Shown here: positions 1-50,157 of the stretch, piece by piece
Numbering within the stretch: position 1 is the first letter of the stretch
Layout of the letters: every line of letters begins with the position of its first letter
DNA from: Bacteroidia bacterium
GTDB taxonomy: Bacteria > Bacteroidota > Bacteroidia > Bacteroidales > Paludibacteraceae
NCBI GenBank assembly: GCA_009929445.1
Contig: SAAL01000012.1
Span: forward strand, 1-50,157
DNA: 50,157 bases
Direction of reading: 5' to 3'
The notes under the pieces: generated by a model
What the model saw: only the letters and a program-made list of their open reading frames with translations
Told to the model about the DNA's origin: nothing
The model's database searches: none
Made by a program: the position numbers and the translations under genes

Positions 1-614
1 ACAAACAAGCGTTTGTTCCCTTCGTATTGTTCTCCTCTTTGCTCGGAATAACGCATCAACTGGTCAATGGCATCGTCCAACGGAGTTTGTACTTTGGGTG
101 ATTTACATTCAATAACGACAAGTGGTAATCCGTTTACAAAGCAAACTATATCGGGATAAATGTGTTTTTCGGTGGTTGGGATTTGTACTTTCAACTGCGA
201 AACAGCCACAAAAGAGTTGTTCTCTGGCTTATTAAAATCAATAAAATTAAATGGTTTATTCTGTTTCTCTTCCTCAGAATATACCGTACCGCCTTTGATA
301 AGCAACTCCAACACGGCCTGATTCTCGGCTATGAGTTCACGTCCCGGGAAAGAAGTGATTTGCTCTACTGCTTCTGTAATTTGGTCGGAATTCATCCAGG
401 GGTTGATATCGTGTAAGGCATCGCGGAGTTTATCGACCATAACCACCTCGTCGAAACTTTCACGCCCTGTATCGGCAGGCTGCTGCGCTTTATCCAACCG
501 CATTACATCCCAGTACAATGCATCTTCAGTAAATTTTTCCATTGCCTGAAGCTGTAACAAGAAAGGTTCTTCAACGTGGTTTTTCTCGTCGGTTTTGATA
601 TATTCTTTGTTCAT
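1..614 (-). CDS. hsdR: Type I restriction endonuclease subunit R (HsdR), N-terminal part
   Basis: This is the first 204 codons of the restriction and translocation subunit of a type I R-M complex; the rest lies beyond the left window edge. The ATG at 612-614 opens a frame starting MNKEYIKTDEKNHVEE that stays open to base 1. The type I R N-terminal PD-(D/E)XK nuclease core is visible: D155 in YPDIV and E169/K171 in VVIECKSP. The helicase motifs would follow outside the window. The gene is the last in the order XRE, hsdM, hsdS, DUF4062, AlbA, hsdR, all on the same strand, 64 bp behind the AlbA gene. The identity is secure; whether the gene is complete cannot be judged here. Confidence 0.9.
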   Translation of the reverse strand, partial: MNKEYIKTDEKNHVEEPFLLQLQAMEKFTEDALYWDVMRLDKAQQPADTGRESFDEVVMVDKLRDALHDINPWMNSDQITEAVEQITSFPGRELIAENQAVLELLIKGGTVYSEEEKQNKPFNFIDFNKPENNSFVAVSQLKVQIPTTEKHIYPDIVCFVNGLPLVVIECKSPKVQTPLDDAIDQLMRYSEQRGEQYEGNKRLF

Positions 615-678
615 AAATCTATATTGTTTGGAAGATTTTGCGTTTTTCTTTAGACCTAATTTATTTAAGTTTGTAGCT

Positions 679-2187
679 TTATTTCTTTGTCCCCAAAAGT
701 TCAAGTAGCTTTTTAGTCAATGTATATCCTCCAGCCTTTTTTGAACCTTCATGTTCAATAGCACCAATCTCTCGAAGTATACTAATTTGTCTTTCTATTG
801 TTTTATACGATTTATTTAGTCTTAAAGCAATTTCAGAAGCCTTTATAGCATTTTCTTTAGCAATAAGTGTTACTATTTCAATAAGTGAATCTTTAAGTAT
901 TGTAGTTATTCCCTTACTTAATCCCTCATTTATTCCCTCACTTTGAGTAATAGTTATAAGTTTTTCTATTCCCTCACTTATTCCCTCACTTATTCCCTCA
1001 TTGTAATTGAAAGGCACTTTAACATCAGGAAAAGTAACATGAACTGTATTATCTTTTTGACTCCAAACAGGAGCTTTAAAACCTAAATCTTTACATTGAC
1101 TAATCATTTTTACAGTACCAATTCCAATCAATTCTATCCAGTTTCTTAAAAAGAAAATATGAGCTAATGTGGGATTTACAGGAATTGACAAATGATCTTC
1201 AGACAATGATTTAATACTTATTCCCTTAGGCAGACTTCCATAGCTACTTATTTGCAGTTTGTCAGGATAAACATTTATAGCAATCCTACTCGAAAAAGAG
1301 GAATAATCTCTATGAATAAATGCATTCAGAACTGCTTCACGAATAGCTAACCGAGGAAAAGCCAGTTTATCAGTGCGTTTCCAAGAATCGCTGCTAAATG
1401 AACTTGAAACGCCATAAGCAAGATCAAAAAAATCAGTAATTTGTCGAATTGAATTGAAGAGATTTCCTTCAAATACTTTGTCGTAAAGCAATTCCCCGCC
1501 TGTTTTATCTGTATTGAAAACGGATAACCGAACTCTTACCTGAGGAAAAAATCGGATAGGCTCTTTCCCGAAAAGAATAACCGCAGCATTGGTGAAATCT
1601 CCGTTTTTATACAATCCATACTTTTCGAGAAAGCGAAGGGGATTGTCGGGTACATTTTGTTCTCGACCGGTCAATTTGGTTTCTTCAATACAACTTTTCA
1701 CTTCAATTAAATCAATGTCGTCCACCTCAACCTCTATAGCTGACTTTGTCTCCCAACGTTGATTACGAACTGATTCATTATGAATTAATCCTGCTAATTG
1801 TTTTGAATCGGCCTGAACAGTAGAAGCTCCAACCCTGAAATAAACAGCTCCTTTATAGATATACGGTTGATTGGTACCTTGCCATACGGAAACAACGAGT
1901 ACTTTTTTGTTCCCAACTATTTGTATATCCACAGAAACAGCCGGTTCGGGAACTATTTCAGAAATAATAAAGTGTTGCAATTCCTGCGCGATTACTTCTG
2001 CATTTCTGACACCAACCACTTTCTGACCTTCTTCTACTCCGATAACTAATTGACCTCCATCCCTGTTAAGAAAGGAACAAATTACTTTTGCAGCAGAATC
2101 TTTATTAAAAACGGCTTTGAATTCAAGTGTGGCAGACTCCCTCTTTAGTAATATATCATCTATATAGTTAACACCATCGTTTTTCAT
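679..2187 (-). CDS. AlbA-type (Schlafen AlbA_2) ATP-binding protein with C-terminal winged helix
   Basis: A 502-aa protein of the family often labelled ATP-binding or putative transcriptional regulator. The N-terminal AlbA_2 domain (about residues 10-130) has the typical ESATLEFK start and the GGQLVIGVEEG segment. The middle (about 230-370) resembles a GHKL-type ATPase, with REAVLNAFIHRDY and GIGTVKMISQ. The last 70 residues form a winged helix (ALRLNKSYKTIERQISILREIGAIEHEG). Between them lies a low-complexity linker built from repeated (S/N)EGI units. The start overlaps the DUF4062 stop by 4 bp, so the two genes are probably translationally coupled. Such genes are common passengers in type I R-M loci, where their exact job is unsettled. 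A second, distantly similar protein lies at 47759-49087. Confidence 0.8.
   Translation of the reverse strand: MKNDGVNYIDDILLKRESATLEFKAVFNKDSAAKVICSFLNRDGGQLVIGVEEGQKVVGVRNAEVIAQELQHFIISEIVPEPAVSVDIQIVGNKKVLVVSVWQGTNQPYIYKGAVYFRVGASTVQADSKQLAGLIHNESVRNQRWETKSAIEVEVDDIDLIEVKSCIEETKLTGREQNVPDNPLRFLEKYGLYKNGDFTNAAVILFGKEPIRFFPQVRVRLSVFNTDKTGGELLYDKVFEGNLFNSIRQITDFFDLAYGVSSSFSSDSWKRTDKLAFPRLAIREAVLNAFIHRDYSSFSSRIAINVYPDKLQISSYGSLPKGISIKSLSEDHLSIPVNPTLAHIFFLRNWIELIGIGTVKMISQCKDLGFKAPVWSQKDNTVHVTFPDVKVPFNYNEGISEGISEGIEKLITITQSEGINEGLSKGITTILKDSLIEIVTLIAKENAIKASEIALRLNKSYKTIERQISILREIGAIEHEGSKKAGGYTLTKKLLELLGTKK
907..1003 (-). repeat. Degenerate 12-bp repeats encoding (S/N)EGI units
   Basis: On the plus strand the word TTCCCTCACTTA recurs several times, exactly in tandem at about 968-1003 and in variant form at 907-945. 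Each unit is four codons, giving EGISEGISEGI and, further on, EGINEGLSKGI in the AlbA-type protein. Slippage would change linker length without breaking the frame. Confidence 0.7.
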
Positions 2188-2777
2188 AAGGCTTTCATGC
2201 TTTTAATGATTTCCAAAATTCTTTTTTGATCGCCAAACTGTGTATGGATCACCTTTTTAATATCGTTCAGTACAAAATATTCATCTGTCCAATGTCCTAT
2301 TCGCTCTTCCGGTTTGATATTACTTTGTATAGTATCATCGTACATATCAATAACCCGGATATCATCGAGTAAACTTGTTTCTTTATATTTAAAATCAGGG
2401 ATTGGTTTTTTGTCGGCGTCAAACCTGTATTGTTTGAGCAATACACGCGCCACACGCACATCTCTATGCGCTACAAACCATCTGGGCTTCTTAAGTGCTA
2501 TGGCAGTTTTCATTTCTTCGTGGGTTATTGAGGTGTCACCAATAATACCTGTGCCATAGAAAGGACGAACGATACCGAAAAAGCAGTCACAATTTTTTGC
2601 CGCCTCCAGACAGTTGTCCTTATTTGATTTGCCGGGGTGGGTAGGCAATGTTTTGTAATGAGAGTTAATTGGGTGATATCCCATTTGCTCAAACAACCCA
2701 CAAATTTCATTTAGCTGATCCTCGAAATTATACACTGAAGAAGCTATCATTATTTCTATTTTGCCATCTGCTGTCAT
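2184..2777 (-). CDS. DUF4062 domain protein
   Basis: A 197-aa protein. The N-terminus KIEIMIASSVYNFEDQLNEI fits the start of DUF4062, in which a strand plus an SSxxDF-like motif is followed by helices. The middle FGIVRPFYGTGIIGDTSITH and EMKTAIALKKPRWFVAHRD match the later strands of the same domain, a fold related to TIR/SEFIR-type nucleotide-binding domains. In larger STAND and defence proteins DUF4062 occurs as an N-terminal module; here it stands alone. It begins 13 bp after the hsdS stop and overlaps the AlbA gene start by 4 bp, so it belongs to the R-M operon. No catalytic assignment is possible from the sequence. The family call is fairly sure; the function is unknown. Confidence 0.7.
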   Translation of the reverse strand: MTADGKIEIMIASSVYNFEDQLNEICGLFEQMGYHPINSHYKTLPTHPGKSNKDNCLEAAKNCDCFFGIVRPFYGTGIIGDTSITHEEMKTAIALKKPRWFVAHRDVRVARVLLKQYRFDADKKPIPDFKYKETSLLDDIRVIDMYDDTIQSNIKPEERIGHWTDEYFVLNDIKKVIHTQFGDQKRILEIIKSMKAL

Positions 2778-2790
2778 TTAATCTTCAATA

Positions 2791-4050
2791 TTAGTTTTTT
2801 GTAGGTATATCGATTTTTACTCTTACTTTTCCGGTTAATAAATCTGCCATCAATCCTTGTTTGAGCTTTTGGAGCTTGGTAAGGTTGGTTTGTTCGGATT
2901 CGATTATTTTGTCTTGTTGTTCTATAATTGAAATTATTTTGTCTTGTTCATTATAGTTTCCATTTGATTTGGGAAAAGGAATTAACAATGATTCAACTCT
3001 ATGTTTTGCCAATTTAGGAACCCCTCCACCTGTACCAACTTCTGACCAGATTTGCTTTTGTACAACTTCTGAGTTTATTTGTAAGGTTAAGAAATCAGGC
3101 AATACAACTTCCGAGACATTTATTCTTAATGCATTTTCCGTTAATATAATTCGATCTTCAATATTTGGCTTGTTTACACCAACATAACCAATAGAGCCAG
3201 CAATTGAAATGAACAAGTCATTTGGAAAAATTTCGTAATTTTCAAGCTCTAAGAATGTTCTTTCTTCAAGATTTTCAAGACTGAAGTAATCTATTTTTTT
3301 ATTGTAAAAATCAGTCACGCGTAAGTATTTGAATCCAAAATTTACAAATGAATATTCATGCCCAGCGGGTAATCTTTTTCCACCAGAAACATTTGCGATT
3401 TCGTCAAGTTGTTCAACCTCCCATTCCTCCGGTACTACCAAGCCCTTTTTCTCCACAAAAGTATGTGTTTGTGGGTTGCGGATAGTACCATTTTCATCAA
3501 TGCCATAGGTGAGCAGGTCGTGCATTAAGCCTTGCTTAATGTTTTTGTATTTGGCAATGAGCTGTTCTGTTTGGTCAATGGTTTGGTCAATGGTGCTAAG
3601 TATTGTGGCAATTTTTTGTTGCTCTGAAAGTAAAGTTGGAAACGAAATTGAAAGAATTGAAGGCAAATCTTTAGAGACATGCGGAACACCAGTCCCCGTT
3701 CTTCTATTTTGAATCCAAGCAAATTGATTTTGTAAGTAATAAAAACAGAAACGTGAATCTAATTCGTTTTTAAGAGTTATTTTTGAAAATGTAGAACCAA
3801 CAACACCAGCTTTACCAATAGCTACCAATCCAGACCTTTCTCCATCCCACAACATTAGAATGTCATTTTCATCACAAACGACAGCTCCTTTGGGATTAGC
3901 ATAGAACTTAGATTCTGAGTTTATTGCATCTGCATTCAGTAAGGGCATCCAATTTGGGTTTACCCCTTCACATTGTTCTGTCAGTTTTCCTTTTGAAAAA
4001 TCTGCAACTTCTCCTATTTTTTTTTCTTTCCACCCTTCCATATCACACAT
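2791..4050 (-). CDS. hsdS: Type I restriction-modification specificity subunit S
   Basis: A 419-aa protein that sets the DNA target of the type I complex. It has the usual two halves: target-recognition domain 1 (about residues 1-140), a conserved coiled coil (about 140-185, with LSEQQKIATILSTIDQ and NIKQGLMHDLL), target-recognition domain 2 (about 205-365), and a second conserved helix (LTKLQKLKQGLMADLLTGKVRV) at the end. Both coiled coils carry the repeated KQGLM-DLL signature, and the length is normal, so the subunit looks intact. It overlaps hsdM by 8 bp. No inverted duplicate hsdS fragments or invertase were seen nearby, so nothing points to shuffling of specificity. Confidence 0.93.
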   Translation of the reverse strand: MCDMEGWKEKKIGEVADFSKGKLTEQCEGVNPNWMPLLNADAINSESKFYANPKGAVVCDENDILMLWDGERSGLVAIGKAGVVGSTFSKITLKNELDSRFCFYYLQNQFAWIQNRRTGTGVPHVSKDLPSILSISFPTLLSEQQKIATILSTIDQTIDQTEQLIAKYKNIKQGLMHDLLTYGIDENGTIRNPQTHTFVEKKGLVVPEEWEVEQLDEIANVSGGKRLPAGHEYSFVNFGFKYLRVTDFYNKKIDYFSLENLEERTFLELENYEIFPNDLFISIAGSIGYVGVNKPNIEDRIILTENALRINVSEVVLPDFLTLQINSEVVQKQIWSEVGTGGGVPKLAKHRVESLLIPFPKSNGNYNEQDKIISIIEQQDKIIESEQTNLTKLQKLKQGLMADLLTGKVRVKIDIPTKN

Positions 4051-6748
4051 ACTTTAATTCGGTTAGAAACTGATTAAGTGTGGCAAAGGTGGCATCTCTA
4101 TCGGAGAGGATAGTCTGGTGCGATACGGCGTATTTATCCCACAGATTATCAAAGAGCGCAATAATCTGGCGTTTTTCGGCATTGAGGTAACGGTCTAACT
4201 CCAACCCGATAAGGCGGTGGTGTTTTTCGAGAATCAACTCACGGCACTCGTCGTCGGTCATCATTCCCCCAATGGAATTTAAAATGGTGTCGGCATTTTC
4301 AAATTTCTCGGCCAATAAAGTCCGTTTGGCAATGAGTTGATTTTTATTTTTGTTGTAAGCCGTTTTTTCTTTTTTAGCCGTTGGTATTGGCAAGGCAAGC
4401 AACTTATCCAACTCAGATTGAACAACATTCATTTGTTCGGTGTAATAGGCTTTCAGGTCATCGTTACCGTAGCGCTTCATCTCTATTTTGGTTTCGAGCA
4501 GTTTGCTACATTCAACATATTGCTGTTTTAATGCTTTGATTTTCTCTTCGGCTTCTTTTATTTGTGCCACAGTAGTTTCCAACTCCAAGCGTTCGGCATC
4601 CATAGCCGGATTCTTTTTGAGCTGTTTTATTTGGTCGGCAAGGTATTTTTTTACTGTGGTAGCTGTTTTCTTTTTATCGTTGCTTTCGGTTTCTTCACCT
4701 TCGGATTCGTCTTCCTCTTCTTCGTCGAAATCAACTCCTTCTACTATTTCGGCAAGTCGGTTTTCCCATTCTGCGCGTTGCTGTTCAAGGCTTTCAAGTT
4801 CGGCTTGTTCGGCAGTGAAATAACGTTCAATAATCATATCGTCGGGGATAAGTCCGGCACTCCAACCCAAAAAGTAAATGGTGCGGAGGTCGTATTTGAT
4901 ATTCGTCCACCAATTGACGAAAACTCCGGCACACTTGAACTGGTCGAGCGCGTCAAATGGCAATAAGAAACCAACAATGCTATCGAGCAACTGAGCACGA
5001 ACATCAGCTATTTTCATTTGGTGCGAAGCAATCTGTGCAAAATCGTGTTGAGCAGTATTCCACCAACTGCCCATTTGAGCGTTGATTTCCTGTAAACGGG
5101 CTTTTAACTGATTATCGTTTTCAATAAAAGTCCGCAAGTCTGCTTTTTTCTCAAATTGAGGTGCAAAGAGTTTGTATTTTTCATCCTTGGTCACAAAAAA
5201 TGGCTCAGGGTTGAATTGTAGTTTTGCACATTGGGACAAGGTACTTTCAATTTCAACCATAGGTACACCACCCACCAAATGCGCATGAACATCGTGTGGT
5301 TCAGGCGGTGGAGTATTGTCCACATAGCGACGGATATTCAAATCAAAATCGTTGAGGTCTTTGATTTCAACGAGTTTTGAGTATTTTGGGAACTGTTGTT
5401 TTGTACGATAGGTGTAAGTGATTTTTTCAATGTCTTCGGGGCGTAAAAAGTTCTGTACTTTTCCAGCACCAAATTCAGCATCGGCATTTATGAATAGAAT
5501 TTTGCCCTGCATATTTGCCGGCTTGCTTTTGTTTATCACTACAATACAAGCGGGAATACTCGTGCCATAGAAAAGGCTTTGAGGTAAACCAATAACGGCT
5601 TCAATCAAATCGGCATTAATGATACCTTCCCGGATATTTTTTTCGGCTCCGCCACGAAACAGAATGCCGTGAGGCATAACAGTTGCCAATTTACCAGTGG
5701 GTTTGAGGCTGGCAATCATATGTTGAAGAAACATATAGTCGCCTTTCTTTCCCGTCTCAGGGGCATAACCAAAACGAAAACGACGTTTGTCCTTCATAGT
5801 GGCAATGCTGTAATTTTGCGAGAATGGAGGATTTGCAATTACCCGGTCGAATTTCATCCATGAGCCACCTCCGGCTTCACGCAACATAGGGTGTTCCAGT
5901 GTATCGCCATTTTCGATAGTGGCCTGAGGAATGTTGTGCAAAATCATGTTCATTTTGCTGATTACCCAGGTTGTTCCGTCATTTTCCTGCCCAAAAAGCG
6001 ACGGAAGTTCGTTTTGTTGAACGCCTTGTTCTTCGAGGTATTGGTATGATTGAATGAGCATACCACCGGAGCCCACTGTTGGATCATATACCGACATTGA
6101 TTTTTGCGGGTCGATAATCTGAACCAATAAGCGAACCACCTGATTAGGTGTATAGAACTGACCTCCTTTTTTACCGGCACTGTCGGCAAAATATTTAATC
6201 AGATATTCATAAGCTGCACCTAATAAATCGGGAAACTCAAAGTTATCATTGAGCAGTTCGGGCATTGTATCGAAGTGATTCATTAAATCAATCCACTTGG
6301 CATCGCTAACCGTTGTCTTTCCTTTCTTAGCCGTAAAGTCAATGGTAGAAAGTACTCCGCTCAAAACAGGATTTACTTTTTCAATGGAAGTCAAAGCACG
6401 TTTCAGTTCAGTTCCTACCTTTTCTTTCAAGTTGTGTAGGGCAGGGCGAAAGTTGCCGTTAGAATCTGTCCAGCTGTCGTACCACCGAGCACCAACCGGC
6501 ACAAAGAATGAAGAACCGTATATGGTTTTATCTTCGAGAAGTTCGTTGAGCTGTTCCGGGCTTAGAAATGAGTATTGTTCTTTTATAGTTTTTCGATTTT
6601 CGTTGAATACGTCGGAAAGACGTTTCAGGAAAAGCATTCCGAAAATATATTCTTTGTATTCAGAAGCCTCCATTTTACCACGTAAAATGTCGCAGGCTTT
6701 GTATAGAAATGTTTCGAGCTGAGAGAGGGTTATTTTATTCTTTTTCAT
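4043..6748 (-). CDS. hsdM: Type I restriction-modification N-6 DNA methyltransferase, long form
   Basis: This is the modification subunit that methylates adenine using S-adenosylmethionine. I chose the ATG at 6746-6748 (MKKNKITLSQLETFLYK) rather than the upstream in-frame ATG at 6772, because HsdM-like homology begins there; the product is 901 aa. Order: an HsdM N-terminal helical domain (about 5-140), the SAM-binding motif PTVGSGGML (about 220-230), the catalytic NPPF at 306-309, then a long C-terminal extension (about 560-901) rich in Glu/Lys helices. The extension includes an acidic patch DEEEEDESEGEE and predicted coiled coils. Ordinary HsdM is about 500 aa, so this is the long subtype. 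It lies 28 bp behind the XRE gene and overlaps hsdS by 8 bp. Confidence 0.93.
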   Translation of the reverse strand: MKKNKITLSQLETFLYKACDILRGKMEASEYKEYIFGMLFLKRLSDVFNENRKTIKEQYSFLSPEQLNELLEDKTIYGSSFFVPVGARWYDSWTDSNGNFRPALHNLKEKVGTELKRALTSIEKVNPVLSGVLSTIDFTAKKGKTTVSDAKWIDLMNHFDTMPELLNDNFEFPDLLGAAYEYLIKYFADSAGKKGGQFYTPNQVVRLLVQIIDPQKSMSVYDPTVGSGGMLIQSYQYLEEQGVQQNELPSLFGQENDGTTWVISKMNMILHNIPQATIENGDTLEHPMLREAGGGSWMKFDRVIANPPFSQNYSIATMKDKRRFRFGYAPETGKKGDYMFLQHMIASLKPTGKLATVMPHGILFRGGAEKNIREGIINADLIEAVIGLPQSLFYGTSIPACIVVINKSKPANMQGKILFINADAEFGAGKVQNFLRPEDIEKITYTYRTKQQFPKYSKLVEIKDLNDFDLNIRRYVDNTPPPEPHDVHAHLVGGVPMVEIESTLSQCAKLQFNPEPFFVTKDEKYKLFAPQFEKKADLRTFIENDNQLKARLQEINAQMGSWWNTAQHDFAQIASHQMKIADVRAQLLDSIVGFLLPFDALDQFKCAGVFVNWWTNIKYDLRTIYFLGWSAGLIPDDMIIERYFTAEQAELESLEQQRAEWENRLAEIVEGVDFDEEEEDESEGEETESNDKKKTATTVKKYLADQIKQLKKNPAMDAERLELETTVAQIKEAEEKIKALKQQYVECSKLLETKIEMKRYGNDDLKAYYTEQMNVVQSELDKLLALPIPTAKKEKTAYNKNKNQLIAKRTLLAEKFENADTILNSIGGMMTDDECRELILEKHHRLIGLELDRYLNAEKRQIIALFDNLWDKYAVSHQTILSDRDATFATLNQFLTELKYV

Positions 6749-6776
6749 TTTTGATAGATAGTAAACAGACATGCTG

Positions 6777-7067
6777 TTATTTCTGACTTCTTCGTTTTTT
6801 TGCTACTGAATTCAATGCTTGATCTGCTAAAGGTTCACCATTCAGGAGTTCTAATACCTGGTCGGCTAACCAAAGAGTAAGTAGTTCTTCTCTATCAGCA
6901 TGAAGAAATTTTGAAAGAAGGGGAATTTGTTCTCTTTTAAGTTGACGTGTGCCTTTCTCTATCTTACTCAATTGAGCAGTATCCATCTCAAGTACAGAAG
7001 CAACCTGGCGTAAAAACAAGTTTTGTTTTTCACGGAGCTCTCTTATTTTAGTCCCAAATTCATTCAT
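6777..7067 (-). CDS. XRE-family helix-turn-helix regulator of the R-M operon
   Basis: A 96-aa DNA-binding protein. The start at 7065-7067 (MNEFGTKIRELREKQN) gives a textbook XRE/Cro domain over residues 5-60 (LREKQNLFLRQVASVLEMDTAQLSKIEKG). The frame is open further upstream, but that part has no domain and would overlap the promoter. A short C-terminal tail ends in a basic KKRRSQK. Its position 28 bp ahead of hsdM is that of a controller (C) protein, which delays or limits R-M expression. An inverted repeat over its own -33 box supports autoregulation. The regulator type is certain; the control role is inferred from context. Confidence 0.85.
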   Translation of the reverse strand: MNEFGTKIRELREKQNLFLRQVASVLEMDTAQLSKIEKGTRQLKREQIPLLSKFLHADREELLTLWLADQVLELLNGEPLADQALNSVAKKRRSQK

Positions 7068-7104
7068 TGGATTTTCTGTTTGGTTTTGTCTTGTCAATAA
7101 TTGG

Positions 7105-7136
7105 CAAATGTAATGATTATTTTGCGAAATGCAAAA
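7105..7136 (-). promoter_or_regulatory. Promoter and likely operator of the XRE-hsdMS operon
   Basis: Read on the minus strand there is TTG (7132-7134), 19 nt, and TACATTTG (7105-7112). This matches the Bacteroidota promoter pattern TTG-N17-23-TAnnTTTG, about 37 nt upstream of the XRE ATG. The inverted repeat TTTTGC (7120-7125) / GCAAAA (7131-7136) covers the -33 box, as expected for an autorepressor site. Confidence 0.6.
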
Positions 7137-7152
7137 GGAATAAATTGTATAT

Positions 7153-7482
7153 TCAAAAATCAGGAATAGGTAGTGATTTGACAAAATCACGTACATCAGT
7201 GAGATTGAAAAGTATATGGTTACAGAGAGCGAAGCTCGAAATGTACTTGTTTGAAGTAAGCAAACGAATAGTTCGTTTGTTGGATTGTAAAAGTTTGACC
7301 ACAGTTCGACTGTGGACAAAGTGATTCCGGTAGGAATTGAAATGTTTTTTTCGATATTCGCGAATAGCGAAAAGTATTTCAGATTTCTGTTGAGTGAGAA
7401 AAACAAGCTGTTTTTCGAGGTAGATTTCATCGAGAGCTTCGCGGTGTTTGCGCTTTTGGTAAGGGGTGAGGGTTGGTAGCAT
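7153..7482 (-). CDS. Hypothetical protein, 109 aa
   Basis: An open frame with an ATG 13 bp after the DUF6371 gene's stop. Its N-terminal half (MLPTLTPYQKRKHREALDEI, then LEKQLVFLTQQKSEILFAIR) is charged, predicted helical and looks like real protein. The second half overlaps a cluster of perfect small hairpins (7227-7315) and reads less like a folded domain. The true gene may have been shorter and extended by repeat insertion. No family recognised. Confidence 0.4.
   Translation of the reverse strand: MLPTLTPYQKRKHREALDEIYLEKQLVFLTQQKSEILFAIREYRKKHFNSYRNHFVHSRTVVKLLQSNKRTIRLLTSNKYISSFALCNHILFNLTDVRDFVKSLPIPDF
7227..7315. repeat. Cluster of four small perfect hairpins
   Basis: Within 90 bp there are GAGC-gaa-GCTC (7227-7237), ACTT-gtttg-AAGT (7244-7256), CAAACGAA-tag-TTCGTTTG (7261-7279) and CCACAG-ttcga-CTGTGG (7299-7315). 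They lie inside the weak 109-aa frame, where normal coding constraint would not produce them. Confidence 0.6.
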
Positions 7483-7495
7483 GGTGTTTAGTTGA

Positions 7496-8410
7496 TTAAA
7501 TTAATAAGAAATCTGCAAGATCAAGACCTTCATTATCTGCATACTGAGTAGCTATTTTCGGTAATAAGTCAGATACCTTTACATTCCAATGTAAGAATTT
7601 GGAAATTTCATCTGCTTTCTGTTTCCAGATAGTATGTGCTTTGCCTAAATCAGGGAATATAATTACAGTTCGTTTTTCGAGAACAAAACACTTATCTAAC
7701 GTAAGTCCGTTGAGTGTACCGGTAGATAGCCAAATATATTCAGGGTATAAGACAGATGCCAATACTGCTGTTTTTTCGCTTTCGACAATTGCAACTACCT
7801 TTTGCGGATAGCATTTCAATAAATGTTCGCCGAATAAGCACTGAGCCAGGTTGAAGTTTTGTGAGATTTTACCCTGTTGTTTCAACTTATTGTGAACCCA
7901 ATTGATAGCTCCGCTTTTGTTGTGGATGCGTTTGCCGATAAGGGGGTCGTATTGCATAATCTTTCCGGTCCGGACTTTACCTGTAAAGTCTATTTGCCAA
8001 AAAATAACATCCCTGCTTTTTGTGGCTCCTAACATGTATTCATCAGATACCTGACGAATTCTTTCAACCGGAAATCGCTTTTTTAGAAAATCAATGAAAT
8101 TACTTTCAGTTGATTTGCTTTTGATAACATAGTTAAATGAGATGTAATCGACCGGAGTTTCTATGTCGGGAGGATTGTAAGGTTTGTAAGATTGGTAACT
8201 TTCTTTTATGTTTCCCGGATTGTCAGCAAAGTACATTCTTGGCGGATAGTGATAACCGCATTTGTTTACTCTGTCGCAAATTCCAACGGTTGGATGGATT
8301 GGTTGATGTGTTTCTCCATCGACGTATAACGTAAAGCGTTTTTTTGCTCCACAGTTTGGGCATGTGTGCTTTGTTGAAGGTCCTTTGTATTTTTGCAGGT
8401 ATGGTTTCAT
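7496..8410 (-). CDS. DUF6371 primase-like protein with zinc finger and Toprim-like core
   Basis: A 304-aa protein of a type common in Bacteroidota mobile elements. Residues 10-55 hold cysteine pairs in a primase-like zinc-finger arrangement (HTCPNCGAKK, then GICDRVNKCGYH). Later VVAIVESEKTAV and RTVIIFPDLGKAHTIW match the acidic strands of a Toprim-like fold, as in DnaG-type primases and related replication proteins. With the adjacent DUF3987 ATPase it probably forms the element's replication pair. It ends 13 bp before the 109-aa frame. The fold assignment is good; primase activity is inferred. Confidence 0.75.
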   Translation of the reverse strand: MKPYLQKYKGPSTKHTCPNCGAKKRFTLYVDGETHQPIHPTVGICDRVNKCGYHYPPRMYFADNPGNIKESYQSYKPYNPPDIETPVDYISFNYVIKSKSTESNFIDFLKKRFPVERIRQVSDEYMLGATKSRDVIFWQIDFTGKVRTGKIMQYDPLIGKRIHNKSGAINWVHNKLKQQGKISQNFNLAQCLFGEHLLKCYPQKVVAIVESEKTAVLASVLYPEYIWLSTGTLNGLTLDKCFVLEKRTVIIFPDLGKAHTIWKQKADEISKFLHWNVKVSDLLPKIATQYADNEGLDLADFLLI

Positions 8411-8432
8411 TGTTTTTACGAATTAACTCCAC

Positions 8433-8495
8433 TTCGACAAGCTCAGTGACCGATTCGACAAGCTCAGTGACCGATTCGACAAGCTCAGTGACCGA
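8433..8495. repeat. Three tandem copies of a 21-bp unit
   Basis: Three perfect copies of the unit beginning TTCGACAAGCTCAGTGACC lie at 8433-8453, 8454-8474 and 8475-8495, just upstream of the DUF6371 start. The inner GACAAGCTCAGTGAC is a common dispersed word in Bacteroidota genomes, so this may be an expanded small repeat rather than a specific control site. Confidence 0.85.
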
Positions 8496-8544
8496 TGGAA
8501 GGAGAAATTCCCCATTAGAGTGTTTTACAAGTGAGGTGATTGAA

Positions 8545-8622
8545 GTTGCGGGGTTGCGGTGCGAAATAGCTGTGTATGCCTATTTATCGGTATTGTGTGA
8601 AAAACACACCGCAACCCGCAAC
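8545..8622. repeat. Long imperfect inverted repeat after the DUF3987 gene
   Basis: The left arm starting GTTGCGGGGTTGCGGTG (8545-8563) and the right arm CACACCGCAACCCGCAAC (8605-8622) pair over about 18 bp with one bulged G and one mismatch, enclosing 41 nt. It lies directly downstream of the DUF3987 stop (8628, minus strand) and could act as an RNA hairpin between the two replication genes. It lacks a clear T-run. Confidence 0.7.
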
Positions 8623-8627
8623 CTGGA

Positions 8628-9977
8628 TTATGGATTACAAAGTTTTGAAATATACTGTCGTGTTACTCCAATACTGTCTGCAAATGCTTGTTTATTGGCA
8701 ATCCCTTTTTCTTTTTCAATCAATCGGATTGCATCCGAAATGTTGAAGTTTGAGATATTATTTTGGTCGTAAAGCATAAGAGATGTGCTGATAAAGTATT
8801 CAACTATGTTGATGGCGTATTGCATCGTATTACCCTGAATCTTGAAAGTCATCCACTGTACATCGTCATAAACACCCTCAACAATATGCAGTATCAAAAC
8901 AATGCGAAGTAAGTGTATATCCATTTTAGCATATATGGCTTTGATGTAGTTATGAGTTGATTTGTTGGATTTTTCGGTAAGACTGTTTACAAAATCAACA
9001 TACAGCCTTTTGGCTTCAATAGATAATTCAACCGGTTTTTCGATTAATGGCAATCTTTTCAAATGTTCAATTAACTCATCGTAACGGCTGATTACTTCTT
9101 GACTGACCTGCTTGTCAGAATAGTACGGTTTTTTAATATCCTTTGGATATGCGAATAAAAACCTGCTTGCAAAACCGTTTTCTATCAGACTTTGATTTTT
9201 AAGAATAGCAGATACAACTTCCGGCTGAATAGAACCCACAACAGAAATGAATGGTTTATGTATCAATATGGGTTCCTGTGTTTTACGATTAATTTTCAAG
9301 TCAGAGTTGTTGAACATCGAAAGATAATGTCCTACTTCGCCATTCTTATTATACCTACCAAAATCAGAAAACCATCCCGATAATTCATCGCGAAACAATG
9401 TGATTGAGTTCTCATTTTGAAACATTGTACTATACAAACTTTCAGGTGTAAAATCGTTGATTAAATACTGTCTGTAAGTCGGCTTTGGTGGTTCTGTTGT
9501 TTTCTCTTTTCTTGCCGTTATGCAGTCGGATTTCCATTGCTCCATTTCTTGAATATAGAAATCATAACTCGTCTTGTCTATCTCTGATAGTTTTCTAAAT
9601 GCAATTTTCAGTGGTTCGGACTTTCCAACTCCGGGTGGTGCAACCAACATCAGCCACAATTGCGGAAAGTTTATATACTTTCCATTATGTAGGTGAATTT
9701 TCTTTTGAATGGCAGCACTTACCGCACCGAGTACGGCGCAAGCCGGGAACTCGGGCGGAACTGAATAGACGTCTGAAACTTCTTTGACGAATGAGAGTAA
9801 TGGCTCCGGCAGGGAGTTGACCGGGAAAGGGATTTGAATTTCGTTAGCTTGCTTTGTTTTAGCTTCGAATTCATCTTTCAATAAAGACGTAATGTCTTTA
9901 TCTTTGTATTGTTCGTTGAGTATAGCCCCTTCCGAATTTTGCGGATTCGTGGGGGCTTCGTTTTTTTGTTCTTCCAT
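8628..9977 (-). CDS. DUF3987 P-loop ATPase (replication-type)
   Basis: A 449-aa DUF3987 protein. The Walker A motif is clear in VAPPGVGKSEPLK (about residues 112-124), followed by conserved stretches typical of the family (YLINDFTPESLY, SITLFRDELSGWF, GSIQPEVVSAIL). The last 30 residues form a helix-turn-helix (KQAFADSIGVTRQYISKL). DUF3987 proteins are the helicase-like partners of primases in phages and integrative elements. The gene starts 1 bp inside the preceding HTH gene's stop, so it is part of the HTH-HTH-DUF3987-DUF6371 operon. It ends soon after the HTH, so the C-terminus may be slightly shortened. Confidence 0.8.
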   Translation of the reverse strand: MEEQKNEAPTNPQNSEGAILNEQYKDKDITSLLKDEFEAKTKQANEIQIPFPVNSLPEPLLSFVKEVSDVYSVPPEFPACAVLGAVSAAIQKKIHLHNGKYINFPQLWLMLVAPPGVGKSEPLKIAFRKLSEIDKTSYDFYIQEMEQWKSDCITARKEKTTEPPKPTYRQYLINDFTPESLYSTMFQNENSITLFRDELSGWFSDFGRYNKNGEVGHYLSMFNNSDLKINRKTQEPILIHKPFISVVGSIQPEVVSAILKNQSLIENGFASRFLFAYPKDIKKPYYSDKQVSQEVISRYDELIEHLKRLPLIEKPVELSIEAKRLYVDFVNSLTEKSNKSTHNYIKAIYAKMDIHLLRIVLILHIVEGVYDDVQWMTFKIQGNTMQYAINIVEYFISTSLMLYDQNNISNFNISDAIRLIEKEKGIANKQAFADSIGVTRQYISKLCNP

Positions 9978-10264
9978 TATTTAAGCTCCCTTCTTGCTTT
10001 GATGTAATTGTCGTTTAGTAACTGCTGGATATCGGATATACGGTAGTATATTTTGTTTCCGATCTGGGAAAAAGACACTACTCCTGTGTCACGCCATGTT
10101 TGAGCCGTTTTCTGACTGATGCCCATCAACTCCATGAACTTTGGATTGTCGATGAACATATCTTCGGGTAATTGCCGACTATAGATAAAATCGCCTGCGA
10201 TTTTGTCTAACTTGCGCTGTATGCGGTCGTATTGTTCTTTGAAAAAATCATCGTAGTGGTTCAT
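9977..10264 (-). CDS. Small helix-turn-helix protein (excisionase type), second of a pair
   Basis: A 95-aa protein with an excisionase-like winged helix in the second half: FMELMGISQKTAQTWRDTGV followed by SFSQIGNKIYYRISDIQQLL. In Bacteroidota elements such genes occur in pairs before the replication genes and act as excision or transcription factors. It overlaps the DUF3987 start by 1 bp and lies 11 bp behind a paralogous HTH gene. Confidence 0.75.
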   Translation of the reverse strand: MNHYDDFFKEQYDRIQRKLDKIAGDFIYSRQLPEDMFIDNPKFMELMGISQKTAQTWRDTGVVSFSQIGNKIYYRISDIQQLLNDNYIKARRELK

Positions 10265-10275
10265 ATATCTTCCTC

Positions 10276-10566
10276 CTATTTTGATTTGATGTAATGGGAA
10301 TTCATGAAATTTTCGAGGTCTTCTCTTTTGACAAAGATTTTTGAACCGATTTGGGAAAAAGGTATCAGCCTTTTGTCGCGGTAGGTTTGCCAGGTTTTCT
10401 GACTAACTCCAAGTATCTTTGGAATTTTTACTGATTCAATCCATTGGGAATTTTGTTCACTCTCTGATTTATCCCGGAGGATATTTTCAAGGTTTTCGAT
10501 TTTTTCCTCGAGCTTGTCGAGAAAACTTTGTGGCACAACTGCCATCTGAAGATTTGTTTCTTTCAT
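10276..10566 (-). CDS. Small helix-turn-helix protein (excisionase type), first of a pair
   Basis: A 96-aa paralogue of the next gene. A predicted coiled coil at residues 14-35 (LDKLEEKIENLENILRDK) precedes the HTH (IPKILGVSQKTWQTYRDKRL, then PFSQIGSKIFVKREDLENF). The coiled coil suggests dimer formation. It lies directly downstream of two tandem palindromes that are likely operator sites for this operon. Confidence 0.75.
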   Translation of the reverse strand: MKETNLQMAVVPQSFLDKLEEKIENLENILRDKSESEQNSQWIESVKIPKILGVSQKTWQTYRDKRLIPFSQIGSKIFVKREDLENFMNSHYIKSK

Positions 10567-10691
10567 TTGCGTAAGTATTTAATTATTTATATGATTTAAT
10601 TTTTCCCAAATAACTATTGCAAAGTAAAAGAATATAAATGGCTATAAATCAGGTTTATATGAAATACAATTATGCAAAATAATACCCCGAA

Positions 10692-10762
10692 TTATTTCAA
10701 ATTTGAAATAAATCAGGGCAAAAGAAAACCTCAATATATTTCACTTTTGAAATATAATGAGG
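10692..10762. promoter_or_regulatory. Two tandem palindromes upstream of the HTH operon
   Basis: A perfect 20-bp palindrome TTATTTCAAATTTGAAATAA (10692-10711) is followed by an inverted repeat with 15-bp arms CCTCAATATATTTCA (10729-10743) / TGAAATATAATGAGG (10748-10762) and one mismatch. Both share an ATTTCA...TGAAAT core. They lie between the stop of the 351-aa gene and the HTH genes, in the position of an operator. The second could also serve as a terminator of the upstream gene. Confidence 0.5.
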
Positions 10763-10792
10763 TGTTGAAACGTAGTAATTTATTTCAATCCA

Positions 10793-11848
10793 TTACATGG
10801 ATTGTTCATGTAGTTTGTTTCTGGTTTCGATAATGCGAGATTTAACGTTAGAGTGCTTAAGCTCATCAGGTGTAGTCTGTTTGAGTAAAGTGTAAATGTA
10901 TTTTTCAGGAGTAGTCGTTGTGTTTTCTTTTATTGAATAATCCTCAATCAAGGTTAAGAACACCAAATAATCATGTATAAAACGATAATCTTTATTTGTA
11001 AGCTTAATTGTGTCTATGTCAATTACGTTTTTGTTTTCAATAAAACGGTCAATCCTTTTTAAATACGATAACCTTTTCGCAATAACTGCAATGTGACTAT
11101 TTTTTGGCTTTGCACCAACTTTCTTTTTTGTTTGTGGAATTAATGCTTCAAGTTTGTTATTTAAAAACTCTAAAGTAATGTCTTGTGCAGTATAATGCTC
11201 ATCTGCGTATTTTTCAACCATATAATCATCGTATAAATAATCAAAAATTTCATGATAATTTGATTCGGTAATTTCATCCTCAATCTCAAATTCTGATTTT
11301 ATTTGTGGATTGAGGCTAAGTATTTCATTGATGTTGTCTACAATCCATTCTACATCAAATTTGAACAATAATTCATCTTTAGCTTCTTCAAATGTTATAT
11401 TGGTTAAGTTGAAGTTTCTTATTTTGTATTCGTTTATTAGTGCTTTTTTGATAATTTCAAATGTGTATTTTTCTCTTGTTGTAATACTATTTCTTGATTT
11501 TTGAAATGTAATTGATGTATTCTTTCCTTCTTTTTCATCTAGTAAAAATATAAGCGTTTTGGTAAGGTCTACACAATATTCACTACTTGTCATTATGGTG
11601 CTGTCAAGAGTTTGAATGTTTGGTTTGGACAATTTTGTGGAATAAATTGTTTGCATATGCCAGTATAACAACAATAATTCTGTGTATTCTTCCATGTCAT
11701 TTTTAATGAGCATTTTTATGAAGGCTGGTACATTCAATCCCATCTCAATATAAATGTTTTCATCCTGTTTCTTTCTTCTTTGAAAGTCCGGCATGGAAAA
11801 ACCAAAGCAGGCACAAAATTTTGCAATAGTTTCATCTGAGCTTATCAT
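10793..11848 (-). CDS. Hypothetical protein of integrative elements, 351 aa
   Basis: Not recognised as a named family. It is an acidic, largely helical protein rich in Glu, Asp, Ile and Lys, with no signal peptide or membrane segment. The middle region TEEDE-like stretches (SEFEIEDEITESNYHEIFDYLYDDY) give way to a basic patch QTKKKVGAKPKNSHIAVIAKR and a C-terminal helical part. It sits between the integrase and the HTH pair. The second element has a 296-aa hypothetical gene in the same slot, so a role in regulation or excision is plausible by position only. Confidence 0.6.
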   Translation of the reverse strand: MISSDETIAKFCACFGFSMPDFQRRKKQDENIYIEMGLNVPAFIKMLIKNDMEEYTELLLLYWHMQTIYSTKLSKPNIQTLDSTIMTSSEYCVDLTKTLIFLLDEKEGKNTSITFQKSRNSITTREKYTFEIIKKALINEYKIRNFNLTNITFEEAKDELLFKFDVEWIVDNINEILSLNPQIKSEFEIEDEITESNYHEIFDYLYDDYMVEKYADEHYTAQDITLEFLNNKLEALIPQTKKKVGAKPKNSHIAVIAKRLSYLKRIDRFIENKNVIDIDTIKLTNKDYRFIHDYLVFLTLIEDYSIKENTTTTPEKYIYTLLKQTTPDELKHSNVKSRIIETRNKLHEQSM

Positions 11849-11890
11849 ATTAATTTTTTTATGGTTGTAAAATTAGCAGAAAATAACATA

Positions 11891-11910
11891 CCCCGAAGTA
11901 ATTTTCGGGG
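11891..11910 (-). terminator. Hairpin after the integrase gene
   Basis: CCCCGAA-gtaatt-TTCGGGG (11891-11910) forms a 7-bp GC-rich stem directly behind the integrase stop at 11918 on the minus strand. The following minus-strand bases are T-rich but broken (TATGTTATTTTC), so it may be only a partial terminator. Confidence 0.45.
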
Positions 11911-11917
11911 TTAATTA

Positions 11918-13312
11918 TTATTTGGTAGAAAAATTCAGGAATGCTTCAATTTGTTCGTCAGTCATATTCTCTAATAACTTTTTTGCTCTTTCTTTCGGGT
12001 CCTCTTTTTTCTTAAAAATTGAAGCCATCACAAGATCGGTTTCCTGCGTTTCAAAATTACCCATGTAAGTCTCGGTAACTTTTATGTTGGAGTGTCCTAA
12101 AAGATTTTTCAGGTGGTTGTTGTCGACGTTGTTGTCTTTTGCGATTTTGGCAAAACTATGTCGGGCAATGTGCATTGAAATGTGTTTTTCGATATTTGCA
12201 AATTTAGCCAATTTATTGAGGTATTTGTTTAACAGGGCATTTTTTGCTCCAACTACATTGTTAAGTCTTATAATCATATCAGTGGGTAGTGTAGCTTTTT
12301 GCTCGGGAGTTACAGCTTTAGCATAATCGGCATTGCTGTCAAGTAATGGGAAAATGTAATCGGTAGGTTTGCATTCTTCTTTGTAATACAGTTGGAGAAT
12401 GGTCATGGCTTTATCGTGTAAAAAGATACTTCTATCCTTTTTTGTCTTAGCCATCCTGTATTCCAGGCGTCCATCATCCGTGACGTTGCACCAACGTAAC
12501 TGAATAAGGTCGCCGGCTCTAATCCCTGCCAAATAGAATGAAAAAAGAAAGTAATTCCGGCAATGCCAGATTAATGAACCTTCTTTTAATTCAAGCTGTT
12601 CGATGATTTCAATTTCTTTCTCGTTTAGCTTTTCTTTGGTGGTGCTTATTTCTCTGTTGTACTTGTAGCCAAGGAAAGGGTTTTGTTCGGGCTTAATCAG
12701 TCTGTCCACTTCAACGGCACGGTTGATAATCGTTTTGAATATATTCAAATTTATGGCAATGGTATTCGGATGCAACTTTGCATCAGGATTTCGTTCATTC
12801 TTCAGAGAGTGAAGATAGGCTTCAAATCTGGAAAGGAAGGATGATGTCAGTTCGGCAAACAGCAGGTCTCTTTTCTTTATGGATTTTAGATATCCTTCCA
12901 GCTTGTTACAAAATCCGTTGTATTTTTTGAAGTTGCGGTGACCTCCTTCGTTGAGTATGTCGGTGGTTCTTTGTTTAGCGTATTGCAGGAAAGAGGGTGA
13001 GATTTCCTCTGATTTTATTGTACTGGCAATATTCTCTGATGTGGCAACACCTGTTTTTTTCAAATCCTTGTAGGTGTCTTTTGCATTTTCAAGGATTTCA
13101 GCAAGATTATTATTCCACTTGGCACTATTCGGCTCAGATGGCCTTATCCAGTTGTCTTGCCTGGCTTTAGAATTAAAGTCGTTTGCTGATTTTAGTTCGA
13201 TAGGGGTTTTCAATAATTTTCGTTTTCCATCGGTGGTTATACGCAACCAAACAATAAAGGTCTTATTTCTCGTAGGCCTTTTTTTATTAATTTCAAATCT
13301 GAATGTTGCCAT
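11918..13312 (-). CDS. Tyrosine recombinase (site-specific integrase) of the left element
   Basis: A 464-aa integrase with an N-terminal Arm-type DNA-binding domain (RPTRNKTFIVWLRITTDGKR), a SAM-like core-binding domain (about 110-215) and the catalytic domain. Visible catalytic residues are the Arg in AGIRAGDLIQLRW, the His-x-x-Arg-His in HIARHSFAK, the His in LLGHSNIKVT and the nucleophile Tyr in TETYMGNF. The length and layout fit integrases of Bacteroidota integrative elements. It is at the right edge of the element and its own promoter lies in the attachment-side spacer. It is not closely similar to the second integrase (33970-35040). Confidence 0.92.
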   Translation of the reverse strand: MATFRFEINKKRPTRNKTFIVWLRITTDGKRKLLKTPIELKSANDFNSKARQDNWIRPSEPNSAKWNNNLAEILENAKDTYKDLKKTGVATSENIASTIKSEEISPSFLQYAKQRTTDILNEGGHRNFKKYNGFCNKLEGYLKSIKKRDLLFAELTSSFLSRFEAYLHSLKNERNPDAKLHPNTIAINLNIFKTIINRAVEVDRLIKPEQNPFLGYKYNREISTTKEKLNEKEIEIIEQLELKEGSLIWHCRNYFLFSFYLAGIRAGDLIQLRWCNVTDDGRLEYRMAKTKKDRSIFLHDKAMTILQLYYKEECKPTDYIFPLLDSNADYAKAVTPEQKATLPTDMIIRLNNVVGAKNALLNKYLNKLAKFANIEKHISMHIARHSFAKIAKDNNVDNNHLKNLLGHSNIKVTETYMGNFETQETDLVMASIFKKKEDPKERAKKLLENMTDEQIEAFLNFSTK

Positions 13313-13333
13313 AATGTGTAGTTTTTACTTACA

Positions 13334-13378
13334 CAAATATACACAAAATAAAAATTACAGGCAAATTTACAGGCAAAA
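13334..13378 (-). promoter_or_regulatory. Integrase promoter overlapped by 12-bp-spaced direct repeats
   Basis: On the minus strand TTTG (13362-13365), 20 nt and TATATTTG (13334-13341) form a good Bacteroidota promoter about 20 nt before the integrase ATG. Two copies of TTACAGGCAAA (plus strand, 13355-13365 and 13367-13377), spaced 12 bp apart, cover the -33 box. They could be arm-type integrase sites or operators that shut off the integrase. Confidence 0.55.
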
Positions 13379-13704
13379 ATATGATATTTAATTACATCCG
13401 AATACATTTGAATGCTTTGAAAAATATGTAAGTAGCTGATATATAGAACAAATAAGAGTAAGCGAAAGTAAAGGAAAGTAATATGAGTAGTTCGGCTCTG
13501 GGTACGGAAAAGCAAAAACCCTAATTGATATTCACTCAGTTAGGGTTTTTTATTTGTAATTTGCACCATTTTAGCGCCATAAGCCAGAATTTATCCTTTT
13601 TTTCCATCGGAGCAAAGGGGGGGTAGTCTTTCTTCCCTGGCTTTGAAAAAATAATCTATACTATCCTGCCGTCAAAGTTGCATTTATTAATTGAATTTAT
13701 ATTT
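13379..13704. other. Gene-free junction between the left element and the GH cluster
   Basis: No convincing gene is seen. It holds the conserved word TCGGCTCTGGGTACGG (13492-13507), which recurs in near-identical form at 24102, each time just before a terminator hairpin. The right attachment site of the left element should be in this stretch, but its partner at the left end is outside the window, so the core cannot be set. Confidence 0.5.
13514..13550 (+). terminator. Bidirectional terminator-like hairpin
   Basis: AAAAACCCTAA (13514-13524) and TTAGGGTTTTT (13540-13550) are perfect arms around a 15-nt loop, with A-runs and T-runs outside the GC part. It can stop transcription in either direction between the GH27 gene and the element. 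Confidence 0.7.
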
Positions 13705-15741
13705 TTATTTTACAGGCGAAAATTTATAAAGCATTACTCCGTGTGCAGGAACTTTTATAGCCAATTTACCTGTCGTGGAGTCGATGTTGCTGATATCTTT
13801 TTGTCTCCAAAGGTCTCGTGCCCTAAATTTACCGTTAATACCGAGTTTGCCGAATTCTTTATAACTAAGATCGGCTATTTCGGTGCCAAAGTTGCAGAAA
13901 CCCACAGCGTAGCATCCATCTTCCATTTCTTTTACATAGATTCTGAGATTTCCAATGGTTTGAAGGCAGGTTGCCTGTTTACCCAGCGGATCCTGGTTTA
14001 CTTCTATTACCTCGTCGTTGGTAAGAAGATTTAGCGTGAAATCGTCGAGCTTTTCCATATCGCAACCAATGAGAAGCGGCGCAGAAAAGAGGCTCCACAG
14101 GCTGATGTGCAGATACTGCTCATCGGGCTTAAGCTTGCTGGGATGAGGATTTCCCCAACCTACAGTCCCCACTACAAGCATATCCGGATCGTTCCAGTTG
14201 CCGGGTCTGGCATAAGCGGCCGATTTGTCCTGATCCAAAGCAATGCCTTTTACACTTACCCAGGTATCGGTAATATCGTTGGTGGTTCGCCAGCTATTTC
14301 CTCCAACAGAGTCTCCCCATTTCCAGACATCGGACATACCGTACTGGCATAGACTGTAATAGATGTCGCGTGGTTGCTGGCGCAGGTATTCACCCATCAG
14401 CTTAAAGGGCTTGATAGCAGTACTTAGCTCGGCTCCTCCATTGTAGGATAGTGACGAAACCTTGTAAGGGTCGTTATTAGGCAATCCATTGATTACGTTG
14501 CCATAGCTGCACCAATCGTACTTCAGGTAATCGAAGCCCCATTTGCCATAGCTTTCTGCGTCTTGTTTTTCATAACCATAGCTTCCAGCGCATCCGCCAC
14601 ATGTCCATGGACCGGGGCTTGAGTAAAGACCTATTTTTAAGCCTAAACTATGCACATAATCGGCCAGGGGTTTCATGTCCACAAAACGTGCGTTAGGTAT
14701 GATATAGCCTGCCTCGTCGCGTAGTTTGCCGCGTAACGAAGGGTCTTTGGAATCGCGGTGGTTTTCCCAGAAATCGTCGATGTTGATGTAGGTCCAGCCA
14801 TGATTGATAAGTCCGCTGCTTACCATTGCATTGGCAGCGCGTTTAACCTTATCAGCAGAGACTTCGCCGGCAAAGCAGTTCCAGCTGTTCCATCCCATGG
14901 GCGGAGTAAGCGCGATGCGCTCGCCACATTCGATACGCAGTTTCTTTTCTGCATTTCCTTTGGCATTCTTTGCTCCCAGAGTAACCATGTATGTCCCTGC
15001 TTTGGTGAGCTTACCTGTAATGATTCCTGTTTTCGGATCAATGGTCAAGCCTTTGGGTAATCCTTTTGCTGAAAAGGTCATTGGGCGGTCGCCGGTAGCA
15101 ACTACTATAAATTGAAATGGCGAACCGGGCCGAACTCCAAATACTTTAGCGCTATTGATCTTTGGCGTAGCCGCAGGTTTGGGTGTAAGAATATAGGGTT
15201 CACTTGAAATCGGGTTATAGGTTTTGAAGGTCGTAACCCCGGTGGTTGTGAATTTAGCATCCACCCATTCGGCATGATCGTAGTAGTTGCCATTGCCGCC
15301 ATCGGCCACAACCAGTTCGAGTTTCTTAATGCCAGTAAGGTCTACGGAGCATGTCCTGGCTGTATCGCCAACCTTCATTCTTCCGCTCGACCATATTTTT
15401 TTGCCATCGCCATATATTTCGAATTCTGCTGCAGCACCATGGCCGGCTACTTCGTCATCGAGGCCTACTTTTGCATTGAAGGCTATGGCATTCCCATCGA
15501 GAAGGATCAATAATGAGCTAACCGAGTGGGTTGCAAAACCCCGTTCGAAAGTTTTACCAGCAATGGTAAGGGTATGGCCATCCAGCGATTTGTTTTTCAC
15601 CGGTACTCCATAGCCCTGTGTGGCTGTGCTCAGGTCGAGTTCATCGAGCCATACGGTTTGGGCAGAAAGATTTCCTGTTCCTGTTAATCCCAGGGCAATT
15701 GCGAAAATTGTTGCAATCGTCAGCTTACATTTATTCATCAT
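13705..15741 (-). CDS. Secreted GH27 alpha-galactosidase-type hydrolase with NPCBM domain
   Basis: A 678-aa exported enzyme. Residues 1-27 are a signal peptide (KLTIATIFAIALGLTGTGN). An NPCBM-type domain follows (about 30-170: SLDGHTLTIAGKTFERGFATH, HAEWVDAKF), then an Ig-like putative-Ig linker domain (about 185-275), then GH27 (LTPPMGWNSWNCFAGEV to the end). The nucleophile is D409 in LKYDWCSYG and the acid/base is D489 in SWRTTNDI, so it should be active. The family removes alpha-galactosyl or beta-L-arabinopyranosyl residues with retention. It is the last gene of the five-gene GH cluster; the substrate is inferred from its neighbours. Confidence 0.9.
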   Translation of the reverse strand: MMNKCKLTIATIFAIALGLTGTGNLSAQTVWLDELDLSTATQGYGVPVKNKSLDGHTLTIAGKTFERGFATHSVSSLLILLDGNAIAFNAKVGLDDEVAGHGAAAEFEIYGDGKKIWSSGRMKVGDTARTCSVDLTGIKKLELVVADGGNGNYYDHAEWVDAKFTTTGVTTFKTYNPISSEPYILTPKPAATPKINSAKVFGVRPGSPFQFIVVATGDRPMTFSAKGLPKGLTIDPKTGIITGKLTKAGTYMVTLGAKNAKGNAEKKLRIECGERIALTPPMGWNSWNCFAGEVSADKVKRAANAMVSSGLINHGWTYINIDDFWENHRDSKDPSLRGKLRDEAGYIIPNARFVDMKPLADYVHSLGLKIGLYSSPGPWTCGGCAGSYGYEKQDAESYGKWGFDYLKYDWCSYGNVINGLPNNDPYKVSSLSYNGGAELSTAIKPFKLMGEYLRQQPRDIYYSLCQYGMSDVWKWGDSVGGNSWRTTNDITDTWVSVKGIALDQDKSAAYARPGNWNDPDMLVVGTVGWGNPHPSKLKPDEQYLHISLWSLFSAPLLIGCDMEKLDDFTLNLLTNDEVIEVNQDPLGKQATCLQTIGNLRIYVKEMEDGCYAVGFCNFGTEIADLSYKEFGKLGINGKFRARDLWRQKDISNIDSTTGKLAIKVPAHGVMLYKFSPVK

Positions 15742-15770
15742 GTTGTGTATCTAATATGTTTATTATATGG

Positions 15771-15805
15771 AATCGTTTGCACCTATTTGGAATGTAAACG
15801 TTTTA
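15771..15805. promoter_or_regulatory. Possible LacI-type operator pair upstream of GH27
   Basis: AATCGTTTGCAC (15771-15782) and TGTAAACGTTTTA (15793-15805) each contain the CGTTT/AAACG core seen in LacI-family sites, 22 bp apart, in the 111-bp gap before the GH27 gene. No LacI-type gene is in the window, so this is a weak call by motif alone. Confidence 0.25.
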
Positions 15806-15852
15806 AAGTGCTATAAAATTGGGTTTAATTCGTCTTCAGTTAATTAAGTATT

Positions 15853-18471
15853 TTATTTCAATTTTAACACAATGCTATTCCCATTATATTTCACTTCCTT
15901 ATCAAACTTTACCGCTGAATCATAGCCCGCAGGTTTGTTTTTATTGATCAGAACAATGTTGAACTTACGTTCAGTAAGCATTCCGGTGAATGAGCCTTTG
16001 CGTTCGCCAATGGTCAGTGTCTTCTTTGCATCGTCCCACACCAGTTCGATGTTCGAGTATGCCCCTTTCTCGTAATTATAATTATCGCCTTCGTCCTCGT
16101 AGAGCGTGAAGGAGCCGTTTGCCCCTTCGTAAACTCGAATTTCGAGGTTGTCCCACTTTTTTTCGGAGGCATACTGAACTGCGGCTCCGATAGGAAGAAT
16201 TGTTCCGGCTTTAACAAACACTGGTATTTTGTCCAATGGTGCATCAGCTTTTATGGTTTGGCCGCCTTTGTAGCTTGTTCCTGTATAGAAATCGTACCAA
16301 GTGGAGGCTTTAGGCAGATAAACATTCTGTTGTGTAATGCCAGCTTCGGTTATGGGTGTTACCAATAGTGATTTACCAAACATGAACTGGTATTGCTGGT
16401 TTATGGCTTCTGTATCGCCGTTGAAATCCATAATCATAGGCCGCATTATGGTTGAACTGTTTGTTGTAACCTGCCAGGCTTCGGAGTATATGTAGGGTAG
16501 CAGACTGTATCTTACATTCAGCATTTTACGCATATTATCTTCTACCTTTTGGCCGTATTTCCAGGGTTCTGTTTCAGTCATGTATCCGTGAATGCGGAAA
16601 ATAGGGCTGAAAGCACCCCATTGGAACCAACGGGTTAATATTTCGTGGAACTTTTCGTCGGTATATTGTGTGCGACCGGGGCGGAAGAAGCCACCTATGT
16701 CGGTTGTCCAATAGGGCAGGCCGGTAATGGTAAAGTTTAACCCGGCTACAATTTGTCGACGATAGGTATCCCAGTCCCAGCCTATATCGCCCGACCAGTT
16801 AATGATTCCATACCTTTGCTGGCCTGGGAATGCTGAGCGGGTAAGGATACAAACGCGTTTATCATCGCTTGTTTCGCGTTGTCCTTCGTAAACGGCTTTG
16901 CTTACCATGAGCGGATAAGTGAGGCGGTAGAAGTCACCTGGACCTGCATACGTTTTTTCGCCTTTCAGCGCGTCATTTTCGGGCTCTACGGCATCCATCC
17001 ACCACGAATCCACACCATTTGAAAACATGTTTCGGTTCAGTGTATTCCAGTAATCCTTGCGTGTTGCAGGGTTAAAGTAATCGAGCCACTTGGATTCCCC
17101 AATAAATCTTTTATTAGCCACATACTCTTTGCCTATGGTTGAGCTTTTATCGGGGTTCGACCATATGGATATGTTGAAATGCGCATTCAGATCGTGCAAT
17201 TCTTTAATGAAGCCAGCCGGATTCCTGTAATTCACGGTATCAAAAACCGGAACGCCCCAGCCCATATTGCCCCAGTATTGCCAGTCCTGCACAATCACAT
17301 CCATGGGAAGGTTTCTTTTGCGAAATTCCTTTACGGTTTCCACCAATTGCTTGCCCGAAGAATACCGCTCGCGGCATTGCCAGAACCCATAAGCCCATTG
17401 TGGAAACATGGGGGCATTGCCCGATATGTTACGGTACGAAGCAATTACTTCGTCGGCTGAAGGGCCATAAAATACTACATAATCCAAATTTTTTGCAACA
17501 GGTGAGCGGAATATGGTTGCATTTTCCTTAAGCTTCCACGATAATTTTGGCGTATTGTCCGATTTGCACAATACCTGAACATTGTGCTCTCCGGCTTTTA
17601 GATTTACAAGTGCACCTGCAGTAGGAGGTAACCACATGTTGCTTTGATCTACGCAAGGTTTTCCATCAATAACAACGAGGTGACGATTACCCATTCCTCC
17701 AAGATCCAGGAAAATTGAATACTCGCCATTTGCTGGAATGTTGAACTTTCCTGTATACAGCGATTGGTTTTGCGATACTTTTTGTGTACCTGCGGTGGTC
17801 GTTACTTCAGCCATCTGGTTATTGCCCGATGCAGATTGCTCCTGCTTTTCGAGATTAATATAATTGTCAGCCGGATTAAAATCGGTTAATCCATATTGAT
17901 GCCACAGCAAACCATATCCCTGATCGGAGTAGATGAACGGTATAGCAATTTGTGAGTTTACCTGCGTGAGCCTGCGTGTTACGCCTTTAAGGTTATAATG
18001 CCCGTCCTGGAACTGGCCCAGCCCGAAGATGTATTCATCGGCAGGCGATTCGAAGCTTTGCTCTGCCTCATAGCAAGGCTCGCCCATGATGGTGGCGGCT
18101 GCGAGCTTTCGCGAACCGGTTTTCTCGCGTAAAAAGACTTTTCCGGAGCTATTGGCATACGAAAGGCTTCCGGTTTGTTTATCGATAATTACTGTAATCT
18201 TCTTGCTCTTTATTTCGAGTTGCGATGCGGCATCCACCACTTTAAATCCGGGAGTTTGGGCTTTGGTAGTGAACACGAGTTCCTGCAAAGGGGTTTCGGT
18301 ATCTTTCGAAAATTTAACCCTTACAGAATTATCCGTAAGTGGAAAAACGTCAAGGGTTCCATCGGTCAATGCAATGCTAACCCCTTCCTTTGTTTGTATA
18401 AAGCTTATAAAAGTCTGTGCCGTACAAAGTATCGGGAAAAGGCTGAGTAGTAGCAGGTATGTGTGTTTCAT
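15853..18471 (-). CDS. Secreted GH31 alpha-xylosidase/alpha-glucosidase with inserted PA14 domain
   Basis: An 872-aa enzyme with a signal peptide (KHTYLLLLSLFPILCTAQT). The N-terminal beta-sandwich is interrupted by a PA14-like domain at about residues 225-330 (YTGKFNIPANGEYSIFLDL), an arrangement known from xyloglucan-type GH31 alpha-xylosidases such as those of Cellvibrio and Bacteroides ovatus. The catalytic barrel carries the nucleophile D493 in SWWMDAVEPE and the acid/base Asp in WSGDIGWDWDT. C-terminal beta domains complete the fold. It sits 87 bp behind the GH67 gene and 111 bp ahead of GH27. Alpha-xylosidase is favoured over alpha-glucosidase because of the PA14 insert and its neighbours, but specificity is not proven. 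Confidence 0.88.
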   Translation of the reverse strand: MKHTYLLLLSLFPILCTAQTFISFIQTKEGVSIALTDGTLDVFPLTDNSVRVKFSKDTETPLQELVFTTKAQTPGFKVVDAASQLEIKSKKITVIIDKQTGSLSYANSSGKVFLREKTGSRKLAAATIMGEPCYEAEQSFESPADEYIFGLGQFQDGHYNLKGVTRRLTQVNSQIAIPFIYSDQGYGLLWHQYGLTDFNPADNYINLEKQEQSASGNNQMAEVTTTAGTQKVSQNQSLYTGKFNIPANGEYSIFLDLGGMGNRHLVVIDGKPCVDQSNMWLPPTAGALVNLKAGEHNVQVLCKSDNTPKLSWKLKENATIFRSPVAKNLDYVVFYGPSADEVIASYRNISGNAPMFPQWAYGFWQCRERYSSGKQLVETVKEFRKRNLPMDVIVQDWQYWGNMGWGVPVFDTVNYRNPAGFIKELHDLNAHFNISIWSNPDKSSTIGKEYVANKRFIGESKWLDYFNPATRKDYWNTLNRNMFSNGVDSWWMDAVEPENDALKGEKTYAGPGDFYRLTYPLMVSKAVYEGQRETSDDKRVCILTRSAFPGQQRYGIINWSGDIGWDWDTYRRQIVAGLNFTITGLPYWTTDIGGFFRPGRTQYTDEKFHEILTRWFQWGAFSPIFRIHGYMTETEPWKYGQKVEDNMRKMLNVRYSLLPYIYSEAWQVTTNSSTIMRPMIMDFNGDTEAINQQYQFMFGKSLLVTPITEAGITQQNVYLPKASTWYDFYTGTSYKGGQTIKADAPLDKIPVFVKAGTILPIGAAVQYASEKKWDNLEIRVYEGANGSFTLYEDEGDNYNYEKGAYSNIELVWDDAKKTLTIGERKGSFTGMLTERKFNIVLINKNKPAGYDSAVKFDKEVKYNGNSIVLKLK

Positions 18472-18511
18472 TTCGTGCTTTTACAAAGGTGTATCGTATG
18501 TTTAAAGAGGA

Positions 18512-18534
18512 GGCACGCGTTACAAACGCGCGCC
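18512..18534. repeat. REP-like palindrome between GH67 and GH31
   Basis: GGCACGCGTT (18512-18521) pairs with AACGCGCGCC (18525-18534) around a 3-nt loop with one mismatch. A related palindrome occurs at 20667, and both are followed by CCAGCT. It is the kind of short GC-rich intergenic palindrome that stabilises or insulates transcripts in operons. Confidence 0.6.
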
Positions 18535-18558
18535 AGCTTGAGCTAAGATTAAAGTGCC

Positions 18559-20601
18559 TTATGGCCGGTCTTTCGTGAAATTTTTAATGATGTAATCCAA
18601 ATCGTACACCGGTCGGGCGATGTCATACGGAATAGGCATTTTGCTGAATTGCTGGAAATACAGCAAACAGCCATCCTTCCAAATTTGGGTGTTTCCAGAT
18701 TGATTGCGAAGCCTGCGTTGCACGGCGGCAAAACGGTCGGCATCCACATACGGCTCAACCTGATCCCACACTTTCTGGAACTGGCGGACCTGCTTTTGAC
18801 CCATGTCGTAGCGGTAGCAGATTTCGTCCCATAAAGTGCGCCCGTTTTTCAGTTTATAAGTCCACGGCACGTGATGGAACCAAAGCAAATAGACTTCCGG
18901 ACAGGTTGTAACATCGCTAAACTGCGAGCTAAGCGGTTCGTGATACTGACTTACAGCATTCGAGCCAGTTTGAGTCCGGTCAAATCCAACCCCTTTCGAA
19001 TCAGCCTGATGATAATAAGGCGGTGTCCAGTCTTTCCGAACGCCTTCGGGTCCCCACCAGGGGCCTGGTCCGTAGTGGTCCTGAGGTGCAAAAATGTGGT
19101 GAAAACCAAGCGGCATCATATAGTTAACAGCGGCTTCGTGACTTTCAAGCATCATCTGTTTTACAGGCGAAAGAAAACATACGTTCCACTCAATCGAAGC
19201 CTGAGTTTTGCCAAAAGTAAGTTTTAGCCATTCGTCAGCAATTTTTTCGCTGGTCAATTGATCGTTCCATGCCAATTTGCCAAAAGCGAACCAGTTGGCC
19301 TGAGCAAAATCGTGTCCGCACCAGTTGGCGTCCAGTCCAATATTGGCGACGCCGGCAATCGCGGTATGTTTCTGAGGGAAAATGCTACCATCGGTTACCC
19401 GGGCAACGGTACTTCCTACTCCTTCCTGATATGTTTCGCTTTTCAGGCATTCTTCCCACATGGGCGCCAAATACACCAAATGAATGGAATGACCCAGATA
19501 TTCCTGCGTAATTTGCAGTTCAGGCATTACTGAGGTCTTTTTCATGGCACCAAAAAGCGGGTTGAACGGTTCACGCGGCTGAAAATCGATGGGCCCGTTT
19601 TTCACCTGAATAATCACATTGTCGCGGAACTGACCGTCGAGCGGCATAAATTCCTTGTAAGCCTGAGCCGCGCGGTCCTTGCTGTTTGCTTCGTAAACAA
19701 AAGCCCGCCACATCACGATACCGCCGTAAGGTTTGAAGGCATCGGCCAGCATGTTGGCGCCGTCGGCGTGGGTACGGCCAAAATCCTGCGGACCAGGCTG
19801 CCCTTCGCTGTTGGCTTTTACCAAAAAACCGCCAAAATCAGGAATCAGTGCGTAAATCTCTTTTATTTTGTTATTCCACCACTGGATAACTTCCGGATTT
19901 AGAGGATCGGAAGTTTTCAACCCACCAATTAACTGTGGCGACGAAAATTTGATCGATAAATAGGTTTTAATGCCATACGGACGCAATACTTCGGCAATCG
20001 CCTTCGATTTTTACAGACACTCGGTCGTTAGCATCAATTGGGAGGCATTCACATTGTTCAGCACAGCGCCGTTGATTCCGATCGACGCATTGGCGCGGGC
20101 ATATTCTTTCCACAGCGTTCTGTCTTTTTCGGTTACAGCAAACCCTTTGGCTTCATCGTGCCAAAATATGGATTGGCCTGCATATCCGCGTTCGATGGAG
20201 CCATCAAGGTTATCCCAGTGGTTCAACACGCGGCGCTCGTACGATGGATTGCTTATTTCCGACGAAATCGCCTGTCCGGTTTGCTGACGGCGCAACAATT
20301 CGTAAGCGCCATACAAAATACCCAGTTCGGTATTGGCCTGCACTTCATTTTCGGAAAGCTTAAAACCATCGCCTTTAATCGCTTTATCTTTTGTGATGGT
20401 CAGCGCGATTTTTGCGCCGTTCTTTCCCTGCCAGCCTTGTTCCAGTTCCTCTTTGGCGATGGCAAGGGTTGGAGAAGTTTTTGCACAGACAACACTCACC
20501 GTTCCTGTGCTTTTGGCGCGAAGCCAGAGGTTGTGACCATCTTCGGCATGACTATTAAAAGCCACCAGCAGTAACATTAAAAAAATCAAACGGATTTTCA
20601 T
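18559..20601 (-). pseudogene. GH67 alpha-glucuronidase interrupted by one in-frame TAA
   Basis: The reading frame from MKIRLIFLMLLLVAFNSHAE (signal peptide) to the end at 18559 is continuous (680 codons, a normal GH67 length) except for TAA at 20011-20013, codon 197. The flanking peptides NASQLMLTTECL and KSKAIAEVLRPYGIK join exactly in the same frame where GH67 enzymes read LTxEYLxKVxxIADVxRPYGI, so the simplest change is CAA to TAA. Downstream parts keep family segments such as DGANMLADAFKPYGGIVMWR and NWCGHDFAQANWFAFGKLAWN. The intact enzyme would remove 4-O-methylglucuronic acid from the non-reducing end of xylo-oligosaccharides. It could be a recent nonsense mutation, a sequencing error or, less likely, readthrough. 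Confidence 0.85.
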
Positions 20602-20666
20602 ATCTAAAATGATTTGTAATTAATTCTCTTTAAACCGGTACTTTTTATCACCTGTTTTTACTTCAA

Positions 20667-20687
20667 GGCACGCGTCACCAACGTGCC
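20667..20687. repeat. REP-like palindrome between GH43 and GH67
   Basis: GGCACG (20667-20672) pairs with CGTGCC (20682-20687), with partial pairing inside the arms. Sequence and the trailing CCAGCT resemble the palindrome at 18512, so the two look like copies of one dispersed element placed in successive gaps of the GH operon. Confidence 0.55.
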
Positions 20688-20697
20688 AGCTCAGGTG

Positions 20698-22071
20698 CTA
20701 CTTCCCAAATTTCCACCAATCGAAATTGAACAAGTTGCCTTCGCCACCTTTGAAAACGAAATACACATCGTGAATGCCGGTTGCCTTTTCCAGTTTGCAC
20801 GACAGCGTTTTCCAACTCTGCTCACCGCCGGTTGCCGAAACATTCAGGGTTCCGAGTAATTGTCCCTCTTTACCGTCGATGCGGATTTCGATTGTTTCTC
20901 CTGAAGTTGCTGATGCAACGCTGCCTTCGAACGATTTGGCGCCTTTGCCCAAATCGACACTGCGCACTTTGATGTAGTCGCCGTTGGTGATTTTGGTGAC
21001 ATAAACGCCATTCTGGCTGTTACCCGAAGTTTTCAAGCCTTCGCTCCAGGCAATGGTCTCAGCTTCAACTCTTTTATATGGATCCAAATTCGCCACACTT
21101 TTGATTACGCCTTCTTTGGTTGCAGGAATAACAGGGATGCTACCATCGGCATTGTACGCAAATTGTTCGACACTTACAGAACGTTTAAAGCCCTGCCCTT
21201 TCGACAACGACTGGTCGTGATAGAAGACGTACGAATTTCCCTTGAAGTCGATAATTCCGGAGTGATTGGTAAAAGCCAGATGATCGGCGCGTTTCATGAT
21301 GTGCCCTTTGTAAGTCCATGGGCCTTCGGGAGAATTGGATGTAGAATATGAGATGTATTCCGGGATGCCTTCAGCAGCATAAACCATGTAATACAAGCTG
21401 TTTCGTTTGTAAAACCATGGTCCTTCCGTATAAGTTGGCCCGGGTTTGCCATCGCGCCCGGCTTTCGACCCAAAAGATTCGGTGGTCATATCGATGGACA
21501 CAATTCCTATGTCGCCAATAGTTTTGTCGTACGAAACCATGTCCTTGTTCAATTTGACGAACCACAATTTGGGGTTTCCCCAGTACAAATAAGCCTGGCC
21601 ATTGTCGTCTATCGAAACCGTTGGGTCGATATCCTGCCAAATATGGTCGCTGTCTATCAAACGTTTTCCGATTGGATCGGTGAATGGTCCGGTTGGAGCG
21701 TCGGAAACCAACACTGCAATTCCTTCGCCATGTATCGGCACATAAAGATAAAACTTGCCGTTACGTTCGATGCACTGAGGCGCCCAGGCACCATTGTCCT
21801 TGTTCATCCATTTGAAACTTTTAAGCGAAGCCACCGCGCCGTGGTCGGTCCAGTTCACCATGTCTTTCGACGAATAGCAACGCGTGTCGTACATGGTAAA
21901 GAAGTTGTTCACCGTTGAATCTTCGTCGTGCGATGTATATAAATACACTGTTCCGTCGTAAACCATCGGAGCAGGGTCAGCTGTGAAATAGGTCTGGATT
22001 ATCGGGTTTTGAGCGTTTAAGGCAAACAACGTTGCAAACAGACTACAAGCGATTGTGAATTTTTTGTACAT
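20698..22071 (-). CDS. Secreted GH43 glycosidase with C-terminal CBM6-like domain
   Basis: A 457-aa enzyme starting at ATG 22069-22071 (signal peptide YKKFTIACSLFATLFALNAQ); the frame extends upstream but only into the preceding gene's end. The five-bladed propeller shows the catalytic base D32 in FTADPAPMVYDG, the pKa-modulating Asp in DIDPTVSIDDNGQ and the acid Glu in YTEGPWFYKR. From about residue 330 a CBM6-like beta-sandwich follows (YKRVEAETIAWSEG to FNFDWWKFGK). The family holds beta-xylosidases and alpha-L-arabinofuranosidases, and this domain pairing is common among enzymes acting on arabinoxylan fragments. It lies 37 bp behind a paralogue, pointing to a tandem duplication. Confidence 0.9.
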   Translation of the reverse strand: MYKKFTIACSLFATLFALNAQNPIIQTYFTADPAPMVYDGTVYLYTSHDEDSTVNNFFTMYDTRCYSSKDMVNWTDHGAVASLKSFKWMNKDNGAWAPQCIERNGKFYLYVPIHGEGIAVLVSDAPTGPFTDPIGKRLIDSDHIWQDIDPTVSIDDNGQAYLYWGNPKLWFVKLNKDMVSYDKTIGDIGIVSIDMTTESFGSKAGRDGKPGPTYTEGPWFYKRNSLYYMVYAAEGIPEYISYSTSNSPEGPWTYKGHIMKRADHLAFTNHSGIIDFKGNSYVFYHDQSLSKGQGFKRSVSVEQFAYNADGSIPVIPATKEGVIKSVANLDPYKRVEAETIAWSEGLKTSGNSQNGVYVTKITNGDYIKVRSVDLGKGAKSFEGSVASATSGETIEIRIDGKEGQLLGTLNVSATGGEQSWKTLSCKLEKATGIHDVYFVFKGGEGNLFNFDWWKFGK

Positions 22072-22108
22072 AGTTATATTGTTTATTATTATACTTAGTA
22101 ATAAGTTA

Positions 22109-23461
22109 TCATTTAGCGTTAAACATCCACCAGTCGAAATTGAACAGGTCTTTTTCACCCCTGAAAACAAAGTAGACGTCATGTATTCCTTTGATGTTTT
22201 TTACCGGTGTGCTTATTGTTTTCCAAAGATCTCCTTCGGCTGATGTGTTTATATTGACTGTTCCGATTAGGGGGCCGTCTTTCTTGTCGGTTCGGATTTC
22301 AATTTTGCCGCCAAACAGCGAGGATACATTTACGTCTACCGACGATGCACCCTTCGAAAAGTCAACACCCTTTACCATAATGTAGTCGCCATGATGGATG
22401 GATGTAACAAACAGTCTGTCTGCTATCTTTTTACCTTTATCCCAGGATACATTGCGCTCCCATTCTGTTGCGAATTCAGTTTTTACACCTTCGCTCCATG
22501 CCATAGTCTCGGCTTCTACCCGTTTGTATGGATTTAAACTACCAAGTTGTTTTACACCGCTGTTTGTCCAAAATGGCAGCTTTTGAATGGTGCCATCTGC
22601 ATTGTAAATAAGCGTTTCAAGGCAAATAGAGCGGCGTTCATAATGCTTTGCCATGGTTTGTTTCAGAATGGCGTAATTAAAGCCGAATACGTACGAGTTT
22701 CCTTTATAGTCGATGATTCCGGGGTGGTTACCGTTTGATCGTTTGTCGCCATCCATGATGTTCCCTTTATATTCCCAGGGACCTGTTGGTGAATTGCTCA
22801 TGGCATAACCAATCCCTTCGGGGCAGCAGGTGGAGGCGTAGGAGAGGTAGTAATGTCCGTTGCGTTTCCAAACCCACGGTCCTTCCTGATAATTGGCAGG
22901 TTTGGTTGGCTCCTTAACTATCCCGCCTGAATAGGAAACCATATCCTCATTCAGCTTTACGTAATACAAATCGGGATTACCCCAGTAGAGATAAGCCTGA
23001 CCGTCGTCGTCAATCAGTACCGTTGGGTCAATGTCCTGCACCCCATTCTTAATGAGAGGCTTGCCAATAGGGTCTTTGAAAGGCCCGTACGGACTGTCGG
23101 ATACCAATACTCCGATTCCAATGCCGTTTGGCATTGGGCAATACAGATAAAACTTATTGTTTCGCCTTACGCATTGCGGAGCCCAGGCACCATTGTCGTA
23201 AGGTACCCACCTGAAGTCCTTCAGCGATGCTATCACGCCGTGTTCGGTCCAGTTTACCATGTCGGTAGACGTGTACAAAAGCCAGTCCTGCATTTTAAAG
23301 CCGAAGGCATCGTCTTCATCATGGCTGGTGTAAAGAAAAACCGTGTCGTTATAAACGAGCGGAGCGGGGTCGGCAGTGTATTTGGTTTGTATAATGGGGT
23401 TTTGGCCAGAACAAACCAATGGTAACAGAAAGCTAGCAATCAATATATGAATAATTTTCAT
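22109..23461 (-). CDS. Secreted GH43 glycosidase with C-terminal CBM6-like domain (paralogue)
   Basis: A 450-aa enzyme; start chosen at ATG 23459-23461 (signal peptide KIIHILIASFLLPLVCSG). Base D31 in YTADPAPLVYND, Asp in DIDPTVLIDDDGQAYLYWG and acid Glu in YQEGPWVWKRNG are all present. The CBM6-like domain (YKRVEAETMAWSEGVKTE to NFDWWMFNAK) closely parallels that of the next gene. It is the first gene of the GH cluster in transcription order, yet directly upstream there is only the methylase remnant and no SusC/SusD pair or sensor. The cluster therefore looks cut off or is driven by a weak local promoter not recognised here. Confidence 0.9.
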   Translation of the reverse strand: MKIIHILIASFLLPLVCSGQNPIIQTKYTADPAPLVYNDTVFLYTSHDEDDAFGFKMQDWLLYTSTDMVNWTEHGVIASLKDFRWVPYDNGAWAPQCVRRNNKFYLYCPMPNGIGIGVLVSDSPYGPFKDPIGKPLIKNGVQDIDPTVLIDDDGQAYLYWGNPDLYYVKLNEDMVSYSGGIVKEPTKPANYQEGPWVWKRNGHYYLSYASTCCPEGIGYAMSNSPTGPWEYKGNIMDGDKRSNGNHPGIIDYKGNSYVFGFNYAILKQTMAKHYERRSICLETLIYNADGTIQKLPFWTNSGVKQLGSLNPYKRVEAETMAWSEGVKTEFATEWERNVSWDKGKKIADRLFVTSIHHGDYIMVKGVDFSKGASSVDVNVSSLFGGKIEIRTDKKDGPLIGTVNINTSAEGDLWKTISTPVKNIKGIHDVYFVFRGEKDLFNFDWWMFNAK

Positions 23462-23563
23462 TTTTCTTCGGTTTTTAGTGTATTCCAACAATCCGGTAAG
23501 TAATCGCAGAGCTGCTCCTGCAGTCGGTTTTGTGGTCGACGCCCACTTTGAGTTTAAACTTGG

Positions 23564-23800
23564 TTACCTTCTCAGTACCTCAGCTAAGAAATTACCATTA
23601 CTGCAAGCAGGTTCCGGGAAACGGGAGTCAATCCGTTCTGTTTCATGCTTAACTGAGTCGGGCATAGCATTTACTTCACGTTCATTGGTAAAAAACTTCT
23701 CCGCGATCTGCTTCACTCTTTTTATACTTTACCTGTTTGTCGGTGTTGTCTTTTTCTATCAGGTTGTTCGTTGTATTAAGATTAATTAATTTTTCATTTA
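23564..23800 (-). pseudogene. Remnant of an N-6 DNA methylase (R-M methyltransferase) gene
   Basis: Two overlapping minus-strand frames together read like the N-terminus of a restriction-linked adenine methylase: first DKQVKYKKSEADRGEVF, then, after a +1 shift in the T6 run at 23690-23695, TNEREVNAMPDSVKHETERI and DSRFPEPACSNGNFLAEVLRR, ending at TAA 23564. EPACxNGNFL is SAM-binding motif I (normally EPACGNGNFL). Everything after it is missing, replaced by unrelated sequence running up to the GH43 start. This is a decayed fragment, so the spot has hosted another R-M system before. Confidence 0.7.
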
Positions 23801-24101
23801 GGGGTTTATCCCGGGGAGGGATTAGCATGTCATTCCTGTATACCCGTTACTCTAATCCACATAAAAACAGGCACAGCCTTTCAGCAATGCCCGACAAATA
23901 TAAGCAAAATTATGATACAAAAAATGAATTAATTTATTTAAAATACACGCACTTTATATTACCGGAACTCTCCAAAGCAGATAGAGATAAAATAATCTCA
24001 AGCTCATTCAGGTTTGGATAATCTACTGTACCCGCTGGCTTTATTTAAATCACCGGGAGCGTTTCTATCCTTTTTTTCGGCGCATCTTATTTTGCCCCGT
24101 A
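23801..24101. other. Gene-free spacer before the cas2 end of the CRISPR locus
   Basis: A short plus-strand frame ends at 24021 (KYTHFILPELSKADRDKIIS), but it has no recognisable domain or start context and is probably chance. Nothing else is seen except the conserved TCGGCTCTGCGTACG word that begins at 24102. Confidence 0.5.
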
Positions 24102-24116
24102 TCGGCTCTGCGTACG

Positions 24117-24163
24117 AAAAACCCTCGTATTAATCTGATGTTCAGAAAGATATGAGGGTTTTT
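24117..24163 (+). terminator. Terminator-like hairpin with A- and T-runs
   Basis: AAAAACCCTCGTAT (24117-24130) pairs with ATATGAGGGTTTTT (24150-24163), one G-T wobble, 19-nt loop. It works in both directions and probably ends the cas transcript on the minus strand. It is preceded by TCGGCTCTGCGTACG (24102-24116), as at 13492. Confidence 0.65.
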
Positions 24164-24182
24164 GTTTTATCTGCTGGTAAAT

Positions 24183-24201
24183 TAAACTTTTGAAAAGTTT
24201 A
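24183..24201. repeat. Palindrome downstream of cas2
   Basis: TAAACTTTTGAAAAGTTTA is a perfect 19-nt palindrome, 38 bp behind the cas2 stop. It resembles the core of the CTTTTCCAA/TTGGAAAAG palindromes found in the other gaps of this locus. Confidence 0.6.
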
Positions 24202-24238
24202 TTCGCGGTGGTTCGGTATATTATAAAGTAACCTGTAT

Positions 24239-24586
<348 letters not shown>

Positions 24587-24624
24587 TTACCTTTTCCAAA
24601 GTATTGAAATTTTGGAAAAGGTAA
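24587..24624. repeat. REP-like palindrome between cas1 and cas2
   Basis: TTACCTTTTCCAAA (24587-24600) and TTTGGAAAAGGTAA (24611-24624) are perfect 14-bp arms around 10 nt, filling most of the 61-bp gap. Confidence 0.85.
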
Positions 24625-24632
24625 TAGATCTA

Positions 24633-25568
24633 TTACAAGAATTCCGGATAGGAAATTTTGCGTATCTCGCCCAGATAACATTTCGCCAAACTGGCTGTTG
24701 TTATTCCGGAGGCTACCAAAAGCGGACTGCGTTGTCCGTTGATTTTCACATCCAATACAGGAATGTTTAATAAAGCTGATTTTACGTTTTTATTCAATTC
24801 AATTTTATCAGGATTATTACCGCTTTCCATTTCTTCCTGAACCAATTCTACCACTAATTTATCTACAAACGGACGGTAAGGCTCCATAATGTCGTCGGCC
24901 AAACAATAGGCATTGTATCGGTTGTGATGATGAATGCCCAAAGTAGGGAGCAAACCGCTTCCAACCAACGACCGTGCCACAATAGCCCGAAGTATAGCAT
25001 AGCCGTAATTCAATAAATTATTGGGCGGAACGCCTTCGCGTCCACGACGAAAATCAGGAATAAAAGGAAACATATTCGCCCAATAATATGCGGCTGCCCG
25101 GGCTTCCAGATTGTCGCTGTCGCCACTTTTTACATCGTCGGCCCAGGCAAGCATGTTTTTTACTACTTCGCCACGCATGTTTTTGAGTACCCATGCCTGA
25201 TTACTGATTTTTGCCTGAATGGTTTGTTGCCAGAGTTGTTTCTGGAGTGGGAGCGAGGCATCAATCTGAGCCTGAAAGCGTTCACTTTGCACGGTGTTTC
25301 CACTCAGCGGAAGGAGCAATCCTACAGGCATTCGGCTGCTATCGCAGGTAATAACTGCCGAATTGTTGGCCAGTAAAGCTTCTAAGAGTCCGTGTGTGAT
25401 GGTAATTTGTTTGTGATCGAGCACTACCACGCCAATATCTTCTATCGGAAAGGTGTTGTTTCCCGTTCGGTCGTCCATGCCATTGGCATCGGGCAAATGA
25501 ATCACTAATTGCGCATTCCGAAGGCTTAGATAAGCCGGATTTCCGAAATAAAGCGTGCGTTTAATCAT
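24633..25568 (-). CDS. cas1: CRISPR-associated integrase Cas1 (type II)
   Basis: A 311-aa Cas1; the start at 25566-25568 (MIKRTLYFGNPAYLSLRNAQ) matches type II Cas1 proteins. The upstream open stretch runs through a palindrome and is not coding. Metal-binding residues are visible: Glu in NLEARAAAYYW, His in LGIHHHNRYNAYC and Asp in LADDIMEPYRPF. It joins prespacers to the array together with Cas2. Unusually for II-C, it is separated from cas9 by three non-cas genes. Its upstream gap holds a palindrome and an extra half copy. Confidence 0.95.
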   Translation of the reverse strand: MIKRTLYFGNPAYLSLRNAQLVIHLPDANGMDDRTGNNTFPIEDIGVVVLDHKQITITHGLLEALLANNSAVITCDSSRMPVGLLLPLSGNTVQSERFQAQIDASLPLQKQLWQQTIQAKISNQAWVLKNMRGEVVKNMLAWADDVKSGDSDNLEARAAAYYWANMFPFIPDFRRGREGVPPNNLLNYGYAILRAIVARSLVGSGLLPTLGIHHHNRYNAYCLADDIMEPYRPFVDKLVVELVQEEMESGNNPDKIELNKNVKSALLNIPVLDVKINGQRSPLLVASGITTASLAKCYLGEIRKISYPEFL

Positions 25569-25592
25569 GGCGTTAGTTGTTTTCTTGTTTTT

Positions 25593-25651
25593 CAACTTTT
25601 CCAAAGTTCCAAAAACGTTGGAAAAGTTGGTACGATACATTGGAAAAGTTG
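25593..25651. repeat. REP-like palindrome plus half copy between the RAYT gene and cas1
   Basis: CAACTTTTCCAA (25593-25604) and TTGGAAAAGTTG (25618-25629) are perfect 12-bp arms; a third TTGGAAAAGTTG lies at 25640-25651, 12 bp before the transposase stop codon. The full plus half arrangement is what a RAYT flank often shows. Confidence 0.8.
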
Positions 25652-25662
25652 AAAACGATTTT

Positions 25663-26307
25663 CTACAAATCTGCAATTAAGGATTCTCTGAATTTATTGG
25701 CAGATTGTTCGTGCAAATCAATAAATGAGTCCCGGCCACCAAACATACGGAGTAATTTATCTACCTCAATTATCTGACTATTCCGTTCTTTTATTTCGCA
25801 AAACGAAGTGTAACTCCAGTCGGTATATCTGTCGCAAAAAGCATGATGTACCGGATTTCGATGTGTATAAATAACGGCATTCATAAAATAAGCTTTGTTT
25901 TTAATCGGTTCCCTTCGGAAATTCTTCAGAAAAAGCGACCCTCTCCGTTTATTTACCTTGTTGAACGACTGCGTATAACAACTAAACAGATTTGCAAACT
26001 GTTTCGAAATGTAGTATTCAATCATGTTATCGGTGACTTCAACTTTTTCAAAGTTTTGAACTTTGGAAAAGTTAGTAGATTTGAAGTTGCGAAAAACTTC
26101 TTCCAATACTTCCCGCCGCCGAATCCTGACCACCAAATGAAAATGATTCGGTAACAAGCAATAAGCGTATGTTTCTGCAATGGGCAAAATGTACTGATTA
26201 TATTTATCAAGAAAAAAACGATAATTCTCATCCTCGATAAATATATTCTCAAACCCGTTGGCATGATTGAAAATGTGGTAGCTGCAATTGGGTTGTAATT
26301 TTTCCAT
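25663..26307 (-). CDS. REP-associated tyrosine transposase (RAYT, Y1/IS200-like)
   Basis: A 214-aa single-strand DNA transposase of the TnpA-REP class. The HUH motif is in CLLPNHFHLVVRI (about residues 50-62) and the nucleophile Tyr is probably in ANLFSCYTQSFNKVNKRRG (about 110-128), followed by the family pattern AVIYTHRNPVHHAF. RAYTs recognise short palindromic REP elements and usually exist as single copies. Here the gene is flanked on both sides by palindromes sharing CTTTTCCAA/TTGGAAAAG, and one similar palindrome lies inside its own coding region (26041-26073). It sits in the middle of a cas operon, which is unusual. Confidence 0.85.
   Translation of the reverse strand: MEKLQPNCSYHIFNHANGFENIFIEDENYRFFLDKYNQYILPIAETYAYCLLPNHFHLVVRIRRREVLEEVFRNFKSTNFSKVQNFEKVEVTDNMIEYYISKQFANLFSCYTQSFNKVNKRRGSLFLKNFRREPIKNKAYFMNAVIYTHRNPVHHAFCDRYTDWSYTSFCEIKERNSQIIEVDKLLRMFGGRDSFIDLHEQSANKFRESLIADL
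26041..26073. repeat. Palindrome inside the RAYT coding region
   Basis: AACTTTTTCAAAG (26041-26053) and CTTTGGAAAAGTT (26061-26073) pair over 13 bp with one mismatch and a 7-nt loop. It encodes the segment STNFSKVQNFEKVEV, so the element has been accommodated in frame. Confidence 0.7.
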
Positions 26308-26332
26308 AGGAATTGGTTGTTTTATTACACAT

Positions 26333-26360
26333 CTTTTCCAATATATAAACGTTTGAAAAG
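26333..26360. repeat. Palindrome upstream of the RAYT gene
   Basis: CTTTTCCAA (26333-26341) and TTTGAAAAG (26352-26360) pair with one mismatch. It is a weaker member of the family, in the 66-bp gap between the DUF6155-like gene and the RAYT. Confidence 0.55.
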
Positions 26361-26373
26361 CTTGTTGAAAAGG

Positions 26374-26895
26374 CTATTCTCCGTAATAATCGTAAAAAAC
26401 GCCGGCAATATCATCTGCAAAGCCGTACCCACACGGCGATGCCCATTCTACACATTGTTCGGCACGGAGCTTGAACTCATTGAGTAATTTGTTTTTTGCC
26501 ATAAACTCCAATGCAGCTTTGTAATTATTATATGTCGAATCGTAAAATTGTTCGGAATAATCGCCATAACAATATGTTAGCTCGCAGGCACTTTCGGGCA
26601 AATACAACATAACATCGGCTAATGCTTCGGGTGATGGTTGCAAGCTTTTAAAATCCGCGATTGCCTTTTTAGCAACAGAGAATTTCTCACTGCCACGTTC
26701 CGGTCTCTCTACATTAAACTCTTTCCGAATCAATTTTTTGTATTTTTCCACCAGTTCTTTTTCGTTCACCGGGTTCAGATAGAAATCGTAAAACTCCTTA
26801 ACTGCTTTGTTTTTATCATACAAATCCAGTATTTGTTCCATCAATTGTTCTTTGGTCAGATTGTTCAGTTCTTTTTTTAGTTTTGCTTTTGACAT
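26374..26895 (-). CDS. DUF6155-like protein
   Basis: A 173-aa protein; start at 26893-26895 (MSKAKLKKELNNLTKEQLME). The opening helices (SKAKLKKELNNLTKEQL, ILDLYDKNKAVKEFYDFYLNP) match the small uncharacterised DUF6155 family of Bacteroidota. The rest is acidic and aromatic (ACELTYCYGDYSEQFYDS), possibly a helical repeat fold. No catalytic motif or membrane segment is seen. It lies between the HU-like gene and the RAYT with palindromes on both sides, so it may be a passenger of the transposase segment rather than a CRISPR component. The family call is moderate; the function is unknown. Confidence 0.6.
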   Translation of the reverse strand: MSKAKLKKELNNLTKEQLMEQILDLYDKNKAVKEFYDFYLNPVNEKELVEKYKKLIRKEFNVERPERGSEKFSVAKKAIADFKSLQPSPEALADVMLYLPESACELTYCYGDYSEQFYDSTYNNYKAALEFMAKNKLLNEFKLRAEQCVEWASPCGYGFADDIAGVFYDYYGE

Positions 26896-26921
26896 ATTCG
26901 TTTCTTTTTTTTGGAAGATTA

Positions 26922-26952
26922 CCATTCCCAAAGTTTTAAACGTTGGAAATGG
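26922..26952. repeat. Palindrome between the HU-like and DUF6155-like genes
   Basis: CCATTCCCAA (26922-26931) and TTGGAAATGG (26943-26952) are 10-bp arms with one mismatch around AGTTTTAAACG. The loop resembles the loop words in the other palindromes of the locus. Confidence 0.65.
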
Positions 26953-26972
26953 CTTGTTGATTTTAAAATAAT

Positions 26973-27368
26973 TTACTCTGCAGCCCTTATAAACTTCGCA
27001 TTTTTCAACCGTTTTCGGAGTGGGAGCGAAGGCGTGAAAGTCACCCGCTTTACTTCCACAGATTCAGCCCGTATTTCCTTCGGGTTCTCCACCCGACGAA
27101 CGCTTTGTGCTGTAAGCGAGAAAGTGCCAAATCCATCCAGGCAAACACTATTTCCATCCAAAAGTTCATCTTCAATACATGCGAGAAGCAACTCAAGCGT
27201 ACTTTTTATTTCAAATGCCTGTAAACGTTTTCCTTTGGCAATGGTGGTAGCCATTTCTTCCAGGCTCACCGTTTTCGATCGGATTACCTGTGGATAATAA
27301 CCCGATTTTTTCTTCTCTTCGGGGTTCAGGTAGTCGCCCCGATGAATCATTTTGTATTTGATACTCAT
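26973..27368 (-). CDS. HU/IHF-family DNA-bending protein (HU-like, Bacteroidota type)
   Basis: A 131-aa protein with a DNABII fold: N-terminal strand and helices (SKTVSLEEMATTIAKGKRL, ALxSTLELLLACIEDELLDG) then the characteristic NSVCLDGFGTFSLTAQSVRR, followed by a basic tail (PSLPLRKRLKNAKFIRAAE). It is longer than classic 90-aa HU because of N- and C-terminal extensions, as in the HU-HIG type proteins common in this phylum. Such proteins bend DNA; IHF does this for spacer integration in type I-E systems. Its place as the first gene after cas9 and ahead of cas1-cas2 makes a similar role here worth testing, but this is inference. Confidence 0.8.
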   Translation of the reverse strand: MSIKYKMIHRGDYLNPEEKKKSGYYPQVIRSKTVSLEEMATTIAKGKRLQAFEIKSTLELLLACIEDELLDGNSVCLDGFGTFSLTAQSVRRVENPKEIRAESVEVKRVTFTPSLPLRKRLKNAKFIRAAE

Positions 27369-27447
27369 TGTTTTATCTTTTTCTTCCTGATTATTTAGTT
27401 CTTACACCAGCTGTATTTAAATGAATCTTCCTGATATTTTATTATTG

Positions 27448-27538
27448 GCATATATACCTTAGGTTTGCTAACATATATATGATACCAATGCTGCCATATA
27501 TTAGTCGTAATTGTTGAGGTATATATGCTGCTGTCTGT
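27448..27538. repeat. AT-rich inverted repeat between cas9 and the HU-like gene
   Basis: GCATATATACCT (27448-27459) and AGGTATATATGC (27527-27538) are perfect 12-bp arms enclosing 67 nt that include further CATATATATG-type words. The 278-bp gap (27369-27646) holds no gene. This could be a relic of a small element or the ends of a structured RNA. Confidence 0.5.
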
Positions 27539-27646
27539 TTATCCTCACTGTTTAGCTAATTTCTTTTGAAGTTTGAGTTAGTTTTACTTGAATGATTTGT
27601 TAGTTTATAATGAGATATTACCGAGACGATCGATGTTGAGTTTGAT

Positions 27647-30600
27647 TTAATACTCACCAACTGAAACGATTTGGCCTAAATGATTAACTCTTACTTTAAT
27701 AATGCTAATTAATGGTGAAGTGCTTTGAATGAATCTGTGTGTAACATTTAATAATTGTTTTTTATTCTTTAATGTATCGTTTGTTACTGCCATTGTTTCT
27801 AAGTGATGATTAAAAACATAATTTTTTGAAGATATTTTCTGCACCCGAAACAAATTCGGACTAATCAAATGATAATTATCAGGATTAAGAAGATCGATTT
27901 CTTTGGGATTAAAAGTAATCACTTCTTCTTCTGTAATTTCACCTGTTTCTTCATTTACTTTTTCTTGTTTTTCAGTTTTGGGGAATACAAAATATTCATT
28001 TTGTTTCATACTGAACAGAAACTGCCAGCCTTCCGACTTTTTGAACTCTTTGTCGATAACAGGCAACCCTTGATTAACCCGGGTTGTAGCTTCGAAAAAA
28101 GAAACCACATTTTCTTGCAATTCATATTTTGGCTGGTTGTTTTCGTCGAATACAACTTGACCATTATTATCTAATACCGGAACATTATAAATAGCAACAT
28201 GGTGATTATTACCTGTATTCACAAAATCTACTGGTTGTTTTTGACCCTTATCGTCTAAAATTATTTTTCCATTTTTATCCCGTTTATCTCGTAACGATTC
28301 TGCATTACTAACACCTGATATAGTAACTCTTTTAATACAAATTCCTTTTTCTTCGTTGAGCCAAATAGGATTTTCGTCTAAATTGGAGAATGCTTGTTTG
28401 GCATTACCGTTGTGTTTCTTTAATCGTTCTTCAAGTATTCTTCGAATATTTGCATCAATTACTTTCTCAATCTTTAAGTCAGCTGAAATATCTTTACGAA
28501 TAGTATAAACAGTTTCAAGACTTACGGTTTTAACTTTTTCAGGAACTTGTGCCGTATGAAGTTCATTCAGCCAGATTGGCCTTTTTGAAAGAGCGTTTGC
28601 TCCGCTAAAAGCTTTTTTCGGATCGTTGTCAAATTCTTGTAAACGTTTTAACAATGCTTCCTTGTACGCAGGTTTCGAAACTGCACTAATCCTGGCTGCA
28701 TCAAATTTGGCATTTACGGCTTCTTCTTTTGTTACATATTGTTTCAGACTGCCATATATAGTTTCGTTATGAAGCTGTCCACGGGGTGTTAGTTGTATCT
28801 TTTTAGTTACTCCACCCTGCTTTTTTGTGATGTTTATATTTTGAGTTACCACTTTATTTTTTGCCTTAATCGAAATCAACGTATTTTCCAAATGCTTTTT
28901 GGCATCTCCTCTGAATTCATCTAAATCAAATGGAGGTCTGAAAAGCAGTTTGCCTTTACCGTTTCGATAAAGTTCTTTTTGTTCTATGCCATAAATGCTT
29001 GAACTTTTATCATTCCGGGCATTCAAATTGTTGAGGTACTGAATAATACTGCGCTTTGTAAATGCCACTGTAAGAGCATCCATTGCATGGTGGCGGTGAT
29101 CGTTTCGTTTAGTCCAATCCTTGATTTTGCGTATTCTGTGCCCTTCTTCATTTGTAAATTCTTCTGTCAGTCCCAGGTTTCTGTATTTTTCCCAGTTCAG
29201 TTCTTTCATGACATCTATTAATTGCCAGTCCTCACGCAAACGATCTGTAACACTGCCTGAAGTAGAAACAACAAATTTAACAAGATCGCCCAACATTGTT
29301 TTGGCGTATTTGGCAATATATTGTGTGTCTCTGATATCGCGTTCAATAAAGCCATCAGGAATATCCTTTTCCTGCATTTTCAGTTTATTGTACTTAGCGC
29401 GTGAAATAACACCTTTTTTGTGTAAATCTTCCATGCGGTTAAGAAAAATATCCAAGCTGGTTTCACTTCCGGTTTCACCGTATTTTGATTTGATAAAATC
29501 AACTGCGGTCATGTTTCCTTTTTCAATGTTGATACTACGCAATTCCAGCGTTTTGTTTGAAAAACTATCATCAAACAGACGTGATTGAGGGATAATATGT
29601 TCAATGTCAAAATCGCCGCTAAATACTGCCGAAGGTGAAATGTAGGTATTTGAATACAGTGTTTTATATCCGTTATCTTTCAATTCTTCATAGAGTTTGT
29701 AACGAATAATATCATTACGGCTTATGTATGAGAGATTAAAAGGTGATTTTGAGAGAATGTCCTTATATTGTTGATGCAGTTTGGTTGTTTCAGCAATTGA
29801 TTTCGTCAGCTCTTCGCGTTCCTTTGCGCTCTTTTTCAGTTCCCTGGCCAATTCAATACGAATTTCGTCGGGTTTTCCATAGGCGTCAATGATTGCATTG
29901 ACAACATTTATCATTTGATTGAGAATTTTTTCAACGACAGGATTTCGCAATGAATTTTTTGGCAAAATATCAAGTCGGTCTTTATAAACCTTATTTTCCA
30001 ACTCTTCGCTTGTAAGTGAACTGGCCGAGTGTCTGTAACCTGCATACTCACAAGCCATATCATATTTGTTTCCGGCTTTAAGATACGGTAATATCTTTCG
30101 GATAGCTTTTGCTGAAAGGCTGCCATAATCATCCTGAAAAGAAATGCTTGAAAGAATAGTTGAGTATTCCTTCTCAAAGCCATAACGCTCAGTTATTTTA
30201 TTAATCAGGTTTTCATCACCCGTTTTTGAATTATCACCTTCGAATGAATAAAGTAAATGCCACAATTGATACATTGGCTCTTTATCTAAATCATTTTCAG
30301 AGTTAAAATGCAAAATACCTGAGTTGTAATTGAATCCCCTGAAAATTTCTTCAATTGATATTAAAATTTCTGAGGTGGTAAGCTTATCAAAATCAATTTC
30401 GTGTCCACTCAATTCTATAATACGTCTGTAAGCATCAAATAGAGTAGCTTGTGTTAAATTACCCTGAATGGAAGGAAAATTCAAATCCAGTTCTTTCGGG
30501 TTATTGAAGAGCAACTTCAATATTTCTGCTTTCTTGAGTTCTTTTTTTATCGAGAGTTCAGCTGCTAATAGTTCTTTTTCTTCCTGATAGAGTTCACGTC

Positions 30601-31969
30601 TTCCACCATATTCTAGCGGATCTTCTATTTCACTGAACAATGACACGCCTTTTTGTTTTTTTGTTTTATTAGCTTTTCCAAATACTTCGATGTCATTCAG
30701 TCGTTGCCAAATCTTAAATTCCTGGAACAAAGGTGACGATCTGGGAATTACCCGACTGCCTACTGATTTTGATTTCTTTTTACCGTCAATCTCAACTTCA
30801 ATCTTTCGGCTTTCAAATTCACAAAAGCTAATAAGCGATTTTTGGCTTTTAAGTCTACGCTGATAAAAGATAACCACATCCCGGATTTCTTGTTTCAGTT
30901 CTTCAGTCAATTCTTTATGAAAAAGAGTTTGCTTTTCCCAAATTGCATTGAATTCATCCAGGTAATCCTGACGATAAAAGACCATATTACGTAAACTTGC
31001 ATTAGGATTTTTATCCAAAACCTCCATCTGGTATTCTCCAACAGTTTGTTTGTTGAAAAAGAGTTCTTTGCTTCTGTCGCTGATAGCTCCCAGATAACCG
31101 CTTGAACTATTGAGCTGGATATTGATTTGTTGCAATACAATCACTAATTGTTCCAGTTCCAGTTTTTCCGACAAACCTTTTGCTCGCCAAACATAATTCT
31201 CGGTTTTTTGTTCTGCTGTATTACCCTGTCTTTTAGTGCCAACTAATTCAAATCCCTTTTCTTTGAATGTTTTAGCACAAATAGCCCAAACAGCATCTCG
31301 TTTTTTTTCGCGAAGTTCTTCTTTTAGTTCATTTGAAAGAAAATCGGGGTAATACTCAAGTTGCTTGTCAAAAACTTTTTCAAACTCCATTTGTAAATCG
31401 GAGCGATAGAAGTCGGGTAGTGTCTTTTTTCGTGCATTTATAAGTCGTAAACAGTATTGTCCGGGAGTAAGGTTTTCGTTGTAAAGCGTTTTTGCCACTT
31501 CCATTCCGTCAATTAAAGCTCCTTTTTCTGTGCCTTTTGCTTTACGACTGCTTTTATAACCGCGTTTCTTATTTATCATCAATAGTACACGAGCAAACTG
31601 TTCAAGTGTAATTTCTTCTTTTACTGCTTTTGCCCTTAACCGGTATGTTTCAAATGTAGTAAAGTTTCCGTTTTCTGAAAGAATTGCTTCATCGGAAATA
31701 AATTTATTATCTCTTAAAATTTTAATCAGATTTTCTCTACGAAGTTTATATCGTTGCAAATTTCGCCGCATAGAACGTTTTAGGGTTCGATCTGCATTAG
31801 TTGTAATACTTTTCCCTTTTTCAAAATCTTGTTGTTCATCGACAGTCAGTGGATTAACTCTTACACCAAGTTTAATAATGGATGATTTCTCATTTTCTTT
31901 TTCAGCTTCATTCACCAATGCCCAGCCAATAGAAGTTGTGCCCAAATCCAAACCTAATATTTTTTTCAT
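27647..31969 (-). CDS. cas9: CRISPR-associated RNA-guided endonuclease Cas9 (type II-C)
   Basis: A full-length 1440-aa Cas9, normal for the large Bacteroidota II-C group. RuvC-I is at the N-terminus (LGLDLGTTSIGWALV, D8), followed by an Arg-rich bridge helix (RSMRRNLQRYKLRR). RuvC-II has E706 in RIELARELKKS, HNH has D788 and H791 in FDIEHIIPQSRLF with the downstream Asn, and RuvC-III has H960 and D964 in HRHHAMDALTVA. All catalytic residues are present, so both strands of a target should be cut. The C-terminal PAM-interacting part is long and Lys-rich. It is transcribed away from the array; the tracrRNA and array start on the other strand 90 bp upstream. No cas4 or csn2 is seen, consistent with II-C. 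Confidence 0.97.
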   Translation of the reverse strand: MKKILGLDLGTTSIGWALVNEAEKENEKSSIIKLGVRVNPLTVDEQQDFEKGKSITTNADRTLKRSMRRNLQRYKLRRENLIKILRDNKFISDEAILSENGNFTTFETYRLRAKAVKEEITLEQFARVLLMINKKRGYKSSRKAKGTEKGALIDGMEVAKTLYNENLTPGQYCLRLINARKKTLPDFYRSDLQMEFEKVFDKQLEYYPDFLSNELKEELREKKRDAVWAICAKTFKEKGFELVGTKRQGNTAEQKTENYVWRAKGLSEKLELEQLVIVLQQINIQLNSSSGYLGAISDRSKELFFNKQTVGEYQMEVLDKNPNASLRNMVFYRQDYLDEFNAIWEKQTLFHKELTEELKQEIRDVVIFYQRRLKSQKSLISFCEFESRKIEVEIDGKKKSKSVGSRVIPRSSPLFQEFKIWQRLNDIEVFGKANKTKKQKGVSLFSEIEDPLEYGGRRELYQEEKELLAAELSIKKELKKAEILKLLFNNPKELDLNFPSIQGNLTQATLFDAYRRIIELSGHEIDFDKLTTSEILISIEEIFRGFNYNSGILHFNSENDLDKEPMYQLWHLLYSFEGDNSKTGDENLINKITERYGFEKEYSTILSSISFQDDYGSLSAKAIRKILPYLKAGNKYDMACEYAGYRHSASSLTSEELENKVYKDRLDILPKNSLRNPVVEKILNQMINVVNAIIDAYGKPDEIRIELARELKKSAKEREELTKSIAETTKLHQQYKDILSKSPFNLSYISRNDIIRYKLYEELKDNGYKTLYSNTYISPSAVFSGDFDIEHIIPQSRLFDDSFSNKTLELRSINIEKGNMTAVDFIKSKYGETGSETSLDIFLNRMEDLHKKGVISRAKYNKLKMQEKDIPDGFIERDIRDTQYIAKYAKTMLGDLVKFVVSTSGSVTDRLREDWQLIDVMKELNWEKYRNLGLTEEFTNEEGHRIRKIKDWTKRNDHRHHAMDALTVAFTKRSIIQYLNNLNARNDKSSSIYGIEQKELYRNGKGKLLFRPPFDLDEFRGDAKKHLENTLISIKAKNKVVTQNINITKKQGGVTKKIQLTPRGQLHNETIYGSLKQYVTKEEAVNAKFDAARISAVSKPAYKEALLKRLQEFDNDPKKAFSGANALSKRPIWLNELHTAQVPEKVKTVSLETVYTIRKDISADLKIEKVIDANIRRILEERLKKHNGNAKQAFSNLDENPIWLNEEKGICIKRVTISGVSNAESLRDKRDKNGKIILDDKGQKQPVDFVNTGNNHHVAIYNVPVLDNNGQVVFDENNQPKYELQENVVSFFEATTRVNQGLPVIDKEFKKSEGWQFLFSMKQNEYFVFPKTEKQEKVNEETGEITEEEVITFNPKEIDLLNPDNYHLISPNLFRVQKISSKNYVFNHHLETMAVTNDTLKNKKQLLNVTHRFIQSTSPLISIIKVRVNHLGQIVSVGEY

Positions 31970-31994
31970 GTTTCATGGTTTTTAATTAATTTCT

Positions 31995-32002
31995 CAAAGA
32001 TA
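31995..32002 (-). promoter_or_regulatory. cas9 promoter (-7 box)
   Basis: TATCTTTG on the minus strand lies 25 bp before the cas9 ATG and is identical to the box inside every CRISPR repeat. A clear -33 TTG is not seen, so the promoter may be modest. Confidence 0.5.
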
Positions 32003-32049
32003 AAAAAGAATAATTAACTAAAAAAACTTTTATTTTGAAATAAATGTAA

Positions 32050-32057
32050 TATATTTG
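32050..32057 (+). promoter_or_regulatory. tracrRNA promoter (-7 box)
   Basis: TATATTTG (TAnnTTTG) ends 4 bp before the first base that can pair with the repeat, which would place the RNA start at or just inside the anti-repeat. It is divergent from the cas9 promoter 48 bp away. Confidence 0.55.
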
Positions 32058-32061
32058 CAGT

Positions 32062-32141
32062 ACAATTTTTGAAGCAAATCACAATAAGGATTATTCCGTT
32101 GTGAAAACATTTAAAGCGGGGCTTACACCTCGCTTTTTTTT
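32062..32141 (+). ncRNA. tracrRNA
   Basis: ACAATTTTTGAAGCAAATCA (32062-32081) is the reverse complement of the 5' half of the CRISPR repeat, apart from single-base gaps in the A- and T-runs. After a short spacer comes a GC-rich hairpin AGCGGGG (32115-32121) / CCTCGCT (32128-32134) running into eight Ts (32134-32141), a proper intrinsic terminator. Size about 80 nt. The pairing polarity shows that crRNAs are made from the plus strand. Position between cas9 and the array fits Bacteroidota II-C loci. Confidence 0.88.
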
Positions 32142-32142
32142 G

Positions 32143-33780
32143 TGTTATGCTTTCAATCCCGATAAAAATCGGGATGTATCTTTGATCTGATAAACAACGG
32201 GTGTTTCGCCCTCGAAGACATCCCAACAGTTGTGATTTGCTTTCAAAAAATTGTATCTTTGATCTGATAAACAACAACATCATTCCTGACAGAAGAGATT
32301 GCCAAGTTGTGATTTGCTTTCAAAAAATTGTATCTTTGATCTGATAAACAACTGAAGTTTTTGGTGAAGGTTTGAACGGTACGTTGTGATTTGCTTTCAA
32401 AAAATTGTATCTTTGATCTGATAAACAACATGGTTGGAATATTTAGTTACTAATGATTAGTTGTGATTTGCTTTCAAAAAATTGTATCTTTGATCTGATA
32501 AACAACTTCTTCAACTTGTTCCATCGTGTACTATAGGTTGTGATTTGCTTTCAAAAAATTGTATCTTTGATCTGATAAACAACTGAAGCAGATCCACCTT
32601 CATTAGAATCGGCGTTGTGATTTGCTTTCAAAAAATTGTATCTTTGATCTGATAAACAACAAATCGATTATCCTTGCACCGGCACCGATAGTTGTGATTT
32701 GCTTTCAAAAAATTGTATCTTTGATCTGATAAACAACATTTAACAGAGAAGTAGTAAACCAGCTCAGTTGTGATTTGCTTTCAAAAAATTGTATCTTTGA
32801 TCTGATAAACAACAAAGCCGAACACGTTAAAAGATAACGCAAAGTTGTGATTTGCTTTCAAAAAATTGTATCTTTGATCTGATAAACAACAATGTTTTCT
32901 TTACACTTATATGAACAAAAGTTGTGATTTGCTTTCAAAAAATTGTATCTTTGATCTGATAAACAACCGTTTCCCTGAGTTGCTGTTTCTCTGTTTCGTT
33001 GTGATTTGCTTTCAAAAAATTGTATCTTTGATCTGATAAACAACTGTTCCACTTCCTGTTGCATCACCTGATACGTTGTGATTTGCTTTCAAAAAATTGT
33101 ATCTTTGATCTGATAAACAACTAAACGGGTCGCCTTTGACATAGTTATACAGTTGTGATTTGCTTTCAAAAAATTGTATCTTTGATCTGATAAACAACTT
33201 ATATTCTTGGAATAGCCGTTTACAATGCGTTGTGATTTGCTTTCAAAAAATTGTATCTTTGATCTGATAAACAACATTTACCAGAGAAATAAGAAAAAGT
33301 AACTAGTTGTGATTTGCTTTCAAAAAATTGTATCTTTGATCTGATAAACAACAGAACCGGAAGCCATATTGCCATCAACCAGTTGTGATTTGCTTTCAAA
33401 AAATTGTATCTTTGATCTGATAAACAACTAAAGGTCGGGAAAATATTTTAGATAACAAGTTGTGATTTGCTTTCAAAAAATTGTATCTTTGATCTGATAA
33501 ACAACCAATTACTAATCCATATTCAAAAATTATTGTTGTGATTTGCTTTCAAAAAATTGTATCTTTGATCTGATAAACAACAATTGATAAGGATTATATC
33601 GATTCGGCAATGTTGTGATTTGCTTTCAAAAAATTGTATCTTTGATCTGATAAACAACATATACACTGCTGAAATCGGAGTACGAGAAGTTGTGATTTGC
33701 TTTCAAAAAATTGTATCTTTGATCTGATAAACAACTGCAAAAATTATCACATCAAAGATGATGTGTTGTGATTTGCTTTC
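32143..33780 (+). CRISPR. Type II-C CRISPR array: 20 full repeats, 2 damaged end repeats, 21 spacers
   Basis: The 47-bp repeat begins GTTGTGATTTGCTTTCAAAA and ends TTTGATCTGATAAACAAC. Twenty copies, apparently identical, run from 32229 to 33735. Spacers are 30 bp, with a few of 29 (for example 32738-32766, 33353-33381, 33506-33534, 33736-33764). The first repeat (about 32143-32198) has lost its 5' part and carries an inserted hairpin TCCCGATAAAAATCGGGA, but keeps the last 23 bp. The final repeat (33765-33780) keeps only the first 16 bp. Each full repeat contains TTG (positions 2-4), 21 nt and TATCTTTG (26-33), a match to the phylum promoter. Spacer 8 (32738-32766) and spacer 15 (33276-33305) share the pattern ATTTA(A/C)CAGAGAA. 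Confidence 0.97.
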
Positions 33781-33915
33781 AGAATCACATACCACATTTT
33801 TACAGAAAACAAGAGCAAACAAAAACTAATAATAATCTATATATTAGATAATTGCAAATTTTACTACCTCCCGAAATACTCTTCTTTTTTGCTCATATTT
33901 GTTCTTTTTTGCACA

Positions 33916-33952
33916 AAACCGTTTCTCAAACCGTTTCTTTTTTGTATCTTTG
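33916..33952 (+). promoter_or_regulatory. Promoter region of the second integrase with 12-bp-spaced repeats
   Basis: TATCTTTG (33945-33952) lies 17 bp before the ATG at 33970. Just upstream, AAACCGTTTCT occurs twice (33916-33926 and 33928-33938) with 12-bp spacing, as TTACAGGCAAA does upstream of the left integrase. The -33 box is not clear. Arm sites or operators are both possible. Confidence 0.45.
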
Positions 33953-33969
33953 TTTCAAAGAAAACGGAT

Positions 33970-35040
33970 ATGAAAACTACAGTCAAACTGAGAATTAAGA
34001 AACTCGCCGATGGAAACGGAAGCTATTATCTGGATTGGTTTCAGAATGGAAAACGCCATTATGAATACCTGAAAATCTACACCGTACTATCCGACCGCCC
34101 CACCAAGGAAGAACGGGAAGCCAATAAGGAATCCCTGAAACTTGCCCAACAGATACGCAATCAGCGTGAAAACCAGCTTATCGCCAGCCCGAACGGAATC
34201 ACACCTGCACACAAGCGTAAACAGTCAGTTCTTGCCTATTGCGAAGCTCAGGCAATAACTAAAGTCAGTATGCAGGTTGTTGATCACCTCAAAGAATATA
34301 TGCCCAACAAATCGCTCCAAATGCAGGAAGTAAAGCGGGAGTTTGTCCAGGGCTTTGCCGATTATTTGACAAGCAATCTTCACGGAAATACGGCTAACGC
34401 CTATTTCTCCAAATTCCGTTCGTTTATCAAAAGAGCCATTACCGAAAGCATTGTTGCGTCCGACACCCTGTTGGATATTGAAGCTCCAGAGAAGCAAGAA
34501 ACGATTGTAAGTTTCCTTACAACCGATGAAATTGCCCGGATAGCACAAAGCAACCTTAACCCGAAAGTAAAAACCGTATTCCTGTTTTCCTGCTTTTGCG
34601 GGATGCGCTATTCCGACATTAAAAACCTCACTTGGGGAAATATCACCGAAGATTTCCGGCTGAAATTCTCACAGCAAAAAACACAGACCAAAAACGGCAA
34701 ACAAACAGGCGTAACCTATTTGCCGATGAATCCCCAGGCAATCGCTTTGCTTGGCGAACGCAAAGCCGATGATTACAAGGTTTTCAGCGTTCCCACGCAA
34801 CAGGCGTGTGATAAAGCGTTGAAGAATATAGCCACCAAATTAGAACTCAAAAAAACGCTCCATTTCCACATTGCCCGGCACTCGTTTGGTGTTATCTTGC
34901 TCGAAAGCGGCGTTGATATTTACAAGGTCAGCAAATTACTTGGGCATAAATCCGTTCAAACAACCATTAAACATTACGCAAACATAACCGACAAGGGAGC
35001 TCGCGAAGCAATCGACAGTTTTCCTGAAATAAAAATCTAA
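33970..35040 (+). CDS. Tyrosine recombinase (site-specific integrase) of the right element
   Basis: A 356-aa integrase; start at 33970 (MKTTVKLRIKKLADGNGSYY), since the upstream open stretch reads through the promoter. It has an Arm-type N-terminal domain (to about 75), a SAM-like core-binding domain (about 85-170) and the catalytic domain. Catalytic residues are the Arg in CGMRYSDIKNLTW, the His and Arg in HIARHSFGV, the His in LLGHKSVQTT and the nucleophile Tyr in IKHYANI. It begins only 190 bp after the truncated last CRISPR repeat. It is about 100 aa shorter than the left integrase and belongs to a different branch. Confidence 0.92.
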   Translation: MKTTVKLRIKKLADGNGSYYLDWFQNGKRHYEYLKIYTVLSDRPTKEEREANKESLKLAQQIRNQRENQLIASPNGITPAHKRKQSVLAYCEAQAITKVSMQVVDHLKEYMPNKSLQMQEVKREFVQGFADYLTSNLHGNTANAYFSKFRSFIKRAITESIVASDTLLDIEAPEKQETIVSFLTTDEIARIAQSNLNPKVKTVFLFSCFCGMRYSDIKNLTWGNITEDFRLKFSQQKTQTKNGKQTGVTYLPMNPQAIALLGERKADDYKVFSVPTQQACDKALKNIATKLELKKTLHFHIARHSFGVILLESGVDIYKVSKLLGHKSVQTTIKHYANITDKGAREAIDSFPEIKI

Positions 35041-35052
35041 TCAAGTTACAAT

Positions 35053-35943
35053 ATGGATAGTTATAATTTAAAGTACGATCTCGATGATTTTATTGAGAAT
35101 GACGAATTGAATACTCAAATTTATGGAGTTCTGTTGGCAATGCAAGACGGAGCTCCTAATCGTATTAAACTAAAACGGGATATTATTCACATGTTCAACA
35201 AAATGTATGAAATGTGTCATATAATCAGGCAAGATAAGCACCCGGAAATGTACTTTCAAAACTATTGGGATAAAGCAAGGGCTGAACATACAAGTTATGA
35301 AACCAGCATAATTTTTTCAGGAGTTTATCTTATTCTGTCTTTAAGGCCGGGGACAAGTATAAATTTATCAATCTGTCTTAATCGAATTAAGGCGAAGATT
35401 GATCCGGCATATTTAGAACCTTTTGAGCCGATTTTAAATAGTGGCAAAGCGTATGCTGATGGCAAGGCTTTACCTCCTGATTTTGCATTTCTGAAATTTG
35501 AAGCTGACAAAATTGAAGATTTATCCAAGCGGGAATTGTTTTATCAGGAGTATCAGACTCGATATAAGCAAGCTCAGAATCAAGGGGACATACTCAAACA
35601 GATTGAAGATGAAATAAAACTTATTGAGCGAACTAAAGCCCTCGCCGTTCAAGAAAATATTGAAATTCCAACCGAAAGCGAGAAGGGAGTTTCAAGTAAG
35701 GTTCGAGCAGTCGTAATAATGGAAATGCTCAAACAAATGGGCAAAGGGAAGTCTGCAAATGATCTTTCAGCAATTTGCAGGCTTGTTTCGTTTCTTACGA
35801 ATCAGAGCGAAAAGAAGCTTTATAATGAAGCCCAGAAGGGTATTTTGTTGAGTTCGTACCATGATGCTGAAATATCACAAGTCAATGAAATTATGAAATC
35901 ATTAAATATCTCAATATCAATAGAAAAGAATAAAGACTACTAA
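35053..35943 (+). CDS. Hypothetical protein of integrative elements, 296 aa
   Basis: No family recognised. It is soluble, mostly helical, with a Gln/Glu/Lys-rich segment (QTRYKQAQNQGDILKQIEDE) likely to form a coiled coil at about residues 175-200 and a C-terminal helical part starting VSSKVRAVVIMEMLKQMGKG. It starts 12 bp behind the integrase and ends just before tandem palindromes. The left element has an unrelated-looking 351-aa gene in the same position. Confidence 0.6.
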   Translation: MDSYNLKYDLDDFIENDELNTQIYGVLLAMQDGAPNRIKLKRDIIHMFNKMYEMCHIIRQDKHPEMYFQNYWDKARAEHTSYETSIIFSGVYLILSLRPGTSINLSICLNRIKAKIDPAYLEPFEPILNSGKAYADGKALPPDFAFLKFEADKIEDLSKRELFYQEYQTRYKQAQNQGDILKQIEDEIKLIERTKALAVQENIEIPTESEKGVSSKVRAVVIMEMLKQMGKGKSANDLSAICRLVSFLTNQSEKKLYNEAQKGILLSSYHDAEISQVNEIMKSLNISISIEKNKDY

Positions 35944-35945
35944 TT

Positions 35946-35972
35946 TACAACCGGGTTGTACAACCAGTTGTA
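35946..35972. promoter_or_regulatory. Two overlapping palindromes upstream of the HTH pair
   Basis: TACAACCGGGTTGTA (35946-35960) and TACAACCAGTTGTA (35959-35972) are consecutive palindromes sharing TACAAC/GTTGTA half-sites. Their place between the hypothetical gene and the two HTH genes matches that of the tandem palindromes at 10692-10762 in the left element. Confidence 0.55.
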
Positions 35973-35997
35973 AGCTCTTTTTGACTATTCATTTGCA

Positions 35998-36030
35998 GTC
36001 GCAATCTTCACAAGAGGGTTGCGGCTTTTC
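35998..36030 (+). terminator. Possible terminator before the HTH pair
   Basis: GTCGCAA (35998-36004) pairs with TTGCGGC (36019-36025), one G-T pair, followed by TTTTCTTTT. It could end the integrase transcript or attenuate read-through into the HTH genes. Confidence 0.4.
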
Positions 36031-36084
36031 TTTTGGAATTCGCCGCAAGCGGAAAGCCTAACAACTTGGCGAGCAAATGAAATT

Positions 36085-36390
36085 ATGCAAGAACAGATTT
36101 TACTGAAACTCGACTCAATCGAAAAACGCTTGGTCGAACAGAATCTTCTCCAAAAGGAGATTTTTACCTTTGCCGAAGCCTGCTTATACCTCGACTTAAG
36201 CAGCAGCCATTTGTATAAGCTGACAAGCAGCAATACAATCCCATGTTATTGTCCGCAGGGAAAGAAACTCTATTTCCGCCGTCCGGAACTTGATTTGTGG
36301 TTAACCCGTACTCGCTCTGCTTCAGTTGCAGAAGTTGAACAAAAAGCAGCTGATTATATCAGTGGCAAAGGAAGGAGGATAAGACGATGA
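36085..36390 (+). CDS. Small helix-turn-helix protein (excisionase type), first of a pair
   Basis: A 101-aa protein; ATG at 36085 (MQEQILLKLDSIEKRLVEQN) chosen because a short coiled coil and then the HTH follow directly (FTFAEACLYLDLSSSHLYKL, then KKLYFRRPELDLWL). The basic tail GKGRRIRR may touch DNA. Its stop overlaps the next HTH gene by 4 bp. Likely an excisionase or element regulator. Confidence 0.75.
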   Translation: MQEQILLKLDSIEKRLVEQNLLQKEIFTFAEACLYLDLSSSHLYKLTSSNTIPCYCPQGKKLYFRRPELDLWLTRTRSASVAEVEQKAADYISGKGRRIRR

Positions 36391-36746
36391 AAGAACCCCG
36401 TATTTTATCTGAAATCCTGAAAGATTATTTTCAGAGCAGCAACGAGCCGTTGGCTGTAAATTTTCGCAGACATTTCAACATTAAGCAAGTCCAGATGGAC
36501 CAGCTTTCAAATGAGGAAATTGATGAAATGCTTGAAAAGTCCTTTCTTGAAGATTGGATTGATAATCAAGATGTAATGCAGATTCTGCATATTAGCCCCC
36601 GTACATTACAAACCCTGCGTTCCAATGGCATGTTGCCATTTTCACGTATTGGCAATAAATTGTACTACCGCCGCCAAGACTTACAACGCTTGCTTGCCGA
36701 TAATTACAGCATGATTAAAATTCGTGATTATGGGAAGCGTAAGTAA
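36387..36746 (+). CDS. Small helix-turn-helix protein (excisionase type), second of a pair
   Basis: A 119-aa protein with an N-terminal helical region and an excisionase-type HTH from about residue 60 (NQDVMQILHISPRTLQTLRS, then PFSRIGNKLYYRRQDLQRLL). The motif closely resembles those of the two HTH genes of the left element. It overlaps the first HTH gene by 4 bp and the next gene's start by about 17 bp, so the set is one transcription unit. Confidence 0.75.
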   Translation: MKEPRILSEILKDYFQSSNEPLAVNFRRHFNIKQVQMDQLSNEEIDEMLEKSFLEDWIDNQDVMQILHISPRTLQTLRSNGMLPFSRIGNKLYYRRQDLQRLLADNYSMIKIRDYGKRK

Positions 36747-37725
36747 GGCGGCGATATTGTCTAAAACTCACTACGGTATTGGAATATATGCCCATGTGTT
36801 GAGTTTGTATTATCCAAATCAAACAGTCCTCTCCCTTTCGGGGAGGACTTGTTTGCCAACCAAAAATCCATTCAATGCCGATAAACCGACATTGAATATT
36901 TTTATTTTCAAGGAGAATGTTTTGGGTAATGCTTTAGATAGAGAGTTTGCACGGCACGAGGATAGCGAAAACGCTATCCCTGCCGGTGATCCGTTCGGCT
37001 TTGCCGAACTGCATTATAAACAGTCCGGTGATGAAATACTGCAAACGCTGAACAAGAAAATGAATCTGAGAATCGGCGAAAAATTCGATTTTTACGCTAA
37101 CGGTAAAAAATCAAATATCTCACATAATCCTGATAATCAAAATAATCATAGTTTAGATATTGGGGTGAGGCATTTCTCATTCTTTAAAGCTCCCGTTCGG
37201 AATACTATTCCTCACAAGTCAATCTCTTTGCTCGATGCCTACAATTACATTGTCGGCGATTATGCAAAACAACGAACGGAAAAACTCAGAAGTATAGAAG
37301 ACCTAAAACAAGCACGGCAATTCAAAGCCTCAACATTCGACTACTGTACTTTTTCAGGAATGTTTCAAACCCGAAACGACAAAGCATTGATTAGTCATTC
37401 CGGCTTATTGTGCATTGACTTTGACCATTTGCAAAGCGTTGATCTGCTTCGCAAGCAACTTTTGCAAGATGAATACTTCGAAACCCAATTACTCTTTGTA
37501 AGTCCCTCAGGAGATGGCATTAAGTGGATAATCTCAATAAGTCCACCTGTGGGGGATTTAGGGGGCTTTTCCCACAGCAACTATTTTGCTGCGGTTGCAA
37601 ACTACATTCTACAAACCTATGGTGTTGAAGTCGATAAATCAGGACGGGATATATCCCGCGCCTGCTTTCTTCCACACGACCCACAGGCATACATTAATCC
37701 AATTTACAAACCTTCAACTAAATAA
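36730..37725 (+). CDS. BT4734/VirE-N-like primase-type protein
   Basis: A 331-aa protein of the BT4734/BF3469 kind found next to DUF3987 genes in Bacteroidota elements. The core (about 125-330) has KASTFDYCTFSGMF, SGLLCIDFDHLQ, ETQLLFVSPSGDGIKW and SGRDISRACFLPHDP, resembling archaeo-eukaryotic primase or VirE-N domains with acidic residues in CIDFDH. I prefer ATG 36730 over GTG 36724. The first 120 residues are poorly conserved and include two in-frame palindromic insertions (LSLSGRTCLPTKN; SPPVGDLGGF lies further in). It is followed after 2 bp by the PriCT/DUF3987 gene. Confidence 0.7.
   Translation: MGSVSKAAILSKTHYGIGIYAHVLSLYYPNQTVLSLSGRTCLPTKNPFNADKPTLNIFIFKENVLGNALDREFARHEDSENAIPAGDPFGFAELHYKQSGDEILQTLNKKMNLRIGEKFDFYANGKKSNISHNPDNQNNHSLDIGVRHFSFFKAPVRNTIPHKSISLLDAYNYIVGDYAKQRTEKLRSIEDLKQARQFKASTFDYCTFSGMFQTRNDKALISHSGLLCIDFDHLQSVDLLRKQLLQDEYFETQLLFVSPSGDGIKWIISISPPVGDLGGFSHSNYFAAVANYILQTYGVEVDKSGRDISRACFLPHDPQAYINPIYKPSTK
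36826..36848. repeat. Palindromic repeat inside the BT4734-like gene
   Basis: GTCCTCTCCC (36826-36835) and GGGGAGGAC (36840-36848) form a hairpin in the poorly conserved N-terminal part. This CCTCTCCC/GGGGAGG word is a frequent dispersed palindrome in Bacteroidota genomes. It reads in frame. Confidence 0.55.
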
Positions 37726-37727
37726 TT

Positions 37728-39578
37728 ATGAGCAAGAAGACATTTAACCCGGCAGATTGGGTTCCAGATAAATCAATACAAAATCCCAAGTCCCAAGAGT
37801 CCTTACAGTCTTTAGGTACAAGTAACGATATTGAAGAAATTACGAGAAGAATTGAATCTTCAGCTCTCGATATTGCCCCCAATTATGCCGATTGGCGCGA
37901 CCTTGGTTTTGCCCTCGCTGACGCTTTGGGCGAAAGCGGTCGTAATTACTACCACCGCCTAAGCCGTTTTTATCCGTCTTATTCGCAAAGCGAAACTGAC
38001 AAACAATACTCTGCTTGCCTTGCTTCGCACGGCCACGGTGTTACAATCAAAACCCTTTACCACCTTGCAAAAGCAGCAGGAGTAAGCGTTTCTATTCCTC
38101 AACCTCCCAAAAGCCCCTCCTTTGGAGAGGTTGGGGAGGCTAAATCTCCAATTCCCCAAAATGGGGAAATGGAGGAAATGGGGAAATGTCGTGCCAGCGA
38201 GAGCAGAGGTCAAACTCGTTTGAACCTTTGCCGAGAGCAGCCGACATTACTGGAACAGAATCAGGAAAAGCAGTTGCCCGCTTTCCCGAAAGACATATTT
38301 GAAACATTGCCCGGCTTACTCCATGCAATCACTTCAAATGCCGATTCACCCGAAGATGCAGACTTGCTTTTGCTGGGCTCCCTCACTGTTTTCAGTGCAT
38401 GTATGCCAAATGTGTACGGTGTGTATGGTCAGCATGAAGTATTTCCAAACCTATTTCTTTTTGTTACAGCTAAGGCTTCGGCAGGTAAAGGAAGACTTTC
38501 TCTTTGTCGTCGTTTGGTAGAACCTATTCACCAAATGATGCGCCAGCAATGCAAAGCCGAACAGGAAGAATACAAGTTGAAACTCACACAGTACAACGCC
38601 AGCAGCGATAAGGCACATGAAGAAAAACCCGAAGAACCACCTCTCAGAACGCTGATTATTCCGGCTAACAACAGTGCAACAGGTCTGTTTCAATTGCTCA
38701 AGGAGAATAACGAAAAGGGATTGATTTTTGAAACCGAAGGAGATACGCTTGCACAAACTTTCAAGTCCGAACATGGAAATTATTCCGATGGTTTCCGCAA
38801 AGCGTTTCACCACGAAACAATTTCGTATAACCGCCGCAAAGACAGGGAATTTGTTGAGTTAGCAAGCCCTCAACTTTCCGCCCTTTTATCTGGCACGCCC
38901 AAACAGGTATCTTCATTGATACCGAACGCCGAAAACGGACTTTTCAGCCGTTTCATGTTCTACTTTATGAATCTTCGCCCAATATGGAAAGATGTGTTTG
39001 CTGGTGATGACGAGCAACCGCTTGAACATAAATTTGATGTTTACGGAAAAGAGTTTTTGGATTTCAATCTTTTTCTTCGTCAGCAACCAGTCCGGTTTAG
39101 ATTTGCTTTTTCAAGCAGTCAACAAAAAGCGTTCAATGCTTACTTTGAACAAACTCAACTTCAATACCTCGAATTGTGCGGAGATGATTATGTGGGAAGC
39201 ATTCGCCGGTTAGGTTTAATTGCTTTTCGTTTAGCTATGATAATGACCGCTTTGAGAATCATTGACACGGGGGAAGTTTCGTCTGTGCTTGTTTGTAATG
39301 ACAGCGATTTCAATACGGTGATGGAAATAGTAAAAGTGCTTGTTTTACACGCAGCATACATTTTTGAGCAACTGCCCAAAGACACCGCAACACAACAGCC
39401 ATTAAATCATAAACGGCAGTTATTGGATGCTTTGCCTGCTGAATTTGACCGCCAGACTTATCTTGCAGTCGCTAAAAATCTGAATATCCCCGACAAAACA
39501 GCCGAGAAGCAAATCAGTCGATTTGTGGACGCAGGACTGCTGAAACGCCCTTCTCACGGCAAATACTGCAAGTCTTAA
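37728..39578 (+). CDS. PriCT_2-DUF3987 replication protein
   Basis: A 616-aa protein. Residues about 30-125 resemble a PriCT_2 primase C-terminal domain (YADWRDLGFALADALGESGR). A low-complexity linker (about 130-180) contains PPKSPSFGEVGE and IPQNGEMEEMG, encoded by palindromic repeats. The DUF3987 ATPase region follows, with LFVTAKASAGKGRLSLC at the Walker A position (GKG instead of the usual GKS/T) and later GLIFETEGDTLAQTF and LLSGTPKQVSSLI. A winged helix ends the protein (RQTYLAVAKNLNIPDKTAEK). It probably drives element replication with the BT4734-like primase. The altered Walker A may weaken ATP binding. Confidence 0.75.
   Translation: MSKKTFNPADWVPDKSIQNPKSQESLQSLGTSNDIEEITRRIESSALDIAPNYADWRDLGFALADALGESGRNYYHRLSRFYPSYSQSETDKQYSACLASHGHGVTIKTLYHLAKAAGVSVSIPQPPKSPSFGEVGEAKSPIPQNGEMEEMGKCRASESRGQTRLNLCREQPTLLEQNQEKQLPAFPKDIFETLPGLLHAITSNADSPEDADLLLLGSLTVFSACMPNVYGVYGQHEVFPNLFLFVTAKASAGKGRLSLCRRLVEPIHQMMRQQCKAEQEEYKLKLTQYNASSDKAHEEKPEEPPLRTLIIPANNSATGLFQLLKENNEKGLIFETEGDTLAQTFKSEHGNYSDGFRKAFHHETISYNRRKDREFVELASPQLSALLSGTPKQVSSLIPNAENGLFSRFMFYFMNLRPIWKDVFAGDDEQPLEHKFDVYGKEFLDFNLFLRQQPVRFRFAFSSSQQKAFNAYFEQTQLQYLELCGDDYVGSIRRLGLIAFRLAMIMTALRIIDTGEVSSVLVCNDSDFNTVMEIVKVLVLHAAYIFEQLPKDTATQQPLNHKRQLLDALPAEFDRQTYLAVAKNLNIPDKTAEKQISRFVDAGLLKRPSHGKYCKS
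38102..38174. repeat. Two palindromic repeats in the linker of the DUF3987 gene
   Basis: One element pairs CCCCTCC with GGAGAGG around ttt and CCTCC with GGAGG further out (about 38103-38139). The other has arms CTCCAATTCCCC (38146-38157) and GGGGAAATGGAG (38163-38174) with one mismatch. Both are translated in frame. A similar CCCC...AAAATGGGG word recurs at about 49277-49307. Confidence 0.65.
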
Positions 39579-39610
39579 AACCTGTTTATTTCTTTTTCTT
39601 GCTTTTGTTT

Positions 39611-39661
39611 ATAATTTTCTTGTTTTTTCTGGTAGAAACAAGAAAATTATTTTTATATTTG
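39611..39661 (+). promoter_or_regulatory. Operator-like 15-bp inverted repeat and -7 box before the AbiEi-like gene
   Basis: ATAATTTTCTTGTTT (39611-39625) and AAACAAGAAAATTAT (39636-39650) are perfect arms around 10 nt, followed 3 bp later by TATATTTG (39654-39661), 22 bp before the ATG. This is the layout of an operator lying across the -33 region. AbiEi antitoxins of type IV systems are known to bind inverted repeats in their own promoter. The hairpin followed by TTTTTAT might also terminate the DUF3987 transcript. Confidence 0.6.
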
Positions 39662-39683
39662 CTGTCGATAATATCAAATACAA

Positions 39684-40409
39684 ATGACTGAAACAATTAG
39701 AAATACAATCAATCGTTTTGCTACTGGATATGTGTTTACAACATTGGATTTTCCTGTTGATGTAAGCAAACAAGCCACTGTAAACCGTATTTTGAACAAT
39801 ATGGTTGCTGCCGGGCAAATACGCCGATTATCTAAGGGACGTTTTTACAAACCTCAAATTTCTGAATTTGGAGAGTTGCAACCCGATATTGATCAAGTGG
39901 TGAAAGATTTGATTGAAAAGAATGGCAAGCCTGTTGGTTATATTACTGGTACCACTATTTTCAACAAATACGGTCTTACTTCACAAGTTCCGGCAGACTT
40001 ACAAATAGCAGTCCGTAAAGAGAAGAAACCGATTATTAGAGGAACTTACCAAATATCTTTTGTCAATCAGCCCAATACGATTACAAAGGAGAATATCCCT
40101 ATTTTGCAATTACTTGACTGTTTACGCTTCTTCAAAACTATTCCCGACACTTCGCCTGAACAGGCTTGTCAGCGATTAATTGAGATATTCAGGGAGTTGG
40201 ACAGCAAACAGGTACTTGCAACAAAGAAATTGGTATTGAAATACAATCCGGCAAGTATAGCACTATTGGGGGCAATACTTGAAAATGCGTGTCCCGATGA
40301 AGATGTCTCAGTGCTTTTCAAGGCACTGAATCACTTATCAACCTACAAATTGGGTATTTGCGAAACAGTACTTCCAAATTGTAAAAAATGGCATATAATA
40401 AACCAATAA
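39684..40409 (+). CDS. DUF6088 / AbiEi-like transcriptional regulator
   Basis: A 241-aa protein with an N-terminal winged helix (about 1-60: GYVFTTLDFPVDVSKQATVN, MVAAGQIRRLSKGRFYK), then GKPVGYITGTTIFNKYGLTS and QIAVRKEKKPIIRGTYQISF. This is the layout of the AbiEi antitoxin family, also labelled DUF6088 in Bacteroidota. AbiEi normally precedes an AbiEii nucleotidyltransferase toxin; no such gene follows here. Instead it heads a tight operon of four other genes (gaps of 16, 15, 32 and 6 bp), which suggests it has been reused as the repressor of that module. A large perfect inverted repeat in its promoter supports autoregulation. Confidence 0.75.
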   Translation: MTETIRNTINRFATGYVFTTLDFPVDVSKQATVNRILNNMVAAGQIRRLSKGRFYKPQISEFGELQPDIDQVVKDLIEKNGKPVGYITGTTIFNKYGLTSQVPADLQIAVRKEKKPIIRGTYQISFVNQPNTITKENIPILQLLDCLRFFKTIPDTSPEQACQRLIEIFRELDSKQVLATKKLVLKYNPASIALLGAILENACPDEDVSVLFKALNHLSTYKLGICETVLPNCKKWHIINQ

Positions 40410-40425
40410 TTTCAAATAGATAACC

Positions 40426-40707
40426 ATGAAAGAATACAGTACAGTTCAGGAAAGAGATGCTTTCGATGAAAGAATCTTTGAAATTGTTCAGGAATACATT
40501 GAAGATGGAAATTCCGAAAGCAACTTTGGTTTGAGTATAAATCCTCAAACATTAGAATTGGCTCTCGTTAGTCATGAGAATAACCCTGAGGGGTGCGATT
40601 TCCACCCATTGGAAAGTTTGATTCGTCCCAATGATAACAACACCGGAAATGAACCTGATTGCGATGCTACTCACGAATTGGCTTCGTCATACTGCTTTGT
40701 GAGGTAA
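40426..40707 (+). CDS. Hypothetical acidic protein, 93 aa
   Basis: Not recognised. It is acidic, rich in Asn, Asp and Glu, with a helical start (ERDAFDERIFEIVQEYIEDG) and a C-terminal part rich in Asn, Asp, Cys and His (NNPEGCDFHPLESLIRPNDN). No signal peptide. It lies 16 bp behind the AbiEi-like gene and 15 bp ahead of a nuclease-like gene, so it belongs to the operon. Small acidic proteins beside nucleases can be inhibitors or DNA mimics, but nothing in the sequence proves that. Confidence 0.6.
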   Translation: MKEYSTVQERDAFDERIFEIVQEYIEDGNSESNFGLSINPQTLELALVSHENNPEGCDFHPLESLIRPNDNNTGNEPDCDATHELASSYCFVR

Positions 40708-40722
40708 AAAATCATTCATTCA

Positions 40723-41238
40723 ATGGAATATCAATTAGTATATCAACTATTTCCCCGCTCTTTTGGCATTACAGAAGACATTAAGGCGGTAATTTCATGT
40801 TTTGAAAGAAATTATGAACAAATCAAGTCTCCAGACAATAATTTGCCAAGTGACGGAGTGTTGAAAGTTCTTTCTGCCGATTTGGAAGCCTTGAATTTCA
40901 AAGTAGAAAGAAGCAAGACAAGTGTTGATAAAATCAAAGTTCCTGTCTTGTTTAGTATCAACAATAGAATTGATAAATTCTTTGATGCTGACGCCGTAAG
41001 TGAAGATGGAAAGATTGTAATTGAAGTAGAGGCTGGGCGTGGTTACAGAAACAATCAATTTCTCAAGGACATTTTTCAGGCTTGCATGATGCCCAATGTT
41101 GAATATCTGGTAATCGCAGTAAGAAATCACTATCACGATTCGGACGACTTCAAATCAATCTTTCAATTTCTGGAAACATTATATATCAGTGGCAGATTGC
41201 AACTTCCATTGAAAGGTATTGTCCTGATTGGTTATTGA
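40723..41238 (+). CDS. Probable PD-(D/E)XK-fold nuclease-like protein
   Basis: A 171-aa protein. After a helical N-terminus the segment FFDADAVSEDGKIVIEVEAG (about residues 85-104) shows a D...E-x-E pattern on successive strands, followed by QFLKDIFQACMM and VEYLVIAVRNHY. This is the topology of a restriction-endonuclease-like core in which the third acidic residue replaces the usual Lys or sits in a variant ExE motif. The remaining helix and strand (LQLPLKGIVLIGY) complete a small alpha/beta fold. With an HNH nuclease next to it, a role in DNA cleavage or recognition is plausible. The fold is inferred by eye. Confidence 0.5.
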   Translation: MEYQLVYQLFPRSFGITEDIKAVISCFERNYEQIKSPDNNLPSDGVLKVLSADLEALNFKVERSKTSVDKIKVPVLFSINNRIDKFFDADAVSEDGKIVIEVEAGRGYRNNQFLKDIFQACMMPNVEYLVIAVRNHYHDSDDFKSIFQFLETLYISGRLQLPLKGIVLIGY

Positions 41239-41270
41239 ATATCTATGTTAATATGAAAAAAGCAAAATAA

Positions 41271-42041
41271 ATGAAAGCAAATCTCTGGTCCCGTGAAGAA
41301 TTAATTCTTGCATTTAATTTGTATTTAAAGCTTCCATTTGGCAAGTTGCATACAAGAACACCTGAAGTTCAAGAACTTGCAATAATGTTAGGACGGTCGG
41401 TTAATTCTATTGCTATTCGCTTGACCAATTTTGCGTCATGTGACCCATATCACCAAAATAGAGGTGTTAAAGGAATGGTGGGTGGAATAAGACAATGTCA
41501 ACCGATTTGGGATGAATTTGCTCAAAATAGAGATTCATTATTGTTCGAAAGTGAGCGAATCCTTGCGGAAAAGGAAACTGGTTCGTTAGAGATAAAATAC
41601 AAAGACATACTTTCAGACATTTCTGATTTAAAAGGAGAAACCAAAATCCGTGAAGTAAAAACACGCGTAAATCAAGATGTTTTTCGTCAAATTGTATTAG
41701 CCAATTACAATAAAAAATGTGCAATTACCGGTATTGATATTCCAGACTTGCTTTTTGCAAGTCACATTATACCTTGGTCGAAAAACGAACAAGAAAGACT
41801 AAACCCTGAAAATGGAATTTGTCTCTCAGCTTTATATGACAAGGCATTTGACAAAGGTTTGATTGGAATTAATGAACGTTATGAGATAAAATTGTCGGCA
41901 AAGTTAAATAAAAATAGAGGGAAAGATTATTTTATAAAACATTTTTTACCTCTTGAAAGTGTGAAATTACATTTACCACAAAAATACTTTCCTAATCCAA
42001 AGTTCCTTCAATGGCATTTAGATACAATCTTTGACAAATAA
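41271..42041 (+). CDS. HNH endonuclease
   Basis: A 256-aa protein. The N-terminal domain (WSREELILAFNLYLKLPFGK, EVQELAIMLGRSVNSIAIRL) resembles a DNA-binding helical module often found fused to restriction-type HNH domains. The HNH domain lies at about 145-215, with CAITGIDIPDLLFASHIIPW, NPENGICLSALYDKAFDKGL and the catalytic His in SHIIPW. Proteins of this layout are annotated as putative restriction endonucleases. It is 6 bp ahead of the AIPR gene. The activity is well supported; the target is unknown, and no methylase is encoded next to it. Confidence 0.85.
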   Translation: MKANLWSREELILAFNLYLKLPFGKLHTRTPEVQELAIMLGRSVNSIAIRLTNFASCDPYHQNRGVKGMVGGIRQCQPIWDEFAQNRDSLLFESERILAEKETGSLEIKYKDILSDISDLKGETKIREVKTRVNQDVFRQIVLANYNKKCAITGIDIPDLLFASHIIPWSKNEQERLNPENGICLSALYDKAFDKGLIGINERYEIKLSAKLNKNRGKDYFIKHFLPLESVKLHLPQKYFPNPKFLQWHLDTIFDK

Positions 42042-42047
42042 TTTGCT

Positions 42048-43889
42048 ATGATTGATGCCAAATACATATTACATAGCATTAGAGATATAAACCGCTTATA
42101 CGAAATTTCGGCAAGCTCACAATCTGCAATTGAACTCGATTTTGTAAACGAAAATTTTGTTGTTCCTTGTTTGAAAGCTCCTATTTCAAATGATGAATAT
42201 GAAGCTTTCGTGGCGGTAGTTCCGGGAATTGTATTGTCAACTTTGTATGAACGTTATGGTGCCAGACTTTTACAGCAAAATGTTCGTTCCTTTCTTCAAT
42301 TTGGAAGCAAAATCAATAAGGGTATTCGCACCACAATTACAAGTACTCCACATATGTTTTTAGCGTATAACAATGGGATAACCGCAACGGCTGACCATAT
42401 AGAATTGGACACTTCAGGCAAACATATCAAATACATAAGAAATTTGCAGATTGTAAACGGTGGACAGACTACCGCTTCAATCTACCACACTGCGAAAAAA
42501 GACAAGGCGGATATATCCAATATCTTTGTTCAAATGAAATTATCCGTCATTAAAAAGCCGGATGAATTTGACCGGATTGTTTCAGATATTTCCCGATTTG
42601 CCAACACACAAAACAAAGTCAATGAAGCTGATTTTAGTGCCAATAATCCTTATTTGGTTGCTTATGAAAAAATTTCTCGTTTCATTTTATCCCCTATTAC
42701 CCATACAAACAACATGCAAACTTGCTGGTTCTTCGAACGTGCAAGAGGTCAGTATAAGAATTTGCGGTTGAAAGAAGGATTTACAAAATCAGCTCAAAAT
42801 AAATTTGATCTGAAATATCCTAAAAATCAAGTTATAACAAAAGTAGAACTTGCAAAATACATAAACGCATTTCAGGAAGTTTCCGAAGGGCGTAAATTGG
42901 CTATCGGTCCACATATAGTTGTTCGAGGTAACGAAAAGAATTACGCTCAGTTTATCAACAACAATTTACCTGATGATCCAAGAAAAATAAACAATGTCTT
43001 TTTTGAAGATTCTATCGCAAAGTGTATTTTGTTTAAAACGGCAGAGAAACGCTATGGTGTAAAACCGGACAGTATTGGAGAAATGAGACAGGTAGTTGTA
43101 CCCTATACAATCTCCCTTTTATCTCAGATTACAAATAATCGTCTGGATATATACAAGATTTGGAAAAACCAACAGGTGTCACCTGAACTCTCGGATTTCA
43201 TTTACGAGTTAATGAAACAGGTAAACCAATTCATTCTTGAAAAGTCCCCTGTATCGCACTATATCGAATGGGCTAAAAAAGAAGAATGTTGGGATAAGGT
43301 AAAGGGCAATTCATGGAATGTCGATATTTCCGAAATTCAAGCAGATTTAATCGACATAAAGAACCCTCCCAAACGAAATGTAATTGAGGAAACTGAAGAT
43401 TCAGTAGCTAATGCTAACCACGAAGAAGAAATAATCCGGTCAATTCCGTTTGCTTTGTGGAAAAAAATTGAATCATGGGGAAAGGATACGGATCGACTAT
43501 CAATCAACCAACAGTCAACCGCATTTAATACAGCTTTCAAAGTAAAGAACAACCAGAAATTTTCTGATTCTGAACGTAGTAAAGCAATGGCAATCTTTGA
43601 GATAGTTTGCGAACACAATATTGACCTGCTCTCCGAAGCTGATGAACTTGCAGAACCAGCAAAAGAAGAAATCAATAAAGAAGTACAAGTTGATGCCGAT
43701 CTTGGTATCACAGTCGAACTTATTCAGAAGATGGCAGATTGGGATAAACGCCGCCGTATTCTTAAAGACTGGCAATGGAAAGTTTTGAACGAAGTAGCTA
43801 CTGGCAAACGGCAGTTGGATAGTCGCTTGGCATGGGGTTGCAAGAAAAGTCTGGATATTTTGAAAAAACAGGGATTTACAGAGGTTTAA
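42048..43889 (+). CDS. AIPR-family protein (abortive infection phage resistance)
   Basis: A 613-aa protein. The AIPR domain spans about residues 30-330, with GSKINKGIRTTITSTPHMFL, AYNNGITATADHIEL, LQIVNGGQTTASIYHTAKK and SRFANTQNKVNEADFSANNP, the family's hallmark segments. The C-terminal third is helical and unassigned, with an acidic linker (VDADLGITVELIQKMADWDK). AIPR proteins were named for abortive-infection phenotypes in Lactococcus and also occur in R-M-like islands with Vsr and Z1 ATPases; no Z1 or methylase is seen here. Last gene of the five-gene operon. It overlaps the convergent Vsr gene by 4 bp. Confidence 0.85.
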   Translation: MIDAKYILHSIRDINRLYEISASSQSAIELDFVNENFVVPCLKAPISNDEYEAFVAVVPGIVLSTLYERYGARLLQQNVRSFLQFGSKINKGIRTTITSTPHMFLAYNNGITATADHIELDTSGKHIKYIRNLQIVNGGQTTASIYHTAKKDKADISNIFVQMKLSVIKKPDEFDRIVSDISRFANTQNKVNEADFSANNPYLVAYEKISRFILSPITHTNNMQTCWFFERARGQYKNLRLKEGFTKSAQNKFDLKYPKNQVITKVELAKYINAFQEVSEGRKLAIGPHIVVRGNEKNYAQFINNNLPDDPRKINNVFFEDSIAKCILFKTAEKRYGVKPDSIGEMRQVVVPYTISLLSQITNNRLDIYKIWKNQQVSPELSDFIYELMKQVNQFILEKSPVSHYIEWAKKEECWDKVKGNSWNVDISEIQADLIDIKNPPKRNVIEETEDSVANANHEEEIIRSIPFALWKKIESWGKDTDRLSINQQSTAFNTAFKVKNNQKFSDSERSKAMAIFEIVCEHNIDLLSEADELAEPAKEEINKEVQVDADLGITVELIQKMADWDKRRRILKDWQWKVLNEVATGKRQLDSRLAWGCKKSLDILKKQGFTEV

Positions 43890-44416
43890 TCCGTCTTGTT
43901 TGGAGTACTTGGGTATTCAAAAGTTTCTTCGGCAACGATAGAGATTTTGTTTTCCCGCTCCTCATAAAATTTCATTGAAATCTTACGGGGCTGATTCTCC
44001 AGTATTGAATTGATAAGGTTGTCAATCAGTGGTGTAATGTCGCGTTTGTAAGTGTGTCTGACTTCACATTCCCAAACAATAAGCACATTCCACCCGGCAA
44101 TTGTAAGTTTCTCTGTGTTGATTCTATCTCTTTCAACATTGGAGGTTATTTTGTCAATCCAGAATTGGGTATTTGATTTTGGAGTATAGGCGTATTTGCA
44201 AGCTTCATGTTTGTGCCAGAAGCAACCATGTACGAAGATAACCGTTTTGTATTTGGGTAAAACAATATCCGGTTTTCCGGGTAACCTTTTGTCGTTCACA
44301 CGGTAGCGAAAGCCCCTTGCAAAAAGAGCTTTCCGTAATGCCAATTCCGGTTTTGTGTTTTTCGACCGTATTCTGGACATTACTTGCGACCGTTTTTCTT
44401 TATCCCAAATATCCAT
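43886..44416 (-). CDS. vsr: Very short patch repair endonuclease-like (Vsr) protein
   Basis: A 176-aa protein; start at 44414-44416 (MDIWDKEKRSQVMSRIRSKN), the standard Vsr beginning, rather than the upstream frame. KPDIVLPKYKTVIFVHGCFW contains the catalytic Asp and the first zinc-site residues, followed by HKHEACKYAYTPKSN and the WNVLIVWECEVR segment. Vsr nicks T:G mismatches next to 5-methylcytosine sites and normally accompanies a Dcm-type cytosine methylase. None is in the window, so it is an orphan here. It faces the AIPR gene tail to tail with a 4-bp overlap. A TACTTTTG box lies 21 bp upstream (44438-44445). Confidence 0.9.
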   Translation of the reverse strand: MDIWDKEKRSQVMSRIRSKNTKPELALRKALFARGFRYRVNDKRLPGKPDIVLPKYKTVIFVHGCFWHKHEACKYAYTPKSNTQFWIDKITSNVERDRINTEKLTIAGWNVLIVWECEVRHTYKRDITPLIDNLINSILENQPRKISMKFYEERENKISIVAEETFEYPSTPNKTD

Positions 44417-44601
44417 TTGTTGTTGAAAATATACATACAAAAGTACCAATAATGAATGAATTATGAGATGGATACATTTTGACATTGAAAGGATAAAGTA
44501 TCTTTCAAAGTATGTATATAACTCGATGATGATAATGTCTTATATTCATTACAAATACATTTTTATTAAATAAAACAATAATCTCCACAAAAAAAAATAT
44601 C

Positions 44602-47600
44602 ATGATACAAATTATTCACATTTCAGATTTTCATTTAGAGTCAGATGATATTTTGATTCAAAAACAAAACATTCTTGCTGCTTTAGTTAATGATATTAAA
44701 CCCAAAATCCCCCAGCCAGAAAAGGCGATTATTGTAATTTCTGGTGATTTGGTTGATAAAGGTGGTAAGGGATTTAAATCAATTGAAGATGCTTTTTTGT
44801 CATTTGAGAAACAATTTATTGACAAATTGTCGAGTGAATTAAGTGTCAATAAAGAGCATTTCTTTTTTGTGCCTGGCAATCATGATGTTAGTAGAATTGA
44901 TATTGATGAGTTTGCAGAAATAGGTATTAAATCTCAATTGAAATCTCAAGAAGAAATTTCAAAATTTATCAAGTCTAATAAAATCAATGGGAAAAATATC
45001 AATAGAATCAAAAAATACAAGGAATTTGAGAGTAAGTATTACAATGATTTTCCTGAGAAACAATTAAGCTTATTCGACTCCAATTTCAAATTATCCAAGT
45101 TAGGTATTGGAGTTGCTTGTTTAAATTCTTCTTGGAGGTGTTTTGATGATAATGACAAAGGGAATCTAATCATTGGGAAAGAACAAATAGAATCTGCCTT
45201 AGATTACCTAAAAGAGGCAGATATAAAAATTGCTATTGCACACCACCCATATGAGTATTTATTAGAGGATGACAAAAAGGCAATAAAACCAGTAATAAGT
45301 TCAAATTTTGACATACTATTAGTAGGTCATGCACACTGCAATGATATTGCATTTACCAGAGATTTTTATGGTACAATTTTATGTTGTCAAAGTAATGCTT
45401 CAATTGCAGACTTTTCAAAAAACACAGATTATCAAAGTGGTTATTCAATAATAAATTTTGAAAAAGGAAAACGAACAACCATTTCCTATAGGAAATACTT
45501 ACACATGCATAAAAAATTTGTGAGTAATACTGATATTGGAAACGATAGCGGCGAAATTATTATTGATTATCCTAATACTCAAAAAATCGAACAAGACAAA
45601 ATTATTGACAAAGTTATAAATACTTTACAGGAAATTCGTTGTGAAGATGTAAATGAACATTTATTTGTTCACGGTACTGATGCAAAATGTCCATGTAAAG
45701 TAAATGACCTATTTGTTGAGCCGACAATAAGTAATTTGCCTGAAACACATGCCAATATAGATGAAATTACATATTATTCTGTATCAAAATTAGTTCAGAT
45801 GAGAGAAAATTTTCTGATTTATGGCTTAAAAGAATCAGGAAAAACTATTCTTCTTGATAAATTGATGATAGAATTCACCAAAGAATATTCTATACAGAAG
45901 CAAATTCCTGTCATTCTTAGATTCAACGAAATTGGAACGAAGGAAATTTCACAGAAAATTCGGGATTATATTGGGATATCAAGTAAAGAATATAGAGAAT
46001 GTCTGGTTAATTCAAATTTTGTATTATTAATTGATGATATTGACTTTGGAGAGGAAGGGAAAGGTAACTTAAACAAAATAATTCAATTTATTCGAGATAA
46101 TCCAAATGTTAGAATAATCGCAACAAAAGAACAAATATTAGAGAATAATTTACCTGAAGATTTCTTGGACTTTAATGCTGATTTTAATTTCAGTATAGCT
46201 TTTATTCAAAATTTCAAATCTGCTCACATAAAGAGTTTGATTCAGAAATGGTTTCCTGAGAAAACAGCTGATTATCAAAATCGCATAAACAAAGTAATAA
46301 AAAACTTTGAAGCGTTATCGTTACCTAGGACACCACTTTCTGTAACTTTGTTTTTATGGATTATTGATAAACAAGAAAATCGCCCAATCAATAATACGAT
46401 ATTGGTTTCTCAAGTCGTGGAAAATCTCCTTGAACACATAAATATCGAAAATATTTATGCTGATACATTTAATTCTGCAAACAAAATAAGATTGCTTTCA
46501 CATATTGCAAAATTCATGCACGATGATGGTAATGCAATCAGAAGTTACAGGATTTCATATTCAGCATTATTAGATTTTGTTACAACATATCTTAACTTGA
46601 AATTTGATATTAGTCCCAAAAAAGTAATTGATGATTTCGTAAAAAGAGGTATTTTATTGTATAATGATGAGAATTACTTAAAATTTAAATTCGCCTTCTT
46701 GTATCATTATTTTTTGGCGCTACATTTAGACAATGATATAAAATTTCGAAATTCTATTCTCAATATTGATAACTGCTTAAATTATATTGATGAATTGGAA
46801 TATTATTCGGGCTTACATACCAATTCTGAAGAATTGTTGTCGTTAAGTCAGGATTTATTAATACAAGTTTTTGCAGATTATAATAACGATATTGTTGATA
46901 AATATGATAAAATTGACCCTTTCTTCGATTCAAAAGATTCATTGTCAGATAGAATGAACATTGACAAAGTAAAAAAGAAACCAACAGAACATGAATTAGA
47001 AAAATTATATGATGAACAAATTAAAAATATTCCAATAAAAAGAGAAATAGAAAAAAGAAGCGAGGGAAATGTCAAACCAATTGATAAAACATTAAAACTT
47101 GCCTCTCAGATATTTAGAAATACCGAAGAGATTAACGATAGTGCAAAGAGGTTGGTGTCGTTAAAAAATATCATTAGAAGTTCAATATCCTATTTAATCT
47201 TATATAGAGATTCTTTAATCAGATATTACATAAAAAATCAAGAAAAACCTGCCGGTCTGCCTCCTAACGTTAATTTTGGGTTTTATATAAAAATTTTGCC
47301 GCTTCTACACCAATTATTAATGTCAGAATGGATTGGAACTGATAAAACAAAACTAATAATAGGAGAAAAAATTAAAGAAGACAAACTAAATCTGACAATA
47401 TCCGAATTTGAAAAATTCCTTACTATCTTTATTTTTTCGGATATAAAGGGGAAGGAGTATAAGGAAGTTATCAAATCATACCTAAAACAAACAAAATGGA
47501 AATATATTAAGGATTATGGCATAATTAAACTCATTTTGTATTATTATATGCGCTCAAAAGATAAAGAAACTGACAAATATTACCTTAATTTAATTTCTGA

Positions 47601-47694
47601 TTTAAAAATAAGTATGAAACAGATTAAAGATAAATCGACATTTATAAATAAATTAGAGAAAAGCAAAAGCGAAGAATTAAGAAAGAAAGAGTAA
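44602..47694 (+). CDS. Metallophosphoesterase-STAND NTPase fusion (candidate anti-phage protein)
   Basis: A 1030-aa, very AT-rich gene. Residues 1-300 are a calcineurin-like phosphoesterase with all metal motifs: D9xH11, GD (48-49), GNHD (92-95), AHHPYEY (about 212) and GHAH (242-245). After a linker comes a P-loop ATPase: Walker A GLKESGKT (408-415) and Walker B FVLLIDDIDFG (about 473-483), then a helical region like the arm domains of NACHT/STAND proteins. The last 450 residues are helical and probably sense a ligand. STAND proteins with nuclease or other effector N-termini act as phage sensors in bacteria. Codon and base use differ from its neighbours, suggesting separate transfer. It stands alone in a 185-bp divergent gap. 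Confidence 0.8.
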   Translation: MIQIIHISDFHLESDDILIQKQNILAALVNDIKPKIPQPEKAIIVISGDLVDKGGKGFKSIEDAFLSFEKQFIDKLSSELSVNKEHFFFVPGNHDVSRIDIDEFAEIGIKSQLKSQEEISKFIKSNKINGKNINRIKKYKEFESKYYNDFPEKQLSLFDSNFKLSKLGIGVACLNSSWRCFDDNDKGNLIIGKEQIESALDYLKEADIKIAIAHHPYEYLLEDDKKAIKPVISSNFDILLVGHAHCNDIAFTRDFYGTILCCQSNASIADFSKNTDYQSGYSIINFEKGKRTTISYRKYLHMHKKFVSNTDIGNDSGEIIIDYPNTQKIEQDKIIDKVINTLQEIRCEDVNEHLFVHGTDAKCPCKVNDLFVEPTISNLPETHANIDEITYYSVSKLVQMRENFLIYGLKESGKTILLDKLMIEFTKEYSIQKQIPVILRFNEIGTKEISQKIRDYIGISSKEYRECLVNSNFVLLIDDIDFGEEGKGNLNKIIQFIRDNPNVRIIATKEQILENNLPEDFLDFNADFNFSIAFIQNFKSAHIKSLIQKWFPEKTADYQNRINKVIKNFEALSLPRTPLSVTLFLWIIDKQENRPINNTILVSQVVENLLEHINIENIYADTFNSANKIRLLSHIAKFMHDDGNAIRSYRISYSALLDFVTTYLNLKFDISPKKVIDDFVKRGILLYNDENYLKFKFAFLYHYFLALHLDNDIKFRNSILNIDNCLNYIDELEYYSGLHTNSEELLSLSQDLLIQVFADYNNDIVDKYDKIDPFFDSKDSLSDRMNIDKVKKKPTEHELEKLYDEQIKNIPIKREIEKRSEGNVKPIDKTLKLASQIFRNTEEINDSAKRLVSLKNIIRSSISYLILYRDSLIRYYIKNQEKPAGLPPNVNFGFYIKILPLLHQLLMSEWIGTDKTKLIIGEKIKEDKLNLTISEFEKFLTIFIFSDIKGKEYKEVIKSYLKQTKWKYIKDYGIIKLILYYYMRSKDKETDKYYLNLISDLKISMKQIKDKSTFINKLEKSKSEELRKKE

Positions 47695-47758
47695 TTAGAA
47701 CTTTGCTATAGACTAATTTAGAAATTGTAATTATTATACCAAATTAAACTTTTGATTT

Positions 47759-49087
47759 ATGCCCGAAACTCAAAACATAGAATACAAATCCGTTTGGAAA
47801 GACGAGTATCTGAAATGGATATGCGGTTTTGCCAACGCCCAAGGCGGTACGCTCTACATTGGTAAGGACGATAATGGGAATGTCATAGGTGTAAAGAATG
47901 CCAAGAATCTACTGGAAGAATTGCCCAACAAAATAACTACTATCTTGGGAATCGTTGCCCCGGTAAACTTACACCAAACCGAGCATGGCGAATATATCGA
48001 AATCATTGTAGAATCACACCCCAATCCGGTAAACTACAAAGGTGAGTACCATTTCCGCAGCGGTTCTACCAAACAAGAGTTAAAAGGGGCTGCATTGGAT
48101 AAGTTCCTTTTGCATAAGTACGGTAAGAAATGGGATGGTGTTACAGTTCCAAATGTTCAAGTTTCTGAGTTAAAACAAGAAACCTTTGAATTTTTCAAGA
48201 AAAAGGGAATTGAAGCAAAACGCCTTGATGAAAAGTGCCTGAAAGAATCCACGGAACAGTTACTCAATAACCTGAATCTTACTGAAAACGGTTATTTGAA
48301 ACGGGCAGCATTGTTACTTTTCCACCCAGACCCAGAGAAATTTGTTACGGGTGCTTATATCAAGATTGGCTTTTTCAGAACGGAAAGTGATTTGCTGTTT
48401 CAAGATACCATACACGGAAACCTATTGGAGCAAGTCGAAAAAACAATAGAATTGCTTTTTACAAAGTACATTCGGGCAATGATAAGCTACGAAGGCATTT
48501 CTCGTGTAGAAACCTACGAATATCCGGTAGCTGCTTTGCGTGAAGCCCTTTTAAATGCCGTTGCACACAAAGATTATGCAGGTTGTACGCCTATTCAGAT
48601 TAAAGTTTATGCCGATAGAATAAGAATTTGGAATGAGGGACAACTCCCTGAAAATTGGACGGTCGATAAACTTTTGCACGAACATTCTTCACGCCCGTAT
48701 AACCCCGATATTGCCAATGCTTTTTTCCGTAGCGGTTATGTCGAATCGTGGGGGCGGGGCATTGAAATAATGACCGAACAATGTTCGCTGGCAAAATTAC
48801 CACCTCCAATAATAACAAATGACGGCAGTGATTTTTTGATTGTGTTCCGCAAGGATATTTACAATGCAGTAGATTTGGTCAAGTTAGGTCTGAGCGAAAG
48901 ACAGATTAAAGCCGTTCTGTATGTGAAAGAAAAAGGCAAAATTACAAATAGTGAATATCAAAAAATGAACGAAACTTCTGAAAGAACGGCTTCACGGGAA
49001 ATATCCGAACTTGTTAAAGCTAATCTGTTAGAGCAGGCAGGTAGTTTTGGTGCAGGTAGTTTCTATAAAATAAAAACGCCAGAATAA
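47759..49087 (+). CDS. AlbA-type (Schlafen AlbA_2) ATP-binding protein
   Basis: A 442-aa protein. The N-terminal AlbA_2 domain starts at ETQNIEYKSVWKDEYLKWIC and contains NAQGGTLYIGKDDNG. The middle has the GHKL-like segment YPVAALREALLNAVAHKDYA and RSGYVESWGRGIEIMTEQC. A winged helix ends it (VLYVKEKGKITNSEYQKMNE). It shares family and domain order with the 679-2187 gene, though the two differ clearly in sequence and this one lacks the EGI linker. It lies 64 bp behind the STAND gene and may be a separate defence or regulatory unit. Confidence 0.82.
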   Translation: MPETQNIEYKSVWKDEYLKWICGFANAQGGTLYIGKDDNGNVIGVKNAKNLLEELPNKITTILGIVAPVNLHQTEHGEYIEIIVESHPNPVNYKGEYHFRSGSTKQELKGAALDKFLLHKYGKKWDGVTVPNVQVSELKQETFEFFKKKGIEAKRLDEKCLKESTEQLLNNLNLTENGYLKRAALLLFHPDPEKFVTGAYIKIGFFRTESDLLFQDTIHGNLLEQVEKTIELLFTKYIRAMISYEGISRVETYEYPVAALREALLNAVAHKDYAGCTPIQIKVYADRIRIWNEGQLPENWTVDKLLHEHSSRPYNPDIANAFFRSGYVESWGRGIEIMTEQCSLAKLPPPIITNDGSDFLIVFRKDIYNAVDLVKLGLSERQIKAVLYVKEKGKITNSEYQKMNETSERTASREISELVKANLLEQAGSFGAGSFYKIKTPE

Positions 49088-49114
49088 CGCCAAATTCGCT
49101 ATAATAACGCCACA

Positions 49115-49237
49115 ATGCCGCCAAATGTAAGATTAACTTTAAACAAGCAGTTGCTACAAACTGAGAATTGGGCATTATATGCAATGTCAGGTGGTCAGAA
49201 AACTAATCTTGGTGGTCAGAAAAGGTGGTCAGATTAA
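49115..49237 (+). pseudogene. Possible remnant of an AlbA-type protein C-terminus
   Basis: A 40-codon frame starting at ATG 49115 reads QTENWALYAMSGGQKTNLGG and ends at TAA 49235-49237. The repeated GGQK words resemble the low-complexity linkers of AlbA-type ATP-binding proteins, and it directly follows such a gene. It may be a decayed or shifted tail; chance is not excluded. Confidence 0.25.
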
Positions 49238-49318
49238 TTACCACAAATGAACGGGTTAGAAATGTATTTCCCCATTATTCCCCAAATCTCCAAAATGGGG
49301 ATATGGGGAATTTTCAAT

Positions 49319-50157
49319 TTAAGCGGTAAATTTATTTGAATGACCTGCCCACGCAGGTTTAAACCGAATAGGTAAAGCGGTCTTCGTCATTCCGCCACTT
49401 TGTTCACAAATTTCGTGCAAGGCGAATGCAGAGCTCAGCTTGCTGAAGCTATGCTGAGCCGCTGCCGAAATTCTTGCACTCAAAAAAACATACCCACAAG
49501 GGTAAAACAAGCAGCCTACAAAAAATCTCCACACCTCGTTTCACTTCGGGTAGTATTTTTTCGGCTGCCCTTGTGGCTACCGCTTCCACACTCATTCCTG
49601 CACTCCGGTAGGTGCTCGTCATGGCGTGTTAGCTTGTTTTGTTCACCACGTTCTGTCATTCCTCAGTCGTGGCTACTTCTGCCCCCAAAACCCCAATAGG
49701 GTTTATTTTTATTTGTAAGTTGGGGGCAGCCGCCACTTAGAGTTTTGCTCGCCTGCGGTCGCTCGTGCTGTTATGGTTTGTCACATTTTTTGCAGCTCAC
49801 TTTCCCATGTTGGCATAGCCGTGTTTGCTTTCATTCCACAAGTTCCATTTCATGCTTCACACCGCTATTGCCAACCGCACGCAAGAGCTGGCATTCATTC
49901 GCTCATTGCGTTCCATTCCACTCATTTCACTTTCAGGGTATATGTTTTTTCCCACCCACAAATCCATGTGGTTGCAGCCGTGTTCCGTTTCACTCCACAC
50001 CGCTTCACCACCGCACACATACACCCTTACCGTTCATTCGCTTCAATACACTCCATTCGTTCATTACTTCCAGCCCTTGCCTTTTCCAACGCACCGTTCG
50101 GGCAAAAAAATGCGCCAAACCAGCTGCCGGCAGCACCCGTCCACCGCGCTCCGCGCT
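49319..50157. other. Unexplained pyrimidine-rich, gene-free right end
   Basis: No frame with domain-like content is seen on either strand. The plus strand is strikingly C+T-rich with recurring words such as TTCATTC, CATTCGCTTC, CCATTCCACTC and TTCACTTTC, and the base composition is more GC-rich than the AT-rich genes before it. It contains a nested hairpin at 49679-49729. It may be the terminal or transfer-origin region of the right element, or the start of a neighbouring element. Confidence 0.45.
49679..49729. repeat. Nested inverted repeat, oriT- or terminator-like
   Basis: The outer arms CTGCCCCCAA (49679-49688) and TTGGGGGCAG (49720-49729) are perfect. Inside the left half, AAACCC and GGGTTT pair around CAATA. 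Such nested hairpins occur at transfer origins of mobilisable elements, but no relaxase gene is in the window. Confidence 0.45.

Follow-up and report, generated by a model that had tools for sequence, protein, structure and literature searches.

Why are the two end repeats of one CRISPR array damaged in complementary halves? This question is raised by the window, by which we mean the whole stretch of 50,157 nucleotides analysed here, from a contig of a Bacteroidia bacterium of the Paludibacteraceae. A first-pass annotation had proposed that every repeat carries a Bacteroidota promoter, and that the first repeat needs only to start a transcript and the last only to pair with tracrRNA. We find that this account holds in part for the first repeat and fails for the last, which is the junction with an integrated element; the complementary halves have two unrelated causes, one for each end repeat. 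Our overall explanation, to which we assign a probability of roughly 0.78, is that type II-C repeats are built in two parts, that the first repeat has promoter function only and that an element with a tyrosine integrase has split the array at GCTTTCA.

The locus contains cas9 (1440 aa; 27647–31969, minus strand), a cas1 of the type II family TIGR03639 (24633–25676, minus strand) and cas2 (24239–24583, minus strand) but no csn2 or cas4, which is the gene content of type II-C. Apart from cas1, the cas9–cas2 interval holds only an HU-like DNA-binding protein (HU-HIG) and a DUF6155 protein, which lie together between cas9 and cas1 (26374–27368), and a Y1 REP-type transposase (25663–26307). A Y1 gene between cas9 and cas1 recurs at L253 (5260–5898) and at 18 further loci; it occupies this gap in 18 of the 125 fetched II-C loci that have both genes (a few genomes are counted twice). 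A Y1 gene was detected in 19 loci altogether, and in 18 of them it occupies this position. The Y1 transposase looks like an operon member rather than a stray insertion. A tracrRNA gene lies upstream of the array on the plus strand, with a −7-like promoter box (TATATTTG, 32050–32057; consensus TAnnTTTG from PMC9723704), an anti-repeat (32066–32084) that is 89% complementary to the 5′ half of the repeat and forms a duplex of −24.4 kcal/mol with the consensus repeat, and an intrinsic terminator, GCGGGGCTTACACCTCGC followed by T8 (32115–32140), directly upstream of the array. A scan of the window against Rfam returned no match. This tracrRNA, with its anti-repeat complementary to the repeat, is of the type II-C kind, as is the combination of a degenerate first repeat with an intact last repeat on the leader side (the 3′ end, the presumed side of spacer acquisition). 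The orientation of the array, on the plus strand, was derived from the anti-repeat and is independent of any promoter motif.

The last repeat had been taken for the damaged end of the array. It is instead the left attachment junction (attL) of an integrated element: 17 bp at 33765–33781 (plus strand), where the first 17 nucleotides of the repeat (GTTGTGATTTGCTTTCA) are joined to the element. On C187, the contig of the window, the repeat breaks off behind GCTTTCA, 188 bp short of the start of a tyrosine integrase gene. Searching the whole of the same genome, we located 16 copies of the second repeat half on contig C168, where the array resumes after ...TTATTGTGAATAGCTTTCA, continues through 15 intact repeats and closes with a complete one. 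Joining the two flanks at GCTTTCA restores an exact 47-nucleotide repeat. Because the array resumes on C168 and joining the flanks yields a perfect repeat, the cut repeat can be identified as the attL of an integrated element. The link between the separate contigs C187 and C168 consists of the reconstructed repeat and the homology of both ends to those of G219, a genome from another family of the order.

We looked for this integrase in 1,172 genome searches, with overlapping samples. In G219, the integrase (75% identical to that of the window) adjoins an array with the identical cut, and the complete element of 19,877 bp sits inside the array, which resumes behind it and is followed by cas2-cas1-cas9. 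The G219 flanks join to a consensus repeat; thus, in both genomes attL and attR share a common core and removal of the element restores an intact target. The attP inferred for G219, TTGTGATTT-GCTTTCA-AAATCACAA, flanks the core with a perfect inverted repeat of 9 bp, and AAACCGTTTCT-type repeats occur near both ends of both elements, as expected for arm sites. In G859, the element, with a 98% identical integrase, follows the first spacer and has the same junction, and G885 has a broken copy at the same kind of repeat place. The integrase of G697 is 78% identical and its junction lies in a tracrRNA anti-repeat, whose sequence is complementary to that of the repeat; this incomplete genome yielded no other repeats. 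At this insertion, in L255 (G697:C140, 2058–2075), the tracrRNA is cut off from its upstream promoter side. In G853, the integrase is 97% identical and the site is an unrelated intergenic one, TTTGTGATGAATATTCA, matching in TTGTGAT and TTCA. A CRISPR repeat or tracrRNA is therefore the site in five of six genomes (the window genome, G219, G859, G885 and G697, not G853). From the junctions, the reconstructed empty site and their recurrence, all read directly in the assemblies, we infer that the integrase acted on the repeat. Integrase relatives at 30–38% identity were kept outside this comparison of attachment sites, except that Cas9 loci were scanned for integrases in the vicinity of arrays; this revealed one distant relative 401 bp from the array of L176. 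A gap in the array of L106 was considered as an insertion and rejected, since no cut repeat was seen there. In open papers we found no report of integration into CRISPR repeats or of repeats serving as attB; most subscription journals lay outside the scope of this search.

The left ~16.4 kb of the element fills the rest of the window (33782–50157, plus strand), and its right end is on C168 (1–2862), with the arm-type repeats near the ends. At the end of the element is the tyrosine integrase (33970–35040, plus strand), with catalytic (Phage_integrase), core-binding (SAM-like) and arm-binding (Arm-DNA-bind_5) domains. It is followed on the plus strand by two helix-turn-helix or excisionase-like proteins (36019–36746) and by BT4734-like and PriCT_2/DUF3987 primase-helicase-like replication genes (36724–39578), and then by defence cargo comprising AbiEi, HNH, AIPR/MzaE, Vsr, a metallophosphatase-STAND protein (PDC-S60) and a Schlafen AlbA_2 protein (39684–49087, no strand assigned). 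The C168 side ends with DUF6266, holin-like and endolysin-like genes. The G219 element has the integrase, DUF3987 and DUF6266 in common with it and differs by McrBC, D12 methylases and a Fic protein. Tyrosine-integrase elements and phage satellites with defence cargo combine an integrase, an excisionase-like helix-turn-helix protein, a primase, an att core in short inverted arms and arm-type repeats. The window element matches this class in integrase, helix-turn-helix proteins, primase, cargo, att core and arm-type repeats, but differs in attaching at a CRISPR repeat or tracrRNA anti-repeat, not at a tRNA or coding gene, and in that no capsid or conjugation genes were seen, in an element of which the middle is missing in this genome. 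The element resembles a phage satellite or a small integrative element. Searches of viral, phage and plasmid collections gave no close free phage or plasmid copy, and no circular form was found. Among the matches listed for the array spacers, none hit the element beyond self matches and 16-nucleotide chance hits.

Upstream of the cut, the array consists of 20 intact 47-nucleotide repeats (GTTGTGATTTGCTTTCAAAAAATTGTATCTTTGATCTGATAAACAAC) with spacers of 29–30 nucleotides (32229–33735, plus strand). As described in the first-pass annotation, each intact repeat has TTG at positions 2–4 and TATCTTTG at positions 26–33, with 21 nucleotides between them. The TAnnTTTG box of Flavobacterium psychrophilum spans −12 to −5 relative to the transcription start (PMC9723704), which places the predicted start at repeat position 38, ten nucleotides before the spacer. 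We surveyed related Bacteroidota II-C repeats, a check that the annotation had itself proposed, using arrays extracted from loci with Cas9 relatives. Such relatives were present in 46 of the 295 order-level and 15 of the 395 phylum-level genomes, the present genome being included in each figure, and 80 loci from named genomes were added. An exact TAnnTTTG was present in 63 of 82 distinct repeats, compared with a mean of 2.8 and a maximum of 11 in 1000 trials in which the middle of each repeat was shuffled; 15 more have the box with one mismatch and four lack it even at one mismatch. The distance from TTG to the box was 18–23 nucleotides in 61 of the 63 repeats with an exact box, and the box was still exact in 14 of 23 repeats after thinning to <60% identity. 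In a near-identical set of 83 repeats, the box occurred in 64 on the transcribed strand, in one on the other strand and in eight when read backwards. When 76 repeats were aligned on the box, its columns had 1.3–2.0 bits, the two ‘n’ columns being lowest, and the eight downstream columns 0.04–0.4 bits, although restricting the alignment to repeats within one mismatch of the box favours the box somewhat. Type I-C repeats had no box, a weak control with only four distinct, GC-rich repeats. In some lineages the box reads GATCTTTG (listed for the repeats of L092, L123, L141, L199 and L102), and in L092 and L141 this box is nearer the 3′ end of the repeat; the L102 repeat has two TAnnTTTG boxes. The II-C repeat of L167, on a contig labelled Fibrimonadaceae and thus outside Bacteroidota, has TAAATTTA in place of TAnnTTTG.

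A phylum-specific promoter box is thus conserved in the 3′ part of the repeats, the mark of an array with repeat promoters, and the window repeats probably each carry a Bacteroidota-style promoter, as judged from their −7 box. The survey provides broad sequence evidence for this box in Bacteroidota II-C repeats. The −33 TTG half of the promoter is not supported: in intact repeats TTG is confounded with the conserved GTTGTG terminus, and degraded first repeats do not keep it. Of the proposed phylum consensus TTG-N17-23-TAnnTTTG, the comparative evidence therefore upholds the −7 box, whereas the TTG half does not withstand the first-repeat comparison described below. Nor is the idea of repeat promoters new to the phylum. 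For F. columnare, a TTG motif and eight reads from within the array led to the proposal of a repeat-encoded promoter (Hoikkala 2021, PMC8092290), and a TTG motif led to the same proposal for F. psychrophilum (Fp2Cas9 2023, PMC10309648); RNA-seq reads lie inside the arrays of both species (PMC8092290, PMC10309648). As far as open papers show, the new part is the phylum-wide TAnnTTTG evidence and not the idea of a repeat promoter. The window array is like these two II-C arrays in its phylum, in the proposed repeat promoter and in transcription toward the leader, but the Flavobacterium papers rest the promoter on the TTG motif, whereas its support in the window is TAnnTTTG. In Neisseria meningitidis and Campylobacter jejuni, each repeat of the II-C array has a promoter (PMC3656092; Zhang 2013 as cited in PMC12080349 and PMC13187072), and crRNA transcription in C. 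jejuni begins at spacer position five (PMC3656092). The window locus resembles both in its tracrRNA-dependent array, minimal cas set and −10-type element in the 3′ part of the repeat, but its box is TAnnTTTG at positions 26–33 of a 47-nucleotide repeat. The survey predicts starts ~10 nucleotides upstream of the spacer, in the window as in its relatives, and not inside the spacer as in Campylobacter.

The first repeat had been described as having lost its 5′ half. We found that a mutated 5′ half, TTTGTGTTATGCTTTCA, is still there (32139–32155, plus strand), matching the consensus at 14 of 17 positions, compared with 12 for the best match in shuffled sequence. An 18-bp palindrome, TCCCGATAAAAATCGGGA, is inserted behind it (32157–32174, plus strand), followed by an intact 3′ part (32176–32198, plus strand) with TATCTTTG at 32177–32184; the statement that this repeat keeps its box half was correct. 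The nearest upstream TTG is 34 nucleotides from the box, so that a −33 element, as the annotation’s consensus defines it, is missing from the first repeat. Predicted pairing with tracrRNA is −11.8 kcal/mol for the first repeat versus −24.4 kcal/mol for the consensus. Across 62 first repeats, mismatches heap at positions 1–16 (15–31 of 62 at each) and are rare in the box and at the 3′ end; in II-C first repeats it is thus generally the tracrRNA-pairing half that is lost and the box-bearing 3′ half that stays, although the array finder, which needs 55% identity, would under-detect first repeats that had lost the 3′ half. Among those with a degraded 5′ half, TAnnTTTG is kept in 23 of 26, and TTG at 17–23 nucleotides in 6 of 26 (3.3 expected). 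In first repeats the fixed box positions change far less than the eight nucleotides upstream (4/198 versus 62/264, p = 1.6e-12). The box was not significantly better kept than the downstream nucleotides in the first repeats (p = 0.20). Since the downstream nucleotides are kept about as well, first-repeat decay alone is no proof of promoter function, and we rejected box retention as a stand-alone argument for it.

Decay of II-C first repeats in the first 15 nucleotides, the part that pairs with tracrRNA, together with upstream terminators and hairpins, has been read as blocking extraneous crRNA (Feussner 2025, PMC12080349; PMC13187072). The ‘extra’ repeat of the window is similar to those of PMC12080349 in its mutated first ~15 nucleotides, upstream terminator and nearby hairpin, but its hairpin lies inside the repeat, between the pairing half and the promoter box. 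We propose that this repeat would have promoter function only, its pairing half being mutated, displaced by the hairpin and sealed off by the tracrRNA terminator, and that these changes would block a useless extra crRNA.

It is possible that the conserved TATCTTTG instead serves repeat recognition by Cas1–Cas2 or RNA structure and that transcription of the array begins elsewhere. In favour of this, conservation within arrays extends over the whole repeat, Hoikkala and colleagues had only eight reads on the II-C array (PMC8092290), and a Riemerella study using a generic predictor predicted a promoter in the leader and none in the repeats (PMC5006608). We nevertheless consider such another role unlikely, because the conserved columns track the sigma-A −7 pattern including its looser nn, the box is found on one strand only, it persists in first repeats, which play no part in II-C spacer acquisition (PMC12080349), and a terminator seals the upstream side of the array. 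The original suggestion that selection shaped both ends, the first for promoting and the last for pairing, agrees with the loss of the 5′ half and retention of the 3′ half of first repeats across the 62 arrays, but seems quite improbable given that the last repeat in the window is not the end, the array resuming on C168 and closing with an intact repeat, and that the last repeats of other arrays are essentially intact. That the truncated repeat reflects a random deletion or mis-assembly beside an integrase gene that is there by coincidence might be suspected in a draft genome of 293 contigs in which C187 ends inside the element. This is hardly credible when the same 17-nucleotide cut lies beside 75–98% identical integrases in G219 and G859 and beside a broken integrase in G885, and when G219 has both element ends on one contig.

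These data suggest a modular repeat. Its 5′ half (positions 1–17) would pair with tracrRNA and end the crRNA of the preceding spacer; its 3′ half, with the primary-sigma −7 box at 26–33 and a start near position 38, would serve the following spacer. We infer this promoter activity and start point from the conservation of the box. The element would have recombined at GCTTTCA, between the two halves of one repeat, leaving the right junction and the rest of the array on C168. Predicted pairing with tracrRNA is −22.4 kcal/mol for the attL repeat, which can also fold on itself at −7.3 kcal/mol, and −16.4 kcal/mol for the attR repeat, which keeps the whole box. Because the crossover falls between the pairing half and the promoter half, both array halves should stay expressed, and because each keeps the parts it needs, the insertion should be nearly neutral for immunity. 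This fits the II-C array of F. psychrophilum, which is split by IS256 and of which both parts are transcribed (PMC10309648), although the window array is split by a site-specific integrative element. The arrangement of II-C repeats in modules would thereby be linked to insertion tolerance.

We lean towards the view that in this family of defence-carrying elements attP has become adapted to that half of II-C repeats which pairs with tracrRNA. The array would offer a many-copy, conserved and harmless docking site, since a promoter in each repeat would leave both array halves expressed after docking, whereas an element docked in the tracrRNA gene would separate that gene from its promoter and might thereby switch off Cas9 immunity. 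A competing explanation, which we find doubtful, is that the element accepts any TTGTGATTT-like site and strikes repeats only for their copy number, without adaptation. The intergenic TTTGTGATGAATATTCA site in G853 is in keeping with this, as is the multiplication of sites by repeats (37 matches in the window genome), but the G219 attP closely matches repeat positions 2–17, and the element in G697 hit a single-copy tracrRNA anti-repeat. If the docking-site reading is correct, it would explain arrays that are split yet active and would offer an integrase with a repeat-specific target. An odd-looking array end thus becomes a testable event, the recombination of a mobile element into CRISPR repeats.

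Inserts within first repeats are not confined to the window. Six other loci (L092, L093, L100, L154, L172 and L179) have an insert just after position ~17 of the first repeat, hairpin-forming in most of them. Some of these first-repeat inserts are REP-like and sit between the tracrRNA-pairing half and the −7 box, and in L093 and L154 two successive repeats carry inserts. Elsewhere in the window genome, at L038 (2706–2750, contig C43), an isolated degenerate repeat, CCTTGTGATTTGCTTTCGGGATGTATCTTTAATCTGATAAATAAC, immediately precedes a gene of ~400 aa; it has GGGATGTATC in common with the first repeat of the window, as if derived from one.
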